From Methylicorpusculum oleiharenae (GTDB lineage: Bacteria > Pseudomonadota > Gammaproteobacteria > Methylococcales > Methylomonadaceae), in NCBI RefSeq assembly GCF_009828925.2, contig NZ_WUTY02000002.1, forward strand, positions 1 to 64,000: a DNA stretch of 64,000 nucleotides, in the 5' to 3' direction. The notes under the pieces were generated by a model, which made no database searches, was not told the origin of the DNA, and saw only the letters and a program-made list of their open reading frames with translations. Every line of letters begins with the position of its first letter. The stretch's first letter is position 1. Below are positions 1-64,000 of the stretch, piece by piece. A program made the position numbers and the translations under genes.

Positions 1-230
1 GTTATTCTTGCCGCGCTCTTTTTGCATCGTCCTCTGATACTCCAGAAACGAGGGCGATTGCATGAAAAACACCGAAAACGCACTCAGCGCTGCATCGACC
101 ATGGTGTATTTCTGGTAAACGAACGCCACTTCCACTAGGACCGTCGGGCACTGTTTTCGAAAACTTGCCTGATTCGCTCGACCCAGCGGGATTGCGTGAA
201 TTGTTCTTTTGGGTTAAATGGGTAAGCCAT
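1..230 (-). pseudogene. Transposase N-terminal remnant, frameshifted
   Basis: The minus strand from the ATG at 228-230 reads MAYPFNPKEQFTQSRWVER and stops at a TAG after about 31 codons. A different frame then continues to the window edge with SAFSVFFMQSPSFLEYQR, a segment I associate with the N-terminal part of DDE transposases. The sequence shows the two reading frames; the transposase identity is recall and the family (ISNCY/IS1380-like) is uncertain. A frameshift of one or two bases near 135 would join the two parts. The gene runs off the left edge, so its C-terminal part cannot be judged. Confidence 0.5.
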
Positions 231-281
231 CGTCCGTTTACGGATATGAAAAAAACATCACAGTTTACCAGCATTGGCTAA

Positions 282-647
282 ATTGAGAATTGCTGCGCTG
301 ATGCGAGAATTCACACAGCTAAATTCATTGATATAGGTGAGCCAGGTGATTCGGCGGGCGATATCCTGACCTTCGATCAGCCCTTACTAAACGAAAAGGC
401 TGAGCAGATCGGCAACAACAGCGGCACGTGCATACGCACACGCATGGGTCACAGCTTTCAATGCCAATGGACCTTGACACTCAAAAACGGCAGCATCCAG
501 GTGGCGGGACGGGAGTTGGATCAAGGGGCATCAGACATAGCGATTGTTGGTGGCACAGGCCAATACGCGGGCATCAGCGGGCAAATGGAATCCGTCAATA
601 ATGGAGATGGTACTTTTACACAAACTTTGCACTATTGGATTAGATAG
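282..647 (+). pseudogene. 5'-truncated allene-oxide-cyclase/dirigent-type barrel protein
   Basis: An open frame from just after a stop at 279 to 647 has no ATG before 444. Its translation runs through GDSAGDILTF, SGTCIRTR, CQWTLTLKNGSIQVAG and SDIAIVGGTGQYAGISG. That order (GD.L.F, G.C.R, C.WTL.L..G.I...G, AI.GGTG.Y...G) is the beta-barrel pattern of the allene oxide cyclase/dirigent-like family. The signal peptide and first strands are missing, so I call it a 5'-truncated gene. The truncation point lies beside the transposase remnant at 1-230, which suggests a mobile element removed the start. The function of bacterial members is not known to me. Confidence 0.6.
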
Positions 648-798
648 TATTCGAGAATTATTTATTAGCCACATAATGGCCTGATCACCATGCAATCCTT
701 CCGTCTTCTTTGAAAAAGCCAGAAATCAGTTTTAAGAAGGTTAATAAAATATAAGGTTGGTTACGGCCAATATCTGCCGGCCGGGGTATTTACCAATT

Positions 799-1080
799 TG
801 GCCCAGTGGGAGCGAAGCTACAATTTGACGACATATAAGCAAAAGCCACTTTAGACGACTCTACTCCGCGTTTCCCAAAACGCATCGGAACATCAAGTTT
901 TGGGAATTTATTTCAGGAGACAGTTTTGAGCGATGAAAATCCGGTATTTTGAGTGGCAGATGGATATCTGGTTCGATGTCTTAAAAATGTAGGTTTTCGA
1001 GAGACTCTGATTAAAAGCCCTGACACACAAGGCTTTCAGCCCAAATGTCGTCAAATTGTAGCTTCGCTCCCACTGGGCCA
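799..1080. mobile_element. MITE-like element with 36-bp perfect terminal inverted repeats
   Basis: The segment begins TGGCCCAGTGGGAGCGAAGC and ends with the reverse complement of the same sequence; the first 36 bases match perfectly between the two ends. The 282-bp interior has no convincing gene (short frames only). No target duplication is visible (left flank ...CCAATT, right flank GTTAGTG). The first 173 bp recur in inverted orientation at 39888-40062 with scattered mismatches. The right end abuts the stop codon of the lipoprotein gene at 1082, so the insertion may have trimmed that gene's last codons. Confidence 0.75.
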
Positions 1081-1081
1081 G

Positions 1082-1687
1082 TTAGTGACTCGATCTTTCT
1101 TTTTTAATTCTTTCTTCGATTACGATCGTTTGAAGCACCGCAAGTGATCCATACAGCTGCTTGTTATCCCTATTCTCATACATCAGATCACTGATTGAAT
1201 CATCTGCCTTGCCCAACTCCCTCCAATTCATCAGATAGGGACTCACTGGCAGAAGGCGTGGCTCATAAACTCTCAATACGGATTTATCTCCTATTTGAGC
1301 TTGTTTTTCGTTCAGCGCCATTGCTCTTGCCACTTCCTCTTCAGGCGCAAGGTATTGGGGGTAATGCCGTTCTCTGATTCGATCAGTCACTAGGCGCCAT
1401 GTATTTTCATTGAAATACTTTTGATTTTCCGGATAGGTGAGTTTTGCGCTTTTTGAATAGCTCCGATTGCTCATCCTTTGATAATTTTCATTTAACACCA
1501 GCAACTGCTCACATTCTTTACGAATAAGCTGAGAACTTTTGTCACCACCAAAAGCTGAATTGCCTGCCCTTTCTTCCGCGCACTCTTCGATCGACAACAA
1601 TCTCAACCGATCTTGATTCGTGCGATCAATGCAACAAGCCGACAATAAAATCGGTAGCAAAAGAATTAAAATGATTTTTTTTTGCAT
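1082..1687 (-). CDS. Predicted lipoprotein, unknown function
   Basis: The 201-residue product starts with a short basic n-region and a hydrophobic stretch ending in the lipobox LLSAC, so it is likely exported and lipid-anchored at Cys18. The rest is hydrophilic and charged, with no domain I recognise. Its start lies 4 bases after the stop of the upstream lipoprotein gene (1692-2270), so the two are probably co-transcribed. Both have early Cys/Glu-rich segments of similar layout (SIEECAEERAG here, DECAMKRMAES there), which hints at distant paralogy; this is inference. Its stop codon sits 1-2 bp from a MITE-like element, so the C-terminus may not be the original one. Confidence 0.7.
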   Translation of the reverse strand: MQKKIILILLLPILLSACCIDRTNQDRLRLLSIEECAEERAGNSAFGGDKSSQLIRKECEQLLVLNENYQRMSNRSYSKSAKLTYPENQKYFNENTWRLVTDRIRERHYPQYLAPEEEVARAMALNEKQAQIGDKSVLRVYEPRLLPVSPYLMNWRELGKADDSISDLMYENRDNKQLYGSLAVLQTIVIEERIKKERSSH

Positions 1688-1691
1688 ACGA

Positions 1692-2270
1692 CTACCCCTT
1701 GCGCCGTTTAAGTTCTAAACCAATGGCCGATTCCAGTTCGCGATACCCATTGCTATTGCAAAGCGTGTCGTTGGCATGCCCAATAACAGAATTAACCGCC
1801 ATCAGCTCATAAATTTCGATAAGCCTTGCGTTGGGTATTTCTTCCAATTTGTCTGGCAGCACATTCAGCAGCGCATTGCGCTCTTGGATTGCTTTTCGAC
1901 GTTCCGTGGGCAAACGGCCCCAAGGTCCATTCTTCTCAATTTTCATCTCAGGATAATGTTCATCAATATAAAGACTTTTTACGAAATCCCAGCATATTGT
2001 GTCCTCGCCTAATGGGTCTTTTGCAACCCTCTCCCTTTCCGAAGGGGATTGTCTTACCAGATTCATCTTTCGAAATTTCTGAAAATTCACAATCTGGTGG
2101 CACTCGTGATGAGCTTGCAAGTATCCGTGCTGACCATTGATTTTAGATTCTGCCATCCGCTTCATCGCACATTCATCGAGCTCGGCGTTTTTTATCAGCG
2201 CAAATCGCTGAGCTTGAGTACAGCCGGATACCCCAATCGCCACCATCATTAACCATATCAATCTCATCAT
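1692..2270 (-). CDS. Predicted lipoprotein, unknown function
   Basis: The 192-residue product has an N-terminal signal with lipobox VSGC (Cys17) and is predicted to be a membrane-anchored lipoprotein. The mature part is polar and mostly helical in character, with several Cys and His residues (LQAHHECHQIV, EDTICWDF). No catalytic motif is seen and I do not recognise the family. It is the first gene of an apparent two-gene lipoprotein operon, with 4 bases to the next gene. Two adjacent Met codons are possible starts and make no difference to the call. Confidence 0.7.
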   Translation of the reverse strand: MMRLIWLMMVAIGVSGCTQAQRFALIKNAELDECAMKRMAESKINGQHGYLQAHHECHQIVNFQKFRKMNLVRQSPSERERVAKDPLGEDTICWDFVKSLYIDEHYPEMKIEKNGPWGRLPTERRKAIQERNALLNVLPDKLEEIPNARLIEIYELMAVNSVIGHANDTLCNSNGYRELESAIGLELKRRKG

Positions 2271-2400
2271 CCCTATCCCCTAACATCAACAGAGAGCTGT
2301 TTGTCGTGTGTTCTCGAATTTACTATTGCATACACCCTGTAGAATGCAATTTCCGGATCCAGTGGCTTTTGGTCAATTTCGCAGTGAAACAATAAAAAAT

Positions 2401-3096
2401 TTATTTGGCGTTTCGCTGCTTGTAATTTTTTATAAGGCTTAACAAGAAATCATTTGATTCTATTGATTTGTCTATTATTGTTAGATCAAAGCTCTTTTCC
2501 ATTTTGTAAAGCATTCGCAGCAGCGGCTCTTCTCCCATTGCGAGTTTAGCGTTTTGAATTTTTGATACCGTTGATGAATCAAGACCTATATCGTCTCCTA
2601 CGGCTTGATTTGTTTTGTATCGAAAAAAATATTTGAAAGCTGTAAGAAGTGCGGCAGCATAATTCTCTCGCTCATCGACATTGGCTAGTTTTAGCGCAAC
2701 TAATTCCTCTGCAACTTGAGCGGACGAGTTTTTCACGCCATTTCCAGTCGCGTCCAGTTTTACTTGATTTTGTGCAATTTCCAAATGTAGTTCTAAAAGC
2801 TTTTTCCCAATACTTTCCGTTGCAATTTTCTCCATTAGGCTAACAGCATTCACGCGCCCAAGTCGGTCCAAGACTTTCAGTCGTAGCCCTAATCCTAATT
2901 TCTTTGATCCGGCACGAACCTGGGACACGAAAGAATCATTCACACCCAAAAAAATCGCAACGTGATGATAATCTTCAAACCCAAAATTATCTTTTATGGC
3001 TTCAATCAGAATGGCGTCATTTTTACGTTTCAAGACAACAAACTCACCACAATTGGCCCCCAACTCAACATTATCATCTCTGACCGCCCAAACCAT
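2401..3096 (-). CDS. Helix-turn-helix regulator (XRE/CI-like), two HTH segments
   Basis: The 231-residue protein has an HTH-like segment near residues 45-80 (HHVAIFLGVNDSFVSQVRAGSKK) that fits XRE/lambdoid repressor folds. A second HTH-like segment lies near 165-190 (NQAVGDDIGLDSSTVSKIQN). Between them is a Val/Ala/Leu-rich linker. It lies 46 bp downstream of the FlhC-like gene on the same strand, so it may be read with it. In SXT/R391-type elements the SetCD (FlhCD-like) activators sit in a cluster with CI/Cro-type repressors; the arrangement here is reminiscent but the homology is not proven. The DNA is AT-rich, as in the flhDC pair. Confidence 0.65.
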   Translation of the reverse strand: MVWAVRDDNVELGANCGEFVVLKRKNDAILIEAIKDNFGFEDYHHVAIFLGVNDSFVSQVRAGSKKLGLGLRLKVLDRLGRVNAVSLMEKIATESIGKKLLELHLEIAQNQVKLDATGNGVKNSSAQVAEELVALKLANVDERENYAAALLTAFKYFFRYKTNQAVGDDIGLDSSTVSKIQNAKLAMGEEPLLRMLYKMEKSFDLTIIDKSIESNDFLLSLIKNYKQRNAK

Positions 3097-3142
3097 GGTT
3101 CAGTCTATTGGAGATCCTTTACCCAAACTATTTTTAAAAGAA

Positions 3143-3805
3143 TCAGATAGCCTCCGAATGAAATATGTATTTTGAATAAATATCGAATTCCAACTTGTTA
3201 GTGGCGTCAATTTGCGGAAACTTCCATTTTTTCCTTCCTAGGGTGTCTCTGGTCGAGTTACACAATGGGCATAATTTATAAATATCAGGGTAATTCTGGA
3301 TTGAAACGAATGTAGATTTGCAGCAACTGCAAGTCTTGCCTCCTATGTAAGACATTGTCACTTGCTGGCCGATATGCCAGGCGCGATTAATGGTAAGTAA
3401 CTTTGGGCTATCCCCTACCACTTCCTCATAAAGCGTGTAGGCAGAAAGAAAAATCTCCCCTTTGGTTATATGATTGGAGGCATCTTCCGTTTCTGATGAT
3501 TTGAGGTTTTTAGTTTTGGATAACATCTTATAGATGTTGAAATAGATGGATGCATGCAGGCAGTTTTGAGGCGACTTTATGATCCATTCCGGATCATACG
3601 GTAATTGCCCTGCCTTTGGTCTTTTACCGTGAATCTCTTTGTGGAATTGAAGTGCCGAGGCTTTGGATACTTGACAAACAGCTCGAACAATAGAGGGTCT
3701 CCCCCCTTTTTCTATAATCCCTTTAGCAAGATCGATCTTTCTTCTAAGTCCTATGATATCTGTCTCTTTCGGAGTCAGACGTAAGTGAGATTCAGTCATG
3801 CTCAT
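3143..3805 (-). CDS. FlhC-family transcriptional activator subunit (AcaC/SetC-like)
   Basis: The 220-residue product matches the layout of FlhC: an N-terminal helical DNA-binding part (KGGRPSIVRAVCQVSKASAL, then LHKEIHGKRPKAGQLPY), HASIYFNIYKML in the middle, NRAWHIGQQV, and a C-terminal zinc site with CSCC and LCPLC. FlhC binds Zn through four Cys and forms a heterohexamer with FlhD that activates class II promoters. The start overlaps the end of the FlhD-like gene by 14 bp, as expected for co-translated partners. On mobile elements this family includes AcaCD (IncC plasmids) and SetCD (SXT/R391), the master activators of transfer. No flagellar gene lies nearby, so that role is more likely than motility; this is inference. 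Confidence 0.8.
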   Translation of the reverse strand: MSMTESHLRLTPKETDIIGLRRKIDLAKGIIEKGGRPSIVRAVCQVSKASALQFHKEIHGKRPKAGQLPYDPEWIIKSPQNCLHASIYFNIYKMLSKTKNLKSSETEDASNHITKGEIFLSAYTLYEEVVGDSPKLLTINRAWHIGQQVTMSYIGGKTCSCCKSTFVSIQNYPDIYKLCPLCNSTRDTLGRKKWKFPQIDATNKLEFDIYSKYIFHSEAI

Positions 3806-4079
3806 ACTCTTGATTCGATCTTGGAATGTGGATCAAGGCTGCGGCAATACTGGAAGTTATACCGGTTGGCGTTTTAGTGACTGGGATTCGAAATATTGCT
3901 TTTCCACAGTCTGACAAAGTTTTAAGTTCATCCATGGATAAGGAGGATATGTTCTTAATCTCTTTATCGCTGAGATTGAACCGCCACATAGCTTCCATAG
4001 GATTGCTTCTTGAACACTCTCTAGCGAGCATCAAAAATTGAAGGTTGATAGCCTTCAAATCTTCATTCAAAAGACTCAT
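3792..4079 (-). CDS. FlhD-family transcriptional activator subunit (AcaD/SetD-like)
   Basis: The product is about 95 residues and begins MSLLNEDLKAINLQFLMLA, close to the FlhD pattern of an early IYDINLSYLLLAQ helix. It continues AMWRFNLSDKEIKNISSLS and MDELKTLSDCGKAIFRI, matching the order of FlhD (AMFRLGI, LTLPQMVKLAE, VCHFRF). FlhD dimers scaffold FlhC and stimulate DNA binding. The ATG at 4077-4079 is chosen because GAGGGG lies 8 bases upstream; the earlier in-frame codon is a TTG. It overlaps the FlhC-like gene by 14 bp. The pair forms a likely operon with the HTH gene downstream. Confidence 0.75.
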   Translation of the reverse strand: MSLLNEDLKAINLQFLMLARECSRSNPMEAMWRFNLSDKEIKNISSLSMDELKTLSDCGKAIFRIPVTKTPTGITSSIAAALIHIPRSNQEYEHD

Positions 4080-4453
4080 AAACAAAGCCCCTCTATCATT
4101 TGATATTAAAATATTCCCAGAGGCACCAAATGATTGGGCCTATGTCGCGTTCCATTTACGAGCATTTCTTTTAATAAGTAATGCACTTTATCTAAATTGA
4201 TTTATGCAGTCGATATAAAGTCCGCTGCGTTTTTTTTAAACTGCCGTTCTTTGTTATGGGCATGTTATGTAATATCGTGGAGGTTGCTGTTTTTTAGCAC
4301 CTAAAAATTCGTAGTCCTTGTCAATCCTCGTGGTACGATTTGACCGTGACCCTTTCAAATCATCATGTTTTATGTATGCTATTAACGTCGAAAAAAATAA
4401 TATCAACAATAAGTTACGAATGCAAATACATTAATTTTTTTTAATTTGGTTTT
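4080..4453. promoter_or_regulatory. Divergent intergenic region between flhDC-like and sensor operons
   Basis: This 374-bp AT-rich stretch holds no gene. It must contain the promoters of the minus-strand FlhD-like gene and the plus-strand gene at 4454. Near the flhD side CCTCT and AGAGG (about 4089-4118) could pair as a hairpin in the leader. I could not assign a convincing -35/-10 pair for either side. Confidence 0.4.
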
Positions 4454-5383
4454 ATGAAAATGGTCTATCCTATTAGCGACTTAGGTTGCGCCGTTTTGCG
4501 AATGTCATTCTCTGATTGGCTTGATGTACGCGAACCTGAATTCTTTGATGTTGATGAAGGCGATCTTTACGGTTTTGTTCAACAGATTCCGTCCCTGTAT
4601 GCTTATTCATTCACCGTAGTCTTAGTGAAGGTCGGCACTACGCTCTTCAAATTAACCGGGAAGCGGCGGAAGGAAGCGTGGGTAACCGGCACGCTGTCCA
4701 AACCTGATTACCTAACGGCCTTGATCTTCGACATGACCGAATTAGATTTTCAGACGTTATGCACTAAAGCGAAGGCAAAGCAATTTGAGGCGCTACCGCC
4801 ACATGAAGTAGTGAAAGCCGCCTACAGCGAATTGGGGCTGACCTTTGTTTCCGAGAGACTGCGTAATGGATTTATCAATGAGGCTATTCATATCGCGCTA
4901 AGGGGCCGTCAACGCTCTCTACAAGACAAACGATCAATCAGAGAGCGCGAGGACATCAACATGAAAAAGGCTATTGAATTATTTAAAAACGAACTTCTAT
5001 TAATAGATGGCTTACTCCCTAAATCGGATATTTTTACAACCGGTGTATTAGCCGGTTCTCTCATAATGCTCGGTCTGAATAAACCAATTACTGAATTTCT
5101 GAAACGTTTGAACAATAATCAAGGGAAAACTAAAGATGGGCTAGCTGACCCAATTGAATGTTTGTTAAAGGCAATTCATCGCCACAAGATAAGTCAGCGA
5201 ACAATGCAGCCGCGAATGGCAATAGATTTGGCAAAAAAAACGGTACATGCTATTGCCATTTGGCTAGAAGGTGAGCAATCAGCTAAGTATTGGCGAATGA
5301 GGGATTTAACTGGGCATGAGTTGATGCCTCTGATTATGGAACTGAAGCAACTAAAGATGAAGAATGCGGAAAGAGATTTATAA
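4454..5383 (+). CDS. Unknown protein, first gene of a sensory operon
   Basis: The 309-residue protein is not recognised. It has no signal peptide. The N-terminal half is mixed alpha/beta (YAYSFTVVLVKVGTTLFKL, YLTALIFDMTELDF), and a basic segment RGRQRSLQDKRSIRERED near residues 150-170 separates it from a helical C-terminal half ending in KQLKMKNAERDL. Its end overlaps the start of the substrate-binding protein gene by 20 bp, and that gene overlaps the kinase gene, so the three are almost certainly one operon. A cytoplasmic role in the same signalling pathway is inferred from context only. The start has no strong ribosome binding site; a second ATG lies 6 bp downstream. Confidence 0.65.
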   Translation: MKMVYPISDLGCAVLRMSFSDWLDVREPEFFDVDEGDLYGFVQQIPSLYAYSFTVVLVKVGTTLFKLTGKRRKEAWVTGTLSKPDYLTALIFDMTELDFQTLCTKAKAKQFEALPPHEVVKAAYSELGLTFVSERLRNGFINEAIHIALRGRQRSLQDKRSIREREDINMKKAIELFKNELLLIDGLLPKSDIFTTGVLAGSLIMLGLNKPITEFLKRLNNNQGKTKDGLADPIECLLKAIHRHKISQRTMQPRMAIDLAKKTVHAIAIWLEGEQSAKYWRMRDLTGHELMPLIMELKQLKMKNAERDL

Positions 5384-6227
5384 CCTATTGAAATCGATTA
5401 TTATCCTTTTCAGTTGCTCATCATTCGCAAAAGACCCTAAGGTAGTCATTGTTTACTCGACGGAGGTTTTAGGGAATCCGACATACACTGAGGTAATAGC
5501 AGGCATCGAGCACATCAATAGGCATGTTCAACGAATAGAGTCTACTGGCGATAACAATAATTTAAGCGCCATTCTTGATGGGTCGCATTCAACCCGTGTT
5601 ATCGCCCTTGGCAAGGGGATTGCTGAGACAATTTACAGAACTCATTATCGAGAACGAACGTTGGCAGGACTGGTATACTTTAATCGGGACCAATACAGTG
5701 GTGTAGGTTTGGCGATTGATAATCGGGCGTTGGTTGAAGACTTAGCTAGATTATTGCCGTCAATCAAAAAATTCTTTGTTGTTCAACAATCCAATTTTCA
5801 GACCATTGATTATGTGTCATCTAATTTAAAGTCCTCTGCCGTCATGGAAGTAAGGGAGGGGGTTGATTCGCTAGAGACCATTCGTGTCCTTGGCCGGTTA
5901 CTGGATGAAGCCACGCCCTCTGATGCAATATTTATCCCTGCGAACTTACCAAAAAATATTCTGTACGAAGTAACTAAGGTCGCATGGGATAAAAAAATCA
6001 TCCTTTTATCGACCAACCTAAGTCACTTGGAGAATGGCGCTCTCATGGCCGTTTTTCCTGATTATTTTGCTTTGGGAGAGCAATTAGGCCGCTTGGTCGA
6101 AAGTTCTGGACCTGTCTACGAAAACATTAAGGTCATTAAATACGCACTGAATCGGCGGGTTGCCCAACACCTTGCCATTGAGTTCGATCCGAGTGTGTTA
6201 GATTCATTCGCCTTTAAAATCAAATGA
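5364..6227 (+). CDS. ABC-type substrate-binding protein (TrpX/YtrF-like), probable periplasmic sensor
   Basis: The 287-residue product has a signal peptide (hydrophobic IIILFSCSS followed by FAKDP). The mature part resembles the ABC transporter substrate-binding family PF04392: VVIVYSTEVLGNPTYTEVIAGI, then ALGKGIAETI, LPSIKKFFVV and a second Rossmann-like lobe with DAIFIPANLPKN and GALMAVFPDYFALGEQLGRLV. No permease or ATPase gene is nearby. The gene overlaps a histidine kinase gene by 4 bp (ATGA), so it probably binds a ligand in the periplasm and presents it to that kinase rather than to a transporter. The family call is from motif recall; the sensor role is inferred from context. Confidence 0.7.
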   Translation: MRKEIYNLLKSIIILFSCSSFAKDPKVVIVYSTEVLGNPTYTEVIAGIEHINRHVQRIESTGDNNNLSAILDGSHSTRVIALGKGIAETIYRTHYRERTLAGLVYFNRDQYSGVGLAIDNRALVEDLARLLPSIKKFFVVQQSNFQTIDYVSSNLKSSAVMEVREGVDSLETIRVLGRLLDEATPSDAIFIPANLPKNILYEVTKVAWDKKIILLSTNLSHLENGALMAVFPDYFALGEQLGRLVESSGPVYENIKVIKYALNRRVAQHLAIEFDPSVLDSFAFKIK

Positions 6228-7678
6228 GCCTGCTCGACCGCTACAACATACAACAGCGGTTCAATCTATTGATTTTCATTTCCATTTTCCTGGCGTCATG
6301 CTTCTTGATCGGATTCATGAACAAGTTGATTTCCAATTACATCAACGACTACACAAGCCATTACTGGCGAGAACATACCGCAACATTTGCTGATTCAGCC
6401 ATATACTCTGTAATCTTAGGCTCAACATCACAGTCTGAATCCGTAACCCATAGCTTTGCGTCTGACAAGAACGTATTGGGCGCAACGATTTACGATAATC
6501 AGGGAGAGATTTTAGCTTCTTATGGCACCCGGTCTGTATGCGAACTAAATCCGGCTTTTCGCACTGAAGAACCCAGTGATGCGGATAACCGAGACTCCTG
6601 GTGCTTCTATTCGCCTATCTACCAAGAAAGCTACTTAGGGTACGTTGAATTAGTCATATCGAAAGCTGAATATGACTTAGTCATGAAGAAGCTTTTACTA
6701 GGCTCAATATTGATTATTCTCGTTTTCTCGTTATTTTTTATAGTCATTGTCAGGCGGTTGTCACGACTATTTACTTCGACTTTGATGGAAATGGCAAGGG
6801 TCCTCAATAAGGTAAGCGTAGGAGAGCGAGGAAATCGAGTTCATTTTTCGGGGTCATCCGAAATCAATAACATGAGAATTACGCTAAATGAAATGTTGGC
6901 TAATATCGAAACTACAGAAGCAGAGCTAGAGAAAAGCGTCGAAGAGCGGACGAGTGCATTAAAAATAGCGCTGGAAAGCAGCGAAACCGCCAACGTGTAT
7001 AAGGCGCAAATTATGTCTATGGTGTCCCACGAAATGAAGACGCCTTTACACGCCATAGGGGGATATTTACAACTATTGGCTGAGCGTTTACCGGATGATC
7101 CTGCCTTCACAGATAATCGAGCGTTACATGCAAAGGCATTGGTTCGCGTTAATGACTTGAATAATTTAATCGACAATATTCTGTTACATGCCAAGCTAGA
7201 GGCTGACCGTTATGAAGTGGCACTGACTTCTATTGCAATTGCCCCTCTGATAAATGCGTGCGCAGAGAATGTTACCCCTTTGCTTAACCGCAATCGAAAT
7301 CAGCTACAGCTCATTGGCTCTGATGCCCTGTTTGTATCGGATAGCGAGGTTTTGCGGCATATTTTGAATAACTTATTGAGCAACGCGTGCAAGTTCACCA
7401 CAGATGGTGTCATTACGCTGACATGGCGACTTAGCCAAGCTTTTTTAATTATTGAGGTTGCTGACACCGGCTGTGGAATACCCGCTGAGTTTTGCGATCA
7501 AATTTTTGATCCATGGTGGCAGGTAGACATGAGTCTAAGCCGGCGCTATGGTGGGCATGGCCTTGGGTTGGCAATAACAAAACAGTTCGTGCAACGTTTA
7601 AACGGCGACATTTCTGTTGAGCCAAACCTCGTCTGCGGCTCTGTTTTCACAATCAGGATACCGAACTCCAAATCCTAG
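6224..7678 (+). CDS. Membrane-bound hybrid-free sensor histidine kinase
   Basis: The 484-residue protein has a transmembrane helix near residues 14-31, a periplasmic region to about 155 containing Cys106 and Cys127, a second helix near 157-177, a HAMP-like linker and a coiled coil near 220-255. The HisKA motif SMVSHEMKTPLHAI carries the phosphoacceptor His269. It is followed by the HATPase N box (LLSNACKFT), G1 (VADTGCGIP) and G2 (GGHGLGLAI). All catalytic boxes are intact and there is no receiver. It follows the substrate-binding gene with an ATGA overlap. Its 3' end overlaps the convergent response regulator gene by 26 bp, making that regulator the likely partner. Confidence 0.9.
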   Translation: MSLLDRYNIQQRFNLLIFISIFLASCFLIGFMNKLISNYINDYTSHYWREHTATFADSAIYSVILGSTSQSESVTHSFASDKNVLGATIYDNQGEILASYGTRSVCELNPAFRTEEPSDADNRDSWCFYSPIYQESYLGYVELVISKAEYDLVMKKLLLGSILIILVFSLFFIVIVRRLSRLFTSTLMEMARVLNKVSVGERGNRVHFSGSSEINNMRITLNEMLANIETTEAELEKSVEERTSALKIALESSETANVYKAQIMSMVSHEMKTPLHAIGGYLQLLAERLPDDPAFTDNRALHAKALVRVNDLNNLIDNILLHAKLEADRYEVALTSIAIAPLINACAENVTPLLNRNRNQLQLIGSDALFVSDSEVLRHILNNLLSNACKFTTDGVITLTWRLSQAFLIIEVADTGCGIPAEFCDQIFDPWWQVDMSLSRRYGGHGLGLAITKQFVQRLNGDISVEPNLVCGSVFTIRIPNSKS

Positions 7679-8669
7679 CTTGTTCGTCTTCGGATAAGCT
7701 CTGCGGTAAGATTATTTTAATTGCATCAATAATACGTCTTGCTTTTTCTATGTTGCTACCCTTTAGCTCTCGTTCCAATTCACAGACTAAATTGCTCAAT
7801 TTTTTCTGTTTCTGGTCGTGATAGTAGTCCTGATAAATGAGTTTTGCTTTATTTAATTGGCTACCGCATTGCGCTCTTAATTCCATCAATGTATACGGTT
7901 TTGGCAAATATTGACTGGCTCCGTTCAGGATAAAGTCTTTGTTATATTCTGGCTTATCAAAGGCCGTCATTACTATAACTGGCTGGTTCTTATCTAAATC
8001 CATTATTTCCGATAGCACTGCATCGCCTTTGCGCCCCGGAAGCATGTAGTCAAGCAAGATAAGATCGTGACGTTTCTTTTTCCATAATGCTACACCTTGT
8101 TCGCCGTCTGGAACTGTATCAATCTCATAGTCGCATTTTAAGGCCTCAAATACTATTTCCGAGGCGTCTTCATCGTCCTCGATGACTAGAACGCTGGCCT
8201 TGACCTGTCCTCGCCGCCCGCGAACATATCCGGCGCTATGGGCCATCTGAAGATTTTCTATCAAGTCAGCAATTGAAGTGACGTGGAAGTGATGTTCTTT
8301 GGCGAGAATAAGCGGTACTTCGGTGTCACAAGTTTCGCTTATCAAGTAAATTGGCACCGCATGCCTAATCAATTTCTTCGAATTTACCAGTTTAGATAAC
8401 TGCCATATATCAGTGCCATCGAACGAATAATCTGTGACAATGAAATCATATTCATCGCTCTTTAAGGCCTCAATGAAATCATCGATTGTCTCTATGACTG
8501 ATGTACTTGCGCTTGCTACACCCAGGAATTGTTTGGTGATCGCATTGCTGATTTCATAGTCACTTGAGGCAACAATCACTTTCATTATAAATGTCTTCGC
8601 TAAAGGTTTTAATTGTCCACCATGATGACCTGTATCTATAGTCAACTGTGGAGGGCTTGATTTCGACAT
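7653..8669 (-). CDS. Response regulator with two receiver domains and no DNA-binding output
   Basis: The 338-residue product has a first receiver (about 29-150) beginning MKVIVASSDYE with candidate phospho-Asp80 (IVTDYSFDG), and a second (about 159-280) with VLVIEDDEDAS, phospho-Asp207 (LILLDYMLPG), T in VIVMTAFD and K in YLPKPYT. The first lacks the paired acidic residues before its Asp, so it may be degenerate. The C-terminal 50 residues are helical (KKLSNLVCELERELKG) with no HTH. The start at 8669 is preferred because it lies 4 bases after the P450 stop; an internal Met at residue 29 is the alternative. It is probably the target of the convergent kinase and acts by protein contact. Confidence 0.85.
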   Translation of the reverse strand: MSKSSPPQLTIDTGHHGGQLKPLAKTFIMKVIVASSDYEISNAITKQFLGVASASTSVIETIDDFIEALKSDEYDFIVTDYSFDGTDIWQLSKLVNSKKLIRHAVPIYLISETCDTEVPLILAKEHHFHVTSIADLIENLQMAHSAGYVRGRRGQVKASVLVIEDDEDASEIVFEALKCDYEIDTVPDGEQGVALWKKKRHDLILLDYMLPGRKGDAVLSEIMDLDKNQPVIVMTAFDKPEYNKDFILNGASQYLPKPYTLMELRAQCGSQLNKAKLIYQDYYHDQKQKKLSNLVCELERELKGSNIEKARRIIDAIKIILPQSLSEDEQARIWSSVS

Positions 8670-8673
8670 GTAC

Positions 8674-9981
8674 TTACATGGTCTGATTAGTTGGTGTAAT
8701 TGAAACGATTACATCCCTCTCAGGCTTATACGTAATACTAACGGTTGGTTTAATGTCTTCGTTGACGAGAATTGTGAATTCTCGTAACACGGTGACAATA
8801 ATCACCATCATTTCCAACTCGGCAAAATGCCGGCCAACACAATTATGCACGCCACCACCGAACGGCAGAAACGTGTATTTATGGCGCGGAGTAACGCCAC
8901 TGTTTAAAAAGTGTTCTGGGTGAAATTCGTTTGGCCGCTCCCACCACCTACCATCACGATTGGTCGAATACAGGCTCATTATTACTGACGTACCTTGTGG
9001 AACCGTTTTTCCTCCTACAGTAATCGTCTCTGCTGTATCTCTACTAAGGGCGATAGCCTGCGGATATAAGCGTAATGTCTCATAAAGCGCCGCCTTGGTG
9101 TAGATCAACTGTTCTATAGTGTCTGGCGTCAACTTGTCATCCTTGAGGCCCTGAATTTCACTGGTGATCCGATTATGGACCGCCTCATGCTTACCTATGA
9201 GGTAAAAGAACCATATTAACGTATTAACAGTCGTGTCTTGTCCAGCCAGGAACAACGTAACCGCTTCATCCCTTAATAACGCTCTCGACATATGCGAGCC
9301 GTTTCTATCCCTGCCTTTCATCATTAGCGAAATTAAATCATGGCCTGTCGGTTCGATGCCATCGATTTTGGCATCAACATAGGCCACGAATTGATTGATG
9401 GCTTTCTCCATCCGCCTGTTTTGGAGAAAAAAAAGCTGTTTTAATATTCCCTTACCTAGCGTCTCTGTTAGCAAATGCGGAAATAACCCTTTTACAATGG
9501 TATCAATCGCAGACATCAATAATTCTTCACTATTAGCTGATTTTGTCTGGCCGAACATTACTTGAATCAGAATGCTTTGAATGATTGCTTTTAATTCTTC
9601 CGATATGTTTACTTTAGTGATGCCATCGTTTTTAAGCCGCATTGCCGCTTTGTCGGCTTCTTTAAGCATAATGCCGTGCCACTCGGCGATTGCTTGCTTT
9701 GTAAACAGTGGCTGCATTAATCGCCGCTGGTTTGTCCATGTAGCGCCCTTGCTGTTAAAAAGCCCATCGCCGAACATTGGTTTTTTGGCTTCATAAAGCG
9801 AGTCTCTATTCAGTAGCCCCCGCGCTTCTTGATTGAATATTTCCTCGTAATGTTCAGGATTTGATGTAAACAAAAGCCTCTTATTAAAAAATTTGGTTTG
9901 CACAAAGTCGCCATATTTTTTGTGTATAGCGGTTAATGCACCTGCCGGATTTGTAATGAGTCTAACGAGATAAATAAGCAT
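8674..9981 (-). CDS. Cytochrome P450
   Basis: The 435-residue protein shows the P450 hallmarks in order: helix C WTNQRRLMQP, I-helix LFLAGQDTTVNTL (oxygen activation A/G-G-x-D-T-T), K-helix ETLRLYP (ExxR), and the haem-binding loop FLPFGGGVHNCVGRHF with Cys381. It lacks a long N-terminal membrane anchor and starts with a short hydrophobic stretch (MLIYLVRLI). It uses haem to hydroxylate an unknown substrate and needs redox partners not encoded nearby. It is translationally linked to its neighbours: 2 bases after the TonB-receptor stop and 4 bases before the response regulator start. The substrate may be the compound imported by that receptor; this is inference. Confidence 0.93.
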   Translation of the reverse strand: MLIYLVRLITNPAGALTAIHKKYGDFVQTKFFNKRLLFTSNPEHYEEIFNQEARGLLNRDSLYEAKKPMFGDGLFNSKGATWTNQRRLMQPLFTKQAIAEWHGIMLKEADKAAMRLKNDGITKVNISEELKAIIQSILIQVMFGQTKSANSEELLMSAIDTIVKGLFPHLLTETLGKGILKQLFFLQNRRMEKAINQFVAYVDAKIDGIEPTGHDLISLMMKGRDRNGSHMSRALLRDEAVTLFLAGQDTTVNTLIWFFYLIGKHEAVHNRITSEIQGLKDDKLTPDTIEQLIYTKAALYETLRLYPQAIALSRDTAETITVGGKTVPQGTSVIMSLYSTNRDGRWWERPNEFHPEHFLNSGVTPRHKYTFLPFGGGVHNCVGRHFAELEMMVIIVTVLREFTILVNEDIKPTVSITYKPERDVIVSITPTNQTM

Positions 9982-9983
9982 GA

Positions 9984-12023
9984 CTAGAATGTCGCTTTGA
10001 CTTGTCCCAAGACGGTACGCCCAAGAATGGATTCATCGCCCGAAAATAAAATAGGATTTAACGTTGGCTCTTTTAGAGTTGCATTAAAAATATTGTTGAT
10101 TCTAAATGTGAATTCGATTGGTTTCGCTATCTTTGTCGATAGTGTTAGCCCCGCCGTAAAATAGTCGGATAAATTACTACGCGGATCATCGGACGGCCGT
10201 TTTCGTTCCCCAATCCAATTTAGCTGAGTCCCAATCGCCCAATTGTCGGTAATATCCCAGTGTATTAAGCCTTTTACCATGTGTTCTGGCATCAGGCCTG
10301 TATAGGGAGTGGATGGCAACCCATGATAACTGTAGCTAACAGCGAAATCCGCAGCGCTATTTAATGCGTACTTTGCTTCTGTTTCGAAGCCAATCCCATC
10401 AATTGGGTCGCTGTTACGAAAACCAACAGGGGTTACACTTGAGGAATGAGTGGAGGTGATTAAATTATCTTGTTTAAACCAATAAACATTGGCAGACGTC
10501 AATAAATCAGACGACCATTTTTTTTCTATCTGGAATTCAACCGTATTTACAGTCTCCGCTTTAATTGTAGTGCCCGGAGTCAGCGGTAGATTCTTCTCAA
10601 GAAACGACGGTGGGCGAAATGCCCTGCTGTATAACAACTTGGTTGTCAAATTCAAATCGACGTTCCACACCAGCGCAATACGCGGACTATACCCGGGTGA
10701 TACGTCTGAGTAATAGTCGTAGCGAAAGCCAGTAGTAAGATACCAATCTGTTGAGAAATTCCACTCATCCTGTATTAGCGCATAGTAGTTTGTTCGCTCT
10801 TTCGATGCTAACAATGGATCTCTTCCAAATGCCGATACTTCCGTTAATGGAATTTGCTGCACAAAAGTTGGAGTAATGATGTAATTGATTTTATTAGTTC
10901 CATCATTCCAATTATAAATAAGTCCTGTACCGCCTGTGATCGTGTGTTTTTTGATGCCAACGTAATTGATTTGTGTGGTGAGTCCTGTTGTACCCTGGAA
11001 ACCAGACACACTATTTCTTGCGCCTGATGGCAATAATCCGCCGAATGTCCCGGCCGGCAACAAATTAGTAACGGTACTTGGATTTTGCCCCAGGAAATAA
11101 AACGTCGTTTTATTTGTTACTGTATCGGTAATTTCATTATTTAGGGATAGGTCAAGATTGTAGATATCATTATTTGTGCCGCCCGTATCATCAAGGGCAT
11201 ACGCGGCTCCAATACCCGTTTCTACATGTCTAAATCCTTGATAACCCGCACGAAGCCGGATCATGTCTTTGTAGGCCACGTCTAGCCGCGCATCAATGTC
11301 TCCCCGACCATTATTTGTGAATCCTGGTGCATTGGAGACATTGGTTCCAAACTGGTTATCTAGAACTGTCTGTGCGTCTTGGTTGACTCGTCCTTCATAA
11401 CCATTTGTACTACCCCCTTGTATGGCTAGGCTATATTCTATGTCGCCCGATTCGTCACCGTATTCAGCCCATCCTTCATAGGTATCTTGATTGCCAAAAA
11501 ACCCACCTGCATCGCCACCTTTGAGCTCTTTACCGGTTTTCAGAATAATGTTGATAACTCCGGTCGTAGCGTCACCACCATAGAGCATTGAACCCGGTCC
11601 TCTAATCACTTCTATGTGTGAAATATTCTTAACCGGCAGATTCCATTCGTATGGTTTACCTCCAAATAATGTATTCCGAACAGGTACGCCATTAATTAAA
11701 ATCAATACTTGCGCGTTTGTCTCAGAATATACCCCTCGAAAACCAATTACATTAACGCCATTCCTGGCGTTGCTTACATGTACACCCGGTAAATATTCGA
11801 GAACATCCGTTAAGCGTCTAGCACCGATTCTCTCAATATCTTTGGCCGTCATAACCGACGTAACACTGGGACTTAGGCTTTGCGGCAAAGGGCGCCCTGA
11901 TGCAATTGATTGCATTTGATCAGAACCATGAATCAACATGAGGTCATCTTCAGTTTCGGCAAATACGTTTCGTGTCAGACCAAAACATATCAACAGGTAT
12001 TTTGCTTTTTGGGATCCAGTCAT
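9984..12023 (-). CDS. TonB-dependent outer-membrane receptor
   Basis: The product is about 679 residues. A signal peptide ends near FGLTRNVFAETEDD. The plug domain follows with SVTSVMTAKDIERIGARRL, LEYLPGVHV, GFRGV, VLILINGVPVR and VIRGPGSMLYGGDATTGVINI. The C-terminal barrel has repeated amphipathic strands and ends in Phe (GQVKATF). The family imports siderophores, cobalamin, carbohydrates or other scarce ligands with energy from TonB/ExbBD, which are not in the window. The ATG at 12021-12023 is used; the codon nine bases upstream is a TTG. It is the first gene of the receptor-P450-regulator operon. Confidence 0.93.
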   Translation of the reverse strand: MTGSQKAKYLLICFGLTRNVFAETEDDLMLIHGSDQMQSIASGRPLPQSLSPSVTSVMTAKDIERIGARRLTDVLEYLPGVHVSNARNGVNVIGFRGVYSETNAQVLILINGVPVRNTLFGGKPYEWNLPVKNISHIEVIRGPGSMLYGGDATTGVINIILKTGKELKGGDAGGFFGNQDTYEGWAEYGDESGDIEYSLAIQGGSTNGYEGRVNQDAQTVLDNQFGTNVSNAPGFTNNGRGDIDARLDVAYKDMIRLRAGYQGFRHVETGIGAAYALDDTGGTNNDIYNLDLSLNNEITDTVTNKTTFYFLGQNPSTVTNLLPAGTFGGLLPSGARNSVSGFQGTTGLTTQINYVGIKKHTITGGTGLIYNWNDGTNKINYIITPTFVQQIPLTEVSAFGRDPLLASKERTNYYALIQDEWNFSTDWYLTTGFRYDYYSDVSPGYSPRIALVWNVDLNLTTKLLYSRAFRPPSFLEKNLPLTPGTTIKAETVNTVEFQIEKKWSSDLLTSANVYWFKQDNLITSTHSSSVTPVGFRNSDPIDGIGFETEAKYALNSAADFAVSYSYHGLPSTPYTGLMPEHMVKGLIHWDITDNWAIGTQLNWIGERKRPSDDPRSNLSDYFTAGLTLSTKIAKPIEFTFRINNIFNATLKEPTLNPILFSGDESILGRTVLGQVKATF

Positions 12024-12851
12024 AGTAACCAATGGTTAAAGGTTATTCCATTTTATCTATTACGATATTTAATTCTTGCCCCATTGGATCTGTTGCTTCT
12101 TCAGATGGTGCGAATAGGATTCTTATGGGTATTGCTATGTCTTTGTAAGTAACTCTAAGGTATCGAACAGAGTATCTAACGTGACTATTCACGTGCTTTT
12201 TTTGCAATAAGAAACGAACAAAAATGCCCCGTCCTTACACACCAGTCCCGTTACTACTCGATACTTTTTGCTCTTATCCTGAATAATATTAATTTCTTTC
12301 ACGGCTTTAGTTTTAAAAAACTCAACAAGCTCGGCTTCTTCTATAGTGTATATATTGATTACGTTATGCCAGTAACAGTGAAATGTAATTAAACACCGTT
12401 AAACTCAATAATTTTATACAATATAACAGGCGGATTCAACTCCGAAGTGCACTCACCAACACCAGGATATGAAGAAGATTAGCAGCTATAGTTTCAAGCC
12501 TTTTCAATCCGACCAAAGGCGAGAAATGACTTGAGAAACTACAACCAGCTAACCCAAAAACAAAAATACCAGATCGAGATATTAAAGAACCAAAAAGACA
12601 TGGCGGAATTACTTCAGGTCTCACCCAGTCCGTTACCTGCTTCATTTTGGTTATTCGGTTATGTAATGGTAGGTCTACTAAGTTGGAAACGAGTCGGGCG
12701 CATAATAGGTTGACAGGATAAATCTTCGCTCTAAGCAATTAGCCATGATTAAACACTCGTGGTGTTTTGCAGTCAGGTAGGGTGATGGCATGCTTCTTCC
12801 TGTTAAATGAGTCGGTGCATTTTGACACCGTTTAGGGGCGAGGAGGAGTGC
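12024..12851. other. Intergenic stretch with an IS30 fragment
   Basis: This 828-bp AT-rich region carries the promoter of the TonB-receptor operon at its left side and an IS30-type transposase fragment at 12525-12635. The remaining frames are short, overlap each other on opposite strands and show no recognisable domain. The 5' end of the DUF1810 gene lies at the right side with its ribosome binding site AGGAGGAG at about 12840-12848. Confidence 0.5.
12525..12635 (+). pseudogene. IS30-family transposase N-terminal fragment
   Basis: The plus strand reads NYNQLTQKQKYQIEILKN followed by MAELLQVSPS. This matches the conserved start of IS30 transposases (YxxLT..QRyqI..L......IA..LgvhpSTISRE). The frame has no good start and the helix-turn-helix is lost after SPS, so only about 35 codons remain. 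No terminal repeats of the element were found around it. Confidence 0.55.
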
Positions 12852-13334
12852 ATGTCATCACCCTATTCCAACGTGGATTCACAAGCTCAAAGTCTCGGGA
12901 GCATGCAAATGGACGATAATTACCGTTTAATACGCTTTGTCGAAGCCCAAGCTTCTGTTTATGAGCACGTGTGCTCGGAACTGCGCCGGGGCCATAAAAC
13001 CAGCCACTGGATGTGGTTCATTTTTCCGCAAATAAAAGGCCTTGGGCACAGCGCTGTAGCGAAAGAATTTGCTATTTCATCTCGCAAAGAAGCTGAAGCG
13101 TATCTGCAGCATCCGCTACTGGGCCCAAGGCTTCACGAATGCACTCGACTGGTTAACGCCCTTGAAGGCCGTTCAATCAGCCAGATTTTCGGTTATCCGG
13201 ATGATCTGAAGTTTTTATCCTGCATGACACTCTTTGTCCACGCCACGACTGATAACCAAGACTTTGCTACGGCTATTCAAAAGTATTTTGCAGGCCATGA
13301 GGATCCGTTAACGATTGAGCGGCTGGAGGGGTAA
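12852..13334 (+). CDS. DUF1810 family protein
   Basis: The product is about 160 residues and covers the whole DUF1810 domain: RFVEAQASVYEHVCSELRRG, KTSHWMWFIFPQIKGLGHS, AVAKEFAISSRKEAEAYLQH, GPRLHECTRLV, and FGYPDDLKFLSCMTLF. The family is widespread and lacks an established function; the name calpastatin seen in some annotations is misleading. The ATG at 12852 is chosen because AGGAGGAG lies just upstream; an earlier in-frame ATG at 12807 lacks one. It is a single gene between transposon debris and a toxin-antitoxin pair. Confidence 0.85.
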   Translation: MSSPYSNVDSQAQSLGSMQMDDNYRLIRFVEAQASVYEHVCSELRRGHKTSHWMWFIFPQIKGLGHSAVAKEFAISSRKEAEAYLQHPLLGPRLHECTRLVNALEGRSISQIFGYPDDLKFLSCMTLFVHATTDNQDFATAIQKYFAGHEDPLTIERLEG

Positions 13335-13484
13335 ATTGGGTTGCCTAGTGTTCGCATAAACCAGGACTGGTTTCATAGGGCACGGAAGTGATTGGCTTAA
13401 GTGGGCGCAGGAAATCTGCCCGGCCAACAGCTTGTGTTGTTAACCCTAATTTTTAACGCTAATTTAGCTCAATGGTACTGTGAT

Positions 13485-13528
13485 TGTACGTACCTTACGT
13501 GCTATAGTGTCTAAAAGGAGAAAATCTT
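13485..13528 (+). promoter_or_regulatory. Promoter and RBS region of the tacAT-like pair
   Basis: A -10-like TATAGT at 13503-13508 is followed by the ribosome binding site AAAAGGAG and an ATG at 13529. GTACGTAC lies just upstream (about 13486-13493), a short dyad of the kind that antitoxin dimers bind in autorepressed operons. The -35 element is unclear. Confidence 0.4.
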
Positions 13529-13801
13529 ATGATTTCGAATAAACGTACAGATCGCATTGACCTTAGAATTCATCCTAAAGCTAAAGAAGCGCTTCAAGCT
13601 GCCGCATCACTTCGGCATAAATCAGTCAGCGAATTCATTCTGGAAAGCGCCTTGGATGCTGCCGATGAAGTCCTGGCGGATCGCCGGTACTTTAGCCTTA
13701 CTACCGAACAGTGGGAGGCTTTTCAAGCCGCGTTGGATGCTCCACCGAAGTCCTTACCCAGACTGGAACGATTAATGCGCGAGCCAGGTTTTTTCGATTG
13801 A
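13529..13801 (+). CDS. TacA-type (DUF1778) ribbon-helix-helix antitoxin
   Basis: The 90-residue product begins with the ribbon and helices of DUF1778: RIDLRIHPKAKEALQAAASL, then HKSVSEFILESALDAADEVL. It ends with the neutralising tail (YFSLTTEQWEAFQAALDAPP, LERLMREPGFFD), typical of TacA. TacA binds its operator as an RHH dimer and wraps the TacT acetyltransferase with its tail. Its stop TGA overlaps the TTG start of the toxin gene, so translation is coupled. A good ribosome binding site (AAAAGGAG) precedes the ATG. Confidence 0.92.
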   Translation: MISNKRTDRIDLRIHPKAKEALQAAASLRHKSVSEFILESALDAADEVLADRRYFSLTTEQWEAFQAALDAPPKSLPRLERLMREPGFFD

Positions 13802-14316
13802 ACCGGGAAACCCCGGAAAACCCCCAGATTGTTAAGCTCCATCAGACCCACGGTGTCGAGGCTTTTGATTGCGGCCAGGACAGTTTAAATCAGTATTTAA
13901 AGCGATACGCGTTAATGAGTCAGCGCGGCGATGGTGCCCAAACTTATGTGGGCGTATGCGGGGATAAGATCATTGGTTATTACACCCTGGTTGTCGGGGA
14001 AGTCGCTTATGACGATGCTCCGCAACGGTTAGTCAAAGGGCTTTCACGTCACGGAGTGCCGGTCATGTTATTGGCTCGTCTTGCTACAGATCTTGCCTGG
14101 CAAGGGCAAGGCGTCGGCGCTGGTTTATTAAGAGATGCAATGCAACGTACCCTTCAGGCGGCTGATATCGCCGGTATCAGGGCATTTCTGGTTCACGCCA
14201 AAGATACTAAAGCCAAGGCATTTTATGAGCATTTCAACTTTTCGCCATCACCCACCGACCCTTATCATTTGTTTTTATTAGTTAAAGACATCAGAAAAAC
14301 CATGGGGAATAGTTAA
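13798..14316 (+). CDS. TacT-type GNAT acetyltransferase toxin
   Basis: The product is about 172 residues with a GNAT fold: VEAFDCGQDSLNQYLKRYA near the start, GYYTLVVGEV strand, LLARLATDLAWQGQGVGAGLL with the acetyl-CoA loop QGQGVG, and AKAFYEHFNF with the conserved Tyr. TacT toxins acetylate the amino group of aminoacyl-tRNA and block translation. The start is taken as TTG at 13798-13800, which overlaps the antitoxin stop (TTGA), because no ATG in frame lies near the conserved N-terminus. A longer frame upstream is only open by chance inside the antitoxin gene. The pair is likely a plasmid stabilisation module. Confidence 0.92.
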   Translation: MNRETPENPQIVKLHQTHGVEAFDCGQDSLNQYLKRYALMSQRGDGAQTYVGVCGDKIIGYYTLVVGEVAYDDAPQRLVKGLSRHGVPVMLLARLATDLAWQGQGVGAGLLRDAMQRTLQAADIAGIRAFLVHAKDTKAKAFYEHFNFSPSPTDPYHLFLLVKDIRKTMGNS

Positions 14317-14317
14317 C

Positions 14318-14437
14318 ATGGTCGAAACCAACTGGCAGCACAAAATCGACGTTGTAATTAACGGAAAATCCGCCGACATTGAAAAATTGATGACACTTTT
14401 TTCATCGAAATGGCCGGTGTTTTCATGGCCTTACTAG
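14318..14437 (+). CDS. Small ORF after the toxin gene, unknown
   Basis: A 39-codon frame starts MVETNWQHKIDVVINGK immediately after the TacT gene and ends at TAG 14435-14437. The opening looks like a normal protein start, but the frame stops early and the next 160 bp to the convergent membrane-protein gene hold no long frame. It may be the remnant of a longer gene or chance. No function is assigned. Confidence 0.25.
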   Translation: MVETNWQHKIDVVINGKSADIEKLMTLFSSKWPVFSWPY

Positions 14438-14601
14438 CGACTTCGATGCCAAGCTACAAAAGTCTATTGTTATTGTTCAGAATTGAGTGACGCTTTAATT
14501 CCCTAATCGGCAACATTGACATGATGCGTACGTAAGTCAGGAAGAATCAAGAGAGTCTTGACAAGATCCTTCCTTTACTTGAATCCTCCGGCACTAAGCA
14601 A

Positions 14602-15915
14602 TTAACCCCACTCCTTCATTTCATTCAGGTAATTGCCGACAGCATTGACGATGAGCTGCTGCTTTTTTTCCAGCAATGAAGCCAGCAAGAGTACCGCCAA
14701 GCCTAAGCTGATTGAAAATAGCCAAGGTGCGTTGCTATAAGCGTCGACCACATAACCGCAGTAAAACAGAATGCCACCTAGTAAATTCAGCTGCCCTAGG
14801 AAGAAGGGCGCTTTTTCGCGAAATTTCAGCCCGCCCGTCACAACCAAGGCGATGCCGGTTGATAATGCCAACAACGGCGCAAAGGCTTGGTCACTCAACA
14901 AAGCGGTGAAAACCAAGCCAGTCGCTAATACCGATCCCAGCGAACGGTAGGCTTTAGCGTGGTAAACCACCTGGGTCGATAACGCGAACAGCGCGATGGC
15001 GACCGGGATCGCCAGAGTGTAAAAGTTATTGGGTAGGCCAAAATGTTGCACGGTCATCGGCCCTATCAACAAGACGGCAACCGTGCCGGCGCATTGGCTT
15101 AAATAAATGACCAGTGCCGATTGTGTGTAATGCTTGACAGCAACGATGCCGACGATGGCAGTCATGGTGGCCACGGCCAACGCCAGCCAGAACGACAAGG
15201 GGTATAACAGACTCCTGCCGATAAGTATCCACAAGGGCAAGCTTACCAACGCTCTTGCCGTTAGGCCTTCGGCCAGTTTCATCGTACTGTCCGATTGGAA
15301 TCTACGCTCGATAAGGCTTAGCGCGGCAAATAACACAATAAGCATTACCGGCAAGCCAAAGCCTTCCCGAATCGGCAAAAGCAAGGCCAGATTGCCGAGC
15401 AAGGCCGCTTGCATCAGGGTTTTCACCTGACGTTTCGCCAACATGGAAAAACTGGTGTAGCTGACGGCAACCAACAGCAAAACGGTAATGCCTAAATCAA
15501 CGGCAATTAAAGCCGGATGGACATCGCCAAATTGCAGCCAGCTATAGTCCGGTTGCGGTGCCTGAGCACCTTGCACGTAGGCATATACCATCGCACTGAC
15601 TTGGGACACCTGCACGGGCAAAAAGGCCGCGCCTAACGCAAAAAACAAGCGTGCGCCGGTGCGCTCCTGTAACCCATAATTGCACACCAAGCCGCCAACA
15701 CACAGCGCCAAAACGATCGCCAAACTCACCCAATAACGGTAAGCGGGCAATAAATCGGCATGACTTTGAAACATAAAACCGACCGCCGAAAGTATAATCA
15801 GCAGACTGCCAGCCCAACGCAGATAACGGATGATTTGGCGACTGGATGATTGCGGTACGGTTTCGTTTGGGGTACTGACTTCTGTCGAAGCCAAGTGATA
15901 ATTACTGATAGCCAT
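14602..15915 (-). CDS. Polytopic membrane protein, DUF2157-like
   Basis: The 437-residue protein has a polar N-terminus (about 30 residues) and then roughly twelve hydrophobic segments, beginning YLRWAGSLLIILSAVGFMF and continuing to LAVLLLASLLEKKQQLIV. It resembles the DUF2157-type predicted membrane proteins, but the match is by pattern only. It starts 10 bp after the PspA-like gene and is likely its operon partner, expressed from the sigma-54-type promoter near 16616-16630. A role in envelope stress together with the PspA-like protein is inferred. Its C-terminal residues VGNYLNEMKEWG are cytoplasmic. Confidence 0.75.
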   Translation of the reverse strand: MAISNYHLASTEVSTPNETVPQSSSRQIIRYLRWAGSLLIILSAVGFMFQSHADLLPAYRYWVSLAIVLALCVGGLVCNYGLQERTGARLFFALGAAFLPVQVSQVSAMVYAYVQGAQAPQPDYSWLQFGDVHPALIAVDLGITVLLLVAVSYTSFSMLAKRQVKTLMQAALLGNLALLLPIREGFGLPVMLIVLFAALSLIERRFQSDSTMKLAEGLTARALVSLPLWILIGRSLLYPLSFWLALAVATMTAIVGIVAVKHYTQSALVIYLSQCAGTVAVLLIGPMTVQHFGLPNNFYTLAIPVAIALFALSTQVVYHAKAYRSLGSVLATGLVFTALLSDQAFAPLLALSTGIALVVTGGLKFREKAPFFLGQLNLLGGILFYCGYVVDAYSNAPWLFSISLGLAVLLLASLLEKKQQLIVNAVGNYLNEMKEWG

Positions 15916-15925
15916 GATAATTGTC

Positions 15926-16576
15926 CTATTCGCTGGGGGTTTGGGTAGTGAGTTCGTCGAGCAGCATTTTCAATTCCAGGGTGCTTTCTTCCTGCACAAA
16001 CTCATCGGCAAAACTGTCTTTGATGGTCGCTACCGGGCTGGTCAGTTCTGCGCCGATGACCGACTGTTCCCAGCGTTTAAAAATCGCTTGCGCCCCGGTT
16101 GAGGGGTTGACGTGTTCGGCACGTAACGAAGTGTGTAACTGAATCCGGTTTTGCCGGGCGGATAGCACCTCTTTTTGCGTGTACGATGCGTGTAACTGTG
16201 CCTGGATATCCGCTAAATCTCTCTGGCATTGGTCGAATTGCGCCTTGGCCTTAGCGAGTTCCGGCTCTATTGTCTTCATTTGCTTTTGGACTTGGAGCAA
16301 GCGTTTGACACATTCCAAAGCCTTGGCTTCGTCTTGGTCCTTGATTTTAACTGCCCGACTCGTCCAAATTTCAGCTTGTTTATTCAGGTCGACCCGTTTT
16401 GTTTCAAACTGTTGAATCATCTCTTGGAGACGATGTTGGTGGAGGCGGGTTTTACCTTGGAAAGCTTCCAATTCCTTGATGGCGACCCCGGCGACGGCTT
16501 CGTGGTTTTCAAAATCGTCGGCGACATCGTCCAATTGGGCTTTCAGAGTGACAAAAATACGTTTTAAACTGTTCAT
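15926..16576 (-). CDS. PspA/IM30-like coiled-coil protein
   Basis: The 216-residue protein starts MNSLKRIFVTLKAQLDDVAD, the amphipathic opening typical of PspA/Vipp1, and is almost wholly helical with long coiled coils (residues about 40-150, e.g. QKQMKTIEPELAKAKAQFDQ). PspA binds stressed inner membranes and, in E. coli, restrains the sigma-54 activator PspF. Here the gene is divergent from a sigma-54 activator and preceded by a sigma-54-type promoter, reproducing the PspF-PspA arrangement in outline. AGGAT precedes the ATG at suitable distance. Whether it also inhibits its regulator is inference. Confidence 0.78.
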   Translation of the reverse strand: MNSLKRIFVTLKAQLDDVADDFENHEAVAGVAIKELEAFQGKTRLHQHRLQEMIQQFETKRVDLNKQAEIWTSRAVKIKDQDEAKALECVKRLLQVQKQMKTIEPELAKAKAQFDQCQRDLADIQAQLHASYTQKEVLSARQNRIQLHTSLRAEHVNPSTGAQAIFKRWEQSVIGAELTSPVATIKDSFADEFVQEESTLELKMLLDELTTQTPSE

Positions 16577-16603
16577 AAAGCTATCCTATCAATGTGTGAT
16601 GAC

Positions 16604-16630
16604 AGATAGGTTTTAGCAATAAAAAAGCCA
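16604..16630 (-). promoter_or_regulatory. Sigma-54-type promoter of the pspA-like operon
   Basis: Read on the minus strand, 16630-16615 is TGGCTTTTTTATTGCT. It has GG and GC separated by exactly ten bases, the -24/-12 spacing of RpoN promoters (consensus TGGCAC-N5-TTGCA). Transcription would start near 16604, about 28 bases before the ATG at 16576. The divergent neighbour encodes a sigma-54 activator, which supports the call. Confidence 0.75.
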
Positions 16631-16652
16631 GTTATTTAATGCATTAAATAAC
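16631..16652. promoter_or_regulatory. 22-bp perfect palindrome, likely activator/operator site
   Basis: GTTATTTAATG is followed directly by its reverse complement CATTAAATAAC. It touches the -24 element of the sigma-54-type promoter and lies 55 bp upstream of the activator gene, so it could be the enhancer site, an autoregulatory operator, or both. Confidence 0.65.
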
Positions 16653-16706
16653 AATGAGTTAACAGGCTATACATTTGCTAAAGTTTAAAATATAGTCATA
16701 AATTGC

Positions 16707-18206
16707 ATGCACTCTATACATAAAATGAACAAGCTAAATTCAGAACAAGACTTCTTTTTTGCCAGAATCGCAGCGTTAGCGTTTGTAAACCCCTTCAGCC
16801 GCGAACGTGAAAAGGCTGATTGGCAGGTGCTCAACCTGCATCCACAAGCCATTTCGGCTGCGGAGCGACGAAAATTAGTGATCGAAACAATAAACAGCCA
16901 GTTCCAGACTTTAACCCGGCAACAACGTTTTGATATCCGTCATTATCAAGGCAAAACCCAAGCGATGATGCAGTTGGCGTGGCTCGTTAAAGTGTTTTAC
17001 AGTTATCAACAAGGCTTTGATGATTTTATCAAGGCGCAGCAACAAGCCGGGGACAAGGCCCTGGCTCTTCCGTTTGCCAAGGCCCTTAGCGAAGAATTTG
17101 AACTGGCAGGTTTTACCCCGCAACAAGCTTCACACTCCATCGCGCTGTTGTTCCAATTGCAGCGTGCCTTTCGCTTTATTGATGAAGCGGTTTCCGGCAC
17201 CAGTTCGGCTATTGTCGAATTACGAACGCGGCTTTGGAACAATATTTTTACCTTTAATCCGGAGTGGTACCTCAACTACCTGTGCAAGCGTATGGAGGAT
17301 TTTTCGCTGTTATTACTGGGCGAGACAGGGACGGGCAAAAGCCGGGTAGCGAAAGCGATCGGTTGCTCGGGTTATATTCCTTTCGATGCCTCAACAGGTA
17401 AATTTGTGGAAAGCTTTACCGTATCGTTCAGGGCGATCAACCTGTCGCAATATTCCACGGGTGTACTGGAATCGGAATTGTTTGGTCACAAAAAAGGCGC
17501 ATTTACCGGGGCAATCGACAACCATCCCGGCTTGTTCGCCCAATGCAGCAAGCACGGCTCGGTGTTTATCGACGAAATCGGTGAACTCGACATTCCCATC
17601 CAGGTTAAATTGCTGAATGTCTTGCAAGACCGTCTGTACAGCCCGGTTGGTAGCCATGAGCAACGCCGGTTTGAAGGCCGGATTATCAGTGCCACAAACC
17701 GGCCGATCGAACAATTAATGGCATCAGGACACTTTAGAAAAGATTTTTACTACCGCTTATGTTCCGACGTGATTACCTTGCCCAACTTACAGGAGCGCCT
17801 CAGCCAAGATCCCGATGAATTACGGGCATTAATCACCAGTTTAGTGCACCGGGTCATTGACTCACCCGAAGCGGAACTCATTGACAGGATTGAAGCCCGT
17901 ATTCGGGAAGTCGTCCCCAAAACGTACCACTGGCCGGGTAATGTCAGGGAACTGGAACAATGCATTCGGCGGATTTGTATTACCGGCAGCTATCAAGTCC
18001 ACTCATTACCGACTGTTACCCACGCCAATGAGCGAATTGTTCAAACAGATGCCGAAGGAAAATACCTGTCAGCTCAACAGTTGTTGCAAAATTACTGCCG
18101 CTTTTTATTTGACCAGCACAATAGCTACGAGACCGTTGCCAGAATTGCGGGTTTGGATAGGCGAACGGTAAAAAAATATATTGAATTGGGCGAGCGTGGG
18201 GTGTAA
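16707..18206 (+). CDS. Sigma-54-dependent activator (AAA+, Fis-type HTH), no receiver domain
   Basis: The 499-residue protein has a novel N-terminal region (1-190), then a sigma-54 AAA+ domain: Walker A GETGTGKS (205-212), the sigma-54 contact loop GAFTGA (264-269), Walker B VFIDE (286-290), and a GNVRELEQC motif. A Fis-type HTH closes the protein (YETVARIAGLDRRTVKKYI). It remodels RpoN holoenzyme at -24/-12 promoters. The N-terminal region is neither a receiver nor a GAF domain that I recognise and may sense the membrane signal or bind the PspA-like partner. A second in-frame ATG at 16725 is equally possible, since neither start has a clear ribosome binding site. Confidence 0.9.
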   Translation: MHSIHKMNKLNSEQDFFFARIAALAFVNPFSREREKADWQVLNLHPQAISAAERRKLVIETINSQFQTLTRQQRFDIRHYQGKTQAMMQLAWLVKVFYSYQQGFDDFIKAQQQAGDKALALPFAKALSEEFELAGFTPQQASHSIALLFQLQRAFRFIDEAVSGTSSAIVELRTRLWNNIFTFNPEWYLNYLCKRMEDFSLLLLGETGTGKSRVAKAIGCSGYIPFDASTGKFVESFTVSFRAINLSQYSTGVLESELFGHKKGAFTGAIDNHPGLFAQCSKHGSVFIDEIGELDIPIQVKLLNVLQDRLYSPVGSHEQRRFEGRIISATNRPIEQLMASGHFRKDFYYRLCSDVITLPNLQERLSQDPDELRALITSLVHRVIDSPEAELIDRIEARIREVVPKTYHWPGNVRELEQCIRRICITGSYQVHSLPTVTHANERIVQTDAEGKYLSAQQLLQNYCRFLFDQHNSYETVARIAGLDRRTVKKYIELGERGV

Positions 18207-18915
18207 TAGGCTTGAAATAGTCAAAGCTTCAGCGGCCATAGGATCATATCAACCAATGCCTACACGGTCGGCCCATTTTTACAGGTCACGACTGACCGCT
18301 TTATGATACTTAATATTACGGAATGAAGTTTGGCAATCGGCTAATTGCTGACCTTGGTATTTTAGTTTTTGTGACAGAAATTAATCGTTTCGCGGCAAGC
18401 CTCATCCTGAAAACATGGCGGCATGGATGTTGAGCATTTTTGACCTGTCTGGCGACAGAATGGGATGAGTCTTTTTCTAGACAAAATCAGGGAAAAAACA
18501 AAGTCAGGACTTGCATTCAAACATTTCTTGGCGCTATGCGATTCGCATCAACAGGGTCAGCTTGCAATCATGCATTTAAAGAATTGCTTGAAAGACCGCA
18601 TTCCAACCAATTTATGCCACACAATTCACGAACAACTAGGACTGGATTGGGTCAGGTGTTGACCGTCCGCTATTCAGATTCATCGCCGGAAAGCTGTCAT
18701 TGAATTCCGATACCTGAAAGCGGCCATTCGTCACCGAGTTCAATCGACCCACACCTGCCGTCAACATTTCTGAGGTTTAAGGGCAGATATGCGTTGCTAT
18801 ACAGACGATCAGAGTTATTTTTGATAGTCGGGACACTTAAATCTCAAAGTTTTGCCGTACTTACTAAGCCAGTTTTGATTGAACGTGGGTTGCTCGTTTA
18901 GATTGATAAGGTAAC
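18207..18915. other. Intergenic stretch, no supported gene
   Basis: This 700-bp stretch separates the activator from the metallopeptidase operon. One 65-codon frame (18465-18662, MSLFLDKIREKTKSGLAFKH...) overlaps another in a different frame and has no recognised domain. It may be gene debris; I do not call it. No repeat or terminator with a U-run was seen. Confidence 0.4.
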
Positions 18916-18951
18916 TTGACAAAACTTGACGAATCCTCCTATAATTTGCAT
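18916..18951 (+). promoter_or_regulatory. Consensus sigma-70 promoter giving a leaderless mRNA
   Basis: TTGACA at 18916-18921 and TATAAT at 18940-18945 are separated by 18 bp and match both consensus hexamers exactly. The expected start point (6-8 bases after TATAAT) coincides with the ATG at 18952. An upstream in-frame TTG used by gene finders is the -35 box itself. Confidence 0.85.
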
Positions 18952-20094
18952 ATGCCAAAATCCTTGAACCTAACCAACACAGAACGTTCGATGCAAGAAG
19001 CGGGCTTAACCCAAGCCGCCATCGCCGCCGCTCTGGATGTTTCCAGAGAAGCCGTATCCCAATGGCTCAGCCATAAATCGTTTCCGCGCCCGAATAAACT
19101 ACTTCAACTTGGTAAACTTCTCAATCTAGCCTTCAGCGAATTGGTCGTTAGCGAAGAACCCAACGAACCGAAAGTAGCCTTTCGCAAAATGAAAGGCACT
19201 AAGACGCAGGATCACCATATCGAGAAGGCCAGAGAAATAGGCCGTTATTTGCGCCAGTTGGCGCCGCATCTGCCGTTCGATACCCTGGAAATGCCGCCGG
19301 TACTGAAAGCCCCGACTTGCGACTACGACTATTTGCAAAAAGCCGCGACCAAGGTGCGGGAAGACATCACCTTGGCACAGACCGATACCGTTGACTTTAA
19401 ACATCTTATTCGCCGTTTTCGGGATCTACAGACCGTCGTCGTGCCGATCATGTGGGGCAGCAAGCAGCGCCACGAAAACGCCGTGCATATTTACTTACCG
19501 GACTCGCAAAGCACCTGGGTTTATCTGAACTTGGATACCAATGTGCACGACTTCAAATTCTGGATGGCACACGAACTGGGCCACTGCCTTTCGCCCAACT
19601 TGGAAGGCGACGCCGCCGAGGATTTTGCCGACGCCTTTGCCGGCAGCCTGCTATTCCCGCACGAACTGGCCGAACAGGCTTACACCGCTATCAAAAAGCA
19701 ACGTTCTCCGGCCGCCAAGATTACCTATGTCATTGGCTTGGCGACATCCCACATCATTTCGCCCTATACCGTGATTGGCCAGGTTAACAAATATGCCTCC
19801 CACGTTGGTAAGCCGGAAATCATATTAGACAAAGGCTTCAACGGCGCCGTCACCAATTTCAATAAAGGTTATTTCAACATCAGCGAAACTCTATTGGCCG
19901 ACGCCGAACGAGACGGTAACGGCAAACCCAGCGCAAAAGATTACATCGCCGTAGCCGAACACGTCTTCGACACACCATTTTTCGACCTGCTTCGCCGCTA
20001 CTTGAAACAACACGACAAAGGCCCCGGATTCATTCAAACGGTGCTGGATATGCCATTACTAGACGCCCGGAGTCTCCACGCCGAGTTGACCTGA
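18952..20094 (+). CDS. HTH-ImmA/IrrE metallopeptidase, probable antitoxin of a PIN toxin
   Basis: The product is about 380 residues. An XRE-type HTH lies at about 10-55 (GLTQAAIAAALDVSREAVSQ), followed by a linker and the COG2856/ImmA-IrrE zinc peptidase domain with FWMAHELGHCLSP (HExxH at about 207-211) and a downstream acidic segment EDFADAFAGSLLFP. These peptidases cleave regulatory proteins, and HTH-COG2856 genes are known as predicted antitoxins beside toxin genes. The stop TGA overlaps the ATG of the PIN gene (TGATG). The ATG at 18952 is preferred over an upstream TTG, which is part of the promoter. Transcription probably starts at the ATG. Confidence 0.9.
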   Translation: MPKSLNLTNTERSMQEAGLTQAAIAAALDVSREAVSQWLSHKSFPRPNKLLQLGKLLNLAFSELVVSEEPNEPKVAFRKMKGTKTQDHHIEKAREIGRYLRQLAPHLPFDTLEMPPVLKAPTCDYDYLQKAATKVREDITLAQTDTVDFKHLIRRFRDLQTVVVPIMWGSKQRHENAVHIYLPDSQSTWVYLNLDTNVHDFKFWMAHELGHCLSPNLEGDAAEDFADAFAGSLLFPHELAEQAYTAIKKQRSPAAKITYVIGLATSHIISPYTVIGQVNKYASHVGKPEIILDKGFNGAVTNFNKGYFNISETLLADAERDGNGKPSAKDYIAVAEHVFDTPFFDLLRRYLKQHDKGPGFIQTVLDMPLLDARSLHAELT

Positions 20095-20645
20095 TGGCTC
20101 AGTCGAAAATACTTGTCGACACCAACGCCTATCTCAGGCTGGCAAAGACCATCCGCCCATTGCTGTTCGTGCCATTCGGCGAAAACCAATACTGTCTCTA
20201 TATACTGCCGGAAGTAAACAAAGAACTGCAAAACCATCGGCTGCAAAACACCTTTTATTGGGTGAACGAAGACGAATTCGTCGAAAACCGCAATCATTTC
20301 CCTTCCATCGGTAAAAAGCAGAAAGCCGCCATTGATTTGGTCTTCGGCTATATCTGGGATTACGTGCAAACCGACTTGCCAGGTCCTTCTCGCGTCGATG
20401 CGCTTTATATCGCCTACGCGCTGGAATTAGATGTACCGGTGGTTACCGACGACCAAGACATGACCGCCTTAGCCAAGGCATTCGATGCCAAGGTCATGCC
20501 CACCTTGGAACTGCTTAAAATCATGTTTAATTGCGGCCATACCGACATGAAAACCATCAAGGGACTTTGCGAGTATTGGCGGCAATTTGGCGACCGACCG
20601 GCCAATCTGGAAGCCGATTTCAAGCGGCTGTTTCCCGAGCAATAA
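20094..20645 (+). CDS. PIN-domain ribonuclease, probable toxin
   Basis: The 183-residue protein starts KILVDTNAYLRLAK with the first PIN Asp, then LPEVNKELQNH with the conserved Glu, SRVDALYIAYAL with the third acidic residue, and PVVTDDQDMTALAK with the last. This is a complete PIN acidic triad or tetrad, expected to bind Mg/Mn and cut RNA. A C-terminal helical tail of about 45 residues follows. It overlaps the upstream HTH-ImmA gene by one base, typical of a toxin translated from the antitoxin message. The RNA target is unknown. Confidence 0.85.
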   Translation: MAQSKILVDTNAYLRLAKTIRPLLFVPFGENQYCLYILPEVNKELQNHRLQNTFYWVNEDEFVENRNHFPSIGKKQKAAIDLVFGYIWDYVQTDLPGPSRVDALYIAYALELDVPVVTDDQDMTALAKAFDAKVMPTLELLKIMFNCGHTDMKTIKGLCEYWRQFGDRPANLEADFKRLFPEQ

Positions 20646-21331
20646 CTGGTGGCTTTCAGAGTTTCATTACTCCCGTCATATTTTGGTTTTTCCGCTGGAA
20701 AAATCCATTATGAAACAGGCTTTGGAATGAATGGGCCAAGGATTTTTGACCGGTCTCAGAGGAGTATTTACGTGTAAAGATACGAACATAGAAGTCAGTT
20801 TAGTAACCAAAACCAGCCGATCGTGAACGATGTTTTCAGATGCCTGAATGTCGCAAATTGGCCATAACAAGACGATCAATCTCTAATCAACCAAGCCAAG
20901 AGATATCCGAAAGTCAAATTCCAACCAGTTGATCAAATTCAACGATCAAGACTGTCGGTCATCAATCCAACCTCATTCTGCAAATAGCCCTTTAATTTTT
21001 CACTGGTCTCCATTGAGTTGCGCTTATCCTAGCTATCCTCCCCTACTCCGTTATACGACAAATCGACGTGCGACGGACTTTCTTGCCCGCACACATTAAA
21101 CCCGTCCACCATTCCCTTGACAGGCTTTTTATCATCGGCAAGTCAAACTGGCATGCCATCACTGCCTGGGCGGACTACCTGACAAGCAGGGACCCACCGG
21201 CCATTGCCATAATGAAATAATCGGCGTAATAAAAAAAGCCAATTCGGACTCCCTTTCCGCATTATCCGATGAATTGTCCCGATCGGTCGCCTGCGTTAAA
21301 TAAACCTGTCTTTTTATCACTGCAAAACGAG
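20646..21331. other. Intergenic stretch, nothing supported
   Basis: This 686-bp stretch lies between the PIN gene and the convergent recombinase gene. Frames are short and unconvincing. It could contain the recombination site of the recombinase, but I see no direct repeat or core to define it. Confidence 0.4.
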
Positions 21332-23068
21332 CTATTCGTCGGAAAACGCGGCACTTACCACCCGTTGCCTTTCTTTTGCATCGGTATCCAGGTACAACGA
21401 GGTCGTGCTGATGTTGGCATGACCCAGTTCATCCCTGATATAAGCCAGGGGCACTTGCCGGTCATTAGCCAGATAACTGCCATAACTGTGGCGGAGCCAG
21501 TGGGTTGAGGCTTTCTTGAGTTTGTTGGCCAGTCGCAAGTGGTTGGCGTCACCCTCCGAAGTCAGGTGATCATACATCTGCTCAAAAAAACCTGACAGAA
21601 TATGGTGGATACCCCCCGGGGTAAGATGCCGACGCCCGGTCCTATCTCGCAAGTTGGGGATAAGGGGTGCTTCGTGCGGAAGGAAATCAAAATGGGTTGG
21701 CAAGCCCCTCACCCTTAAATAAGCCTTCAATTCTTCGACAAAAATCTGAGGTAAAGACGTCTTCCGTTCCTTAGTGTTCTTGCCGACCACCTTCAGGAAA
21801 TAATGCTCGCCGGCCTCGTCCTCAAGACATTCGATGTCACCAAAACTAGCGGCGGCCAGTTCATGGATTCTAAGCCCGGTATGGAAGGCAAACTTCAGGA
21901 TAAACAGGGTACGCCGGTTTAGGGCAAACTCCGCATCTCCTCCCTGGATCAGGCTTTCCGCATAGCTAAACACCCCTTGCATCTGCGTGTGGGTAAAGGC
22001 GCGGTTATGGGTTTGCGGGGTCGTTTGAGCAAACTTGGTGTTTTGAATACTGTCGAAATTGTTATGTTTCAGGTAGTTTTGTTTGACTAACCAGTCCATG
22101 CACGAGGAAATGACGGTCTTGGCGTAAGCGACACTACGTGGCGACAGCACCAGTTGGGGCGGCTGATTGCCCTGACTATCGGCCGATTGGCCGGTATTTT
22201 TGGGACGGTAGTAAAAGGGCTTCCAGTTGCCCCGGCTTTTGATGGCAGGCTCCAGGGACACCCACTGGCGATTGCTAGCATCCAGCGTCTTGAGGAAATG
22301 GACATACGCCTTACAGTCTGTAGTGTCAAGGGACGACACTGCTTTGCCACGCGCCAAAACCGCCCACAATAATAAGCGTTCCAGTTCCTTCTTATAGGCA
22401 GTGATGGTTTTGGCATTGCCGTCCTTGAGCGATAACCAGCTGGTGATGGCATCCAGGTCATGTTCTGCCTGGATTCGGCACGGTTCCGCCGCGCGGTTAC
22501 TGCCCTGTGAGCCACTGAGCGCCTCAGGGATAGACACCCGTTCCAACGGCGCCACTTGGCTAAGAGGTACCGGCAAGGCCAAGGGCTTGCGCTTCCTATT
22601 CAGCTGGTAGCCCAGTTGTAGGGCATGGCTGTCAAAAAAGCCCAGCAAGTTTTTGAGTTTCGGTGCCAACCCCTCAGGCAAAACGATATCCCCGGCAAAT
22701 GTCCCTTCCAAACAATCAACCAAGTCTGCTAGGGACTTAATGTTTCCGGGTAGTTCACTCAGAACACGTTCATCGAACCATTGCCCCACCTCATCTGCCA
22801 AGGTAGGCACGGGGTCTGGCAGGCTATTGAGGCGGTCCAATGCCTTGAGGAACCCTCTCCGCCATTCGTCGGAGGTTTGGCGTTCTCCCAGCCACTGACC
22901 AAGTGAATCGGACAGGCGATAGTACCTAGACTTATTCGCTAGACCCAGGCGCAAGACCTTGACCTGCATTCTGGCCGGCACACTGCCTTCTGGCAACTGG
23001 TCCTCCAGTACCTCCCAAGCCAAATAATGGGCCCAGCCACGCAGCAACGTGGCATCACTGAGGTTCAT
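21332..23068 (-). CDS. Tyrosine-type site-specific recombinase with DUF3701-like N-terminus
   Basis: The 578-residue protein has a long N-terminal region of about 200 residues (WAHYLAWEVLEDQLPEG, SLPDPVPTLADEVGQWFD) of the type found in DUF3701 phage-integrase relatives. A SAM-like core-binding domain follows, then the catalytic domain with Arg in FHTGLRIHELAA, HWLRHSYGS (HxxR), ELGHANISTT, and the nucleophile Tyr in TSLYLDTD. All catalytic residues are present, so it should cut and rejoin DNA. It stands alone without an excisionase and may serve as a plasmid dimer-resolution or integration enzyme; no target site was identified. Confidence 0.9.
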   Translation of the reverse strand: MNLSDATLLRGWAHYLAWEVLEDQLPEGSVPARMQVKVLRLGLANKSRYYRLSDSLGQWLGERQTSDEWRRGFLKALDRLNSLPDPVPTLADEVGQWFDERVLSELPGNIKSLADLVDCLEGTFAGDIVLPEGLAPKLKNLLGFFDSHALQLGYQLNRKRKPLALPVPLSQVAPLERVSIPEALSGSQGSNRAAEPCRIQAEHDLDAITSWLSLKDGNAKTITAYKKELERLLLWAVLARGKAVSSLDTTDCKAYVHFLKTLDASNRQWVSLEPAIKSRGNWKPFYYRPKNTGQSADSQGNQPPQLVLSPRSVAYAKTVISSCMDWLVKQNYLKHNNFDSIQNTKFAQTTPQTHNRAFTHTQMQGVFSYAESLIQGGDAEFALNRRTLFILKFAFHTGLRIHELAAASFGDIECLEDEAGEHYFLKVVGKNTKERKTSLPQIFVEELKAYLRVRGLPTHFDFLPHEAPLIPNLRDRTGRRHLTPGGIHHILSGFFEQMYDHLTSEGDANHLRLANKLKKASTHWLRHSYGSYLANDRQVPLAYIRDELGHANISTTSLYLDTDAKERQRVVSAAFSDE

Positions 23069-23370
23069 TGCACATCCCCTTTCTGTCCCTCAACGGGACA
23101 ATTTCTTTTATCAACAAAACCAATAACTTAGTCAAAGTTTTTGGTTAAAAATCCGGTTCGGACGTCTGGCATAGTTATTATAATCGGAAATTTATTCTAT
23201 TAAGTATAATTATAGTTATATTTAATATAAATTTATATTAATGAATTATTTTAGTGATTTAGTGGATAATTTATTCATTATGGCCTATCTTATTCCCCGG
23301 GAAGCGCGTCATGCCTAGAAACCGCCCAAACGGCGCTTTTTGCAAGGGATTGAGTCCGGTAATTAGGTCT
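23069..23370. other. AT-rich intergenic region with a 20-bp palindrome
   Basis: Upstream of the recombinase, 23160-23275 is very AT-rich and contains TTAATATAAATTTATATTAA at 23222-23241, a perfect 20-bp palindrome. It could be an operator for the recombinase or for the KfrA-like gene. No gene is seen in this stretch. Confidence 0.5.
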
Positions 23371-23564
23371 CATGCCGCAAGCATCGCCTTGAAGTTGACC
23401 CCGAGTTCAAGCGCTGGGAAAACGAGTTTTCCCAGCATTTTGACTCACCTGCGTCCTTATTAACGGGTTGGGCGACTGGGAAGCCTGTAAAATCCTGCCA
23501 ATATGGCCTTGAACAGTATGAAACGATCGATTTAAAGCGGCTAAATCGCCCTCTCACCCGGTGA
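23371..23564 (+). other. Coding-like frame without a start, upstream of kfrA-like gene
   Basis: From the TAG before 23371 to the TGA at 23562-23564 the plus strand is open and reads protein-like sequence (CRKHRLEVDPEFKRWENEF, LLTGWATGKPVKSCQYGLEQ). It has no ATG. A second frame starting MPRNRPNGAFCK at about 23311 could join it through a frameshift near 23370. I take it as the remnant of a small gene whose end sits 4 bp from the KfrA-like start. The family is not recognised. Confidence 0.35.
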
Positions 23565-23568
23565 ACCG

Positions 23569-24468
23569 ATGAACAAAACCAGCACTTACAGCAAGGCTTA
23601 TGAGGCCTGTGAAGCCTTTTTTTTGGAATCGGGCCAAGTACCCACGATTGAAGCCATCAGACCGATGATTGGCGTCAATAGCCCTGCGATTATTTCCAGC
23701 GCCATTAAGAGTTGGAAGCAGGACTTATCGCTCAATGTCCGCAGCCAACAAGGGCTAGACCCTGGAACGCCGAAAGCCTTAATGGACGCGGCCACTGAAC
23801 TGTGGGCACTGGCGCTAACGGAGGCAAAAGCCAGCATCAAGGATAAGATCTCAGGGCTAGATGCTAAACAACTCGAATTAGACCAATTAACGGAAGATCT
23901 CAAGAAAGAAGCTGACCGCATTGGCCAATTAGTCAAAATCACTGAAGAAAAATACCAAGAAGAAGCCACCTACCTCAAAAAGGAAAACGAACGTCTCGCC
24001 GCTGAAACGGCCTCGGCATTAGCCCAGTTAGAGAGTTACAGAACGACCGTCAGCGCAGTCGAAATGAAAAATGCCGTACTCAGCGAAGCAATCCGGCAAG
24101 AGAAGGAAAAATATCAGAAGCTCGATATTCAATATGAACGGGAACATGAGTGGTCGTTCAAACGGATCGAAGAAGAAAAAGAAAATCATCGCCGTGAGAC
24201 GGCACAGGACATGTATCGTTTACAATCGGAAGCCACCAGGAACAAGCAAGCTGCGGAAATAGCCCAAACAAAATTAGGTCAACTCAGCCAGCAATTGAAT
24301 GAATACCGGGACAAGGTCAGCCTATTGGAAACAAACCTAGCGGAAGAAAAACTTAAATTAGCAGGATTGACCTTGGACAAGGCTAATTTACAAAGTGAAA
24401 TTAATGTCCTACAAGAGCGGATCAGAAAATTGACGACTAAAGTCAAGAAAAGTACGATTCAGAAATAA
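23569..24468 (+). CDS. KfrA-like DNA-binding coiled-coil protein
   Basis: The 299-residue protein has an N-terminal KfrA-type DNA-binding domain (about 1-70): YEACEAFFLESGQVPTIEAI, RPMIGVNSPAIISSAIKSWK. The remaining 200 residues are a near-continuous coiled coil rich in Lys, Glu and Gln (LDQLTEDLKKEADRIGQL and onward). KfrA of IncP plasmids is an autorepressor that helps plasmid maintenance through its long alpha-helical tail. This copy lies beside the parAB locus, and a second member lies at 38499-39431. The basic C-terminus RKLTTKVKKSTIQK is unusual for the tail end. Confidence 0.8.
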   Translation: MNKTSTYSKAYEACEAFFLESGQVPTIEAIRPMIGVNSPAIISSAIKSWKQDLSLNVRSQQGLDPGTPKALMDAATELWALALTEAKASIKDKISGLDAKQLELDQLTEDLKKEADRIGQLVKITEEKYQEEATYLKKENERLAAETASALAQLESYRTTVSAVEMKNAVLSEAIRQEKEKYQKLDIQYEREHEWSFKRIEEEKENHRRETAQDMYRLQSEATRNKQAAEIAQTKLGQLSQQLNEYRDKVSLLETNLAEEKLKLAGLTLDKANLQSEINVLQERIRKLTTKVKKSTIQK

Positions 24469-24653
24469 CGTCATAAATTGTCAGAATGAAAGTATTTTTC
24501 TCACCCTCTCCAATTTGATTGGGAGATAGGTAGTTGAAAAGACTTACGGAATAGGGTTCTTTTCACACGCACTGTAAAACAAGCACCTATGACCACAATT
24601 CAAATCGGGCGAGAAGTTAAATATGGACTAAAGCTAACACTCAATTGATCTGG

Positions 24654-25037
24654 TTAGGTATTTGTAATTATCAAACCAAGCATTCTTCTGTTTATTGCTG
24701 CACGAATAATTGAAGATTGAGTAGCATTCAAGCTTGGGTTCAATAATGCTACGCGATGAGCTTCTTGATTAATTTTATTAACAACACTCTCTGGGACACT
24801 AAAAACATCTTGCGCATTTGGTTTTATCATCAGTTCAGATAAAAGGGCACCTTCCCACCCTTCTCTCGAAAGTAATTCATTTATAGCTTCTACAACCCAC
24901 TTACTTTTTTGACGCATATTATAACCATCGTTAAGAATCCTAACAGGCAACGATGATTTTAGTGAAGAAGGTAATTTAACGGTTATTTTTCTAACTGAAC
25001 TTGATTCTAATATATGTTGAGCTAAACGATCACCCAT
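24654..25037 (-). CDS. Small third gene of the par operon, RHH-like
   Basis: The 127-residue product begins MGDRLAQHILESS and contains VRKITVKLPSSLKSSLPVRI, a beta strand and helix pattern as in ribbon-helix-helix proteins. KSKWVVEAINELLSREGWEG follows, then a second, similar unit (DVFSVPESVVNKINQEAHRV, SSIIRAAINRRML). It overlaps the parB gene by 8 bp and is the last gene of a parA-parB-this operon. It may be an accessory DNA-binding protein for segregation or copy control. No characterised homologue is recalled. Confidence 0.6.
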   Translation of the reverse strand: MGDRLAQHILESSSVRKITVKLPSSLKSSLPVRILNDGYNMRQKSKWVVEAINELLSREGWEGALLSELMIKPNAQDVFSVPESVVNKINQEAHRVALLNPSLNATQSSIIRAAINRRMLGLIITNT

Positions 25038-26088
25038 GTTTACGCTCCCAATAGATTAAAAATTCTTCAAAACCTTTTTTTGCATTTTTTGGGTTATCCC
25101 AATTTATTGACTCGAAATGATCTTTAAATTCACCTTCTGAGTTTGTCAGAACGAGAGTACGCAATGCCTTAAGGTTATCTGTTTTTCCAAGTGAAACTCT
25201 TGAGATTTTGTCCGGTGCCGGACGATCGCCGAACCATTTATCGTGAAGGAGTTTTCTTAATTCTTGATCAGCTTTAACTATTTCTAAAAGTTTGCTAAAG
25301 GAAACCAGGTTAGAAATAACTTTCTTTATTACCTCCATAACATAAGCATCTTTTCTACTATCAACTATTGCTAGCCATTCATAAGCCTGTGAGCGTGAAA
25401 CGCCTAATGTGTCTATTAAATCTCTCCATTTTATTTTTTTACCTAAACTTTCTCGACGATCAGCAAAACTAATCAACCATCTAAGTTTATCCCCTATCGT
25501 CAAATCAACCCGTTGCATGTTATCAATCATTGCCATGCGTTCTTTTGTTAATTCATCTGGCCTACGTAATATTACCTTTACCTCAATTCGTTCAATATAT
25601 AGAAGCGACATGTCAGGTTCGGGGTTTACTATTATTTCGTTATAGCCTTCTTGGTTTTCATTTTCTACAGTACGAATATGAAAAATAGAAAAAATGAAAG
25701 CCATAACTCGACGTTGACCACCTAGCAGTTGAACTTTCTTACCAGGCAAAGCTAAAGCCAATGGAGGGTTAAGAATGCCGAACTCCTTAATACTCATAGA
25801 AAGGCCGATAAGCTCTTCAAGCTGTTCTGATTTGACTTTGTAATTATCGTCACTTTCGAGAATTTTTCCCCGGTAAATATCCTCAAGGTTAAGATGAAAT
25901 TTACGTGGTTGCTCATCCCAAAGTTCAATATCTGATACTGTAATTTGACGAAGTTCATATTCTTGAAGAGTAGCCGACTCAGCCGCCGCTATTTTTTCAG
26001 CCACCCTATTTATTGTCCCGGACTGAACACCCAAAGGTTTACGTTTTATCAATACACCAGGTCTTTTGGTTTTAGATTCTGTATTCAT
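25030..26088 (-). CDS. parB: ParB-family partition protein
   Basis: The 352-residue protein has the ParB layout. The N-terminal region carries ITVSDIELWDEQPRKF (box I-like). LIGLSMSIKEFGILNPPLAL and VQLLGGQRRVMAFIFS (the GERR-type nucleotide-binding motif, here GGQRR) follow. The HTH DNA-binding part (about 205-245) is TIGDKLRWLISFADRRESLG, then LIDTLGVSRSQAYEWLAIVD. ParB binds parS and activates ParA. It overlaps parA by 4 bp. A copy of the GTCCGGTGCCGGAC motif lies inside its coding sequence, a possible internal parS. Confidence 0.85.
   Translation of the reverse strand: MNTESKTKRPGVLIKRKPLGVQSGTINRVAEKIAAAESATLQEYELRQITVSDIELWDEQPRKFHLNLEDIYRGKILESDDNYKVKSEQLEELIGLSMSIKEFGILNPPLALALPGKKVQLLGGQRRVMAFIFSIFHIRTVENENQEGYNEIIVNPEPDMSLLYIERIEVKVILRRPDELTKERMAMIDNMQRVDLTIGDKLRWLISFADRRESLGKKIKWRDLIDTLGVSRSQAYEWLAIVDSRKDAYVMEVIKKVISNLVSFSKLLEIVKADQELRKLLHDKWFGDRPAPDKISRVSLGKTDNLKALRTLVLTNSEGEFKDHFESINWDNPKNAKKGFEEFLIYWERKHG
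25210..25223. repeat. parS-like palindrome inside parB (one mismatch)
   Basis: GTCCGGTGCCGGAC differs from the perfect palindrome GTCCGGTACCGGAC found at 27028-27041 and 31115-31128 at one central base. It lies in parB codons, so coding constraint may explain part of it. Confidence 0.45.
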
Positions 26089-26990
26089 CTGAAAATCCTC
26101 TCAAATATTATTTTACAAAACTCCTCTGCCTCTATTCGGGCTGGTGTGTTTTCGTGCATTTCGAATAATGATCGTGGATTAGCGTATGTTGACGAACTAT
26201 TAGCATACGTTTGAAGATATCGCATAGGTGGCTGAATAAGTTTATCTCCTAACACACTATTTTGTGACACTTGTTCTAGTGTTCGACGTTGTGCTGCCGA
26301 TTGAGGGTCAAATTTAGTTGCTAAAATACCTACTAGCATTAATTTTTCAGCTTCCCTTGTTTGATTTTCTGCTTGCCACAATTGAGCCATATCTGCCATA
26401 CCCGCAATGGAATCCTCTTGCATTTCAGTAGGTATTAATAAGTGGGTTGCTGCGCGTGCAGCTGAGGCGGTTAATGCTGACGTTTGAGGAGGAGTGTCAA
26501 TAATTACCAAATCGAATTCTTCTTGATAATATTCTATTGATAACATTGTGCGCATGTGATCAACCACTGCCTCTTGAACGCTCTTTCTTTCAACTTGTTC
26601 AAGAAAGTTTGTTAACTCTTTTTTGTGGGATGGTATGAAGTGTAAATTAGGGATATTAGTTGGATATGGCTCAACATATCCTAGTCTAAAAAATTGGGCT
26701 ATAGACCAATATCCAGGTGGTGAATACGGTAACTCATCCCAAAGGGGATCCTTTGGATCAAAGTTTGGATGTAAAGGAGGGTCCATTCCATCATTTGTCA
26801 TTTCTAGAAATCTTGCAGAAAAATTACATTGTGGATCGATATCTATGCCTAAAACCCGCACACCTTCCCTAACTGAATATTCAGTTAATAATTTAGAAAG
26901 GGTTGTTTTGGCTACTCCACCTTTATGATTGCTAATAGTAAGAACCTTTAAGTTTGAGTATGTCGGTATTATTGTTTGCTCTCTGGACAT
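26085..26990 (-). CDS. parA: ParA-family partition ATPase
   Basis: The 301-residue protein has the deviant Walker A TISNHKGGVAKTTLSKLL near residue 17-35. VLGIDIDPQCNFSARFL (Walker A') follows, then FDLVIIDTPPQTSALT (Walker B) and HLLIPTEMQEDSIAGM. This is the ParA/MinD family used in plasmid segregation. It has no N-terminal HTH, so it is a type Ib-like or stand-alone ParA; regulation by ParB at the upstream palindrome (27027-27042) is plausible. It is the first gene of the par operon; an ATGA-type overlap links it to parB. Confidence 0.93.
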   Translation of the reverse strand: MSREQTIIPTYSNLKVLTISNHKGGVAKTTLSKLLTEYSVREGVRVLGIDIDPQCNFSARFLEMTNDGMDPPLHPNFDPKDPLWDELPYSPPGYWSIAQFFRLGYVEPYPTNIPNLHFIPSHKKELTNFLEQVERKSVQEAVVDHMRTMLSIEYYQEEFDLVIIDTPPQTSALTASAARAATHLLIPTEMQEDSIAGMADMAQLWQAENQTREAEKLMLVGILATKFDPQSAAQRRTLEQVSQNSVLGDKLIQPPMRYLQTYANSSSTYANPRSLFEMHENTPARIEAEEFCKIIFERIFR

Positions 26991-27026
26991 TATGATTTCT
27001 CCAGCATCATATACATTTTTAAAAAA

Positions 27027-27042
27027 CGTCCGGTACCGGACG
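27027..27042. repeat. Candidate parS/operator palindrome upstream of parA
   Basis: CGTCCGGTACCGGACG is a perfect 16-bp palindrome 37 bp upstream of the parA start. A GC-rich palindrome in AT-rich DNA beside parAB, with a second copy at 31115-31128 on the far side of the replication region, suggests a ParB binding site. Confidence 0.65.
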
Positions 27043-28149
27043 GTATATATTCTTAGTCATACCTGCCTCTTGATAGTACCATAATAAGCAATATTTTGTG
27101 CTTCGCTAATTAAAATTTTTTCCAAATTTGGGCGTTTAACATTTTTTAAATAAGTGTTATAAAAAGTCGGCAACGCTGAATAGCATTGGATAATTTCATG
27201 CTCGTATGAAATCATGAGCAAGCACAACACTGTTATCCTCCTTCATGGACTCAAATTCCACTTGGAAGCCAAGAGAAAAAACCTGAATCACCTGCTCTAG
27301 TTCCAAATTGTGCCAGCCGCTTTGTTTAGCACAAACTTTTGTGTGATGAACCCGGAACGGTTAAAAATGGTTAAACCATAATGTGGTAGGAAGAAATGGC
27401 CTGGCAGAATAATACTGGTAGCAAGCCGACCAATAAGCTTCGTTGGGTTACGTAACATTCCTTCTCGATACTTACAGCAAACAGCTAAGGCCCTCAATTA
27501 CGTGTTCAAGGACGGAGGCTTTCTACAAAAACAAGTCGTTGAGTCATCTGCAAACCTGCATCCTTCCCTATTTGCAAAATTTATTTGATAAAAGCTTTTA
27601 ATGATAAAAGTTCAAAAGGTCGAGTTTAGCTTTATACAAGACGCACTGTATTAACCAAGCCCATGTCAGCTACTTTGAAGCAAAAGTAAGGATTTAACCG
27701 CCAACACACCCTTGCTCATCAAGACGATGAACAAGACAACCGGTAGACTGTTCGGACCGACACGTTTGATTTTCCGTGAGCTGTTGACAAATTCAGCTAA
27801 CGAGTAAATTGTTTTAGAACCGGCGAATTTATGTGTCGGTTGCAAACATATAGCGAATAATCAGTGGCGTATGTAGGCAGTTTTATTGGCATCTGTGCAG
27901 ATTAAATTTTTGCTACTGCGATTGAAAAATAATTGACTAAGTAAATCAAACCAGATTTCGACCTAAAAAAGATTTAAAGTGCGATCTGATATGATTACTT
28001 CAATTATTTAATAACGTTGACAAATAAGATTGAAGGTCATAGTAATTGTTATGGTTATATGTTGTTGTTTATAAATACAACAAACAACATTATGTTGTTG
28101 TGTACTTTAATATGCTTAACCTTTTGAATAAGAAGTAAAAAATTAAAAA
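27043..28149. other. Non-coding flank of the replication origin
   Basis: About 1.1 kb without a supported gene. It includes a short dyad around 27194-27215 (TTTCAT...ATGAAA). A TGTTG/CAACA-rich cluster at 28060-28105 (GTTGTTGTTTATAAATACAA, ACAACATTATGTTGT) could be additional binding sites or an AT-rich melting region next to the iterons. No consensus DnaA box was seen here. Confidence 0.5.
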
Positions 28150-28365
28150 AGGTCACCAAAATTGTTACTATAAGTCACAGATTTTGTTAACTATCACCCT
28201 TAAATTGGATTATTAAGTCACTACATCTGGTAATTTAAGTCACATCATTTGTTACTAAAGGTCTCTTTTTTTGTTAAAAAAATTGTATTAGGTTACTTTT
28301 TTTGTTGCTAATAAGTCACCAGATTTGGTGATAGCTTTTGTTAGGTCATATTATTTGTTCTAGAG
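28150..28365 (+). repeat. Iteron array, 22-bp spacing (replication origin)
   Basis: Degenerate direct repeats of the form AAGTCAC-N4-6-TTTGTTA begin near 28150, 28172, 28192, 28214, 28236 and 28258, i.e. almost exactly every 22 bp (two helical turns). Further copies lie near 28290, 28313 and 28343 with looser spacing. Evenly phased iterons upstream of a Rep_3-type initiator gene mark the plasmid origin. The same motif recurs in the array at 28926-29742. Confidence 0.85.
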
Positions 28366-28925
28366 CTTAAGGCTTACAGGTCAACGGTAAACCGATTATG
28401 GTCTAATTCACATTCAACTCGATGATAAACACAGGTAGGGATTAACAAAGTCAATGGGATGCGGGTAGAGATACACCTCAGTCAGTAACAACACAGGAAA
28501 CATAGCCAGCACGGTTACCGCAAGAACTCAGCAATTGCTTGACCTGCTCTACATCATTTTAGTAATCCAGCTAAATCGGGCTCCATCGTTAAAGAACAAA
28601 GAAAAGCCCTGAACAGAAGCATATAGCACACCCCTATCAACCTGAACCCAAGCAAAGCCAGCGGATGGAATTTGTAATTTGCGTTTCCATTAACATAAAT
28701 TTTGAGTGGACAACTCCTGCAGGCGACAATTTCTGACTTAAGATAATTCTGTGTTTTGTATTGAATTTTCTCAAAGTAGTTAACGTTCGGAAAACCAGAC
28801 CTAAAGGTACGGGATAAAATTACTCATAGAATTAAGCGTTTATCTTAATGAGTTGATTATAAAGTCATGTGACTTTGGTTCTTTGAAATTATCGCAATAT
28901 GATCAATCAAATTCAGAACAAAAAA

Positions 28926-29742
28926 AGGTCACCTTATTTGGTGATTTTATATTCACCATAAATTTCGATGAGTAAATTTGGTTATGAGCAAAAACATGAA
29001 TAGGCGTTGTTACCATATTTTGTGACCTTGCTATAAGTGCCTTAACAAATCTTGTGACTTATGCTTTCTGAGAATAGCGCAAGATGACCTATCAAATTCA
29101 GAATATAACAAAGGTCACCTTATTTGGTGATTTGATATTGACCATAATTTTTTGACGAGTAACATCGATTTGAGTAGAAACATGGACTGGCGCCGTCAAC
29201 AAATTTTGTGACTTAACCTGAAGATCCTTAACAAATCTTGTGACTTATGATTTAGGAGATTAATTCAAGATGACCTATTCAATTCAGAAAATACAAAGGT
29301 CACCTTTTTTGGTAATTAAATATTCATCATAAATTTCGACGAGTAAATTCATTTTGAGCAGAAACATGAGTAGCAGTCATTAACAAATTTTGTGACTTAT
29401 GCTTTTGGAGATTAATGCAAGATGATCTATTCAATTCAGAGCAAAACAAAAGTCACCTTATTTGGTAATTTGATATTGACCATAATTTCCGACGAGTAAA
29501 TTTGTTTTGAGCAGAAACATGAATTGGGTCTGTTAACAAATTTTGTGACTTAACTAGAAGAGTCTTAACAAATCTTGTGACTTATGATTAAGGTGAAAGG
29601 CGCTAGATGACACGTTTAATTCAGAAGAAAAAAAGGTCACTTTATTTGTTAATTTAATATTTTTTATAAAGTTTGACTAATTTAGAAAATTTTAAGATTA
29701 TCATAAGACACCTAAAAAAATGTTTAGATTGTGACCTAACAG
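28926..29742 (+). repeat. Higher-order repeats of about 185 bp with direct and inverted iterons
   Basis: AGGTCACCTTATTTGGT-like boxes recur at 28926, 29112, 29297, 29450 and 29634, giving spacings of 186, 185, 153 and 184 bp. Each unit also holds inverted iterons (TTAACAAATTTTGTGACTTA), usually two and one in the short unit. The non-iteron part (GACGAGTAAATT, GAGCAGAAACATGA) is conserved between units as well. A half-iteron TTGTGACCTAAC lies just before the initiator start at 29743. This is likely an incompatibility/copy-control array and rep operator. The stretch between the two arrays (28366-28925) holds no gene. Confidence 0.8.
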
Positions 29743-31044
29743 ATGAATAATACATTCCCATTAACATTAGATTCTTTTGGCAACAAAGAATCCAACGATC
29801 ATTTCAACAAGGCTGTTGGCACAATCCATATTAAAGTCCAATCCGGAAGTTTGGGGCTTGTCCAAAGGAAATTAATCAATGCATTCCATTTCATAGCTAA
29901 GGACGATCCTAGTCGAGAAACTCATTACATCAAACGTCAAGACCTGTTTGCTATGATTGGATATCATTCAAATAATATTATTGACTTTAAGGAAAGCGCT
30001 AGAAAGCTTACTAATATCAATGTTGAATGGGATTATCTGCGGGAGGATACGGAACGAGTATGGGGTGTAAGTAATATCATCTCGGAAATAGAATTTGTGA
30101 CCAACGGTATTGTTGCATTTAGTTTCCCAAGACGCATCCGTGAATTCATGGCAACCCAAGAACACCGTGGGCTTGTCAATATGCAGATTCAAAAAAAGTT
30201 CACGATGAGTTATGCCTTATCGCTGTATGAAAATACGACAATTTACCGTGTCGCGGGGAGCACCCCAAAATTTAGCGTAAGAGAGTTGAAAACTCTTCTT
30301 GTGGTTGATGATGAAGAAAATACGACTTATAAGTTGTTCAAGCACTTCAATAACAAAATTATTGCTCCAGCTGTAAAAGAAATTAATGAAGTATCTGACA
30401 TTATGATAGAGGCCATATTTTACAAAAACGGAAGAAATGTTGAACAGATCAGTTTTAATGTGGCCGTGAAGCCGCAGTCATTCCTTGATTTTGATGAAAC
30501 GCCAAGTATATCTTCTTTGCACGAACGCTTAGTTTCGTTTGGCTGCAATCCAAAAGTTGCGTTAGATATAATAGATAAGCATGATAGCGAATACATTCTT
30601 GGGAACCTTGACTATGTGGAAAATCAGATCTTATCGCCAAGCGGAAAAGAAATTAGGAATCCCATGGGGTTTTTCATGGACGCATTGGCTAAAGATTACC
30701 GTACGAAAGAGCCAGAAATTGTAAGGAAAGCTAGGGAAAAAAGAGAGATTGAGTCTAAGAAAAAAATTGAGGAAGAAAAGCGTATATTCGAAAAAAATAA
30801 CAGACTAGCCGAAGAAAACAGGTTAAAGATTGAAACAGCGAAATGCCGATTTAATGCTTTGCCTGAAGATGAAAAGGTCTATTTACAAGAGTCGTTTTTA
30901 GTTGAGACCATGGAATCAAATGCTATTGTTGCCAAAAAGTTTAAAGAGAGCGGCCTTAAGTCGACTATGGTGTCGGCTGTATTTTACTCGTTTTTGAGCA
31001 ATTTATGGCTTGAAAAGGAACAGATTGAACGGTCTAAGTTTTGA
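29743..31044 (+). CDS. Rep_3-family plasmid replication initiator
   Basis: The 433-residue protein is preceded by iteron arrays and shows the winged-helix layout of Rep_3/RepB-type initiators in the first 250 residues: GLVQRKLINAFHFIAKD, YIKRQDLFAMIGYHSN, FSFPRRIREFMAT, and FTMSYALSLYENTTIYRV leading to FSVRELKTLL. It binds iterons and opens the origin, and dimers handcuff origins to limit copy number. The C-terminal 180 residues add a coiled-coil extension (KAREKREIESKKKIEEEKRI) not usual in short RepB proteins. The half-iteron overlapping the start suggests autorepression. Confidence 0.85.
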   Translation: MNNTFPLTLDSFGNKESNDHFNKAVGTIHIKVQSGSLGLVQRKLINAFHFIAKDDPSRETHYIKRQDLFAMIGYHSNNIIDFKESARKLTNINVEWDYLREDTERVWGVSNIISEIEFVTNGIVAFSFPRRIREFMATQEHRGLVNMQIQKKFTMSYALSLYENTTIYRVAGSTPKFSVRELKTLLVVDDEENTTYKLFKHFNNKIIAPAVKEINEVSDIMIEAIFYKNGRNVEQISFNVAVKPQSFLDFDETPSISSLHERLVSFGCNPKVALDIIDKHDSEYILGNLDYVENQILSPSGKEIRNPMGFFMDALAKDYRTKEPEIVRKAREKREIESKKKIEEEKRIFEKNNRLAEENRLKIETAKCRFNALPEDEKVYLQESFLVETMESNAIVAKKFKESGLKSTMVSAVFYSFLSNLWLEKEQIERSKF

Positions 31045-31114
31045 AACTGTTGTTTATTAAAAAACTGTGTGAAGTAGTACTACTAAGTAGTAGGTATAAC
31101 TAAGAATATATACT

Positions 31115-31128
31115 GTCCGGTACCGGAC
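31115..31128. repeat. Second parS-like palindrome, downstream of rep
   Basis: GTCCGGTACCGGAC repeats the 14-bp core of the palindrome upstream of parA. The two sites flank the origin and initiator gene, 4.1 kb apart. It lies 71 bp after the rep stop. Confidence 0.6.
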
Positions 31129-31252
31129 GTTTTAATTGTAGCTACATTTCTATAATCAAAGGTTTTGATTGAAAAATCTGTTTCGTACAGCAGATTCATA
31201 CAAAATAACCTGAAAAAATCCACTAAATTTCCTGACTTTATCGTTAGATGAG

Positions 31253-31585
31253 TTGGACCCGCCAAACCGAAATGTAATATCAATTACGCCATATCTGGAA
31301 AGCGGCGATGAACTTATGAAATTTAATCCTAATACAAAACAACTTTTTACAAATGAAGGCGATTTGATAAAAAGGCTTCACTGCCCACATGGGGTTAATT
31401 GGAAAGACTTATATCACTCTGACGCCATCAAAAAGTATTGTCACTTCTGCGGAAAAAATATCATTGATACTCAAAATCTCGACGATGATGCAGTTATTGC
31501 TATTGTCATACAGGATGAAGGAGTTTGTTTGAAACTGGATCTCAATGACCCAGCTATACGGATAATAAACCACAATGTTTTCTGA
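31253..31585 (+). CDS. Small zinc-ribbon-like protein, unknown
   Basis: A frame of up to 110 codons contains LHCPHGVNWKDLYHSDAIKKYCHFCGKNI. The CxxH...CxxC arrangement suggests a zinc site near the middle. The start is uncertain: TTG at 31253 or ATG at 31316 (MKFNPNTKQLFTNEGD). Its end overlaps the next gene by 11 bp, so the two form a unit just downstream of the rep gene. No homologue is recalled and no function is assigned. Confidence 0.55.
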   Translation: MDPPNRNVISITPYLESGDELMKFNPNTKQLFTNEGDLIKRLHCPHGVNWKDLYHSDAIKKYCHFCGKNIIDTQNLDDDAVIAIVIQDEGVCLKLDLNDPAIRIINHNVF

Positions 31586-32042
31586 TCAGAAAGAAGCAAA
31601 TAGTCTTAGGGGCATTAAGACTGCTCGAGATGAAAAATCAATAAATGAAGCTGCGCAGAATGGATTTTTTCCCTTGCTTAAGAGGGTAGAGAAATCTGAA
31701 AGCATTAAATCAAAATACGCCGTATTGCAAAATAAGAAAACTGGAGAAATCGAGGTAATAGGCGATTTTCGTGGTGATTTCGGTGGCAGAGACTACGATA
31801 TGGTTATAGATTTTACCTTTTACTACCCGCATAATTTTCCATCACCCTTTGCAGCCTATTTGATACCACGAGACATCAAGGTCGGTGAGAGAGTATGTAT
31901 TGAGGATCTCATCGAAGATTTTATTGGTGTTCGATGGAACCAAGGTGACACTTATCGTTTGGAATCGTGCGAGGCGATCTGGAACGGAAAAGACTTTGAT
32001 ATTCAATATGACGCTAACCAGTGTGCTGACTTTATCGGGTAA
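31575..32042 (+). CDS. Unknown protein paired with the zinc-ribbon gene
   Basis: The 155-residue soluble protein (KTARDEKSINEAAQNGFFPL, then GEIEVIGDFRGDFG, YDMVIDFTFYYPHNFPSPFA) has an acidic, aromatic-rich middle and no signal peptide. I do not recognise the family. The start overlaps the end of the upstream zinc-ribbon gene, so expression is coupled. Position next to the initiator and a parS-like site suggests a plasmid-maintenance or immunity role, but nothing in the sequence proves it. Confidence 0.6.
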   Translation: MFSDQKEANSLRGIKTARDEKSINEAAQNGFFPLLKRVEKSESIKSKYAVLQNKKTGEIEVIGDFRGDFGGRDYDMVIDFTFYYPHNFPSPFAAYLIPRDIKVGERVCIEDLIEDFIGVRWNQGDTYRLESCEAIWNGKDFDIQYDANQCADFIG

Positions 32043-32244
32043 CAAGGGGGATAACATTTAAGTCAACTCGGATGCTCCGGCTGCGGCCCCGTGCCATTCT
32101 GAAATGCAACTGCCATAGATTCTTATCATTTCTACTCAAAACCCGGATTTGGAATTTTTAGCATTGACTGCATAAGCTTCCTCAAAAGCAGCACATAATT
32201 TAGGGGGACCTTAAGGATTGCTTCGTAAATGAGTAACATCCTAA

Positions 32245-32400
32245 TCAGGTATGCTTTAATAGAAGGGGGTTTGAAGTCCAGTTCGCCAGCAAGTCCGCCT
32301 CGCTCGGATTTTTGATGACATTCGCGTCGCCCCAGCTTCGCTGGTCCAGTTCGTGGATCACGGCAGCTTCAAATTCGGATTCTTTGGAAAAGGTGTTCAT
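32245..32400 (-). pseudogene. hsdR N-terminal remnant (type I restriction)
   Basis: From the ATG at 32398-32400 the minus strand reads MNTFSKESEFEAAVIHEL, then VIKNPSEADLLANWTSNP, and stops after about 51 codons. This is the start of type I restriction subunit HsdR (FE.avI..L...gW....I.NPteadLl.NWa). The motor and nuclease domains are gone. It overlaps the stop of the YhcG gene (ATGA), so both belonged to one restriction operon. No hsdM or hsdS is present in the window. Confidence 0.75.
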
Positions 32401-33449
32401 GATTTTGCTATGTATTTCTGCTCTGCCAAGCGTTCTCTGATTTCAATCAAGGCGGTGTGGAGCTTGTTCTCCAAAACCGCCTTGGATGGCAGTTCCGTCC
32501 AATACTCCGCCACCATGATGTTGTCTTTTTGCAGGTTCATCAGCTCCACCTGCTCGGTGCCTGCTTGGGCGCACAGAATCAGGCCAATGGGCGCTGCTTC
32601 ATCGGGCTGGCGTTCATACTTGTCCAGCCAGTTGAGGTAAAGCTCCATCTGCCCTTTGTGAGCCGCCTTGAAACGGTCAATCTTGAGCTCAACGGCCACC
32701 AGCCGTTTGAGGCGGCGGTGATAAAACAGCAGGTCGAGATAAAAGTCTTCGCCATCGATAATCATGCGCTTTTGGCGTTCTACAAAGGCGAAGCCCTTGC
32801 CCAATTCCAGGATAAATTGCTCCAGCTCGCGAATCAGCGCCTGCTCCAGATCGTTCTCCAGGTAGCCCTGCGGCAGGCCGAGAAAATCGAAAAAGTAAGG
32901 GTCTTTGAACGAGCCCGCAAGCGCATGGGTAACGTCGGTGGCTGTGGCCAGGGCCAGCTTGCTATCCGCAATGTGCGCGCGCTCAAAGGCTTTGCGCTCG
33001 ATTTGCCGGATCAGTTCTCGCTTGCTCCACACATGGTCGATGGCTTGGCGGGCATAAAAATGGCGGGCTGCATCGTCTGGCAGCATGAGCAGAACAGTGA
33101 AATGCGTCCAACTCAATTGTGACACCAGCGGTGTCACAATTCCGATGTCGGGGAACATCTCCGCGAATTGCATCATGCGGCGCAGGTTTCTGGCCTCGAA
33201 GCTCTTGCCGTACTGCGCCACGAGCTCTCCGGCGAGCGACGGTATTACCTGCTTGCCATAGGCCGCCCGCTCGCCCCGCAACACGTCGGTATTGATGCGT
33301 TGGCCCACCTGCCAGTAGGTCAGGGTCAGGGCGCTATTGACCGCAGCAACGGCTTGCGACTTCCCACGGCCGATGATCTCCCGCAAATCGGTCAACAGCA
33401 AGGCGCTGGGCATGGAAGGGGCAGTCGAGGGTGTCGGGTCGTTATTCAT
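32397..33449 (-). CDS. YhcG-family PD-(D/E)XK nuclease (DUF1016)
   Basis: The 350-residue protein has the DUF1016 N-terminal domain (REIIGRGKSQAVAAVNSAL, TYWQVGQRI, FEARNLRRMMQFAEMFPD, LSWTHFTVLL). The C-terminal nuclease domain follows with PYFFDFLGLPQGYLENDLE, then FYLDLLFYHRRLKRLVAVEL-K, where the Asp and ELK form the PD-(D/E)XK core. YhcG genes often lie inside type I restriction-modification operons, and here the next gene is a cut-down hsdR. Its codon usage and higher GC differ from the AT-rich rep region to the left, suggesting a separate arrival. Confidence 0.92.
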   Translation of the reverse strand: MNNDPTPSTAPSMPSALLLTDLREIIGRGKSQAVAAVNSALTLTYWQVGQRINTDVLRGERAAYGKQVIPSLAGELVAQYGKSFEARNLRRMMQFAEMFPDIGIVTPLVSQLSWTHFTVLLMLPDDAARHFYARQAIDHVWSKRELIRQIERKAFERAHIADSKLALATATDVTHALAGSFKDPYFFDFLGLPQGYLENDLEQALIRELEQFILELGKGFAFVERQKRMIIDGEDFYLDLLFYHRRLKRLVAVELKIDRFKAAHKGQMELYLNWLDKYERQPDEAAPIGLILCAQAGTEQVELMNLQKDNIMVAEYWTELPSKAVLENKLHTALIEIRERLAEQKYIAKS

Positions 33450-33471
33450 GGGGGGGTCAAATTGTTAGTTG

Positions 33472-33628
33472 TTAATAGTTTTTCTTGGAGGATTTGATGA
33501 TTTCGGTGGTTTCGTGTTGGAGGCTTTGAAACTGGCTTTGATTGAGATAATCAGTTTCTTTGAGCCGCTCTAGCCAATAGAACGTCTCGTTCGTCTCTTT
33601 CTGAGCAATTCCGAGTTTATGTAAAGTC
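33472..33628 (-). pseudogene. Four-helix-bundle protein (23S rRNA IVS-type), 5'-truncated
   Basis: The minus strand encodes HKLGIAQKETNETFYWLERL, then KETDYLNQSQFQSL and TTEIIKSSKKNY before a stop at 33472-33474. This is the C-terminal half of the four-helix-bundle proteins linked to 23S rRNA intervening sequences. The N-terminal half is missing, and the break coincides with the left end of a MITE-like element at 33629. The call is by pattern recognition. Confidence 0.65.
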
Positions 33629-34002
33629 AGGGGTTGTAAGCCCTAACCCCGGAAATTTTGGAAAACTCAGTATAACAATAGCTTGCGTTACAGAATGAAC
33701 AAAATTGGTGCGTTAAGTTGATTGCGTAAACGTTCGTTTATGCAATAAATCTGATCTTGTCCATAAATCAAGGGTTTGAGTGTTGCATAAACATATTGCT
33801 TTATTGCATCAATTGGCAACAGATTAATGCAATTATGCCAATTAAGTTTTAATTAGTGTTATTTGCCTTCTCAGGCGGCTACGCAAAGGGTGATATGGTG
33901 GTCAAATTCAACGGTTTGTTATCATTTGTTTTATCAGGATACCTGTAAAGCTTTGATTTTACAATACTTAAAAAATTTCTGGGGTTAGGACTTAGAACCC
34001 CT
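33629..34002. mobile_element. MITE-like element with about 31-bp imperfect terminal inverted repeats
   Basis: The left end AGGGGTTGTAAGCCCTAACC and the right end (reverse complement AGGGGTTCTAAGTCCTAACC) match over about 31 bases with three mismatches and both continue CCC-GAAATTTT. The 374-bp interior has no gene but contains a hairpin (ATTGCGTAAACG-TT-CGTTTATGCAAT near 33720-33746). It interrupts the four-helix-bundle gene. No target duplication was identified. Confidence 0.65.
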
Positions 34003-34222
34003 ATATAGCGGATTCAACAGCTCTTTTTAGGTTTTTAGTGGGAATAAACATAAATCTATCGTTACAATTTAGATGTTTTAAATTAATGGTATTTGTTTCT
34101 ACAAACAAATTCATTCAATAAAAACTGCAACAGTCTTGCTCTTTATGAGTAGCCTTAATCCTATTAGAACTGGATGAGGAAACTGCATCATCTGTGGCCC
34201 CCCTTTATTTAATCCCGAAATT

Positions 34223-35023
34223 ATGCCCATTGAAGAATTTGTAAGTTCAGACATGCGATCACTAATCGAAACCCGTTTAGAAACCATTGCCAGAGAGCAT
34301 CAGATTAAAATCCTGTATGCTTGCGAATCCGGCAGTCGGGCTTGGGGCTTCCCATCGCCTGATAGCGATTACGACGTGCGGTTTATTTATGTTCATCCCC
34401 TAGAAGGGTACCTAAAGCTTGACGAAGATCGTGATCTAATCGATCTGCCTATTGAAGATACGTCTGTCGGCCTGCTTGATATGGGCGGTTGGGATATACG
34501 AAAAACATTGCGTTTGCTCATCAAGTCAAACCCCGTTATATGGGAATGGCTGCAATCGCCGATTTGTTATGGGTGCAACCTGGATTTGAGTGAATATCGG
34601 AATATTATTGATCCTTTTTTTTCTCCGATTACGGCATGTCACCATTATTTGTCGATCTGTCGTAATACCATGAGTCAAGCACTCAATGGGTCTACGGCGA
34701 AGGTCAAAAAATATTTTTATATGCTCAGGCCTTTATTATCGGCGTCCTGGATAGAACGTTACCAATCTATTCCACCGATGGAACTGGATCTACTGTTGCC
34801 ACTGCTTGACGATCAACCTGAAATAAAAATTGCCATATTCGGGTTGCAAGAGCGGAAGCTCCTCATCAATGAGCAAGTCCCGATTCCTCGCATAGCCATG
34901 ATCGATGATTACTTGGGAAGTGAACTGGAGCGTCTGCAAGAAGCGGCAAAATTTTTGCCTGTGGCGACTGGCGACAGGGCAAGCTTGGATCGCCTTTTCC
35001 AAAAATGTGTGGGGTTGAAATAG
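34223..35023 (+). CDS. RlaP-like nucleotidyltransferase (first of two)
   Basis: The 266-residue protein has the polymerase-beta-type nucleotidyltransferase motif YACESGSRAWGFPSPDSDYD-VRFIY (GS...D.D) near residues 30-52. It continues with the helical C-terminal part of the RlaP family (PF10127): NPVIWEWLQSPICY, FSPITACHHYLSICRN, KVKKYFYMLRPLL. RlaP proteins occur in RNA-repair gene clusters with RtcB, though their reaction is not settled. The next gene, 6 bp on, is a second RlaP-like protein. No rtcB or rtcA is in the window. Confidence 0.8.
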   Translation: MPIEEFVSSDMRSLIETRLETIAREHQIKILYACESGSRAWGFPSPDSDYDVRFIYVHPLEGYLKLDEDRDLIDLPIEDTSVGLLDMGGWDIRKTLRLLIKSNPVIWEWLQSPICYGCNLDLSEYRNIIDPFFSPITACHHYLSICRNTMSQALNGSTAKVKKYFYMLRPLLSASWIERYQSIPPMELDLLLPLLDDQPEIKIAIFGLQERKLLINEQVPIPRIAMIDDYLGSELERLQEAAKFLPVATGDRASLDRLFQKCVGLK

Positions 35024-35029
35024 AAAACC

Positions 35030-36109
35030 ATGAGTTTGAGTATTGATGACTTAAAGTGCCATAATCTGATTTTACTCGATACTATAAGTGGTAGTAAGGC
35101 CTATGGGTTGGATACACCTGAATCCGATACCGATACTCGCGGCGTGTTCATCTTGCCCCAGGAGTTATTTTTTGGCTTCCACTACGTCGATCAAGTCAAT
35201 AGCGAACGCAATGACCACGTTTATTACGAGGTAGGAAAATACCTCAAACTGTTGGCCAAAAATAATCCCGCCTGCATTGAATTGCTGTTCGCACCTCAAG
35301 ACATGGTTATCTTCCGGCATCCTTTAATGGATCGCATAAAACCCGAATTTATCATGTCCCACTTGTGCAGAGAGAGTTTTGCTGGCTATGCATTAATGCA
35401 AGTCAAAAGAGCGAGAGGTCTGAACAAAAAAATTTTCAATCCGGTTTCTACTGATCTCCCCCTTCCAATCGACTGTTGCCATGTTATTCAAGCCGATAAA
35501 ACGATTCCTGCTAAACAATGGCTTTCCGAACACGACATGGTGGCCGAGTATTGCGGCTTAACCGCATTGCCCCATGTTCGAGATGGCTATGCACTGTTTT
35601 ATGCAGACGATTGTGAACTCGGGCAGGTTCGATTCAACGGTCTATTTCGTAGTGATCAAGGCAAATCCCAAGATGTTTGCCTATCATCGATTCCAAAAGG
35701 TATGCTGCCTCGCGCATGGTTGGTTTTCAACAAAGATGAATATTCCCGCCGTCTTCGTGATTATCATGAATATCGGAACTGGGAGCAGTCTCGTAACCAA
35801 GAACGATATCAGGGCACACTGGAACATGGTGGCGGTTACGACGCTAAAAATTTGATGCATACTTTCCGTTTATTGAGAATGGCCAAGGAAATTGCCGATA
35901 CTGGACGACCGCAAATTCGCCGTCCAGATCGAGACGAATTGCTGGCAATTAAAGCCGGTCGATTTGCATATGAAGATTTAATGGCCCAGGCTGCCTCAGA
36001 ATTGGAAAGTATTGAAGAAGGCTTTGCATTAAGCAAATTACAAGTTGAACCGGATGTGGGTCAGATTGAACGATGGGCGATTGAAATCCGAAAAGCTTGG
36101 TATCCGTAG
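35030..36109 (+). CDS. RlaP-like nucleotidyltransferase (second of two)
   Basis: The 359-residue protein repeats the family signature LLDTISGSKAYGLDTPESDT-DTRGVFI (GS...D.D), followed by NPACIELLFAP, SHLCRESFAGYALMQVKRA and RGLNKKIFNP, and a C-terminal helical part (YDAKNLMHTFRLLRMAKEI). It is longer than the first protein by an insert around residues 140-260 (RNWEQSRNQERYQG). The two genes are 6 bp apart and face a minus-strand operon. They may act as a pair on RNA ends or on each other; this is inference. Confidence 0.82.
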   Translation: MSLSIDDLKCHNLILLDTISGSKAYGLDTPESDTDTRGVFILPQELFFGFHYVDQVNSERNDHVYYEVGKYLKLLAKNNPACIELLFAPQDMVIFRHPLMDRIKPEFIMSHLCRESFAGYALMQVKRARGLNKKIFNPVSTDLPLPIDCCHVIQADKTIPAKQWLSEHDMVAEYCGLTALPHVRDGYALFYADDCELGQVRFNGLFRSDQGKSQDVCLSSIPKGMLPRAWLVFNKDEYSRRLRDYHEYRNWEQSRNQERYQGTLEHGGGYDAKNLMHTFRLLRMAKEIADTGRPQIRRPDRDELLAIKAGRFAYEDLMAQAASELESIEEGFALSKLQVEPDVGQIERWAIEIRKAWYP

Positions 36110-36303
36110 CTTTAAGTGAAATTGAGCAAGGAAAAATATTATAAATTTGATGCATACATATTTCCTTGAAGCGGTATCGCTTAGAAGTAATTTTATTCAG
36201 GGTATATGGAATTGGATGTTGAAATACAATGTACCTGACATTCGAACCGACAATTATTAGAGAAGATCGCAGGCAGCACCCGGCCATTATGTAGATTGCC
36301 CAG

Positions 36304-36501
36304 TTATGAATAGTATAAAGGCAAGCTTAGCGGATGTGCCTTGTAGGGGTTAATTAACCCCAAATTGACTATAAACTCGCCCAATACGCCTTTCATAAAT
36401 GGCGATTTCAGAAAAGCAAGAATAAGAAATACCGGAATAAGCCACCAATAGGTGCTTAGTATCGATCCCAAAGCGTGTGTCATAATTTTGGTTGTATCCA
36501 T
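36304..36501 (-). pseudogene. NERD-type membrane nuclease, N-terminal fragment
   Basis: The 65-residue frame has one transmembrane helix (YWWLIPVFLILAFL) followed by KSPFMKGVLGEFIVNLGL. The K-G..GE..VN segment after a single helix is the start of NERD (nuclease-related) domain proteins. The sequence then changes to INPYKAHPLSLPLYYS and stops, so the NERD domain is lost. Its ATG overlaps the stop of the preceding gene (TGATG), so it was the last gene of that operon. Confidence 0.55.
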
Positions 36502-36833
36502 CAGTGCGTCGGGATTGGACGTTCGTTAAGCACAACTTTTTTACCATCAGCGCCAATGCGCACCTGTTCTTGGCGGCCATTACGGCAACGCATGTAAGTG
36601 TTGTTCAGGACGCCACCGGCTTTGGCAATACATTCTTCTTTGCTGCCGGGTTCGATCGTAATCCATTGCGGTTTTTGCTTTGCCATGCTGTTGCCGATTT
36701 CTTCGCCAACACCTGAGCCAAAATTGCCAATGAGACTGCCAAGCTCTTTCAACAAGGATCCCTCGGCATGCGCAAGCGATGATGTCGAAAGTAATACATA
36801 AGCTATAAAAATATTCTGGATCTCTTTCTTCAT
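36501..36833 (-). CDS. Small exported protein, unknown function
   Basis: The product is about 110 residues, starting MKKEIQNIFIAYVLLS and cleaving after SLAHA. The mature part has LGSLIGNFGSGVGEEIGN, then WITIEPGSKEECIAKAGGVL, and a Cys pair (CIAKAG, MRCRNGRQEQV) that may form a disulphide. The ATG at 36831-36833 is preferred because the signal peptide begins there; the upstream 35 codons overlap the end of the previous gene. It is co-transcribed with the cold-shock/excalibur gene upstream and the NERD fragment downstream. Confidence 0.65.
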   Translation of the reverse strand: MKKEIQNIFIAYVLLSTSSLAHAEGSLLKELGSLIGNFGSGVGEEIGNSMAKQKPQWITIEPGSKEECIAKAGGVLNNTYMRCRNGRQEQVRIGADGKKVVLNERPIPTH

Positions 36834-36897
36834 AATGCCTGCTGGGTTGATAGCTTTTAATAGTTCGATAAACAGTTGGCCCACTGCCTGTGCTTGA

Positions 36898-37491
36898 TCA
36901 AAACTGACTTTCGCAAGGGATGCCGTCATCATCGCCATCTATTTTGGTACCCGAACAATTACGCAGGTAGAAAACGGCTTCTTCATAAGAAGTCATTTGT
37001 GAGCAATGCACCTTGCCTTGGCATTGGAACTGTGGCTCGATTTTTCTGGTTGGGTGGTATTCAACTGAGGGAATAGCGGTTGATAGGGTGATATCTTTGC
37101 GTTTGGAAAACGCTTTATAACCGACGGCAACGAGCACAATGACAATAATAATAGGGAATGGGTTAAAGCGCAGTTGCGGTTTACTAAAGTTCGCTGGCGA
37201 TCTATATGGTTTTAACCTGGCCGGTGAAGGATTGGACCGTTTGCGCTCTTCAAATGCAGCCAAGGTCAGAGATTGACTGACGCCTTCTATTTTGGCATTG
37301 ACCGCGCGGCTTTTACCGCTATCATCAAAGCCGAGCTGATAATGAATGACATCGCCAATAATAGGCTTCCGGCTCATGCCTTTTAATGCCGAAATGTGGA
37401 TGAAAACATCCTGTTCGCCGTTGTCCTGTTTTATAAAGCCATAACCCTTGTCATCAAGCCAGCGGACCAGCGTCCCTTTGTTAATCATCAT
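36898..37491 (-). CDS. Cold-shock domain-transmembrane-excalibur fusion protein
   Basis: The product is about 197 residues. A cold-shock domain opens the protein (GTLVRWLDDKGYGFIKQD with an RNP1-like KGYGFI, then DVFIHISAL). A basic linker and one transmembrane helix (FPIIIVIVLVAVGYKAF) follow. The C-terminal excalibur calcium-binding domain (CSQMTSYEEAVFYLRNC, DGDDDGIPCESQF) has the DxDxDGxxCE motif. This places nucleic-acid binding in the cytoplasm and the excalibur domain outside. Two adjacent Met codons start it, overlapping the DUF6794 stop. The function is unknown; DUF1294-type relatives carry similar fusions. Confidence 0.8.
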   Translation of the reverse strand: MMINKGTLVRWLDDKGYGFIKQDNGEQDVFIHISALKGMSRKPIIGDVIHYQLGFDDSGKSRAVNAKIEGVSQSLTLAAFEERKRSNPSPARLKPYRSPANFSKPQLRFNPFPIIIVIVLVAVGYKAFSKRKDITLSTAIPSVEYHPTRKIEPQFQCQGKVHCSQMTSYEEAVFYLRNCSGTKIDGDDDGIPCESQF

Positions 37492-37807
37492 CCTGCAATC
37501 TTCTCCATAACTCGCCAATAATGACTTCAGAAGCATCATCCGGATGAACAGAACAGTATATAGCTCCGGGATGTAGAGTCTGGTTACAGGAATCAAGCAG
37601 TTTGCTTCCCTCGTCGTGCAGCCCGAAAGCATTCCGGATCGTCATGCCAAGAGTAAAGTGCAAATCGTTCAGATCTTCCTCCGGCGTGCCCGCAATCGCC
37701 AATTTTTCCTCACCACTCAGAAATTCCATGAGCCGATCGACGGCTTCCGCAACTGTTTCCGGATACCTGGAATTGTCCTGCAAAAATGTTGACCAATTTT
37801 TAGACAT
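37481..37807 (-). CDS. DUF6794-like protein
   Basis: The product is about 108 residues. It contains YPETVAEAVDRLMEFLSGEE, EDLNDLHFTLGMTIRNAFGL and ASEVIIGELWRRL, the pattern of the DUF6794 family (AV..L...l...dL..lHf.lG..IRN..gL). It is soluble and its role is unknown. The ATG at 37805-37807 is preferred because the conserved region starts soon after; an upstream frame to 37876 is unconserved. It is the first gene of the operon that continues with the cold-shock/excalibur gene, with overlapping stop and start. Confidence 0.7.
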   Translation of the reverse strand: MSKNWSTFLQDNSRYPETVAEAVDRLMEFLSGEEKLAIAGTPEEDLNDLHFTLGMTIRNAFGLHDEGSKLLDSCNQTLHPGAIYCSVHPDDASEVIIGELWRRLQDDD

Positions 37808-37866
37808 TTTAACTTGATGCCAGTAAGGAAGGGGGCTTCTGAACAACTTTGACAAATTAAAGACAG

Positions 37867-37893
37867 GGTTATCCACAGATTTTGTGGATAACC
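37867..37893. promoter_or_regulatory. Inverted pair of DnaA-box sequences
   Basis: GGTTATCCACA (37867-37877) and TGTGGATAACC (37883-37893) are perfect inverted copies separated by 5 bp. TTATCCACA is the consensus high-affinity DnaA box. The pair can also form an 11-bp stem hairpin. It lies 60 bp upstream of the DUF6794 gene. No iterons surround it. Confidence 0.6.
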
Positions 37894-37965
37894 GTATCGT
37901 TGATGATAATTTATCGTCCAGTCAGACGATCGAAAACAGCGTTAGTAACGACTTGCATTTTAGAT

Positions 37966-38241
37966 TTACCCATAAGCAATTCCTATTTTGTTTCCACAAA
38001 ATTGAGTGTAGTTGAAACATTTAACTGTTGCTTTTGGGGCTTGAAAATATTTGATGTCAGTTGCATTTTTATACAAAAACGACTGGTTTCGTACATGGCA
38101 AACCAAAAGTAGGTTATAGGGTTTGTAATCCTGAACTATCCAGCCGCGTGATCGCTCCAGGTGTTCTGCCATCCGGTCGACTTTTTCGGCCAAAGGGAGC
38201 GGAACATGTGCGGTCAGTACTTTGGTTTCAGTTTTAGCCAT
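37966..38241 (-). pseudogene. RHH antitoxin gene interrupted after codon 37
   Basis: The frame starts MAKTETKVLTAHVPLPLAEK, then VDRMAEHLERSRGWIVQ, the ribbon-helix-helix part of ParD/CopG-type antitoxins. After codon 37 (about 38131) it changes to unrelated sequence (DYKPYNLLLVCHVRNQ) that lacks the usual C-terminal tail. The insert has no visible terminal repeats. A 20-codon frame MGKSKMQVVTNAVFDRLTGR (37911-37973) follows. No toxin gene remains. Confidence 0.6.
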
Positions 38242-38400
38242 GTTATTTCCCTATCTCGGAATTCTGAATAAGTTTTAGTCATAATGATTGATTTTGATTC
38301 AGTCAATCCGTTACCACCGCTTCCTTCACACGCCGAATGCGAGGCAACACCGCAGATCTTGGCTTGGCGATACGCCGAAGCGGTGGCATTACTTTTTATT

Positions 38401-38438
38401 ATGTAATTATGATAATTACATAATTATGATAATTACAT
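38401..38438. promoter_or_regulatory. AT-rich palindromes upstream of second kfrA-like gene
   Basis: 38401-38421 is a 21-bp perfect palindrome (ATGTAATTAT-G-ATAATTACAT). An overlapping imperfect copy follows to about 38438. KfrA proteins repress their own promoters, so this is a likely operator for the gene starting at 38499. Confidence 0.6.
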
Positions 38439-38498
38439 TTTGAGCAATAATAATTCTGCTATACTTTCCTTCAGTCACCAATGCAGAGGATTATCATC

Positions 38499-39431
38499 AT
38501 GAGTTCACCACGCTTGACCGAAGAAGCCATACACGCGACCTGCGCCGATATTGCCAGCCAAGGCGAGCGTCCCACCGTTTTGAACGTTTACGAACGGCTG
38601 GGCCGAGGCAGCCTGACGACTATTACCAAATACGTGAATAGCTGGAAAGACTCGGGCGAGGCACAAGTGTTTAAGGCCGAGGAATTACCGGCAGTCGTAA
38701 AGTTGCCGAACGAGCTGATCAAGGAGGGCGAGGATCTTCTGAAACGCATGTGGACTGTCGCAAAAAACTTGACCGATGCGGAGTTGGATATTCAGCGCGA
38801 GGCATTGAAAAAGGCGGAGCAGGCCAATCAAAAAAGGGTGGAGGAGGCCTTCGCGTTTTCCGAAGCCCAATCCTTGAAGATTGAGCGTATGGAAAATGCC
38901 TTTGCGATATCGAAAGAAGAGTTTCTTGAGGAAGAAACCGCGCACAAACAGACTGTCGGCAAATTGAAGGAAGTCGAGATAAGCAATGTGGCGTTGACCA
39001 AGGACAACGACCGGTACCGGGATGAGATCGAGTCGCTGAAAAAGCAGGTTGCCGAATTGGCGGAAAGCCTGAAAGCTGCGGGCGAAGACAAAAAACGGCA
39101 GCAGGACCAACACGAAGCCGTTCTGAAGCAGAAAGATCAGGAAATTCGAGCATTCGACGTCCAGGTTCATACGGTACAATCGACGCTGAATTCCACCATA
39201 ACCACCAACGAAGAGCTGAAAATCAAGGTCGCGGCCGCAGAGGTTGAGTTATCGAAATGTAATGTCGAGCTGGAAAAGCTGACCGTCCGGCATGAAACAT
39301 CGGCAGCCGAGCTTAAATCCGCTAAGGCTGAACTGATAGCCGCGAACAAGATAGCGTCCGATGCCGAGAAGAAAGTATCGAACCTGGAAGGACAGCTTGA
39401 GGTTTACAAAACGCTTGATAAAGGTGGGTAA
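38499..39431 (+). CDS. KfrA-like DNA-binding coiled-coil protein (second copy)
   Basis: The product is about 310 residues. The N-terminal KfrA DNA-binding domain reads LTEEAIHATCADIASQGERP, TVLNVYERLGRGSLTTITKY. The rest is a long coiled coil (KLKEVEISNVALTKDNDRYR and onward) rich in Lys, Glu and Ala. The ATG at 38499 is chosen because AGAGGA lies about 9 bases upstream; the ATG at 38481 precedes that site. It is a divergent paralogue of the protein at 23569-24468, with a GC-richer sequence, so the two were probably acquired separately. KfrA proteins support plasmid maintenance and repress themselves. Confidence 0.85.
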   Translation: MSSPRLTEEAIHATCADIASQGERPTVLNVYERLGRGSLTTITKYVNSWKDSGEAQVFKAEELPAVVKLPNELIKEGEDLLKRMWTVAKNLTDAELDIQREALKKAEQANQKRVEEAFAFSEAQSLKIERMENAFAISKEEFLEEETAHKQTVGKLKEVEISNVALTKDNDRYRDEIESLKKQVAELAESLKAAGEDKKRQQDQHEAVLKQKDQEIRAFDVQVHTVQSTLNSTITTNEELKIKVAAAEVELSKCNVELEKLTVRHETSAAELKSAKAELIAANKIASDAEKKVSNLEGQLEVYKTLDKGG

Positions 39432-39831
39432 ATTTAAACAAACGTCAGCATTGTTTCATAGGATTTTTTGCAATGCCGCGTCTGGCGTTGCTTTGAGCCA
39501 CTTTTTAATTCCCCAAAAAAATGCCAGTTTTTGATAGCTAAAATTGGGAAGTGGGAAATTGACGCTGAGCCTTATGGACTGTGGCTTTCCGTAATTTCCT
39601 ATGGAACTTTAGTGCAAGCCTCTCCGAAAGTGCGTTGGATTTTCTGAAAAAAGCCAGGAATACTTATTATAAACAATAAGTTGTGCGTACAGCATGAGGA
39701 AACAATTTTGTTTCTGTTCTATCTGAATTCAACCCATTGTTTTACTTTGAGTATTAAGCATTCGCCGAAGTTTATCAACGCACTTTCGGAGAGGCTTGAC
39801 TTTAGTGTCGTTTGTTTAAACTCACCCATCA
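39425..39831. repeat. Outer palindromic element (about 0.4 kb) containing a nested MITE
   Basis: The left end GTGGGTAAATTTAAACAAACG and the reverse complement of the right end (ATGGGTGAGTTTAAACAAACG) match over about 20 bases. The interior is non-coding. The MITE at 39615-39798 lies inside it, so this outer element would be the older one. Its bounds are approximate. Confidence 0.45.
39606..39807. mobile_element. 184-bp MITE with 23-bp TIRs and 9-bp target duplication
   Basis: CAAGCCTCTCCGAAAGTGCG-TTG (39615-39637) is repeated in perfect inverted form at 39776-39798. The flanks are identical: ACTTTAGTG at 39606-39614 and again at 39799-39807. Perfect inverted repeats and a perfect 9-bp target duplication show a fairly recent insertion. 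The interior has no gene, so it must have been moved by a transposase encoded elsewhere. Confidence 0.9.
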
Positions 39832-39887
39832 TTGCTGAATTCACGGATAAACCCTATGAAACTTTAGAGCCTTTTGTTGATTAGCAC

Positions 39888-40062
39888 CCAGATATCCATA
39901 TGCCACTCAAAATACCGCATTTTCATCTCTCAAAACTGTCTTCTGAAATAAATTCCCAAAAGCTTGATTGATCCGATGAGTTTTGGGAGACGCGGAGCAT
40001 AGTCATCTAAAGTGGCTTTTGCTTATATGTCGTCAAATTGTAGCTTCGCTCCCACTGGGCCA
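39888..40062. mobile_element. Partial inverted copy of the MITE at 799-1080
   Basis: The reverse complement of this 175-bp segment aligns with 799-971 with roughly a dozen differences. It ends with the same terminus (CTCCCACTGGGCCA). The copy stops at GGATATCTGG, so the other half of the element is absent. Between 39832 and 39887 there is only short non-coding sequence. Confidence 0.8.
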
Positions 40063-40262
40063 ATCAAGATTAATGAACACGAAATGTTATTGCAGTCCGA
40101 GTTATGCACTGGACAGGAAAAGCAGGATTCTGCTATCGTGAAAAAGAATAAGAGAGATTAGAGAACGTGGTTGCAACTATTAGTGCCTGTTTTGATTTCA
40201 AACCACTATAATTATGGGCGTAAAAAATCACAAGGCTAACCGCCTAGGCAAGTGAAAAGTAT

Positions 40263-40556
40263 ATGTCTATATTAGACCTCAAAAATATCGACTTAGACAA
40301 ATTGCTATATCAACTGGATACTGCACTCAAAATTAATATCGATTCCGATCTTGAATCAAATAAGGATAAAGAGCAGATTAAAGCCATTATGTATTTGGTA
40401 CATGCGAAACTGATATTGCTACGCGCATTGAACAACAAACATTTACCCGTTCAGGACGGTGAGTTATTAGCATCTAGCAATACTATTCGTGACGCGCTTG
40501 AAAATGATCCCACTGTGATGTTTTTTAAAGATGAAGAATTTTGGGCAGAACATAGT
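40263..40556 (+). pseudogene. Unknown gene truncated by the Tn3-family transposon
   Basis: The frame reads MSILDLKNIDLDKLLYQLDT, then LVHAKLILLRALNNKHLPVQ and FFKDEEFWAEHS, where the transposon end begins. The apparent last residues (GVRQRFLHFRAIRLH) are encoded by the terminal repeat. It is an acidic helical protein of unknown family, and the original C-terminus is lost. Confidence 0.6.
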
Positions 40557-40628
40557 GGGGTACGACAACGATTCCTTCATTTTCGGGCCATAAGGTTGCA
40601 TTGATATGATTTTGGACTCATGCGACCA

Positions 40629-41537
40629 TCACCAGCTTCGTTCTGGATCGTCCACAGAAAAAATATCCGCCTCTATAAAACAATGACGCATGTCAGCTGT
40701 GTGTTCGGCTTCAGCCATTATTTCATCGTAGATAATACTGTCGAGCTCTTCATCTGAGGTATAGGGGATCGAAAGAATATATCGGCAGTTATGCTTATCC
40801 AATTTTTCCATAGCAAACTGGCTAAGAATGAATTGTTCAATTTCATTCCGTACCTTGCCTTTTCCGCGCACAAACTTACTATTGTTTTCAATCTGCAAAC
40901 ATAATTCGACTTTCATCACTTTGGTGATATTTGTGTTCGCACTATCCTCTGACTGTTGTATTTTCTGCGGTGCCTCTGCTAATTTGTCCTCTGACTGCGT
41001 ATATTTGTAATAGGTGTTGCGAGAAATACCCAGGATATCGCAAATTTCCTTAACGCTCCGACCTAGATCTTTCTTTAATGCCAGCGCGGCTTTACGTTTT
41101 TTTTCATCCACCCCTTTTGGCCTGCCACCTTTTCTGCCTCGTGCCCGTGCAGATGAAAGCCCGGCGTGGGTTCTCTCGCGGATGATGTCCCGCTCAAACT
41201 CGGCCAACGAAGCGAAAATATGAAAAATAAGCTTACCACCGGAAGTGGTTGTATCGATATTTTCTTGTAAACTTTTGAATCCGACCTCTCTGGCAATAAG
41301 GTCACGTACCGTCTCCACCAAGTGCGGAAGAGAGCGTCCCAACCGATCAAGTTTCCAAACAACTAGTGTATCTCCAGGTCGGCAGCATTGAAGCGCTTCA
41401 ATTAATCCTGGGCGTTGCGCTTTGGCGCCACTGGCCGTATCGGTAAAAATGCGCCCACATTTTGCCGCTAAGAGTGCATCTTGCTGAAGATCAAGATTTT
41501 GGTCGGCAGTTGAAACCCGGGCATAGCCAACGAACAT
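40629..41537 (-). CDS. tnpR: Tn3-type serine resolvase with C-terminal extension
   Basis: The 302-residue protein begins MFVGYARVSTADQNLDLQQD, where the Ser in ARVST is the nucleophile. The catalytic core continues with LVVWKLDRLGRSLPHLVE and LAEFERDIIRERT. A helix-turn-helix follows near 165-190 (SVKEICDILGISRNTYYKYT). Resolvases of classical Tn3 end at about 185 residues; here another 100 residues follow (NTNITKVMKVELCLQIENNS, then YDEIMAEAEHTADMRHCFIE), as in long-resolvase relatives. It resolves cointegrates at res, upstream of its start. Confidence 0.92.
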   Translation of the reverse strand: MFVGYARVSTADQNLDLQQDALLAAKCGRIFTDTASGAKAQRPGLIEALQCCRPGDTLVVWKLDRLGRSLPHLVETVRDLIAREVGFKSLQENIDTTTSGGKLIFHIFASLAEFERDIIRERTHAGLSSARARGRKGGRPKGVDEKKRKAALALKKDLGRSVKEICDILGISRNTYYKYTQSEDKLAEAPQKIQQSEDSANTNITKVMKVELCLQIENNSKFVRGKGKVRNEIEQFILSQFAMEKLDKHNCRYILSIPYTSDEELDSIIYDEIMAEAEHTADMRHCFIEADIFSVDDPERSW

Positions 41538-41559
41538 AAAAAGCGGCTCCTTTTCAACA

Positions 41560-41640
41560 GGCAGTTTGTACCATGAAACTCAACTCATATAAAAATATTG
41601 GTACGTTGATTTAGTATATGCGTTTTATGGTATAAAATTG
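41560..41640. promoter_or_regulatory. Left part of the transposon res site
   Basis: Between the resolvase start and the IS21 insertion there are TGTACCAT (about 41568-41575) and CGTTTTATGGTATA (about 41621-41634). Related boxes recur at 45077-45110 on the other side of the IS21 element. Their resemblance suggests resolvase binding subsites split by the insertion. Confidence 0.5.
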
Positions 41641-41784
41641 ATTATTAAATCGGCTTAATTTTGGCGTTTTACGCGTTTAAGTCACTGTTGTTAACGCCGA
41701 CATAAACCCGCAACTATTTGCCGCAGGATAAAATCAAAAAAATACGGCGGACGGCACATCTTCAAAGCATTATCAAACGCCCCG

Positions 41785-41976
41785 CTAAAATGGGATCTCA
41801 TCATTGAAATCGCACTCCTCATGTTCCGCCTGTTGTTCATCCTGTATTGTTTTGTACATGTCCAGGATTTCCTCACCATAACGTTGCCAAATGGCTTCTT
41901 TCAAATCATCGAGGAACTGATAGACGCAATCGGCCTCTTCCGGTGTCCAATGGGTGGTTATTTTCAGTATTTTCAT
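41785..41976 (-). CDS. Small accessory protein of the IS21 element
   Basis: The 63-residue acidic protein reads MKILKITTHWTPEEADCVYQ, then FLDDLKEAIWQRYGEEILDM and a tail DEQQAEHEECDFNDEIPF. It overlaps the end of istB by 4 bp, so it is translated with it. A small acidic helical protein after istB is seen in some IS21 relatives; its role is unknown. The overlap and normal codon pattern make it a real gene. Confidence 0.65.
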   Translation of the reverse strand: MKILKITTHWTPEEADCVYQFLDDLKEAIWQRYGEEILDMYKTIQDEQQAEHEECDFNDEIPF

Positions 41977-42731
41977 TTGGCGCCCCCTTGTTGTCTGCTG
42001 CGTCGTTCCGCCGCTTGTTCTTTGGCCTCTTTCATGCGGTAAGATTTTCCCTCGATCGCGATGATTTCACTATGATGAACCAGTCGGTCAACCAGAGAGA
42101 CGACACAAGCGGCATTGGGGAAGACGTCGTTCCATTCGGCGAACGGGCGATTGGTGGTGACCAGCGTTGAACGTTGTTCATAGCGTTGATTGACGATTTC
42201 AAACAGCAGATCCGCGTGGCGGTTGCTGTAGGAGAGATAGCCGACTTCATCGATGATTAACAAAGCCGGTTTGGCGTAGTGCTTGATTCTTCGCCGCAGG
42301 GCGTTGTCACTGTCCAGGGCGGCCAGGTCATTGAGCATGTTGGCGGCCGTTGTGAACAAGACCGTATGGCCGCGCATCACCGCTTGATAGCCGAGGTTTT
42401 GCGCCAGGGTTGATTTGCCCACGCCGTTACCGCCCAGTAGGATGAGATTATTGGCCCCGGTTAAAAAATCCAATTGCATTAACGCATGGATCGCTTTTTG
42501 ATCTATTTTGTCCGGCCACTGCCAATCAAATTCGGTTAAAGGTTTAAAGCGTCCTAGTTTGGCGTGACTTAAACGGCGCTCCAGTGAACGCTGTTTTCGC
42601 TCTTGCCGTTCCCAATTTAATACGGTTTCCAGCCAGGGATACTGTGCTTGCGTCAGTTCATGCCAATGCGCCTGCACCCCATGAAACTTGAGCTCAATCG
42701 CTTGTTGCTTGAGTTGTTCGGCATCAATCAT
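41973..42731 (-). CDS. istB: IS21 helper ATPase IstB
   Basis: The 252-residue AAA+ protein has the IstB N-terminal region (AIELKFHGVQAHWHELTQAQ), Walker A ILLGGNGVGKSTLAQNLG, Walker B PALLIIDEVGYLSYSNR, and sensor region STLVTTNRPFAEW. IstB binds ATP, bends target DNA and stimulates the IstA transposase. It overlaps the istA end by 8 bp. It looks intact, so the element may be active. Confidence 0.95.
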   Translation of the reverse strand: MIDAEQLKQQAIELKFHGVQAHWHELTQAQYPWLETVLNWERQERKQRSLERRLSHAKLGRFKPLTEFDWQWPDKIDQKAIHALMQLDFLTGANNLILLGGNGVGKSTLAQNLGYQAVMRGHTVLFTTAANMLNDLAALDSDNALRRRIKHYAKPALLIIDEVGYLSYSNRHADLLFEIVNQRYEQRSTLVTTNRPFAEWNDVFPNAACVVSLVDRLVHHSEIIAIEGKSYRMKEAKEQAAERRSRQQGGAK

Positions 42732-44340
42732 GGTTTTCCTCCTTGGTTATCGCTGTTATAGCGTTCTCCGGCTCTGGTTCTTTCTTTTGCTCATTCTTTT
42801 TCTCCTTCTCCTTCTCCTTGTCCTGCTCTGTTTCGCTGTCATTGACCGGGCCGTCCTCATGACTGGGATTGAGTTGGTCATAGTCAGCCAGGTTGACCGC
42901 TTTGATGTGGTACGGCTTGACTTTATCGGGTACCGCGACAGCCAGGGGCGGCGGTTGCCGTTTTTCATCACGCCGGCGTTCCAGGATTTGTTGCACCGCT
43001 TGCGGGTAGGGCGATTGCTGTTTGAGCGCTTCGTCGAGCGCGCTGTGCAATTCGTCCCGGCCATAGTCATCCAATAGCTGATTCAGTAAGCGAAGGGTGG
43101 TGGTTAACACATGACCCCGTTGGATGGCTTGCTGCAGGAAAAGGGGAATATGCGCGGAAGCGGCGCTTAAGCGGTCTTGCCCGCGGTGCTGCTTGGCGTT
43201 GGTTTTTTGCAGCCATAAGGCATTGATATGGCTTTCATCTTCGATTTGCCTGCCTTTATCAAAACTGCGTCGATGTTCGGCAATCACGTGTTCGCCATCT
43301 AGGATGCATAGTTGCTTAAGATCGGCGATCACCGTCAGCGGTTTTTGGACGTGCTGATGCGGAATCGAGTAATCATTCCAGTCAAAGCGGATATAAGGCG
43401 TTTTTCGGGCCGTGACCGGTTTCCTTTCACGGGTATCAAACGGGTTGTCCGGCAGACTGAGTAAACTCGGTTGCTCTTGATGAAAAGCCTCCTTCACCGT
43501 CAACTCGGTATTTTCCGGGCAGCGCCGCTCGCCGCTAACGCCTTGACACCATTGATCGGCCTGTTGATTCAGTTCTTCGAGTGTTTGAAAATGCCGCGCG
43601 GCAAAAAAATTATCCCGGATATAACGAATCGCCCGCTCCACACGGCCTTTTTCATTGCCGCGCGCGACGGCGACCGGGCGTGGCTCAAAGCGATAATGCG
43701 CGGATAAGGCCAGCAACGTGGGATGAAAACGGATGGCGTCGCCTTGGCGTTCCAGCACGGCCGACTTGAGATTGTCATAGAGCAGCACCTTGGGTAAGCC
43801 ATTCCAGGCCTCGAACGCCGCCACATGACCGCGTAAAAAGTTTTCCATTTGTTGATTGAGGTAAAACTGCAAATAGATTTGCCGCGACCAACTTAACACC
43901 ATCACAAACGCCATTAACGGTCGTTTGGCTTTGCCTATGTGAATCGAACCAAAGTGTCCCCAATCGACTTGGGCTTGTTCACCGGATAAGGTTTTTAAGC
44001 GCAAATAGGCTTCCGGCTGTTTGCGCGGGCGCAGTTGACTGATGCGCTGGCGAAACTGGCTGGGGCCACCGGGATAACCCCGTTGTTTCGCCATCTCATA
44101 CAATCTTGCGGCCGTCAGGGTCGGAAACTGCGCCAATGTCGCCATGATAAACGGCAAATACGCATCGATGATCGATGGCCGCGGTGAGCGTTCAACCTTC
44201 GGGAGGCCTGCTTGCGATAACACGCGGTCAACAACAGAATGATGGATGCCCAACTGTGTGGCAATCGTGCCGACTCGCCACTGCTCCACAAAATGATAAC
44301 GCAGTATTTTCGCTTCAATGTCTTTATTTAGGGTCATCAT
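42724..44340 (-). CDS. istA: IS21 transposase IstA
   Basis: The product is about 538 residues. The N-terminal HTH is GTIATQLGIHHSVVDRVLSQ. The rve-type DDE catalytic core carries GEQAQVDWGHFGSI (first Asp), PKVLLYDNLKSAV (second Asp) and NEKGRVERAIRYIRDNFF (Glu). The C-terminal domain is followed by a charged low-complexity tail (SETEQDKEKEKEKKNEQKK). The ATG at 44338-44340 shares a base with the stop of the upstream zinc-finger gene (TGATG), so translation is coupled. IstA cuts and joins the element ends. Confidence 0.95.
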   Translation of the reverse strand: MMTLNKDIEAKILRYHFVEQWRVGTIATQLGIHHSVVDRVLSQAGLPKVERSPRPSIIDAYLPFIMATLAQFPTLTAARLYEMAKQRGYPGGPSQFRQRISQLRPRKQPEAYLRLKTLSGEQAQVDWGHFGSIHIGKAKRPLMAFVMVLSWSRQIYLQFYLNQQMENFLRGHVAAFEAWNGLPKVLLYDNLKSAVLERQGDAIRFHPTLLALSAHYRFEPRPVAVARGNEKGRVERAIRYIRDNFFAARHFQTLEELNQQADQWCQGVSGERRCPENTELTVKEAFHQEQPSLLSLPDNPFDTRERKPVTARKTPYIRFDWNDYSIPHQHVQKPLTVIADLKQLCILDGEHVIAEHRRSFDKGRQIEDESHINALWLQKTNAKQHRGQDRLSAASAHIPLFLQQAIQRGHVLTTTLRLLNQLLDDYGRDELHSALDEALKQQSPYPQAVQQILERRRDEKRQPPPLAVAVPDKVKPYHIKAVNLADYDQLNPSHEDGPVNDSETEQDKEKEKEKKNEQKKEPEPENAITAITKEENHD

Positions 44341-44774
44341 CACCCCTCACCCGCGTAGCGGTTCCGGAATACAGGTAAAATCCGGCCGGCATGGACAAAA
44401 TCCCGGCGTAACAAAGGCGCACAAACGGCACCGCAATGGTGACAACGCAAATGACCGTCCATGAGTTCGATGGTTTCGGTTTTTTCGAGCCCGGTGCGCT
44501 TACGTTTCAGTACATCATGAGCGGTCACCTGTAGGGAACCCTGATGCGTTACTTTTTGTTTCTGTCGTTCTCGAAACCGTTGTTGACGGCTGGCATTATG
44601 GAAGCGTCCTGAGCGTGTGGACTGATATTTTTTCCCGGCGCGCCTGCGGGACTCTAAACGGGCGGACGCGGCGCATCCGCCGGTGCAATAACGCTGACCA
44701 CGATCACAACGTGAGCAGATGATGACCTGTGTATGACAACGGTGACAATAATAAAGGCGGGCGGTGCGGCACAT
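44340..44774 (-). CDS. Zinc-finger accessory protein upstream of istA
   Basis: The product is about 144 residues with paired Cys motifs: YCHRCHTQVIICSRCDRGQR, YCTGGCAASARLESRRRAG, then HLRCHHCGAVCAPL. These probably make two or three zinc fingers, and the middle is very basic (RAGKKYQSTRSGRFHNASRQ). It overlaps the istA start by one base. Such a gene is not part of the classical two-gene IS21 unit and may help DNA targeting. The ATG at 44772-44774 is preferred over a GTG two codons earlier. Confidence 0.65.
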   Translation of the reverse strand: MCRTARLYYCHRCHTQVIICSRCDRGQRYCTGGCAASARLESRRRAGKKYQSTRSGRFHNASRQQRFRERQKQKVTHQGSLQVTAHDVLKRKRTGLEKTETIELMDGHLRCHHCGAVCAPLLRRDFVHAGRILPVFRNRYAGEG

Positions 44775-45076
44775 CGACACAAAGGCCGATGAGGGCTGAA
44801 TTTATTCCTCAGATATGTCACACTGAGGATCGTGCTTCGGCACGGTTTTGGGGGTATGGCGTCAGCGTTGACCGTCAAATCTTTGTGGCGTCATACCTTC
44901 TCTCAACGACACCGCTCTTTATACCGCTGACCGTGTTGTTTTGCTTGATTATTGATGAATGGTGTTCGTGAAAAAACAGCCATCACGATTATTTCAGCAT
45001 GCTATTTAAAGCTGGGGGATAACGGGGGGATTTTACTATTCGGCAAATAACTGCGGATTTGGGCTGGTTTTTACAA

Positions 45077-45110
45077 CTGTACCATAAAAACGGTCGTTTT
45101 TATGGTACAG
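45077..45110. promoter_or_regulatory. Perfect inverted repeat, probable resolvase subsite before tnpA
   Basis: CTGTACCATAAAAACG (45077-45092) and CGTTTTTATGGTACAG (45095-45110) are perfect inverted copies separated by two bases. Similar boxes are found near 41568 and 41621 on the resolvase side. The site sits 53 bp before tnpA and marks the right part of the split res/promoter region. Confidence 0.65.
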
Positions 45111-45162
45111 GTTGTCAGCCTATTGATCTAATCACTTTTGCTTTCAATAAGGTTCTTTATCC

Positions 45163-48156
45163 TTGCCAACGATTCAAGAAACCGCATACCCGCGACTAAA
45201 AAGTCATGTTTCAGTTCGCGATTTGGCTATCATTTATACGCCTAATGTGGATGAATTATCCTTGGCTAAACAAGTAACCCGTGGGGCGGTTGCCCAGTTG
45301 GGATTCCTAGTTCTTTTGAAGATTTTTCAACGCCTAGGATATTTTGTTCCAATCAGCCAAGTACCATCGGCTATCATTGAACATATCGCCGGCGTGGCTC
45401 AGATTCAACCCGCTATCACTGAGCTGGCCGGCTATGATTCGTCTGGAACGCGCAAGCGCCATTTACAAATCATACGCCAGATACTCCATATCAATTGCTA
45501 TGATAAGGATGCCCGCCATATTCTGATGCTGGCCATGAGCCAAGCGGCCAGGACAAAAGAAGAGTTGGCTGATCTTATCAATGTCGGCATTGAAGAATTA
45601 GTGCGTAAGAAATATGAGCTTCCCGCCTTTGACACGTTGGTACGCGGAGCTCGCCATGCACGCACCATTCTCTATCGGCAGTTCTATCAGCAAGCGGATG
45701 CCAGTCTGAGCACAGAAGAAAAGAAACGCATCGAAATGCTGTTTATAGCTGAACCAGAATCGCGTTTTACACCCTGGAATACGCTCAAGCAGGAACCTGA
45801 TAGTCCAACCCTAACGAACCTCAAAGTCTGGTTAGATCGGAAGGCCTGGTTGGCCCAGTATCACATTGATCAACAAGTTCTTGCCGATATTCCTGATGTA
45901 AAAATCCAGCACTTCGCTGCGGAAGCCAGAACCTTGGATGCCGCGAGAATGTTGGAAATCGAACCCAAAAAACGCTTAACTCTGGCGGTTTCGTTGCTGA
46001 AAGTTCAGTCGTATCGAGCCCTGGATGATTTAGCAGAAATGTTCATCAAGCGCATGTCGACCATCCATCAGAAAGGCAAAGATGCGTTAGCAGATTATCA
46101 TGCACGCAACCAACAGCGTGCCGACGAATTAGTACAAACCTTACGCGATTTGGTTATTGCCTACCGCACCGAAGGATCCGCCCAGGATAAGATCACAGCA
46201 ATTGATGCCTTATTGGCAGATCAAGGTGATGTTATTCTCCAACGCTGCGATGATCATATCGCTCATGCGGGCGACAACTACTTTGTATTTCTGTGGCGCT
46301 TCTACAAGAGTCATCGCTCAACGCTTTTTCGCCTACTCAGGTGTATCACGGTGCAGACCACTACCCAGGATACAACATTCGTGGCGGCGCTGCATTTTCT
46401 GCTAGAGAATGAACACAAGACCGGTGAATGGCTGACAACACCAAAATCCCCCTGTCTTGATCTCTCTTGGATGCCGGAAGCCTGGTGGCGTTTGGTTACA
46501 GAGTTGCACAATCATGATGAAACACCAAAACGTTTGCACCGTCGCCATTTCGAACTATGCGTTTTTTCGCAGCTGATGATGGAGCTAAAGTCCGGTGATT
46601 TGTGTATCCTTGGAAGCAATCATTACGCCGACTATCGTGACCAGCTCATCTCCTGGGAGGAGTATCACCGCGATATCGCCGCCTATGGTGAAATGGTCGG
46701 ATTGCCCACCGAAGGCGCTGCTTTCGTAGTGCACATGCAAGCACGATTAACTGAAGTTGCTCAAAAAACTGACCACGCTTTCCCCGATAATACGGATTTA
46801 CGTATTGAGAATGGCGAACCTATTTTACGCCGACCCACGAAAGCAACGACGCCCGCTGGATTACGTAATTTCGAACAACTCGTGGCCGACCGGTTGGAAC
46901 CCACGCATTTATTGGATGTGTTACGTGACACCGAACACTGGTTGAACTGGACGCGATTTTTTGGCCCCATTTCCGGCCACGACACCAAGCTCGACAACCC
47001 TGTTTCACGTTACCTGACCACTACATTCTGCTATGGTTGCCACCTTGGGCCGGCACAAGCAGCGCGTTCACTGGGTAACGTCGACAGACGGCAACTTTCC
47101 TGGATTCATTGGCGGCATATAACAGAGGGAAGCCTTGAAAAAGCGATTCGGGAAATTATCAATGCCTATCACCGTTTCGACCTGCCCAAACACTGGGGGA
47201 CTGGCAAAAATGCCTCCGTCGATGGCACCATGTGGGATCTGTATGAGCAGAATCTATTATCCGAGTACCACATTCGCTATGGCGGATACGGTGGAATTGG
47301 CTATTATCACGTCTCCGACACCTATATAGCGTTGTTCTCAAACTTCATTCCCTGTGGGGTCTGGGAAGCGGTCTACCTGCTTGATGGGTTGCTCAAAAAC
47401 TTTTCCGACATCCAACCCGATACGATTCATGGCGATACCCAGGCGCAAAGTACACCGGTTTTTGCCCTGGCGTCGCTTCTGGGGATTTCCTTGATGCCCA
47501 GAATCCGTAATTGGAAAGATTTAAAAATGTATCGTCCTGACAAAAACAGCACTTACAAGCATATCGATACGCTGTTTTCGGATACCATTGACTGGAAACT
47601 GATCCAGACTCATTTGCCGGATATGTTACGGGTAATTCTTTCTATTAAAGCTGGCAGGATTACTGCGTCAACATTGTTGCGAAAATTGGGAACCTACAGC
47701 AAAAAGAATAGGCTATATCAGGCGTTTCGTGAGCTTGGGCGTGTTATCCGAACCGAATTTTTGTTGAAATACATCAGTGACTCTGAATTGCGTGTACTTA
47801 TCCAGGCAGCGACTAACAAAAGCGAGGCATTCAATGGATTTTCGCAGTGGCTAGCTTTCGGAGGTGATGGCACAATATCGACAAATGACCGGGATGAGCA
47901 GCGCAAAATCATTAAGTACAACCATCTCGTGGCTAACTGCCTAATTTTCTACAATGTATTCTCTATCAGTCGAGTATTGCAAGATTTACAGCGTGAAAAC
48001 TATCCGCTGGAACCTTGGCACATAGCCGCACTGAGCCCATATTTGACTTGGCATATCAATCGTTTTGGTCGGTACGATTTGGATATGGAAAAACAGCCAC
48101 CAGAATTGCTCTACGACCTATGGACACATGAGAGTCAAATCCTTATGGCCCAATAA
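45163..48156 (+). CDS. tnpA: Tn3-family transposase
   Basis: The 997-residue protein shows the Tn3 TnpA layout: a DNA-binding N-terminal half (GYFVPISQVPSAIIEHIAGV), and the DDE C-terminal domain with KNASVDGTMWDLYEQNLLSE (first Asp), GVWEAVYLLDGLL, DTIHGDTQAQSTPVFALASL (second Asp), and IKYNHLVANCLIFYNVFSIS. The final residues KYNHLVAN...ISRVL are typical of the family. The start is a TTG at 45163 (MPTIQETAYPRLK), with AAGG about 10 bases upstream; no nearby ATG fits. It appears complete, so the transposon may be mobile. Confidence 0.95.
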   Translation: MPTIQETAYPRLKSHVSVRDLAIIYTPNVDELSLAKQVTRGAVAQLGFLVLLKIFQRLGYFVPISQVPSAIIEHIAGVAQIQPAITELAGYDSSGTRKRHLQIIRQILHINCYDKDARHILMLAMSQAARTKEELADLINVGIEELVRKKYELPAFDTLVRGARHARTILYRQFYQQADASLSTEEKKRIEMLFIAEPESRFTPWNTLKQEPDSPTLTNLKVWLDRKAWLAQYHIDQQVLADIPDVKIQHFAAEARTLDAARMLEIEPKKRLTLAVSLLKVQSYRALDDLAEMFIKRMSTIHQKGKDALADYHARNQQRADELVQTLRDLVIAYRTEGSAQDKITAIDALLADQGDVILQRCDDHIAHAGDNYFVFLWRFYKSHRSTLFRLLRCITVQTTTQDTTFVAALHFLLENEHKTGEWLTTPKSPCLDLSWMPEAWWRLVTELHNHDETPKRLHRRHFELCVFSQLMMELKSGDLCILGSNHYADYRDQLISWEEYHRDIAAYGEMVGLPTEGAAFVVHMQARLTEVAQKTDHAFPDNTDLRIENGEPILRRPTKATTPAGLRNFEQLVADRLEPTHLLDVLRDTEHWLNWTRFFGPISGHDTKLDNPVSRYLTTTFCYGCHLGPAQAARSLGNVDRRQLSWIHWRHITEGSLEKAIREIINAYHRFDLPKHWGTGKNASVDGTMWDLYEQNLLSEYHIRYGGYGGIGYYHVSDTYIALFSNFIPCGVWEAVYLLDGLLKNFSDIQPDTIHGDTQAQSTPVFALASLLGISLMPRIRNWKDLKMYRPDKNSTYKHIDTLFSDTIDWKLIQTHLPDMLRVILSIKAGRITASTLLRKLGTYSKKNRLYQAFRELGRVIRTEFLLKYISDSELRVLIQAATNKSEAFNGFSQWLAFGGDGTISTNDRDEQRKIIKYNHLVANCLIFYNVFSISRVLQDLQRENYPLEPWHIAALSPYLTWHINRFGRYDLDMEKQPPELLYDLWTHESQILMAQ

Positions 48157-51100
48157 TGAAGGAATCGTTGTCGTACCCCCGCAACGTCCCCCGACGCTAG
48201 ATAAATCGTTTCTACGCTGATTTGTTTGCCCGGATAATACTGCTGGGCACCTCGCCGCAGCAGAGCGTAAAGAGGCTGATCGAGTTCCGATTTCGTTTTC
48301 TTGCCGGTGCGGTTCCGCTGCGCCCGCACAACGCCTTCCGGAGTAATTATGACCCGATCAGGAGTAACGGATACGACCGACGTCCCGAGTGTGACTTTCC
48401 ATTCCTGGCGTTCATATGCTCCGACTTCCCCCGTGATCGCAGCCGCCATTGCCCGTACCATTCTTTCAGCCACGTCCCGGTAATAAGCTTCGAATCCGTG
48501 GCCCACTGGTCCTCGCGCCGCCCACTCCGTTTGAAGACGTTCTAACCCAGCCGCAAGGTCCACATTCCGTTCCGCTTGCCGTTCGCTTTCAAGCCAGCCG
48601 AAGGTGGCATAAACGCAACGGTGAAATTGCACATACGGCGTCTCGTTGCGCCCCCCGCGCAATCCTTCAACAATTTCGTATCGATATCGCGCCGGGCAAT
48701 TCATGTAAATCGATAATTCGCGCTCTGGATAGGTATCCCGTCTCGCCTGGGGAATTTTCATCAAAGGTGGCGCAAAGGATTTTCCTGAGCCACTGAACCT
48801 GACGTTCGGCAGACGAACAATGTCGAGAAATTTTGAGGCGCTCGCATTTTGCTTGGCGTAGCGCTCTGCGCGGCTCAGCGAGAGATAGTCCCGCGCCCGC
48901 GATAATGCGACGAAAAATAGGCACTCCTCTTCTGCGTCGTGATCACCTGAAAGAGACAAGAGTTCCGTCAATGTATCTGGAGGTGGACAACGAACTCCTT
49001 GCCTAGTCGTTGGCATATAGCGTGTAGCAAGTGCAGGTAAATGCACCGCTCCAAATTCAAGGCCTTTGCTTCCATGAATCGTCAGGACGCGCACAGCGTC
49101 AATATCGGAGGCTTCCGACGAAACAGCACGAAATACACTGTCTTGATTGAGCGCCTCCAGGCGCCGGATGCGGGCTAGAAACCGTTTGCGATCATGTACT
49201 CCAGCCGTATATTGCTCACCGCATACTTTTAGCAATTGATAGATTGCGATCAGTTTCTGACGCGATGCCGCATCATTGGCTTCAAGGAGCGGCCTGAGGT
49301 ACGAACTTCTTTCAAATAGCCACGTCGTCAGGTAAATCCACGGCGGAGCCTGCTCTAATCCTTTGAGTTGATCGCCGAGACGCGTAAGCCCAACCCGCCC
49401 TTCGGTGCTAATGTCTGAAATCTCGTTCACACGGCTTAGGGCCTCAATGATTGAGATATTGGATGCTTCGGCCCAATGGCGGCATTTGATGGCGTCTTCT
49501 CGAGCGACTGCATATTCCGGGAGTTCGGCAATCCGTGCTAGACCGACATTCCCGTACTCACTGTCAAGGGCGATGAGGGAAAGCAAATCCCTGATTTCTT
49601 TACGCTCGAAAAGGTCGCCCAAGTATAGCAACGGAACGCCTAGATGTTCTAGAGCTACCGTGAGTCGCGCAAGCGTCAAGTGCGTTCTTGCGAGAATAAC
49701 CTGATCGCTATATGTAATGCCAAGTTCGCGAAACTGCTCAATCTGACTTGCGATATATTCCGCCTCCGCCGCGACCGTTGGTGCAACCGCCATCGTTACA
49801 GAGCCGCCAACATCACGAAATGCCTCCCATTTGCCACGCTGTGAGCCATCGCCCATCGAAGACGAGAAGGTCTCGAAAGCGCGGACGATTGGGGCGTGTG
49901 AGCGGTAGTTTGTAGAAAGGGAATGAGATTTTCCAGCAAACTCATCCGGGAAGCGCGTCACATTGGATGGCTCTGCGCCCCGAAAGCGGTAAATTGATTG
50001 GCGCTGGTCTGCCACAACCCATGGCACCGCGCCCTGTTTACAGATTTCCCGCAGCATCCGTGCGCTTGCAAGGTTAACGTCTTGGTATTCGTCGACATGA
50101 ATGACCTTGAACTGTGAGATGTAAGCTTGAACATCTTTGTTAGATTCGATGAGTTTGCTTGCAAGTAATACTAGGTCGCCAAAATCAACGGCATCAGCAT
50201 CCTTAAGCGCTTCTTCATAGACACGATAGATGTGAGCGATTTCCAGCGCCTTTTCGGCGGCTGCAATGGCGTCTTCGTTTCCGGAGGCCAGAGCAGAGGC
50301 ATAGGACGTATTCGCCTCCCTTCGATACTCTTCAGGTGAAATCAGCTCATCTTTGCACCGAGAAATCGCACGAAGAACATGCGTAAGCTCGTAAGCTGGT
50401 TCATACAGATTTTGAAAATGATTGAGGGACAACTTCTCCAAATTAACCTCGAGAAGCGCCAGCGCACTCGCTTCATCGATAATCTTCACCTGCGGTGAGC
50501 GCCCAATACCCGAGGGCCAGCGCGTGATGAGTTCCAGCCCAAAAGAATGAAAGGTTCCGACCCACATCTCCACGGATGCTTTTGCATCCATTGCGGACAA
50601 GCGTTCGTGCATCTCTTCCGCGGCCTTGTTGGAGAATGTCAAGGCAAGAATACTTGCGGGTGCTATACCCGACGCAAGGCAGTGCTTGATTCTGTGCACA
50701 AGTGTACGGGTCTTACCAGTTCCTGGGCCGGCGTCAACTAGTAGAGCCCCAGCGTCCCATGTTGCTGCGGTCTTTTGGCTGGAATCGAGCTCAATCTTTG
50801 CGCCCGGCTCCTGCTTAGCGGGCTCCCTGAGCGGGGGCAAGAGTAAAGTGCGGATAATTTGGTTTAATACCAGTCTGACTGGCAACTTGAGGTCGTTTGC
50901 GATTTGAGTCGGACGGCATCCATGAATAACGTATTGCTCACGCGCCCAGTCGGCGGGGCAGAGAAATTCCCCTGCAAAGACGTCGGCTTGCACTTCCTGC
51001 CGCTGTCGGGAAGAGTAGCCCTCGACTTTTCCTGCCGCACCTTCGACAGGGTCTCCACCCAATCCTGCATACGAAATGGTCACCTCATGCGATGGATCAG

Positions 51101-51377
51101 TATGCAGTTCGTAGTGCCCTATTTCGTGCGCGATAACTACCTGCTCTTCTTCCGGGTCCTGGCCCGAGGCGACATTGACAACTTGGGCGGTCCGTTCAAG
51201 TGAGCCAAACACCTCCTCTCCAAATCGTGTGCCGGGCGCATAGTAGCTTTTTTCAAGATCGAGAATTTGAAGTGCAGCATCGATAAGTGCATTCGCGCGG
51301 CGGTCGCCATTCGTCGCTGTAAGGGCTTTCGTATGGAGTTGACGCGCGTTGCGTCTTATCTCGATCCATGTATCCAT
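48135..51377 (-). CDS. ImmA metallopeptidase-UvrD helicase-PD-(D/E)XK nuclease fusion, 3' end cut by transposon
   Basis: The 1080-residue protein joins three parts. Residues 1-190 are an ImmA/IrrE zinc peptidase with HEIGHYELH (His84, His88) and a downstream acidic helix QEVQADVFAGEFL. Residues 195-860 are a UvrD/Rep-type superfamily-1 helicase: Walker A DAGPGTGKT (215-223), GTFHSFGLE, DEYQD (429-433), TIHGSKGLEF and FVALSRARDYL. Residues 890-1065 are a RecB/PDDEXK-like nuclease (YMNCPARYRYEIVEG with the start of a nuclease fold, then PLYALLRRGAQQYYPGK). The last 15 or so codons are transposon terminal repeat (GVRQRFLHYWAIRI), so the natural C-terminus is missing. It is the third gene of an operon with an HTH-like and a sigma-like gene. 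Confidence 0.88.
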   Translation of the reverse strand: MDTWIEIRRNARQLHTKALTATNGDRRANALIDAALQILDLEKSYYAPGTRFGEEVFGSLERTAQVVNVASGQDPEEEQVVIAHEIGHYELHTDPSHEVTISYAGLGGDPVEGAAGKVEGYSSRQRQEVQADVFAGEFLCPADWAREQYVIHGCRPTQIANDLKLPVRLVLNQIIRTLLLPPLREPAKQEPGAKIELDSSQKTAATWDAGALLVDAGPGTGKTRTLVHRIKHCLASGIAPASILALTFSNKAAEEMHERLSAMDAKASVEMWVGTFHSFGLELITRWPSGIGRSPQVKIIDEASALALLEVNLEKLSLNHFQNLYEPAYELTHVLRAISRCKDELISPEEYRREANTSYASALASGNEDAIAAAEKALEIAHIYRVYEEALKDADAVDFGDLVLLASKLIESNKDVQAYISQFKVIHVDEYQDVNLASARMLREICKQGAVPWVVADQRQSIYRFRGAEPSNVTRFPDEFAGKSHSLSTNYRSHAPIVRAFETFSSSMGDGSQRGKWEAFRDVGGSVTMAVAPTVAAEAEYIASQIEQFRELGITYSDQVILARTHLTLARLTVALEHLGVPLLYLGDLFERKEIRDLLSLIALDSEYGNVGLARIAELPEYAVAREDAIKCRHWAEASNISIIEALSRVNEISDISTEGRVGLTRLGDQLKGLEQAPPWIYLTTWLFERSSYLRPLLEANDAASRQKLIAIYQLLKVCGEQYTAGVHDRKRFLARIRRLEALNQDSVFRAVSSEASDIDAVRVLTIHGSKGLEFGAVHLPALATRYMPTTRQGVRCPPPDTLTELLSLSGDHDAEEECLFFVALSRARDYLSLSRAERYAKQNASASKFLDIVRLPNVRFSGSGKSFAPPLMKIPQARRDTYPERELSIYMNCPARYRYEIVEGLRGGRNETPYVQFHRCVYATFGWLESERQAERNVDLAAGLERLQTEWAARGPVGHGFEAYYRDVAERMVRAMAAAITGEVGAYERQEWKVTLGTSVVSVTPDRVIITPEGVVRAQRNRTGKKTKSELDQPLYALLRRGAQQYYPGKQISVETIYLASGDVAGVRQRFLHYWAIRI

Positions 51378-51381
51378 TCAG

Positions 51382-51993
51382 TCAGTCCTCGTCAAGCCAG
51401 TACCGAATTTCCTCGTTTGACATACCACTTGTCCTGATAACTTCTGCAAATGGCCGAGCGATGACCGCAGAAATATTTCTTGCTTTGGCCATGCCTAGTT
51501 TTGGCTGACCAAGTGCATATTGGAGCAGATCACGAACTTTATCGGCGGGAATTGCGAGGGTACGTTGTAACGCTTCAGTCATCCTCTGACTAAGCGGAGG
51601 CGAAACTCGTCCGCCAAAAAGATCGGCAATGATGCTTCGACGAATGTCGATTTCATTAGCTAAAGAGGGAATCGTTTTCCCGCGTGCCTCCAATACCGCT
51701 TCAAATGACTGATACGTAACCGATTCAGAGGCGGCGTTTTCAAGGTCAGCGGAATAAAGTGCGCTTAAGGCGCGGCTATAACCCTGCCGGAACACAGTAT
51801 CAGGCACTTCCATCGGATTTTCTTCTTCGTCAGCCATATCCCGCGTAATCCCAGCATGAATACGAATGTCTTCCGCAAATTGCGGATATCTGCGTACCCA
51901 TGTCGAAATGTCATCGGCAGTCGGCCGAGAACATTTCTGATGAAACGCGAACAACACGTCGTCGCGGTCGGCATTTACATTGTTGTAGGTCAT
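51382..51993 (-). CDS. HTH-like regulator between sigma-like and helicase genes
   Basis: The product is about 203 residues. The ATG at 51991-51993 overlaps the sigma-like stop (ATGA); an upstream frame is longer but lies inside that gene. The N-terminal part is ADDISTWVRRYPQFAEDIRI, and the middle has an XRE-type pattern FEAVLEARGKTIPSLANEID, IRRSIIADLFGGRVSPPLS. The end is helical (GMAKARNISAVIARPFAEVI). It ends 4 bp before the helicase fusion. HTH proteins beside ImmA peptidases are usually their substrates or partners, so it may be a repressor cleaved by the peptidase domain; this is inference. Confidence 0.65.
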   Translation of the reverse strand: MTYNNVNADRDDVLFAFHQKCSRPTADDISTWVRRYPQFAEDIRIHAGITRDMADEEENPMEVPDTVFRQGYSRALSALYSADLENAASESVTYQSFEAVLEARGKTIPSLANEIDIRRSIIADLFGGRVSPPLSQRMTEALQRTLAIPADKVRDLLQYALGQPKLGMAKARNISAVIARPFAEVIRTSGMSNEEIRYWLDED

Positions 51994-52844
51994 GATGATC
52001 TCCTTACTTGCTCTCTCAGTGTTTCCTGGACCTCCTTTACCCACGCCCTGGCCGTACTCTCATCAACCCCCATAGCCTCTGCGATGGAATGGGTCGTCGC
52101 GATTCTTTTTGTCTTGTACGGGACGTCATCCATAAAAAGGCGAAACGCTAGGCGTTTTCGTTCATCCGGAACATGCTTTTTCAACAGGCGATCGACATCC
52201 ATCTGATCGATAAAGTCGTTGACCCCGTCAAACATCGATGGGTCGTAAGATGTTTGTTCCTGTAACGTCTCGTCATCGTAATTAACGACTGGTTCATGGA
52301 ACGATACAATCCGTTCGCCATCCAATTCGATGAGGTCTTCCTCGTCTTCTATCAACTGGTCGTCTGCCCCAAGGCTTTTCGGCTCGTCGTTTCGTGTGGA
52401 AGCCTTAATTTTCGCCTTGTCTGCCTTCTCCGCGAGGATATCTTCTTCGGTTCTGCGCAGTTGGACTTCCTTCGCGAGGGCATCTTTGATCCTAAAGCTG
52501 AGTCGGGCGTGAAATGCTTCCCGGAACCCTGCACCGTCCGACGAATTCGGTTTCGCGGCTGCCGTGAAAACGGATTCATGTGTTCGCCAAATTATGTCCC
52601 ATCCCTCGTTTAGATGATAGCGGCTGACTTTCCGACGGAGTTCTGCAATGACAAGATCGCTAAGTTGCTTGGCTAAGGCATTCCGCACCTGCCCGTTCGC
52701 CTTAGCGCCCAATCCCTGGAGGGCGCAGAACAACACCTGTACGCCGTATTCGAGGTGAAGATTCTCCGCGATGGCACATTGCCAGCCGTTGTGGTCATTT
52801 GAGTCGGGCGGAGGTGGAACAGTTTGTTTCAGGTTTTTATTCAT
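51990..52844 (-). CDS. Sigma-70-like (region 4-type HTH) protein
   Basis: The product is about 284 residues. The first half reads VRNALAKQLSDLVIAELRRK, then WDIIWRTHESVFTAAAKP and GAGFREAFHARLSFRIKDAL, resembling region 2-like helices of divergent sigma factors. The acidic middle (DDQLIEDEEDLIELDGERIV) is followed by KKHVPDERKRLAFRLFMDDV and a region 4-like HTH THSIAEAMGVDESTARAWVK. The ATG at 52842-52844 is preferred because AAAGGATG lies upstream; the previous ATG is 21 bp earlier. It overlaps the next gene by 4 bp. It probably controls its own operon. Confidence 0.65.
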   Translation of the reverse strand: MNKNLKQTVPPPPDSNDHNGWQCAIAENLHLEYGVQVLFCALQGLGAKANGQVRNALAKQLSDLVIAELRRKVSRYHLNEGWDIIWRTHESVFTAAAKPNSSDGAGFREAFHARLSFRIKDALAKEVQLRRTEEDILAEKADKAKIKASTRNDEPKSLGADDQLIEDEEDLIELDGERIVSFHEPVVNYDDETLQEQTSYDPSMFDGVNDFIDQMDVDRLLKKHVPDERKRLAFRLFMDDVPYKTKRIATTHSIAEAMGVDESTARAWVKEVQETLREQVRRSS

Positions 52845-52951
52845 GTAACATCCTTTTCTTCTCATTACATATAGGTAAGCGACTCAAGCGCTAAAAATGC
52901 GGGGAAGGCTACTAAAATTTTTTGAGTCATGTGCAATAGGGTGACCAGGAT

Positions 52952-53971
52952 TCACAAAAGGACAATGTTTACTTGTTTTCCAAAAACCTCGTGCACCGCT
53001 GGAATCAAATGGTCATGATGGCTCAGGAAGATGACTTGGGTTTGTTCGGATAATGCCTTAAGTGCTTCAAACCCCGCTTTTGATCGGACATCATCGTAGT
53101 TGATAAATAGATCGTCGGCGACGAATGGCAACGGCATGGCTTGTTCCAGGTGCATTTCCAAGGCCGCCAGTCGAAGTGCCAAATAAAGCTGATCTCGTGT
53201 GCCGTCACTCATGCCCGAAATACCAACCAACTTGCCATCGGCGCGCAACCCCTCCAACACCATCGGCTCCCGTTCAAAATCCACCATCAGCTTACTAAAC
53301 GATCCGGATGTTAATGTCGAAAAGATCGCACCTGCTCGTTGCAACAGTGGCCCCTGCTTCTCTTCTCGATAGCGGTCAATTGACCAACGGAGCAAGCGGC
53401 CGGCGGTGAAAACTTTCACATAGCGTTCTGCCGCATCTGCCATTTGCGCAAGCGCCTCTTGGCGCTGAGCCTCAGCTTGTGTCGCCGCGTCTGAACCACC
53501 GATTTCGGACAAAACCCGCAAGGCGTTTGCATGGTCAGCCGAAAGCATCGTTTGCTGCTGCACGGCATCAGCAATTTCATCGTTGATGTGTGCGAGCTCA
53601 GCGGCCAGATGAAGCAGATTAGCCGCATCAATCTCCGCTTCGATTTGCAGCCGCGTTAGGCCATCTCCCCCATTGAGAAGTGTCGCCTTAGTCTCTGCAA
53701 GCTCGGCATTGAGACGACGTTGCTCGTCAGATCGAGCAATGGCTGCATTCAACAAAGTCGTGGTGTCGACGCCTGCTTTTTCCATTAACGGTTTCAAACT
53801 CGCCGTGGCGGTTTGACTGGATTCTTTGGCTTCCAATACCTGGCTGTTTGGGGTAGGACAAGCAGTCGTGTCACCAGCCGCCATTTTGATCTCTCGAAAG
53901 TACGGTCGCTGGGCGGAGTGGCTATATAAACCGGAACAGAACATGTGACCCCAGCTCATGGATGTTGTCAT
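52952..53971 (-). pseudogene. YhaN/SMC-like ATPase, 5'-truncated
   Basis: The native part begins near residue 45 and contains a coiled coil (EQRRLNAELAETKATLLNGG, AEAQRQEALAQMADAAERYV). Then come the C-terminal ATPase signature GISGMSDGTRDQLYLALRLA, Walker B PFVADDLFINYDD and the switch His in IFLSHHDHLIP. These are the C-terminal motifs of YhaN-type (SbcC/RecN-like) AAA ATPases, which are usually 1000 residues or more. The N-terminal Walker A half is missing, and the first 40 codons look random. It lies upstream of the sigma-like operon and may once have belonged to it. Confidence 0.75.
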
Positions 53972-54281
53972 GCTGGATGAGCTACGGAATTTGCCATTCC
54001 CAGTCTCAGTCGATGCGTCTTTACTATTTCATCTGGATATTAAAGCCCTAGATCGTGCTGATAAACCACTAGCCGTTCGGTCTGCTTCGTGGCGGCATAA
54101 AAAATTCTTTAAAATGAACAAATTGCTCCGTCGACACGCAATTCCCTATTGAATACGAGTAACGGCGCGGGGTATGGTGTTCTCGAAACAGGGTACGCGT
54201 ATACTCGTCGACCTGTTCCATTTACCATAGCTTGCTGTTATTTATTGATGGAGGTCAGATTTCAAAACTTAACCGGAATTT
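53972..54281. other. Junction stretch, no supported gene
   Basis: A 64-codon plus-strand frame (53958-54152, MDVVMLDELRNLPFPVSVDA...) covers part of it but overlaps the truncated ATPase and is not recognised. The rest is AT-rich and uninformative. This is probably a recombination scar. Confidence 0.4.
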
Positions 54282-54488
54282 TTATAAAACGTCGGATTTA
54301 CCTGCAAGCATTTCTTGTTCCGCTTCATACCAGTCCTCTATTTCGTGGCCCGGCGCAAACCCTCTTTTTTCGGCTTTGTAATAGGCACATTCGGCAATTT
54401 CGGCGGTTAAATCGGGTGAGCAACAGCCTTCATTAGCGCATTCTTCGCTTGTGGTTTCTTCAATACTGCTTTTCTTATTTGAGGCCAT
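54282..54488 (-). CDS. DUF2934-family small protein
   Basis: The 68-residue protein ends with IAECAYYKAEKRGFAPGHEI-EDWYEAEQEM, the DUF2934 pattern (I...AY..Ae.RGf.pG.e..DW..AE). The N-terminus carries Cys residues (EECANEGCCSPDLTAEI) that might bind metal. The family is common in methylotrophs and other proteobacteria and has no known role. An RBS-like AAGGAGT lies upstream of the ATG on the minus strand. Confidence 0.8.
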   Translation of the reverse strand: MASNKKSSIEETTSEECANEGCCSPDLTAEIAECAYYKAEKRGFAPGHEIEDWYEAEQEMLAGKSDVL

Positions 54489-54828
54489 CGTTTACTCCTT
54501 AATCAGATTAACAACAGAAATCAGCTACAACACACTTGCAGTAGCAAGAGTTTTTTTAAATCGATCAAAAAATAATCGCTCTAAACATCCATTTGAATAA
54601 AAAGTGACTTTAGGTTTCAAAAGAGCTGGATAAAGGTTAAATATCTAGGCGGCCTTTGGTACGAGCTGGTAAACCGGTTTTTAAAAGGACAAAACCTAAC
54701 GACTAAAAGTTCATACGCTTAGTTGGTTTACTGATATCGAAACATCGCGTCGGAATCCGTAAAGCACGTCCAAGCGGCATAATGCCTAACAACTTTTACG
54801 TTTGGAGCATGACTATTGTCTGAGTTCA
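54489..54828. other. Intergenic stretch, no supported gene
   Basis: This 340-bp AT-rich stretch between the DUF2934 gene and the IS200-type element holds the promoter of the DUF2934 gene on the minus strand. No repeat or recognisable gene is present. Confidence 0.45.
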
Positions 54829-55475
54829 GTAAGTATCCCCCGGCAAAGCCGGGGGCTTTATGTTGTGAACCGCTCAAAGCGGTAAATAGGGTCGCTAACG
54901 CGGCCCTTTCATAATGGCCGCCCATAGGCGGCGACTCACTGCCAAAGGTTCATTTGTTCAATTCGTTGGTCTTCCTGTTCTTGATGCCGGATATACTCCC
55001 GAATCATCGTTTCATCCCGACCTACCACACAAAATAACCTCTCGCCCAGAAATGTTGCCTTACAAAATTCCGTTTCTGTTCACCATAAACCCGCGCCAAA
55101 TGAATCGCGCTCTTGCCCTTGATGTGACCAATCACTTGCGACACCGCATATTTCGGCGGGATCGAAATCAGCATGTGCACATGATCCGGCATCAAGTGAC
55201 CTTCCAGTATCCGGCTCTCTTTCTGGCCCGCAAGCCTCCGAAACACCTCCCCTAAATGTTTTCGCAATTCCTTGTACAGCGTTCGACGCCGGCACTTTGG
55301 TATAAATACCACATGATATTTGCACTCCCATTTCGAGTGGCTTAAGCTTTCGTTCTCGTCCATCAGGTTCTCCTTTTTCGCGTTTGCTTGGCGGCTCACG
55401 CGTTCGAGTGTCCTGATGGACTCCTCTAAATATCAAACTTTTGCTGTCTCCCCGGCAGAGCCGGGGGATTTCTCA
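54829..55475. mobile_element. IS200/IS605-type element
   Basis: The element is bounded by hairpins typical of the family: CCCCCGGC-AAA-GCCGGGGG at 54837-54855 and CCCCGGC-AGA-GCCGGGG at 55450-55466. A Y1-type transposase gene lies between them on the minus strand. There are no terminal inverted repeats in the usual sense, as expected. The right end lies at or next to the 3' end of the CDF transporter gene (stop 55473). Confidence 0.75.
54936..55363 (-). pseudogene. tnpA: IS200-type Y1 transposase, frameshifted near the end
   Basis: From the ATG at 55361-55363 the product reads MDENESLSHSKWECKYHVVF, IPKCRRRTLYKELRKHLGEV, then LMPDHVHMLISIPPKYAVSQ with the HUH motif and HFWARGYFVW before a stop at 55022. 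The expected continuation (VGRDETMIREYIRHQEQEDQ) is present in another frame down to 54936. The shift of one or two bases at the TTTTGTGTGG run removes the catalytic Tyr helix end, so the copy is probably inactive. Confidence 0.8.
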
Positions 55476-56075
55476 TTTTTGGTTAATTGAACCACGAAGA
55501 ACTCTTATTGACGACAAAAGTAGAAGTGTGGCCAATAAGGCTGCGACGATTAGGTCCGGCCAATGATTATCCAATGCCCAAACGCCTATTGCGGCTATAA
55601 TGACCGACAAATTGGACGCAATGTCATTGCGCGAACACTCATAAACAGAACTCATGTTGATATCTTCGTGACGATGTCGCCAAAGCAGATAAAGGCAAAG
55701 TCCATTCGCGGCTAAACCGGCCAAGCTGAATATACCCATGACTTGATACGACGGTAGTTCCGGGTTTGCCAGACGATTGACAATTTGTGCTACCACACCC
55801 GCCGATGCTGCAAAAATTAATCCGCCTTTGAACAGTGCAACGCGAGCTTTGGTTTGGGAATTGCGGCTGACGGCAAACAGGCTCAGGCCATAAGTCATTG
55901 CATCGCCCAAATTATCCAGGGAATCGGATAGCAAAGCGGTGGACTTGCCATACAGCGCCGCAAATACAATGACTGCGAACATCACCGCGTTGATCAACAA
56001 TACCTTGATTAAGGTACCGCGCTGCCTCTCCAGAAGTGCTTCCGCCGCACAGTCGTTTTCGCAACAGGATGCCAT
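55473..56075 (-). CDS. Cation diffusion facilitator-family transporter (short form)
   Basis: The 200-residue membrane protein has six hydrophobic segments (LIKVLLINAVMFAVIVFAAL through PDLIVAALLATLLLLSSIRV). The conserved metal-site regions are LLSDSLDNLGDAMTYG (HxxxD-like DNLGD) and CSRNDIASNLSVI. A Cys-rich start MASCCENDCAAEALL may bind metal. The usual cytoplasmic domain of CDF proteins is missing, as in short members linked to heavy-metal operons. It is divergent from the copper/silver pump genes and probably exports a divalent cation. Its 3' end abuts an IS200-type element. Confidence 0.85.
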   Translation of the reverse strand: MASCCENDCAAEALLERQRGTLIKVLLINAVMFAVIVFAALYGKSTALLSDSLDNLGDAMTYGLSLFAVSRNSQTKARVALFKGGLIFAASAGVVAQIVNRLANPELPSYQVMGIFSLAGLAANGLCLYLLWRHRHEDINMSSVYECSRNDIASNLSVIIAAIGVWALDNHWPDLIVAALLATLLLLSSIRVLRGSINQK

Positions 56076-56204
56076 GGGCTAATCTCGAAACATTGAAATT
56101 AGATTAAATGATGGCATAAACTTCATTCGTTTATCAAACCCGAATGCAACGTAAATCCGAAACATCGAATGGCAACAGGCTTTAGGAAATATTACAGTTT
56201 TTCA

Positions 56205-56223
56205 ACCTTGCCAGTGGTAAGTT
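56205..56223. promoter_or_regulatory. Possible MerR/CueR-type operator
   Basis: ACCTTGCCAGTGGTAAGTT is an imperfect 19-bp dyad of the ACCTT(C/G)CC...GG.AAG(G)T type bound by copper-responsive MerR regulators. It lies between the CDF gene and the efflux operon. No cueR-like gene is in the window and the promoter boxes are unclear. Confidence 0.35.
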
Positions 56224-56358
56224 CTCAAATTCGGTAATAACCGGTAAATTAGCAGACCATCAGGGATTTAAATTTCAAAAGTGTTTGTTTTCTTAGCAAA
56301 TTAGGTATAGGCTTAAAAGAAGGATCATTTCGCTACTATAGAATCTAAGATATCCAAA

Positions 56359-56712
56359 ATGTTCAGCCGCAGGCTAGTCGTATTGTTAATGCTCATCATG
56401 GCAGTCATGCCTGTAAGTGTGACGTATGCGCATTACTCCGGCAACGAATTATTTTCTACAGTGCATTCCATTTCCAGTGATGATTTGGCGACTGACAAGA
56501 ACATATCAAACGTCGGACAAGACCATCATTGCCATCCCAGTAAATATCATCCTTCTACTTGCAACTTTCATGTTTGCGTCGATTGTGCGCTTGCTTCGTC
56601 TTTCATATTCCTTTCATTGCAGCGCGTAACTAACTACGTCGCGTTTGCAAAGCCGGAATTCCTTTCCCTCCATCTCCCGCCTAACACAAAGCCACCTACA
56701 GCGACCCTTTAA
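56359..56712 (+). CDS. Small exported His/Cys-rich protein of the metal-efflux locus
   Basis: The 117-residue product has a signal peptide (MFSRRLVVLLMLIMAVMPVS, cleavage near TYAH). The metal-site-like segment is VGQDHHCHPSKYHPSTCNFH-VCVDC, with four His and four Cys in about 25 residues. A hydrophobic stretch ALASSFIFLSL follows. Similar small proteins occur in front of CzcCBA/CusCBA operons; they may carry copper or silver in the periplasm. It lies 136 bp before the outer-membrane factor gene, in the same direction. Confidence 0.7.
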   Translation: MFSRRLVVLLMLIMAVMPVSVTYAHYSGNELFSTVHSISSDDLATDKNISNVGQDHHCHPSKYHPSTCNFHVCVDCALASSFIFLSLQRVTNYVAFAKPEFLSLHLPPNTKPPTATL

Positions 56713-56848
56713 GCGTTTTAGAACGGCCTTCCAACACCTGGTTTATAAGGCCTTCAAGGCAATCGCGGTTCAGGTTTTCCAACGCGCTATCGCTGATTAG
56801 TTGGATCGCATTGATTGTCGTCGCCAATATGACGTTTTGAGGATCATT

Positions 56849-58138
56849 ATGTCGCCAGATTTACCCATTACCCGCTACCATCTGATAGCGGTATTGTGGC
56901 TTGCCTGTAGTGCCGCCTACAGTACGGAGCAACCTGTTTTGTCTTTACAAGCCGCCACCGAACTTGCCGTGCAGGACAATCCCGGCTTGGCGCAGATCAA
57001 CGCACGAGCCCAAGCCATGGCCGCTATCCCATCGCAAGTCGGCACGTTACCCGACCCGGCCATCAGTTTCAGTTCGCTGAACTTGCCGACCGATACCTTC
57101 GATACCCGGCAGGAACCGATGACGCAAATGCAATTCGGCGTATCGCAGAGCATACCCTTTCCGGGCAAATTGGCGTTAAACGAACAAGCCGCCGGTTTTG
57201 CGGCCGAGGCCGCCGCGCACGATGTCATCGAAGCGAGGTGGCGATTATTGCGCGACGTGAAAAAGATCTGGTGGTCGCTGTTTTATCTAGACCGTGCACT
57301 GGAAATTATCAAGGCCAATCAGGATTTACTTCGGCAATTCGTTGCGATCGCGCAAACCAAATATCAAGTGGGCGAAGGCTTACAACAGGATGTGCTATTG
57401 GCGCAACTGGAACTATCCCGCCTGCTAGATAACGAACTTGTTCTCGTCGGGACTCGCGAACGAGCAAAAGCGCAATTGAATGCCTTACTCGATAGGCCGG
57501 CGGATCAGCAAATCGCTTTACCCAAAGCGGTTTCGGAAACATTGCCCAACTTGATGGCGGAGTCTGCATTATTCGAACAAGCGGAAAACGCCAGGGCATT
57601 GCTCGCTTCCCGGCGCGAATCGGTCAATGTGGCGCAAACGCGTTTGGAGTTGGCCAAGAAAGACTATTTTCCGGATTTTAATGTCGGTGCCTCTTATGGC
57701 ATTCGTGACAACACACTCGCGAATGCCGATCGAGCGGATTTTCTTAGTATGAAATTGAGCATGACGGTTCCGATTTTTTTGGACAGCAGACAAGCCAAGG
57801 CGGTTGATCAACGTACCAGCGAATTGATGCAGCAAAGGTATGAATTACAAGACGAGTGGAACCGTGTACGAGCCGATATTTCAACCGCCTATAGCGATTT
57901 TCATCAAACCAAGAATCAGGTGGTTCTATTTAAAAGCGGCATCATTCCCCAGGCTCGGCAAACCGTTGCCTCTATGTTGGCCGGTTATCAGGTGGGCAAG
58001 GTCGATTTCCTGAATCTGGTGCGCAGCCAAATCACCTTATACAACTATGAAACCCAATACTGGAAGGCTTTAAGCGAAGCCAATCAGGCGTTAGCTCAAT
58101 TGAGTGCCATGGTCGGCAAGGAAGAAATCTATGAATAA
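56849..58138 (+). CDS. Outer-membrane factor of RND metal efflux (CusC/CzcC-like)
   Basis: The product is about 429 residues, starting MSPDLPITRYHLIAVLWLAC with a signal peptide. It has two TolC-type repeats: LSLQAATELAVQDNPGLAQI, ARAQAMAAIPSQVGTLPDPA, then RAQLNALLDRP-like RAKAQLNALLDRPADQQIAL, and VNVAQTRLELAKKDYFPDFN. TolC-family trimers form the outer-membrane exit duct. The ATG at 56849 follows GAGG at suitable spacing; an earlier in-frame ATG is less likely. It overlaps the next gene by 8 bp. Confidence 0.9.
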   Translation: MSPDLPITRYHLIAVLWLACSAAYSTEQPVLSLQAATELAVQDNPGLAQINARAQAMAAIPSQVGTLPDPAISFSSLNLPTDTFDTRQEPMTQMQFGVSQSIPFPGKLALNEQAAGFAAEAAAHDVIEARWRLLRDVKKIWWSLFYLDRALEIIKANQDLLRQFVAIAQTKYQVGEGLQQDVLLAQLELSRLLDNELVLVGTRERAKAQLNALLDRPADQQIALPKAVSETLPNLMAESALFEQAENARALLASRRESVNVAQTRLELAKKDYFPDFNVGASYGIRDNTLANADRADFLSMKLSMTVPIFLDSRQAKAVDQRTSELMQQRYELQDEWNRVRADISTAYSDFHQTKNQVVLFKSGIIPQARQTVASMLAGYQVGKVDFLNLVRSQITLYNYETQYWKALSEANQALAQLSAMVGKEEIYE

Positions 58139-59531
58139 GACAAGTTGGCTGGTTTCCGTTCTAACATTAACGATAGGGATCGGCATAGGCAGCTGGTTGA
58201 CCGAATACCATCAAAATACATCTGAGCATAAAGATAGTCGCGCTAATGCAAAAACAAACGGCGAAACAAAGCGCCTCTTGTTCTACCGCAATCCGATGAA
58301 TCCCTCCGTGACTTCGCCCGTGCCGGCGAAAGACCCCATGGGTATGGATTACGTTCCAGTCTATGCCGATGATTCAAACGGCGCCACCGAGCCGTCAGGC
58401 ACCGTCAAAATCGATCCAGTGACCGAACAAAACATCGGTGTCCGTACGGCCATCGCTCGCCAGGAAACGCTATCGCACATCGTTAGGGCGGTGGGCCGGG
58501 TTGCCTACGACGAAGAACGCCTGATTCGACTACATCCAAAAACAGAAGGCTGGATAGAAACTTTGCGGATAGATAAAACCGGGGAATGGGTCAAAAAAGA
58601 CGACGACTTGCTCAGTATTTATTCTCCCCAACTGGTGGCGAGTCAACAGGAATACATTCTGGCGCTGAATAACCTCAAAGCCCTGGAAAATAGTCCTATC
58701 GAGGATATTCGCCGTGGAGCCGAGGAATTGCTCAGAAGTTCGCGTGAACGCCTGAAACTACTGGATGTGCCAACCCATCAACTGCACGACCTGACTCGCA
58801 CGCAGCAAATCAAAAAAAGTCTACATATTCATTCTCCGGCCGCAGGCATCGTCATGAATATTGGCGTTCGCGAAGGTCAATATGTCACGCCGGCCACCGA
58901 GCTTTACATGATAGCCGATCTCTCCACCGTCTGGGTCTACGCCGATATTTATGAATATGAATTGCCTTGGGTCAAAGGAGGCGACCCGGTTGAAATGCAG
59001 TTAGCGGGAATTCCGGGCCGCACTTTCAAGGGTAGGTTGGCTTATGTCTATCCCTATGCCGAGGCCAAAACGCGATCCATAAAAGTCCGGCTGGCGTTCG
59101 ACAATTCGGAACTGTTACTGAAACCGGACATGTATGCGCAAGTCGCCATCATGGCCCGTAGACAGTTGAAAGCGGTGACCCTGCCCAGCGAAGCGATCGT
59201 CCGTTCAGGCACCCGAGATCAAGTCTTCGTGAAGCGGGCTCCGGGCAAGTTCGAGCCGCGCCTAGTGACGCTGGGGCTTGCCTCTAACGGCAGAGTCGCC
59301 GTATTGGAAGGCGTTGAAGCCGGTGAAGAAGTGGTTACCTCGGCACAATTTTTGATCGATTCGGAATCCAAGTTACGCGAGGCGACCGTCAAGATGATCG
59401 CTCCCGGTCACGCCGCCGACGAGCCGGTCGATAGCGATTCCGTGCCCGAGCATCAACATTCGAAGGGGCCGCTTGAACCCATCGATACTGGAGAACATGC
59501 CGTGCAACAGGGAGACCATCGACATGATTAA
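58131..59531 (+). CDS. Periplasmic adaptor of RND metal efflux (CusB-like)
   Basis: The product is about 466 residues. A membrane anchor (SWLVSVLTLTIGIGIGSWL) is followed by a heavy-metal-binding-type segment FYRNPMNPSVTSPVPAKDPM-GMDYVPVY, and then the adaptor domains: YDEERLIRLHPKTEGWIETL, SIYSPQLVASQQEYILALNN, HSPAAGIVMNIGVREGQYV, LADLSTVWVYADIYEYEL-like IADLSTVWVYADIYEYEL. CusB passes Cu(I)/Ag(I) to CusA; the Met residues of the N-terminal segment fit that. In the usual segment the Met is preceded by Cys and His (CPMHP), here replaced by NPMNP. The C-terminus is His-rich (EHQHSKG, HAVQQGDHRHD). The start overlaps the cusC-like stop. Confidence 0.88.
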   Translation: MNKTSWLVSVLTLTIGIGIGSWLTEYHQNTSEHKDSRANAKTNGETKRLLFYRNPMNPSVTSPVPAKDPMGMDYVPVYADDSNGATEPSGTVKIDPVTEQNIGVRTAIARQETLSHIVRAVGRVAYDEERLIRLHPKTEGWIETLRIDKTGEWVKKDDDLLSIYSPQLVASQQEYILALNNLKALENSPIEDIRRGAEELLRSSRERLKLLDVPTHQLHDLTRTQQIKKSLHIHSPAAGIVMNIGVREGQYVTPATELYMIADLSTVWVYADIYEYELPWVKGGDPVEMQLAGIPGRTFKGRLAYVYPYAEAKTRSIKVRLAFDNSELLLKPDMYAQVAIMARRQLKAVTLPSEAIVRSGTRDQVFVKRAPGKFEPRLVTLGLASNGRVAVLEGVEAGEEVVTSAQFLIDSESKLREATVKMIAPGHAADEPVDSDSVPEHQHSKGPLEPIDTGEHAVQQGDHRHD

Positions 59532-62500
59532 TGCATTAATCAATAGTTCGCTCAAAGACCGTTTCATCGTGCTATTGGCGGCTATTATCCTGGGATTGGC
59601 TGGACTATGGTCCTTCAAAAATATACCTTTGGACGCGATACCGGACTTATCCGACGTGCAAGTCATCGTCTTCACGGAATACCCGGGACAAGCGCCTCAG
59701 GTCGTCGAAGACCAGGTCACTTATCCTTTGACTACCGCCATGCTGGCCGTGCCGAAAACCAAAGTCGTTCGCGGTTATTCGTTCTTCGGTTTTTCTTTCG
59801 TGTACATCATTTTCGATGACGGCACCGACATGTATTGGGCCCGATCGAGGGTGTTGGAATATCTCAACTATGTCAGCGGCCGCTTGCCGAAAGGTGTCAA
59901 TCCATCCTTGGGGCCGGACGCCACCGGCGTCGGCTGGGTGTATGAATACGCATTGGTCGACAAAACCGGCAAGCACGATTTGGCCCAACTGCGTTCCATT
60001 CAAGACTGGTATATGCGTTATCCGTTGCAAACCGTGTCCGGAGTATCCGAAGTCGCTTCGGTCGGCGGTTACGTCAAACAGTACCAGATTGAAGTAGACC
60101 CTAATGCGCTGACCGCCTACGGCATCTCATTGAGCAAAGTCAAGCAGGCGATCCAGCGCTCCAATAACGATGTCGGCGGCCGCTTGGTCGAAATGTCCGA
60201 AACCGAATACATGGTGCGCGGCCTTGGGTATATACGGAGCATCGATGACATCAACGGCATACCGGTCGGTGTCGACGCCAACGGCACACCCATCCGCATT
60301 CAGGATATCGCTCATGTCCATATAGGGCCGGAACTGCGCCGTGGCGTGGTGGAACTGAATGGCGAAGGCGAAGTGGCCGGTGGTGTCGTCATCATGCGCT
60401 TTGGTGAAAACGCCAAACAGACCATCATCGGGATCAGAGCCAAGCTTGAGGAACTGAGCAAAGGCCTGCCAGAAGGCGTCGAAATCGTCCCGGTTTATGA
60501 TCGAGGTGATCTGATCGAAAGTGCGGTTGCGACCTTGTACGAGGCATTGACCCAAGAATTGATCATCGTATGCGTGATGGTTGGCTTGTTTTTGCTGCAC
60601 TTGCGATCATCGTTGGTAATCGTGATTACCTTACCGCTGGGCGTGCTGATCGCTTTTATCGTCATGAAATTGCAAGGGCTCAACGCCAACATCATGTCCT
60701 TGGGCGGCATCGCCATTGCGATTGGCGACATGGTCGATGGCGGCATCGTCATGGTCGAAAACGCACATAAGCATTTGGTTGAAGCAGCCGAAAAGAAAAA
60801 GGCCGACCTGACGGAACGAGAACGGTGGCAAGCCATCTCCACGGCATCGAAAGAGGTGGGGTCTACGCTGTTTTTTTCGTTGCTGGTAATCACTGTTTCA
60901 TTTATTCCCATTTTTGCGATGCAGGCTCAGGAAGGCCGGCTATTCAGCCCACTCGCCTTTACCAAATCCTACGCGATGGCCGCCGCGGCAATGTTGACAG
61001 TCACTGTCGTACCGGTATTGATGGGGTACTTTATTCGCGGCAACATTATTCCGGAACACAAAAATCCAGCCAACCGCTTCCTGCATATCCTTCATTCGCC
61101 CGTGTTAAGAATCGCCATGCGTTGGCGCCTAACTACGCTATTGATTGCCGCAATTGCGCTGGGGTCTACTGCTTATCCTTTGTCCAAGACCGGCAGCGAG
61201 TTCATGCCGCCTTTGGATGAAGGCGATATCCTGTATATGCCGTCGACCTTTCCCGGCATATCGATCACTAAAGCGAAAGAACTATTACAACAAACCGACA
61301 AGATATTAAAAACCTTTCCCGAAGTACAGCATGTCTTCGGTAAAGTCGGTCGGGCCGATACCGCGACCGATCCGGCGCCTTTATCGATGATTGAAACCAC
61401 GATTCGGCTCAAGCCCAAAGATCAGTGGCCGGACCCGAATAAGACCACTCGGCAATTAATGAAGGAAATGGATCAAGCCATTCGCTTCCCCGGTATTGCC
61501 AATGCTTGGACCATGCCGATTAAAACCCGCATCGACATGCTGTCTACCGGCATCAAGACGCCGGTCGGCATCAAAGTGTCCGGACCGGATTTGAATGAAT
61601 TACAACGCTTGTCCAAGGAAATTGAACAGGCAATGAAAACGCTGCCGGACACGCTGTCGGCGTTCGGCGATCGCTCGGTTGGCGGCTATTACCTTGATTT
61701 CGACATCGATCGGGACGCCGCCGCACGCTACGGTTTGACGGTCGGCGACGTGCAAGACATCATCCAAAGTGCGATCGGCGGTATGAACGTGACTGAAACG
61801 GTGGAAGGCCTGGAGCGTTATCCGGTCAACCTTCGTTACCCGCGCGAACTCAGGGACAACCTGGAAAGCCTGAAACGGGTTCTGATTCCGGCCCCAACCG
61901 GCGCCCAAATCCCGCTGGCGATGGTGGCCGATTTAGAGCTCAGCCGCGGACCGCCTTCGATTAAAAGCGAAAATGCTCGCCTGAACGCCTGGATTTACGT
62001 CGACATTAAAACCTCCGATATCGGCGGCTTTGTCGCTCAGGCCAAACGAACCCTGGAACAACAGGTCGAGATACCGAAAGGCTATACGGTCAGTTGGTCG
62101 GGCCAGTTCGAATACATGGAACGGGCGGCACAGCGGCTGCGCATCGTCGTACCTTTGACCTTGCTGTTGATCTTCTTGCTACTGTATTTTTCTTTCAGAA
62201 ATATTGCAGAGCCGATCATCGTGATGTTGACGATTCCCTTTGGCCTGATAGGCGGGATTTGGACTATTTACTGGTACGATTTCAATTTATCGGTGGCCGT
62301 CTATGTCGGCTTCATCGCCCTGGCCGGCACGGCCGCCGAGACTGGCGCGATGGTACTGAATTTCATCGACATAGAAATCGCCAAACTACGCGCGCAAAAA
62401 CAGTCGCCGTTAACGGGGCTGGAAATCAAGGACGCCGTCGAAGCCGCTACGGCCATGCGCGTCCGTCCGGTTGCAATTACGGCCTTCACGACCATGTTGG

Positions 62501-62676
62501 GTTTGGTTCCGATCATGTGGGCCACTGGCACCGGTGCGGACGTAACACAACGCATCGCTGCGCCGGTACTCGGCGGTATGCTGACGGTCTTGATGTTGAG
62601 TCTTTTGGTATTTCCAGTGATCTATAGTCTGGTACTGCAATTCCAGGAAACCCGTAAACATAGCTTGTCAAACTGA
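59524..62676 (+). CDS. Heavy-metal RND efflux pump (CusA-type)
   Basis: The product is about 1050 residues with 12 membrane helices and two periplasmic loops. Early motifs are IPLDAIPDLSDVQVIVFTEY and PGQAPQVVEDQVTYPLTTAM. The fourth helix carries the proton-relay segment GGIAIAIGDMVDGGIVMVEN. The periplasmic part has PIKTRIDMLSTGIKTPVGIK, typical of the Cu/Ag (CusA) group with the Met triad region, rather than CzcA. It exports Cu(I)/Ag(I) using the proton gradient. It starts by ATG at 59524, overlapping the adaptor stop, and the three genes form one operon. Confidence 0.92.
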   Translation: MINALINSSLKDRFIVLLAAIILGLAGLWSFKNIPLDAIPDLSDVQVIVFTEYPGQAPQVVEDQVTYPLTTAMLAVPKTKVVRGYSFFGFSFVYIIFDDGTDMYWARSRVLEYLNYVSGRLPKGVNPSLGPDATGVGWVYEYALVDKTGKHDLAQLRSIQDWYMRYPLQTVSGVSEVASVGGYVKQYQIEVDPNALTAYGISLSKVKQAIQRSNNDVGGRLVEMSETEYMVRGLGYIRSIDDINGIPVGVDANGTPIRIQDIAHVHIGPELRRGVVELNGEGEVAGGVVIMRFGENAKQTIIGIRAKLEELSKGLPEGVEIVPVYDRGDLIESAVATLYEALTQELIIVCVMVGLFLLHLRSSLVIVITLPLGVLIAFIVMKLQGLNANIMSLGGIAIAIGDMVDGGIVMVENAHKHLVEAAEKKKADLTERERWQAISTASKEVGSTLFFSLLVITVSFIPIFAMQAQEGRLFSPLAFTKSYAMAAAAMLTVTVVPVLMGYFIRGNIIPEHKNPANRFLHILHSPVLRIAMRWRLTTLLIAAIALGSTAYPLSKTGSEFMPPLDEGDILYMPSTFPGISITKAKELLQQTDKILKTFPEVQHVFGKVGRADTATDPAPLSMIETTIRLKPKDQWPDPNKTTRQLMKEMDQAIRFPGIANAWTMPIKTRIDMLSTGIKTPVGIKVSGPDLNELQRLSKEIEQAMKTLPDTLSAFGDRSVGGYYLDFDIDRDAAARYGLTVGDVQDIIQSAIGGMNVTETVEGLERYPVNLRYPRELRDNLESLKRVLIPAPTGAQIPLAMVADLELSRGPPSIKSENARLNAWIYVDIKTSDIGGFVAQAKRTLEQQVEIPKGYTVSWSGQFEYMERAAQRLRIVVPLTLLLIFLLLYFSFRNIAEPIIVMLTIPFGLIGGIWTIYWYDFNLSVAVYVGFIALAGTAAETGAMVLNFIDIEIAKLRAQKQSPLTGLEIKDAVEAATAMRVRPVAITAFTTMLGLVPIMWATGTGADVTQRIAAPVLGGMLTVLMLSLLVFPVIYSLVLQFQETRKHSLSN

Positions 62677-62827
62677 ATCCATATTCAAGGACATGTGCAA
62701 CTAACAGATCAGTGGAATGATTTAATCTATTCGACACTTACCAAGGAGTCAAGCCTATGATTACTCGTTATTAATCTTAAAATTGCTGGATATTCAACAC
62801 TCAATCGCATTTTACCGGAGAACACCC
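62677..62827 (+). other. Intergenic stretch with a five-codon mini-ORF
   Basis: AAGGAG precedes ATG ATT ACT CGT TAT TAA at 62757-62774, a possible five-residue leader peptide. No other gene is seen. The lipoprotein gene starts at 62828 with GGAG about 8 bases upstream. Confidence 0.3.
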
Positions 62828-63169
62828 ATGAAAACTTACCTGCTAATCCCCCTATTTTTAACCGTAGGTTTGCTGCTGCCTGCCTGTGCCGAAATGGATA
62901 CTCATCCCATGGACATGAGCCAAGCTGTTCAAGACGCAAAAACCAAAGCCGACCACGAAGCGTTGGCGCAACACTACGAAGAGACTGCGAAAGAGATGCA
63001 GCTTAAAGTCGATGAACATAAAAAACTGCTGAGTAAATATGAATCACACGCCTATTTGTACGGAAAGCAAGCCGAAAACTTAAAAGGCCATTGCAGAAGG
63101 CTGATTTCGATCTATGAAAATGCAGTCGAAGCGAATTTAAGCATGGCAAAAGCACATCGCGAAATGTAA
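62828..63169 (+). CDS. Small lipoprotein of the metal-efflux locus
   Basis: The 113-residue product has a signal peptide with lipobox LLPAC. The mature part is helical and charged (SQAVQDAKTKADHEALAQHY, ETAKEMQLKVDEHKKLLSKY) with two His-containing segments (MDTHPMDM, SHAYLYGKQ). It follows the pump gene after 151 bp. It may be a periplasmic metal-binding or structural protein; the family is not recognised. Confidence 0.7.
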   Translation: MKTYLLIPLFLTVGLLLPACAEMDTHPMDMSQAVQDAKTKADHEALAQHYEETAKEMQLKVDEHKKLLSKYESHAYLYGKQAENLKGHCRRLISIYENAVEANLSMAKAHREM

Positions 63170-63255
63170 ATCTTACCAGCCGGCGAGGGAGCGGATTTGC
63201 TCCTTCGTCGTAACGCCCGATGCAGCTTCCCCAATTAGCGTTTCTTCGTCAGAGA

Positions 63256-64000
63256 ATGCCAAAGATAAAAGCTAAGTTTAAATCGATTCCGACTCACTCA
63301 ATCAGTCGAACGGTACACCGATTGATTTTGACCAGATTGTTTTTCGGATGGTTATGCCTCAGCCTGGCGATTGGTGGCATCGTTCTTTGGCTGGAGGTCA
63401 ATCGCGTTCGACATTTTGTGCATGAACTTGCGCTCAAAGAGTCGGCAAGTTTTAGCGGTGAATCCGCTCATAATATGGATAGACTGGATGCCGACGCTAG
63501 GCTTCATCTTCGAAATTTGGCGGAACAATTAGTTAACCAACATTTTTGGGTGGTTGAGTTATACGATCTCAACAAACAACTCCAACTTGAAACCATTAGG
63601 CAAGGATTTGAGGTTGTCGAACATGATATTAATCGTTTCCGCCATCGGTTTCCGCAACAGGGTGAGTTTTCACATCAGTTTCATCTGATGCATGGCAAAT
63701 TGCTTCTGGTGATTCTAGTCCCTTTATTGGATGCTCAAAATAGCTTGATTGGCTATTTCGAGGGTGTTTATCAAGTCGATAAAAATACTCTCGACACTAT
63801 TAAATACGGCCTGTTTCGCAAATTAATGTTTGCGACGCTTGGAATTACGTTCGCAGCGCTATTGATATACCCGATCATCTTGTTGCTGAACAGAGAATTG
63901 ATAAGACTTTCGGCAGACTTACTTAAAGGTAATCTCCAACTAATGAATGTGCTCGGCGGTGCGATTGCCGAACGCGATTCCAACACCAATAGCCATAACT
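63256..64000 (+). CDS. Membrane sensor, probable HD-GYP phosphodiesterase, cut by window end
   Basis: The open frame from the ATG at 63256 runs off the window after 248 codons. It has a first transmembrane helix (LFFGWLCLSLAIGGIVLWL), a periplasmic domain of about 145 residues (ASFSGESAHNMDRLDADARL, QQGEFSHQFHLMHGKLLLVI), and a second helix (LMFATLGITFAALLIYPIIL). The last residues LLKGNLQLMNVLGGAIAERD-SNTNSHN match the start of HD-GYP domains, where the His is part of the metal site. HD-GYP proteins degrade c-di-GMP. The rest lies outside the window. Confidence 0.75.
   Translation, partial: MPKIKAKFKSIPTHSISRTVHRLILTRLFFGWLCLSLAIGGIVLWLEVNRVRHFVHELALKESASFSGESAHNMDRLDADARLHLRNLAEQLVNQHFWVVELYDLNKQLQLETIRQGFEVVEHDINRFRHRFPQQGEFSHQFHLMHGKLLLVILVPLLDAQNSLIGYFEGVYQVDKNTLDTIKYGLFRKLMFATLGITFAALLIYPIILLLNRELIRLSADLLKGNLQLMNVLGGAIAERDSNTNSHN

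Follow-up and report, generated by a model that had tools for sequence, protein, structure and literature searches.

The window analysed here is a stretch of 64,000 nucleotides from Methylicorpusculum oleiharenae (assembly GCF_009828925.2, contig NZ_WUTY02000002.1, positions 1–64,000, forward strand). Three minus-strand genes lie close together in it (Table 1), and all three frames are open and overlap or nearly touch, in agreement with a preliminary description of this DNA. The ATG of gene 2 overlaps the stop codon of gene 1 (ATGA), and gene 3 starts four bases past the end of gene 2. Other starts can be read for the first two genes: an in-frame ATG at 52865 would lengthen gene 1 to 291 residues, and a longer frame of gene 2 is possible from GTG 52044.

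Table 1. Features of the three-gene locus and of the adjoining transposon in the window.
Feature	Coordinates	Strand	Basis or remark
Candidate bipartite motif upstream of gene 1, variant CCGCATTTTT-N10-TCGCT	52878..52902	-	clade variant
Gene 1, sigma-factor-like, 284 aa	51990..52844	-	open frame, ATG 52844
Gene 2, small, predicted XRE-type HTH, 203 aa	51382..51993	-	open frame, ATG 51993
Gene 3, whole frame	48135..51377	-	open frame
Gene 3, native part, residues 1–1066, M78-UvrD-degenerate PD-(D/E)XK	48180..51377	-	Pfam domains
Peptidase_M78 (ImmA)	gene 3 residues 63–154	-	Pfam, E 7e-9
UvrD	gene 3 residues 198–480	-	Pfam, E 2e-62; UvrD C-terminal domains beyond
PDDEXK_1	gene 3 residues 888–1039	-	Pfam, 21.6 bits vs cut-off 22
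Gene 3, last 14 codons + stop, transposon-encoded	48135..48179	-	inverted repeat end
Tn3-family transposon; cuts gene 3	40557..48179		inverted repeat pair at 40557 and 48179
tnpA	45163–48156		within Tn3 element; DDE_Tnp_Tn3, E 5e-147
Resolvase-like gene	40629–41537		within Tn3 element; named by reading the translation

Gene 3 is a fusion with an SF1A helicase core at its centre. In an alignment of 19 such fusions, the HExxH motif of the peptidase, E128, Walker A (G221-K222-T223) and Walker B (D429-E430) are invariant, and the PDDEXK_1 fold is matched in 18 of the 19 despite a degenerate catalytic motif: the PD-(D/E)XK motif III acid is present in none, the lysine is kept in one, and the motif II Asp is found in 15. 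Thus, the three-domain architecture proposed in the preliminary description holds, with M78, UvrD and PD-(D/E)XK in one chain, but the label ‘RecB-like nuclease’ needs correction, as a catalytic motif is degenerate family-wide. A CxxC-x5-C motif occurs in all 18 intact homologues and is missing from the window copy. RecB and AddB carry a C-terminal PD-(D/E)XK fold, and AddB has an Fe-S cysteine set. Gene 3 shares its SF1A core with the RecB/AddAB-type helicase-nucleases and with GajB, but differs from them in its N-terminal M78 head, its degenerate nuclease motif III (19/19), and its neighbours, which in intact relatives are ubiquitin-like genes and not RecC or GajA.

The window copy of gene 3 is cut by a Tn3-family transposon. 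Because the inverted repeat ends at 48179, residues 1–1066 are native and residues 1067–1080 come from the transposon end, which substitutes for ~50 native C-terminal residues, including three conserved cysteines; an intact window copy was ruled out, as the Tn3 end lies inside the gene. Besides tnpA and the resolvase-like gene, the element contains an IS21-like istAB pair, named by reading the translations. The five bases at the two transposon ends are unlike each other (ATAGT and CGCAA).

Gene 1 scores 24 bits against TIGR02937 (sigma70-ECF), below the model cut-off of 42.9; of the 17 homologues aligned, 14 reach E ≤ 0.05 with the same model, the best 5e-12. A PDB search with the predicted structure of gene 1 returned no sigma factor (best E 2.4). 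For gene 2, the alignment comprised the window protein and 18 relatives, each encoded directly upstream of a fusion gene. Two of these 19 sequences match HTH_19 (best E 0.046) and one matches HTH_26 (E 5e-5), so that sequence identifies the HTH only weakly. The AlphaFold2 model (mean pLDDT 72.7) contains a predicted XRE-type HTH that a structure search matched to many XRE folds, CapH, SinR and DdrO among them; the HTH part aligns with the CapH N-terminal domain (7t5u) at probability 1.00, E 0.14 and rmsd 1.7. When 274 genomes of the class were searched with gene 2, the organism's own genome and three weak matches (E 1.3e-4 to 2.7e-4) came up. Among PADLOC models, none matches gene 1 or gene 2, and the helicase models RTasHel and GajB match the motor of gene 3.

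The order of the three genes is conserved in intact homologues. Profiles of the trio genes place a gene 1-like and a gene 2-like gene upstream of the fusion in 22/22 case loci (in one, L102, gene 1 is interrupted by an IS), which also bears out the earlier pairing of an M78 peptidase with an HTH-like protein. The position of the trio beside ubiquitin-like and E1 genes is constant in intact relatives as well. There are 87 plasmid records with a fusion match at E ≤ 1e-100; the analysis covered the 60 among the matches listed, and an E1 gene lies 0.98–1.76 kb downstream of the fusion match in 58 of these 60; the count takes the side and distance of E1 as criteria, regardless of strand, and includes two records read across the start of a circular record. 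Acinetobacter supplies 25 of the 60 listed records, mostly near-identical plasmids, and 33 of 35 remain without them. The two exceptions are a Robbsia record, in which E1 is divergent, and a P. koreensis record, in which a multiubiquitin gene follows after 6.4 kb. The partner-gene profiles match 22/22 case loci, 7 of which were used in no partner-gene profile, and 0/76 control UvrD loci. One further fusion, L159, came from 61 related genomes; its neighbourhood includes a sigma-like gene, a gene 2-like gene and a multiubiquitin gene. In IMG/VR, 36 of 37 loci match parts of the helicase, and the peptidase end is matched in a single locus, L122, which is truncated at the contig border.

The partner operons encode Multi_ubiq, ThiF-type E1, and JAB or DUF6527 proteins, the last present in most operons and not found by profiles in L012, L090 and L103. 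For instance, the E1 of L090 matches the Citrobacter BubCD structure 9ea4 (E 9e-25), a structure-solved relative, and the multiubiquitin protein of L094 matches Ubl-BilA (8u38) and 9d5b, while the E1 of L091 has no match among solved Bub/Bil proteins. In this composition they resemble the Bub, Bil and multiubiquitin operons (PMC1779556, PMC4963859), with the difference that the window holds the control half only. PMC4963859 also gives 70% as the share of bacterial multiubiquitin proteins that adjoin potential toxin–antitoxin loci with a COG2856/DUF955 protein.

The preliminary description had found the trio to fit an inducible anti-phage or anti-plasmid system; as a complete system the trio was rejected, given the conjugation operon adjoining it in relatives. 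A related explanation is that the trio is an anti-phage or anti-plasmid effector whose fusion unwinds and cuts invading DNA, the ubiquitin-like operons being mere neighbours in a defence island. The RecB/AddB-like domain order, the PADLOC helicase matches, and the many plasmid-borne relatives beside genes resembling defence or toxin–antitoxin genes all favour it. However, the motif III acid is missing in 19/19 fusions and the lysine in 18/19, and a constant neighbourhood featuring a single type of partner operon (58/60 among the matches listed), together with a shared motif, is unexpected for a free-standing effector, which leaves this explanation quite improbable. The same missing residues leave the earlier claim of unwinding and cutting as the effector activity unsupported, and a nuclease-effector role of the fusion was rejected on the degenerate catalytic motif.

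A promoter-like motif links the trio to the partner operon. The plasmid regions examined (28 in all, 18 with the fusion and 10 without) were selected for diversity and not at random, and the motif model was learnt only from the gaps before ubiquitin-like genes. The motif consists of two different half-elements, 15–16 bp apart and not palindromic; its distance to the start codon in the training gaps is 39–64 bp, an arrangement like that of a -35/-10 pair. It is found in 17/20 gaps before ubiquitin-like genes, which are the training set itself, and is missing from those of L089, L011 and L102. Sites of at least 16 bits occur upstream of or inside gene 1 in 14/21 loci, vs. 0.4 expected from same-locus windows; the seven loci lacking such a site include L089 (on the Rhizobium phaseoli plasmid pRphaN831c), L010 and L011, three of the four nearest relatives of the window. 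Measured against dinucleotide shuffles, 8/22 gene 1 upstream regions score above chance (p ≤ 0.05) and 14/22 do not, the window included, where the general model stays at chance level (3.0 bits, p 0.55). The upstream negatives of L093, L115 and L102 may be misplaced because annotated gene 1 starts were used, and the profiles put this start farther upstream in L093 and L115, among others. The training loci are related to the test loci and therefore not independent. In two loci outside the training set, L103 and L159, the motif lies 6 bp past the helicase stop and scores 21.5 bits.

In one clade, the motif falls inside gene 1 and is conserved at the DNA level: among 223 codon columns, the third base is invariant in 9/9 genes only at the start codon and at the four codons of the site, and the residue varies at three of these four. 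The site inside gene 1 and that before the ubiquitin-like genes are different variants in 4/9 loci. For the clade of the window, a variant pattern was written down after inspecting sites (Table 1). It has a single occurrence in the 64-kb window and another in the control loci, which amount to 3.0 million strand-bases; it precedes gene 1 in L009 and L011 and the ubiquitin-like genes in L089, L010 and L011, with no site before gene 1 of L089 or L010. A shared promoter or operator element is thus found for the family, and in the window only as this clade variant, found after inspection. Ten E1-bearing operons that the trio profiles do not match, hand-picked from E1 listings, served for comparison; one of them, L118, was represented by its first gene, as the profiles detected its E1 and no gene for a ubiquitin-like protein. 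The motif is absent from all ten (top score 9.8 bits), and in five of them an annotated HTH and ImmA/IrrE pair stands beside the ubiquitin-like gene.

Since the trio adjoins the ubiquitin-like operon and shares a promoter-like motif with it, it is better read as the control module of that operon, and we regard such control as very probable. It has also been considered that the fusion is part of the conjugation machinery, with the M78 head processing ubiquitin-like precursors or conjugates and the motor bringing the head to DNA-bound targets. Near-constant adjacency to ubiquitin-like and E1 genes and an HExxH kept in 19/19 would suit such a role; yet a JAB or DUF6527 protein is already encoded in most operons, five trio-free operons couple the M78 protein with an HTH gene, and the link to the promoter motif is left unexplained, making this role very improbable.

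Peptidase and HTH pairs offer the closest models for the control module. CapP is an ImmA/IrrE-type peptidase, and in the IrrE/PprI–DdrO and ImmA–ImmR systems the peptidase cleaves an XRE-family regulator after DNA damage. The trio likewise pairs a peptidase with a predicted XRE-type HTH protein, its cleavage being proposed, whereas IrrE/PprI and ImmA are free-standing peptidases without a motor domain, a sigma-like gene or a ubiquitin-like operon. According to PMC13373217, CapH, an HTH repressor, and CapP regulate CBASS, Bub and further operons in response to DNA damage. With this pair the trio has in common a peptidase and a predicted HTH partner beside a ubiquitin-like/E1 operon, a gene 2 model resembling the CapH N-terminal domain, and an M78 peptidase with HExxH in every aligned fusion. 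Unlike CapP, however, the peptidase of the trio shares one chain with a UvrD motor and a nuclease fold that is degenerate; the trio is not a two-gene set, having a third, sigma-like gene ahead in 22/22 case loci; and its motif is bipartite and non-palindromic. By analogy with CapH and CapP, damage-regulated immunity, the setting suggested earlier for these genes, is the likely frame for the trio. PMC13373217 states that phage protection has not been demonstrated for Bub operons.

The analogy also raises the possibility that the gene 2 HTH itself reads the shared motif in a CapH- and CapP-like repressor circuit, with the sigma-like protein as co-regulator. This would fit the XRE fold with CapH, SinR and DdrO among its structural matches, and the HTH and ImmA pairs that occupy the same place in 5/10 trio-free operons with no sigma-like gene. 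Its difficulty is the motif, made of two unlike, non-palindromic half-elements spaced and placed as a -35/-10 pair; the five HTH and ImmA operons also lack it (≤ 9.8 bits), though a different repressor could be expected to recognise a site of its own. We consider this circuit rather unlikely.

We favour instead the reading that the trio is the regulatory half of a Bub/Bil-related unit for ubiquitin-like conjugation in bacteria and acts as a proteolytic sigma switch, to which we assign a probability of roughly 0.5. It draws on computed evidence: the architecture, the truncation, the co-occurrence, the degenerate nuclease motif, the shared motif, the DNA-level conservation in one clade, and the absence of the motif from trio-free operons. 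The fusion would be a DNA-translocating sensor made of a UvrD motor, a non-cutting nuclease-fold domain of Fe-S type, in which the cysteines may hold a cluster, and an M78 peptidase head. When the sensor encounters abnormal DNA (single strands or ends, of the kind that damage or infection produces), its peptidase would cleave the gene 2 HTH protein, which, as a putative anti-sigma or repressor, would otherwise keep the sigma-like gene 1 product, or the promoters it uses, inactive. Once released, the sigma-like protein would drive transcription from the motif in front of the ubiquitin-like/E1/JAB or DUF6527 operon, and likewise from the motif of the trio, which lies either upstream of the cassette or within gene 1, where it precedes gene 2 and the fusion. 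Within this scheme, gene 1 is probably the factor that reads the motif; DNA is a reasonably plausible signal; and cleavage of gene 2 by M78 is slightly favoured as the trigger. The fullest version, in which a sensing peptidase-motor with a dead Fe-S nuclease fold frees sigma by cutting the HTH protein and the multiubiquitin clade has a second promoter inside sigma codons, is more tentative, at somewhat less than even odds. A role against phage may follow.

In M. oleiharenae itself, no conjugation half was found. The search of the genome, window included, for a ubiquitin-like gene (Multi_ubiq) and that for a relative of the R. phaseoli E1 gave no match, both having no positive control; no DUF7665 was found, and seven places encode a ThiF fold, none within the window. 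A ubiquitin-like half elsewhere in the genome was thus sought and not found, by negatives with weak or no controls. As the genome shows no such E1, Multi_ubiq or DUF7665, the system cannot work here as described, and the best reading of the window trio is an orphan control half with a transposon end at the break.

We found no account of the fusion beside ubiquitin-like genes, although Chambers 2024, Gong 2025 and Ye 2026 may contain one. In the text searched, PMC13373217 does not mention the fusion or the words helicase and ImmA, and PMC1779556 does not mention the fusion or the words helicase, UvrD, sigma factor and ImmA. The fusion suggests a helicase-nuclease fold changed from cutter to sensor. 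If the proposed reading is true, bacterial ubiquitin-like tagging would have a sigma-factor-based, proteolysis-triggered switch. The trio and its readable motif would then provide a handle on these operons, the motif predicting start sites and the trio predicting that DNA damage or foreign DNA is what induces them.

The three genes of the window overlap or nearly touch, as the preliminary description had it: all are open on the minus strand, genes 1 and 2 share an ATGA overlap, and four bases separate gene 2 from gene 3. Gene 1 scores 24 bits against a sigma-70/ECF model, below the model's cut-off, and 14 of 17 aligned homologues match the same model; a structure search with its predicted model (pLDDT 71.5) gave no useful match. 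Gene 2 had no firm match in a sequence model search. Its AlphaFold2 model (pLDDT 72.7) contains an XRE-type helix-turn-helix (HTH) resembling the N-terminal domain of CapH (7t5u), from the CapH+CapP repressor-peptidase pair, as well as SinR and DdrO, all with Foldseek E-values of 0.14 or worse.

Features of the trio and the adjoining transposon
Feature	Coordinates	Strand	Basis
Gene 1, sigma-like	52844-51990	-	Open frame
Gene 2, predicted XRE-type HTH	51993-51382	-	Open frame
Gene 3, M78-UvrD-PD-(D/E)XK-like fusion	51377-48135	-	Open frame, Pfam domains
Tn3-family transposon	40557-48179		Inverted repeats, tnpA

Gene 3 joins an M78 peptidase domain (residues 63-154, Pfam), a UvrD helicase starting at residue 198 (a PcrA model covers 197-852), and a PD-(D/E)XK-like domain (888-1039) scoring just below the Pfam cut-off. 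The architecture proposed earlier, a zinc peptidase, an SF1 helicase and a RecB-like nuclease in one chain, stands, with the nuclease motif degenerate; the DNA cutting ascribed to it is unlikely. Across 19 fusion sequences, the motif III acid is absent from every one (R, T, S, C or F there), the motif III lysine is retained in one, and the motif II Asp in 15. A motif I-type histidine is conserved in 18 of the 19, C894 in all, and the terminal cysteines in 18 of 18 intact sequences; motifs are named, and the cysteines interpreted as Fe-S-type, following general knowledge of the family. HExxH, E128, and the key Walker A and B residues do not vary among the 19 sequences. The fusion is thus unlikely to cut DNA; a motor that bears a live peptidase and a DNA-binding fold is likelier.

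In the window, the proposed control half stands alone and is truncated. The right end of the transposon, which harbors an IS21-like istAB, falls within gene 3. Residues 1-1066 of the product are native, and the inverted repeat encodes the final 14. An ORF on the opposite side (40263-40604) terminates in nearly identical residues, both flanking ORFs reading into the inverted repeat. The five-base stretches at the transposon's two ends do not match (ATAGT vs CGCAA), which rules out a simple insertion that duplicated its target. In intact relatives, the protein extends ~50 residues further and ends in CxxC-x5-C (18 of 18), which the window copy lacks. Elsewhere, ParA/ParB-like genes (named from translations) and a replication initiator occupy 25030-31044, with 29743-31044 matching plasmid replication initiation proteins; the window is therefore probably plasmid backbone. 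Translations also point to RND-type heavy-metal efflux genes with a cation transporter-like gene (55022-62676) and an IS200/IS605-like transposase (55022-55399).

A tblastn search of a plasmid collection with the fusion found 87 records at E <= 1e-100, and in 68 of them coverage was at least 80%. The closest plasmid relatives are on two R. phaseoli plasmids (55%), and three genome contigs (L009-L011) reach 54-58%. Twenty-two case loci, which carry the fusion, were compared: 18 annotated plasmid regions and four genome loci (L009-L012) read via ORFs. The gene order is conserved in intact homologues, with genes 1 and 2 both preceding the fusion in 22/22 by profiles that most rows also helped build; gene 1 is interrupted by IS256 in L102 and matches weakly in L117 (E 7e-5). 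Ubiquitin-like genes come after the fusion in 20 of the 22; they are divergent from the trio in Robbsia (L104), and in P. koreensis (L103) inserted sequence separates the trio from a multiubiquitin gene 6.4 kb further on. By Pfam and profiles, the partner operons comprise two small proteins (one DUF7665), JAB and a ThiF-type E1 (as in L089, the R. phaseoli pRphaN831c unit); multiubiquitin, E1 and DUF6527 (L094 type); or multiubiquitin, a small protein and E1 (L090 type). Partner-gene profiles match 22/22 case loci vs 0/76 control loci with other UvrD helicases; seven of the case loci (L009-L012, L092, L103, L104) contributed to none of the profiles. Among the 60 records listed of the 87, an E1 gene lies 0.98-1.76 kb past the match on the downstream side in 58, the other two being L103 and L104; excluding Acinetobacter (25 records, mostly near-identical plasmids), the count is 33/35. 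Immediately upstream of the window's trio, 52952-53971 (-) encodes an SMC/RecN-like ATPase fragment (SMC_N E 8e-5, below cut-off), which may be another remnant of the trio's island, since exonuclease and SMC/YhaN/AAA genes adjoin the unit in five relatives (L090, L091, L102, L105, L108).

At least some partner operons are relatives of Bub/Bil, given their matches to solved proteins: in comparison with the PDB, the L090 E1 matches Citrobacter BubCD (9ea4, E 9e-25), the L094 E1 does so weakly (E 6e-4), and the L094 multiubiquitin matches 8u38 (Ubl-BilA) and 9d5b. The L091 E1 had no PDB match. Searches of the own genome, run without a positive control, found no E1 of the partner-operon kind and no Multi_ubiq; DUF7665 was not found there either. 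Mesorhizobium plasmid pMSNZP2077NSa carries both fusion-type (L106) and HTH+ImmA-type (L166) ubiquitin-like operons, and Acinetobacter johnsonii pXBB1-8 (NZ_CP010358.1) has two E1 genes.

The position of the trio beside the ubiquitin-like operon is a regulator's. Ten E1 operons were read as trio-free, since none of genes 1-3 had a match in the sequence covered. Five of them (L116, L120, L162, L163, L166) have an annotated HTH and ImmA/IrrE pair next to the ubiquitin-like gene, L161 an HTH gene alone, and L164 two unnamed genes; no regulator is annotated there in L118, L119 and L165. Section 7 of PMC13373217 associates CapW or CapH+CapP with 219 of 544 Bub operons and CapK+CapS with 59, and a passage in PMC4963859 places COG2856/DUF955 genes beside 70% of multiubiquitin proteins, there read as toxin-antitoxin pairs. 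The window itself has, at 18916-20645 (+), an XRE-HTH and an ImmA-like gene (HELGH motif) overlapping a small PIN-type-toxin-like gene (translations read).

A bipartite, promoter-like motif, TTTCCGGT-N15/16-CGATTA, was trained only on 20 intervals separating the fusion from the first ubiquitin-like gene. It scores at least 16 bits in 17 of these (missing L089, L011, L102) and 21.5 bits in two loci outside training (L103, L159); in the ten trio-free operons it was not found (best score 9.8). Outside the training data, the gene 1 region (the gene and 170 bp before it) contains it at >= 16 bits in 14/21 loci, against 0.4 expected from windows of equal length in those loci. When the 170-bp upstream stretches are taken by themselves, 8 of 22 exceed dinucleotide shuffles at p <= 0.05 and the other 14 fall short. 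Matches at >= 14 bits also occur in control loci (0.57 per 10 kb strand) and elsewhere in case loci and the window, so a lone match means little.

In the multiubiquitin clade, a second site lies within gene 1, close to its 3' end, and its DNA is conserved beyond the protein. Across 223 codon columns in nine gene 1 sequences, third bases are invariant only in the start codon and four site codons, three of which change residue (R,Y,A,G,T,L,D; A,S,T; Y,F). In 5/9 loci (L094, L106, L108, L109, L159), both blocks of this inner site repeat exactly the ones preceding the ubiquitin-like genes, for instance TTACCGAC/CGATTA in L094 and TTTCCGGT/CGATTG in L159; L093 and L103 are one base off, L115 and L114 more. 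In L106 (3466-6196) and L109 (3510-6196), DUF6088 and AbiEii-type genes lead into the sigma-like gene in what looks like a single operon, which may be why the motif is absent just before gene 1 there. In the divergent Robbsia gap (L104:6435-6583), a palindrome, TTTAGAGT..ACTCTAAA, replaces the motif by eye. The window's gene 1 upstream region is at chance level under the general model; a clade variant, roughly CC[GC][GC]-A/T run-N10-TCGCT, written after its sites had been seen, occurs at 52902-52878, which is 33 bases upstream of the start of gene 1.

The literature searched gave no description of the trio, though the main Bub papers, outside that search, may contain one. The trio co-occurs with ubiquitin-like genes and with a motif that in one clade is conserved at the DNA level, and the best-supported reading is that it forms a switch for ubiquitin-like conjugation, made up of a sensor-protease, an HTH protein and a sigma-like protein. 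Gene 1 would recognize the motif; if CapH+CapP and related regulators are a guide, DNA would be the triggering signal, the fusion's peptidase would cleave gene 2, and the system may serve in defence.
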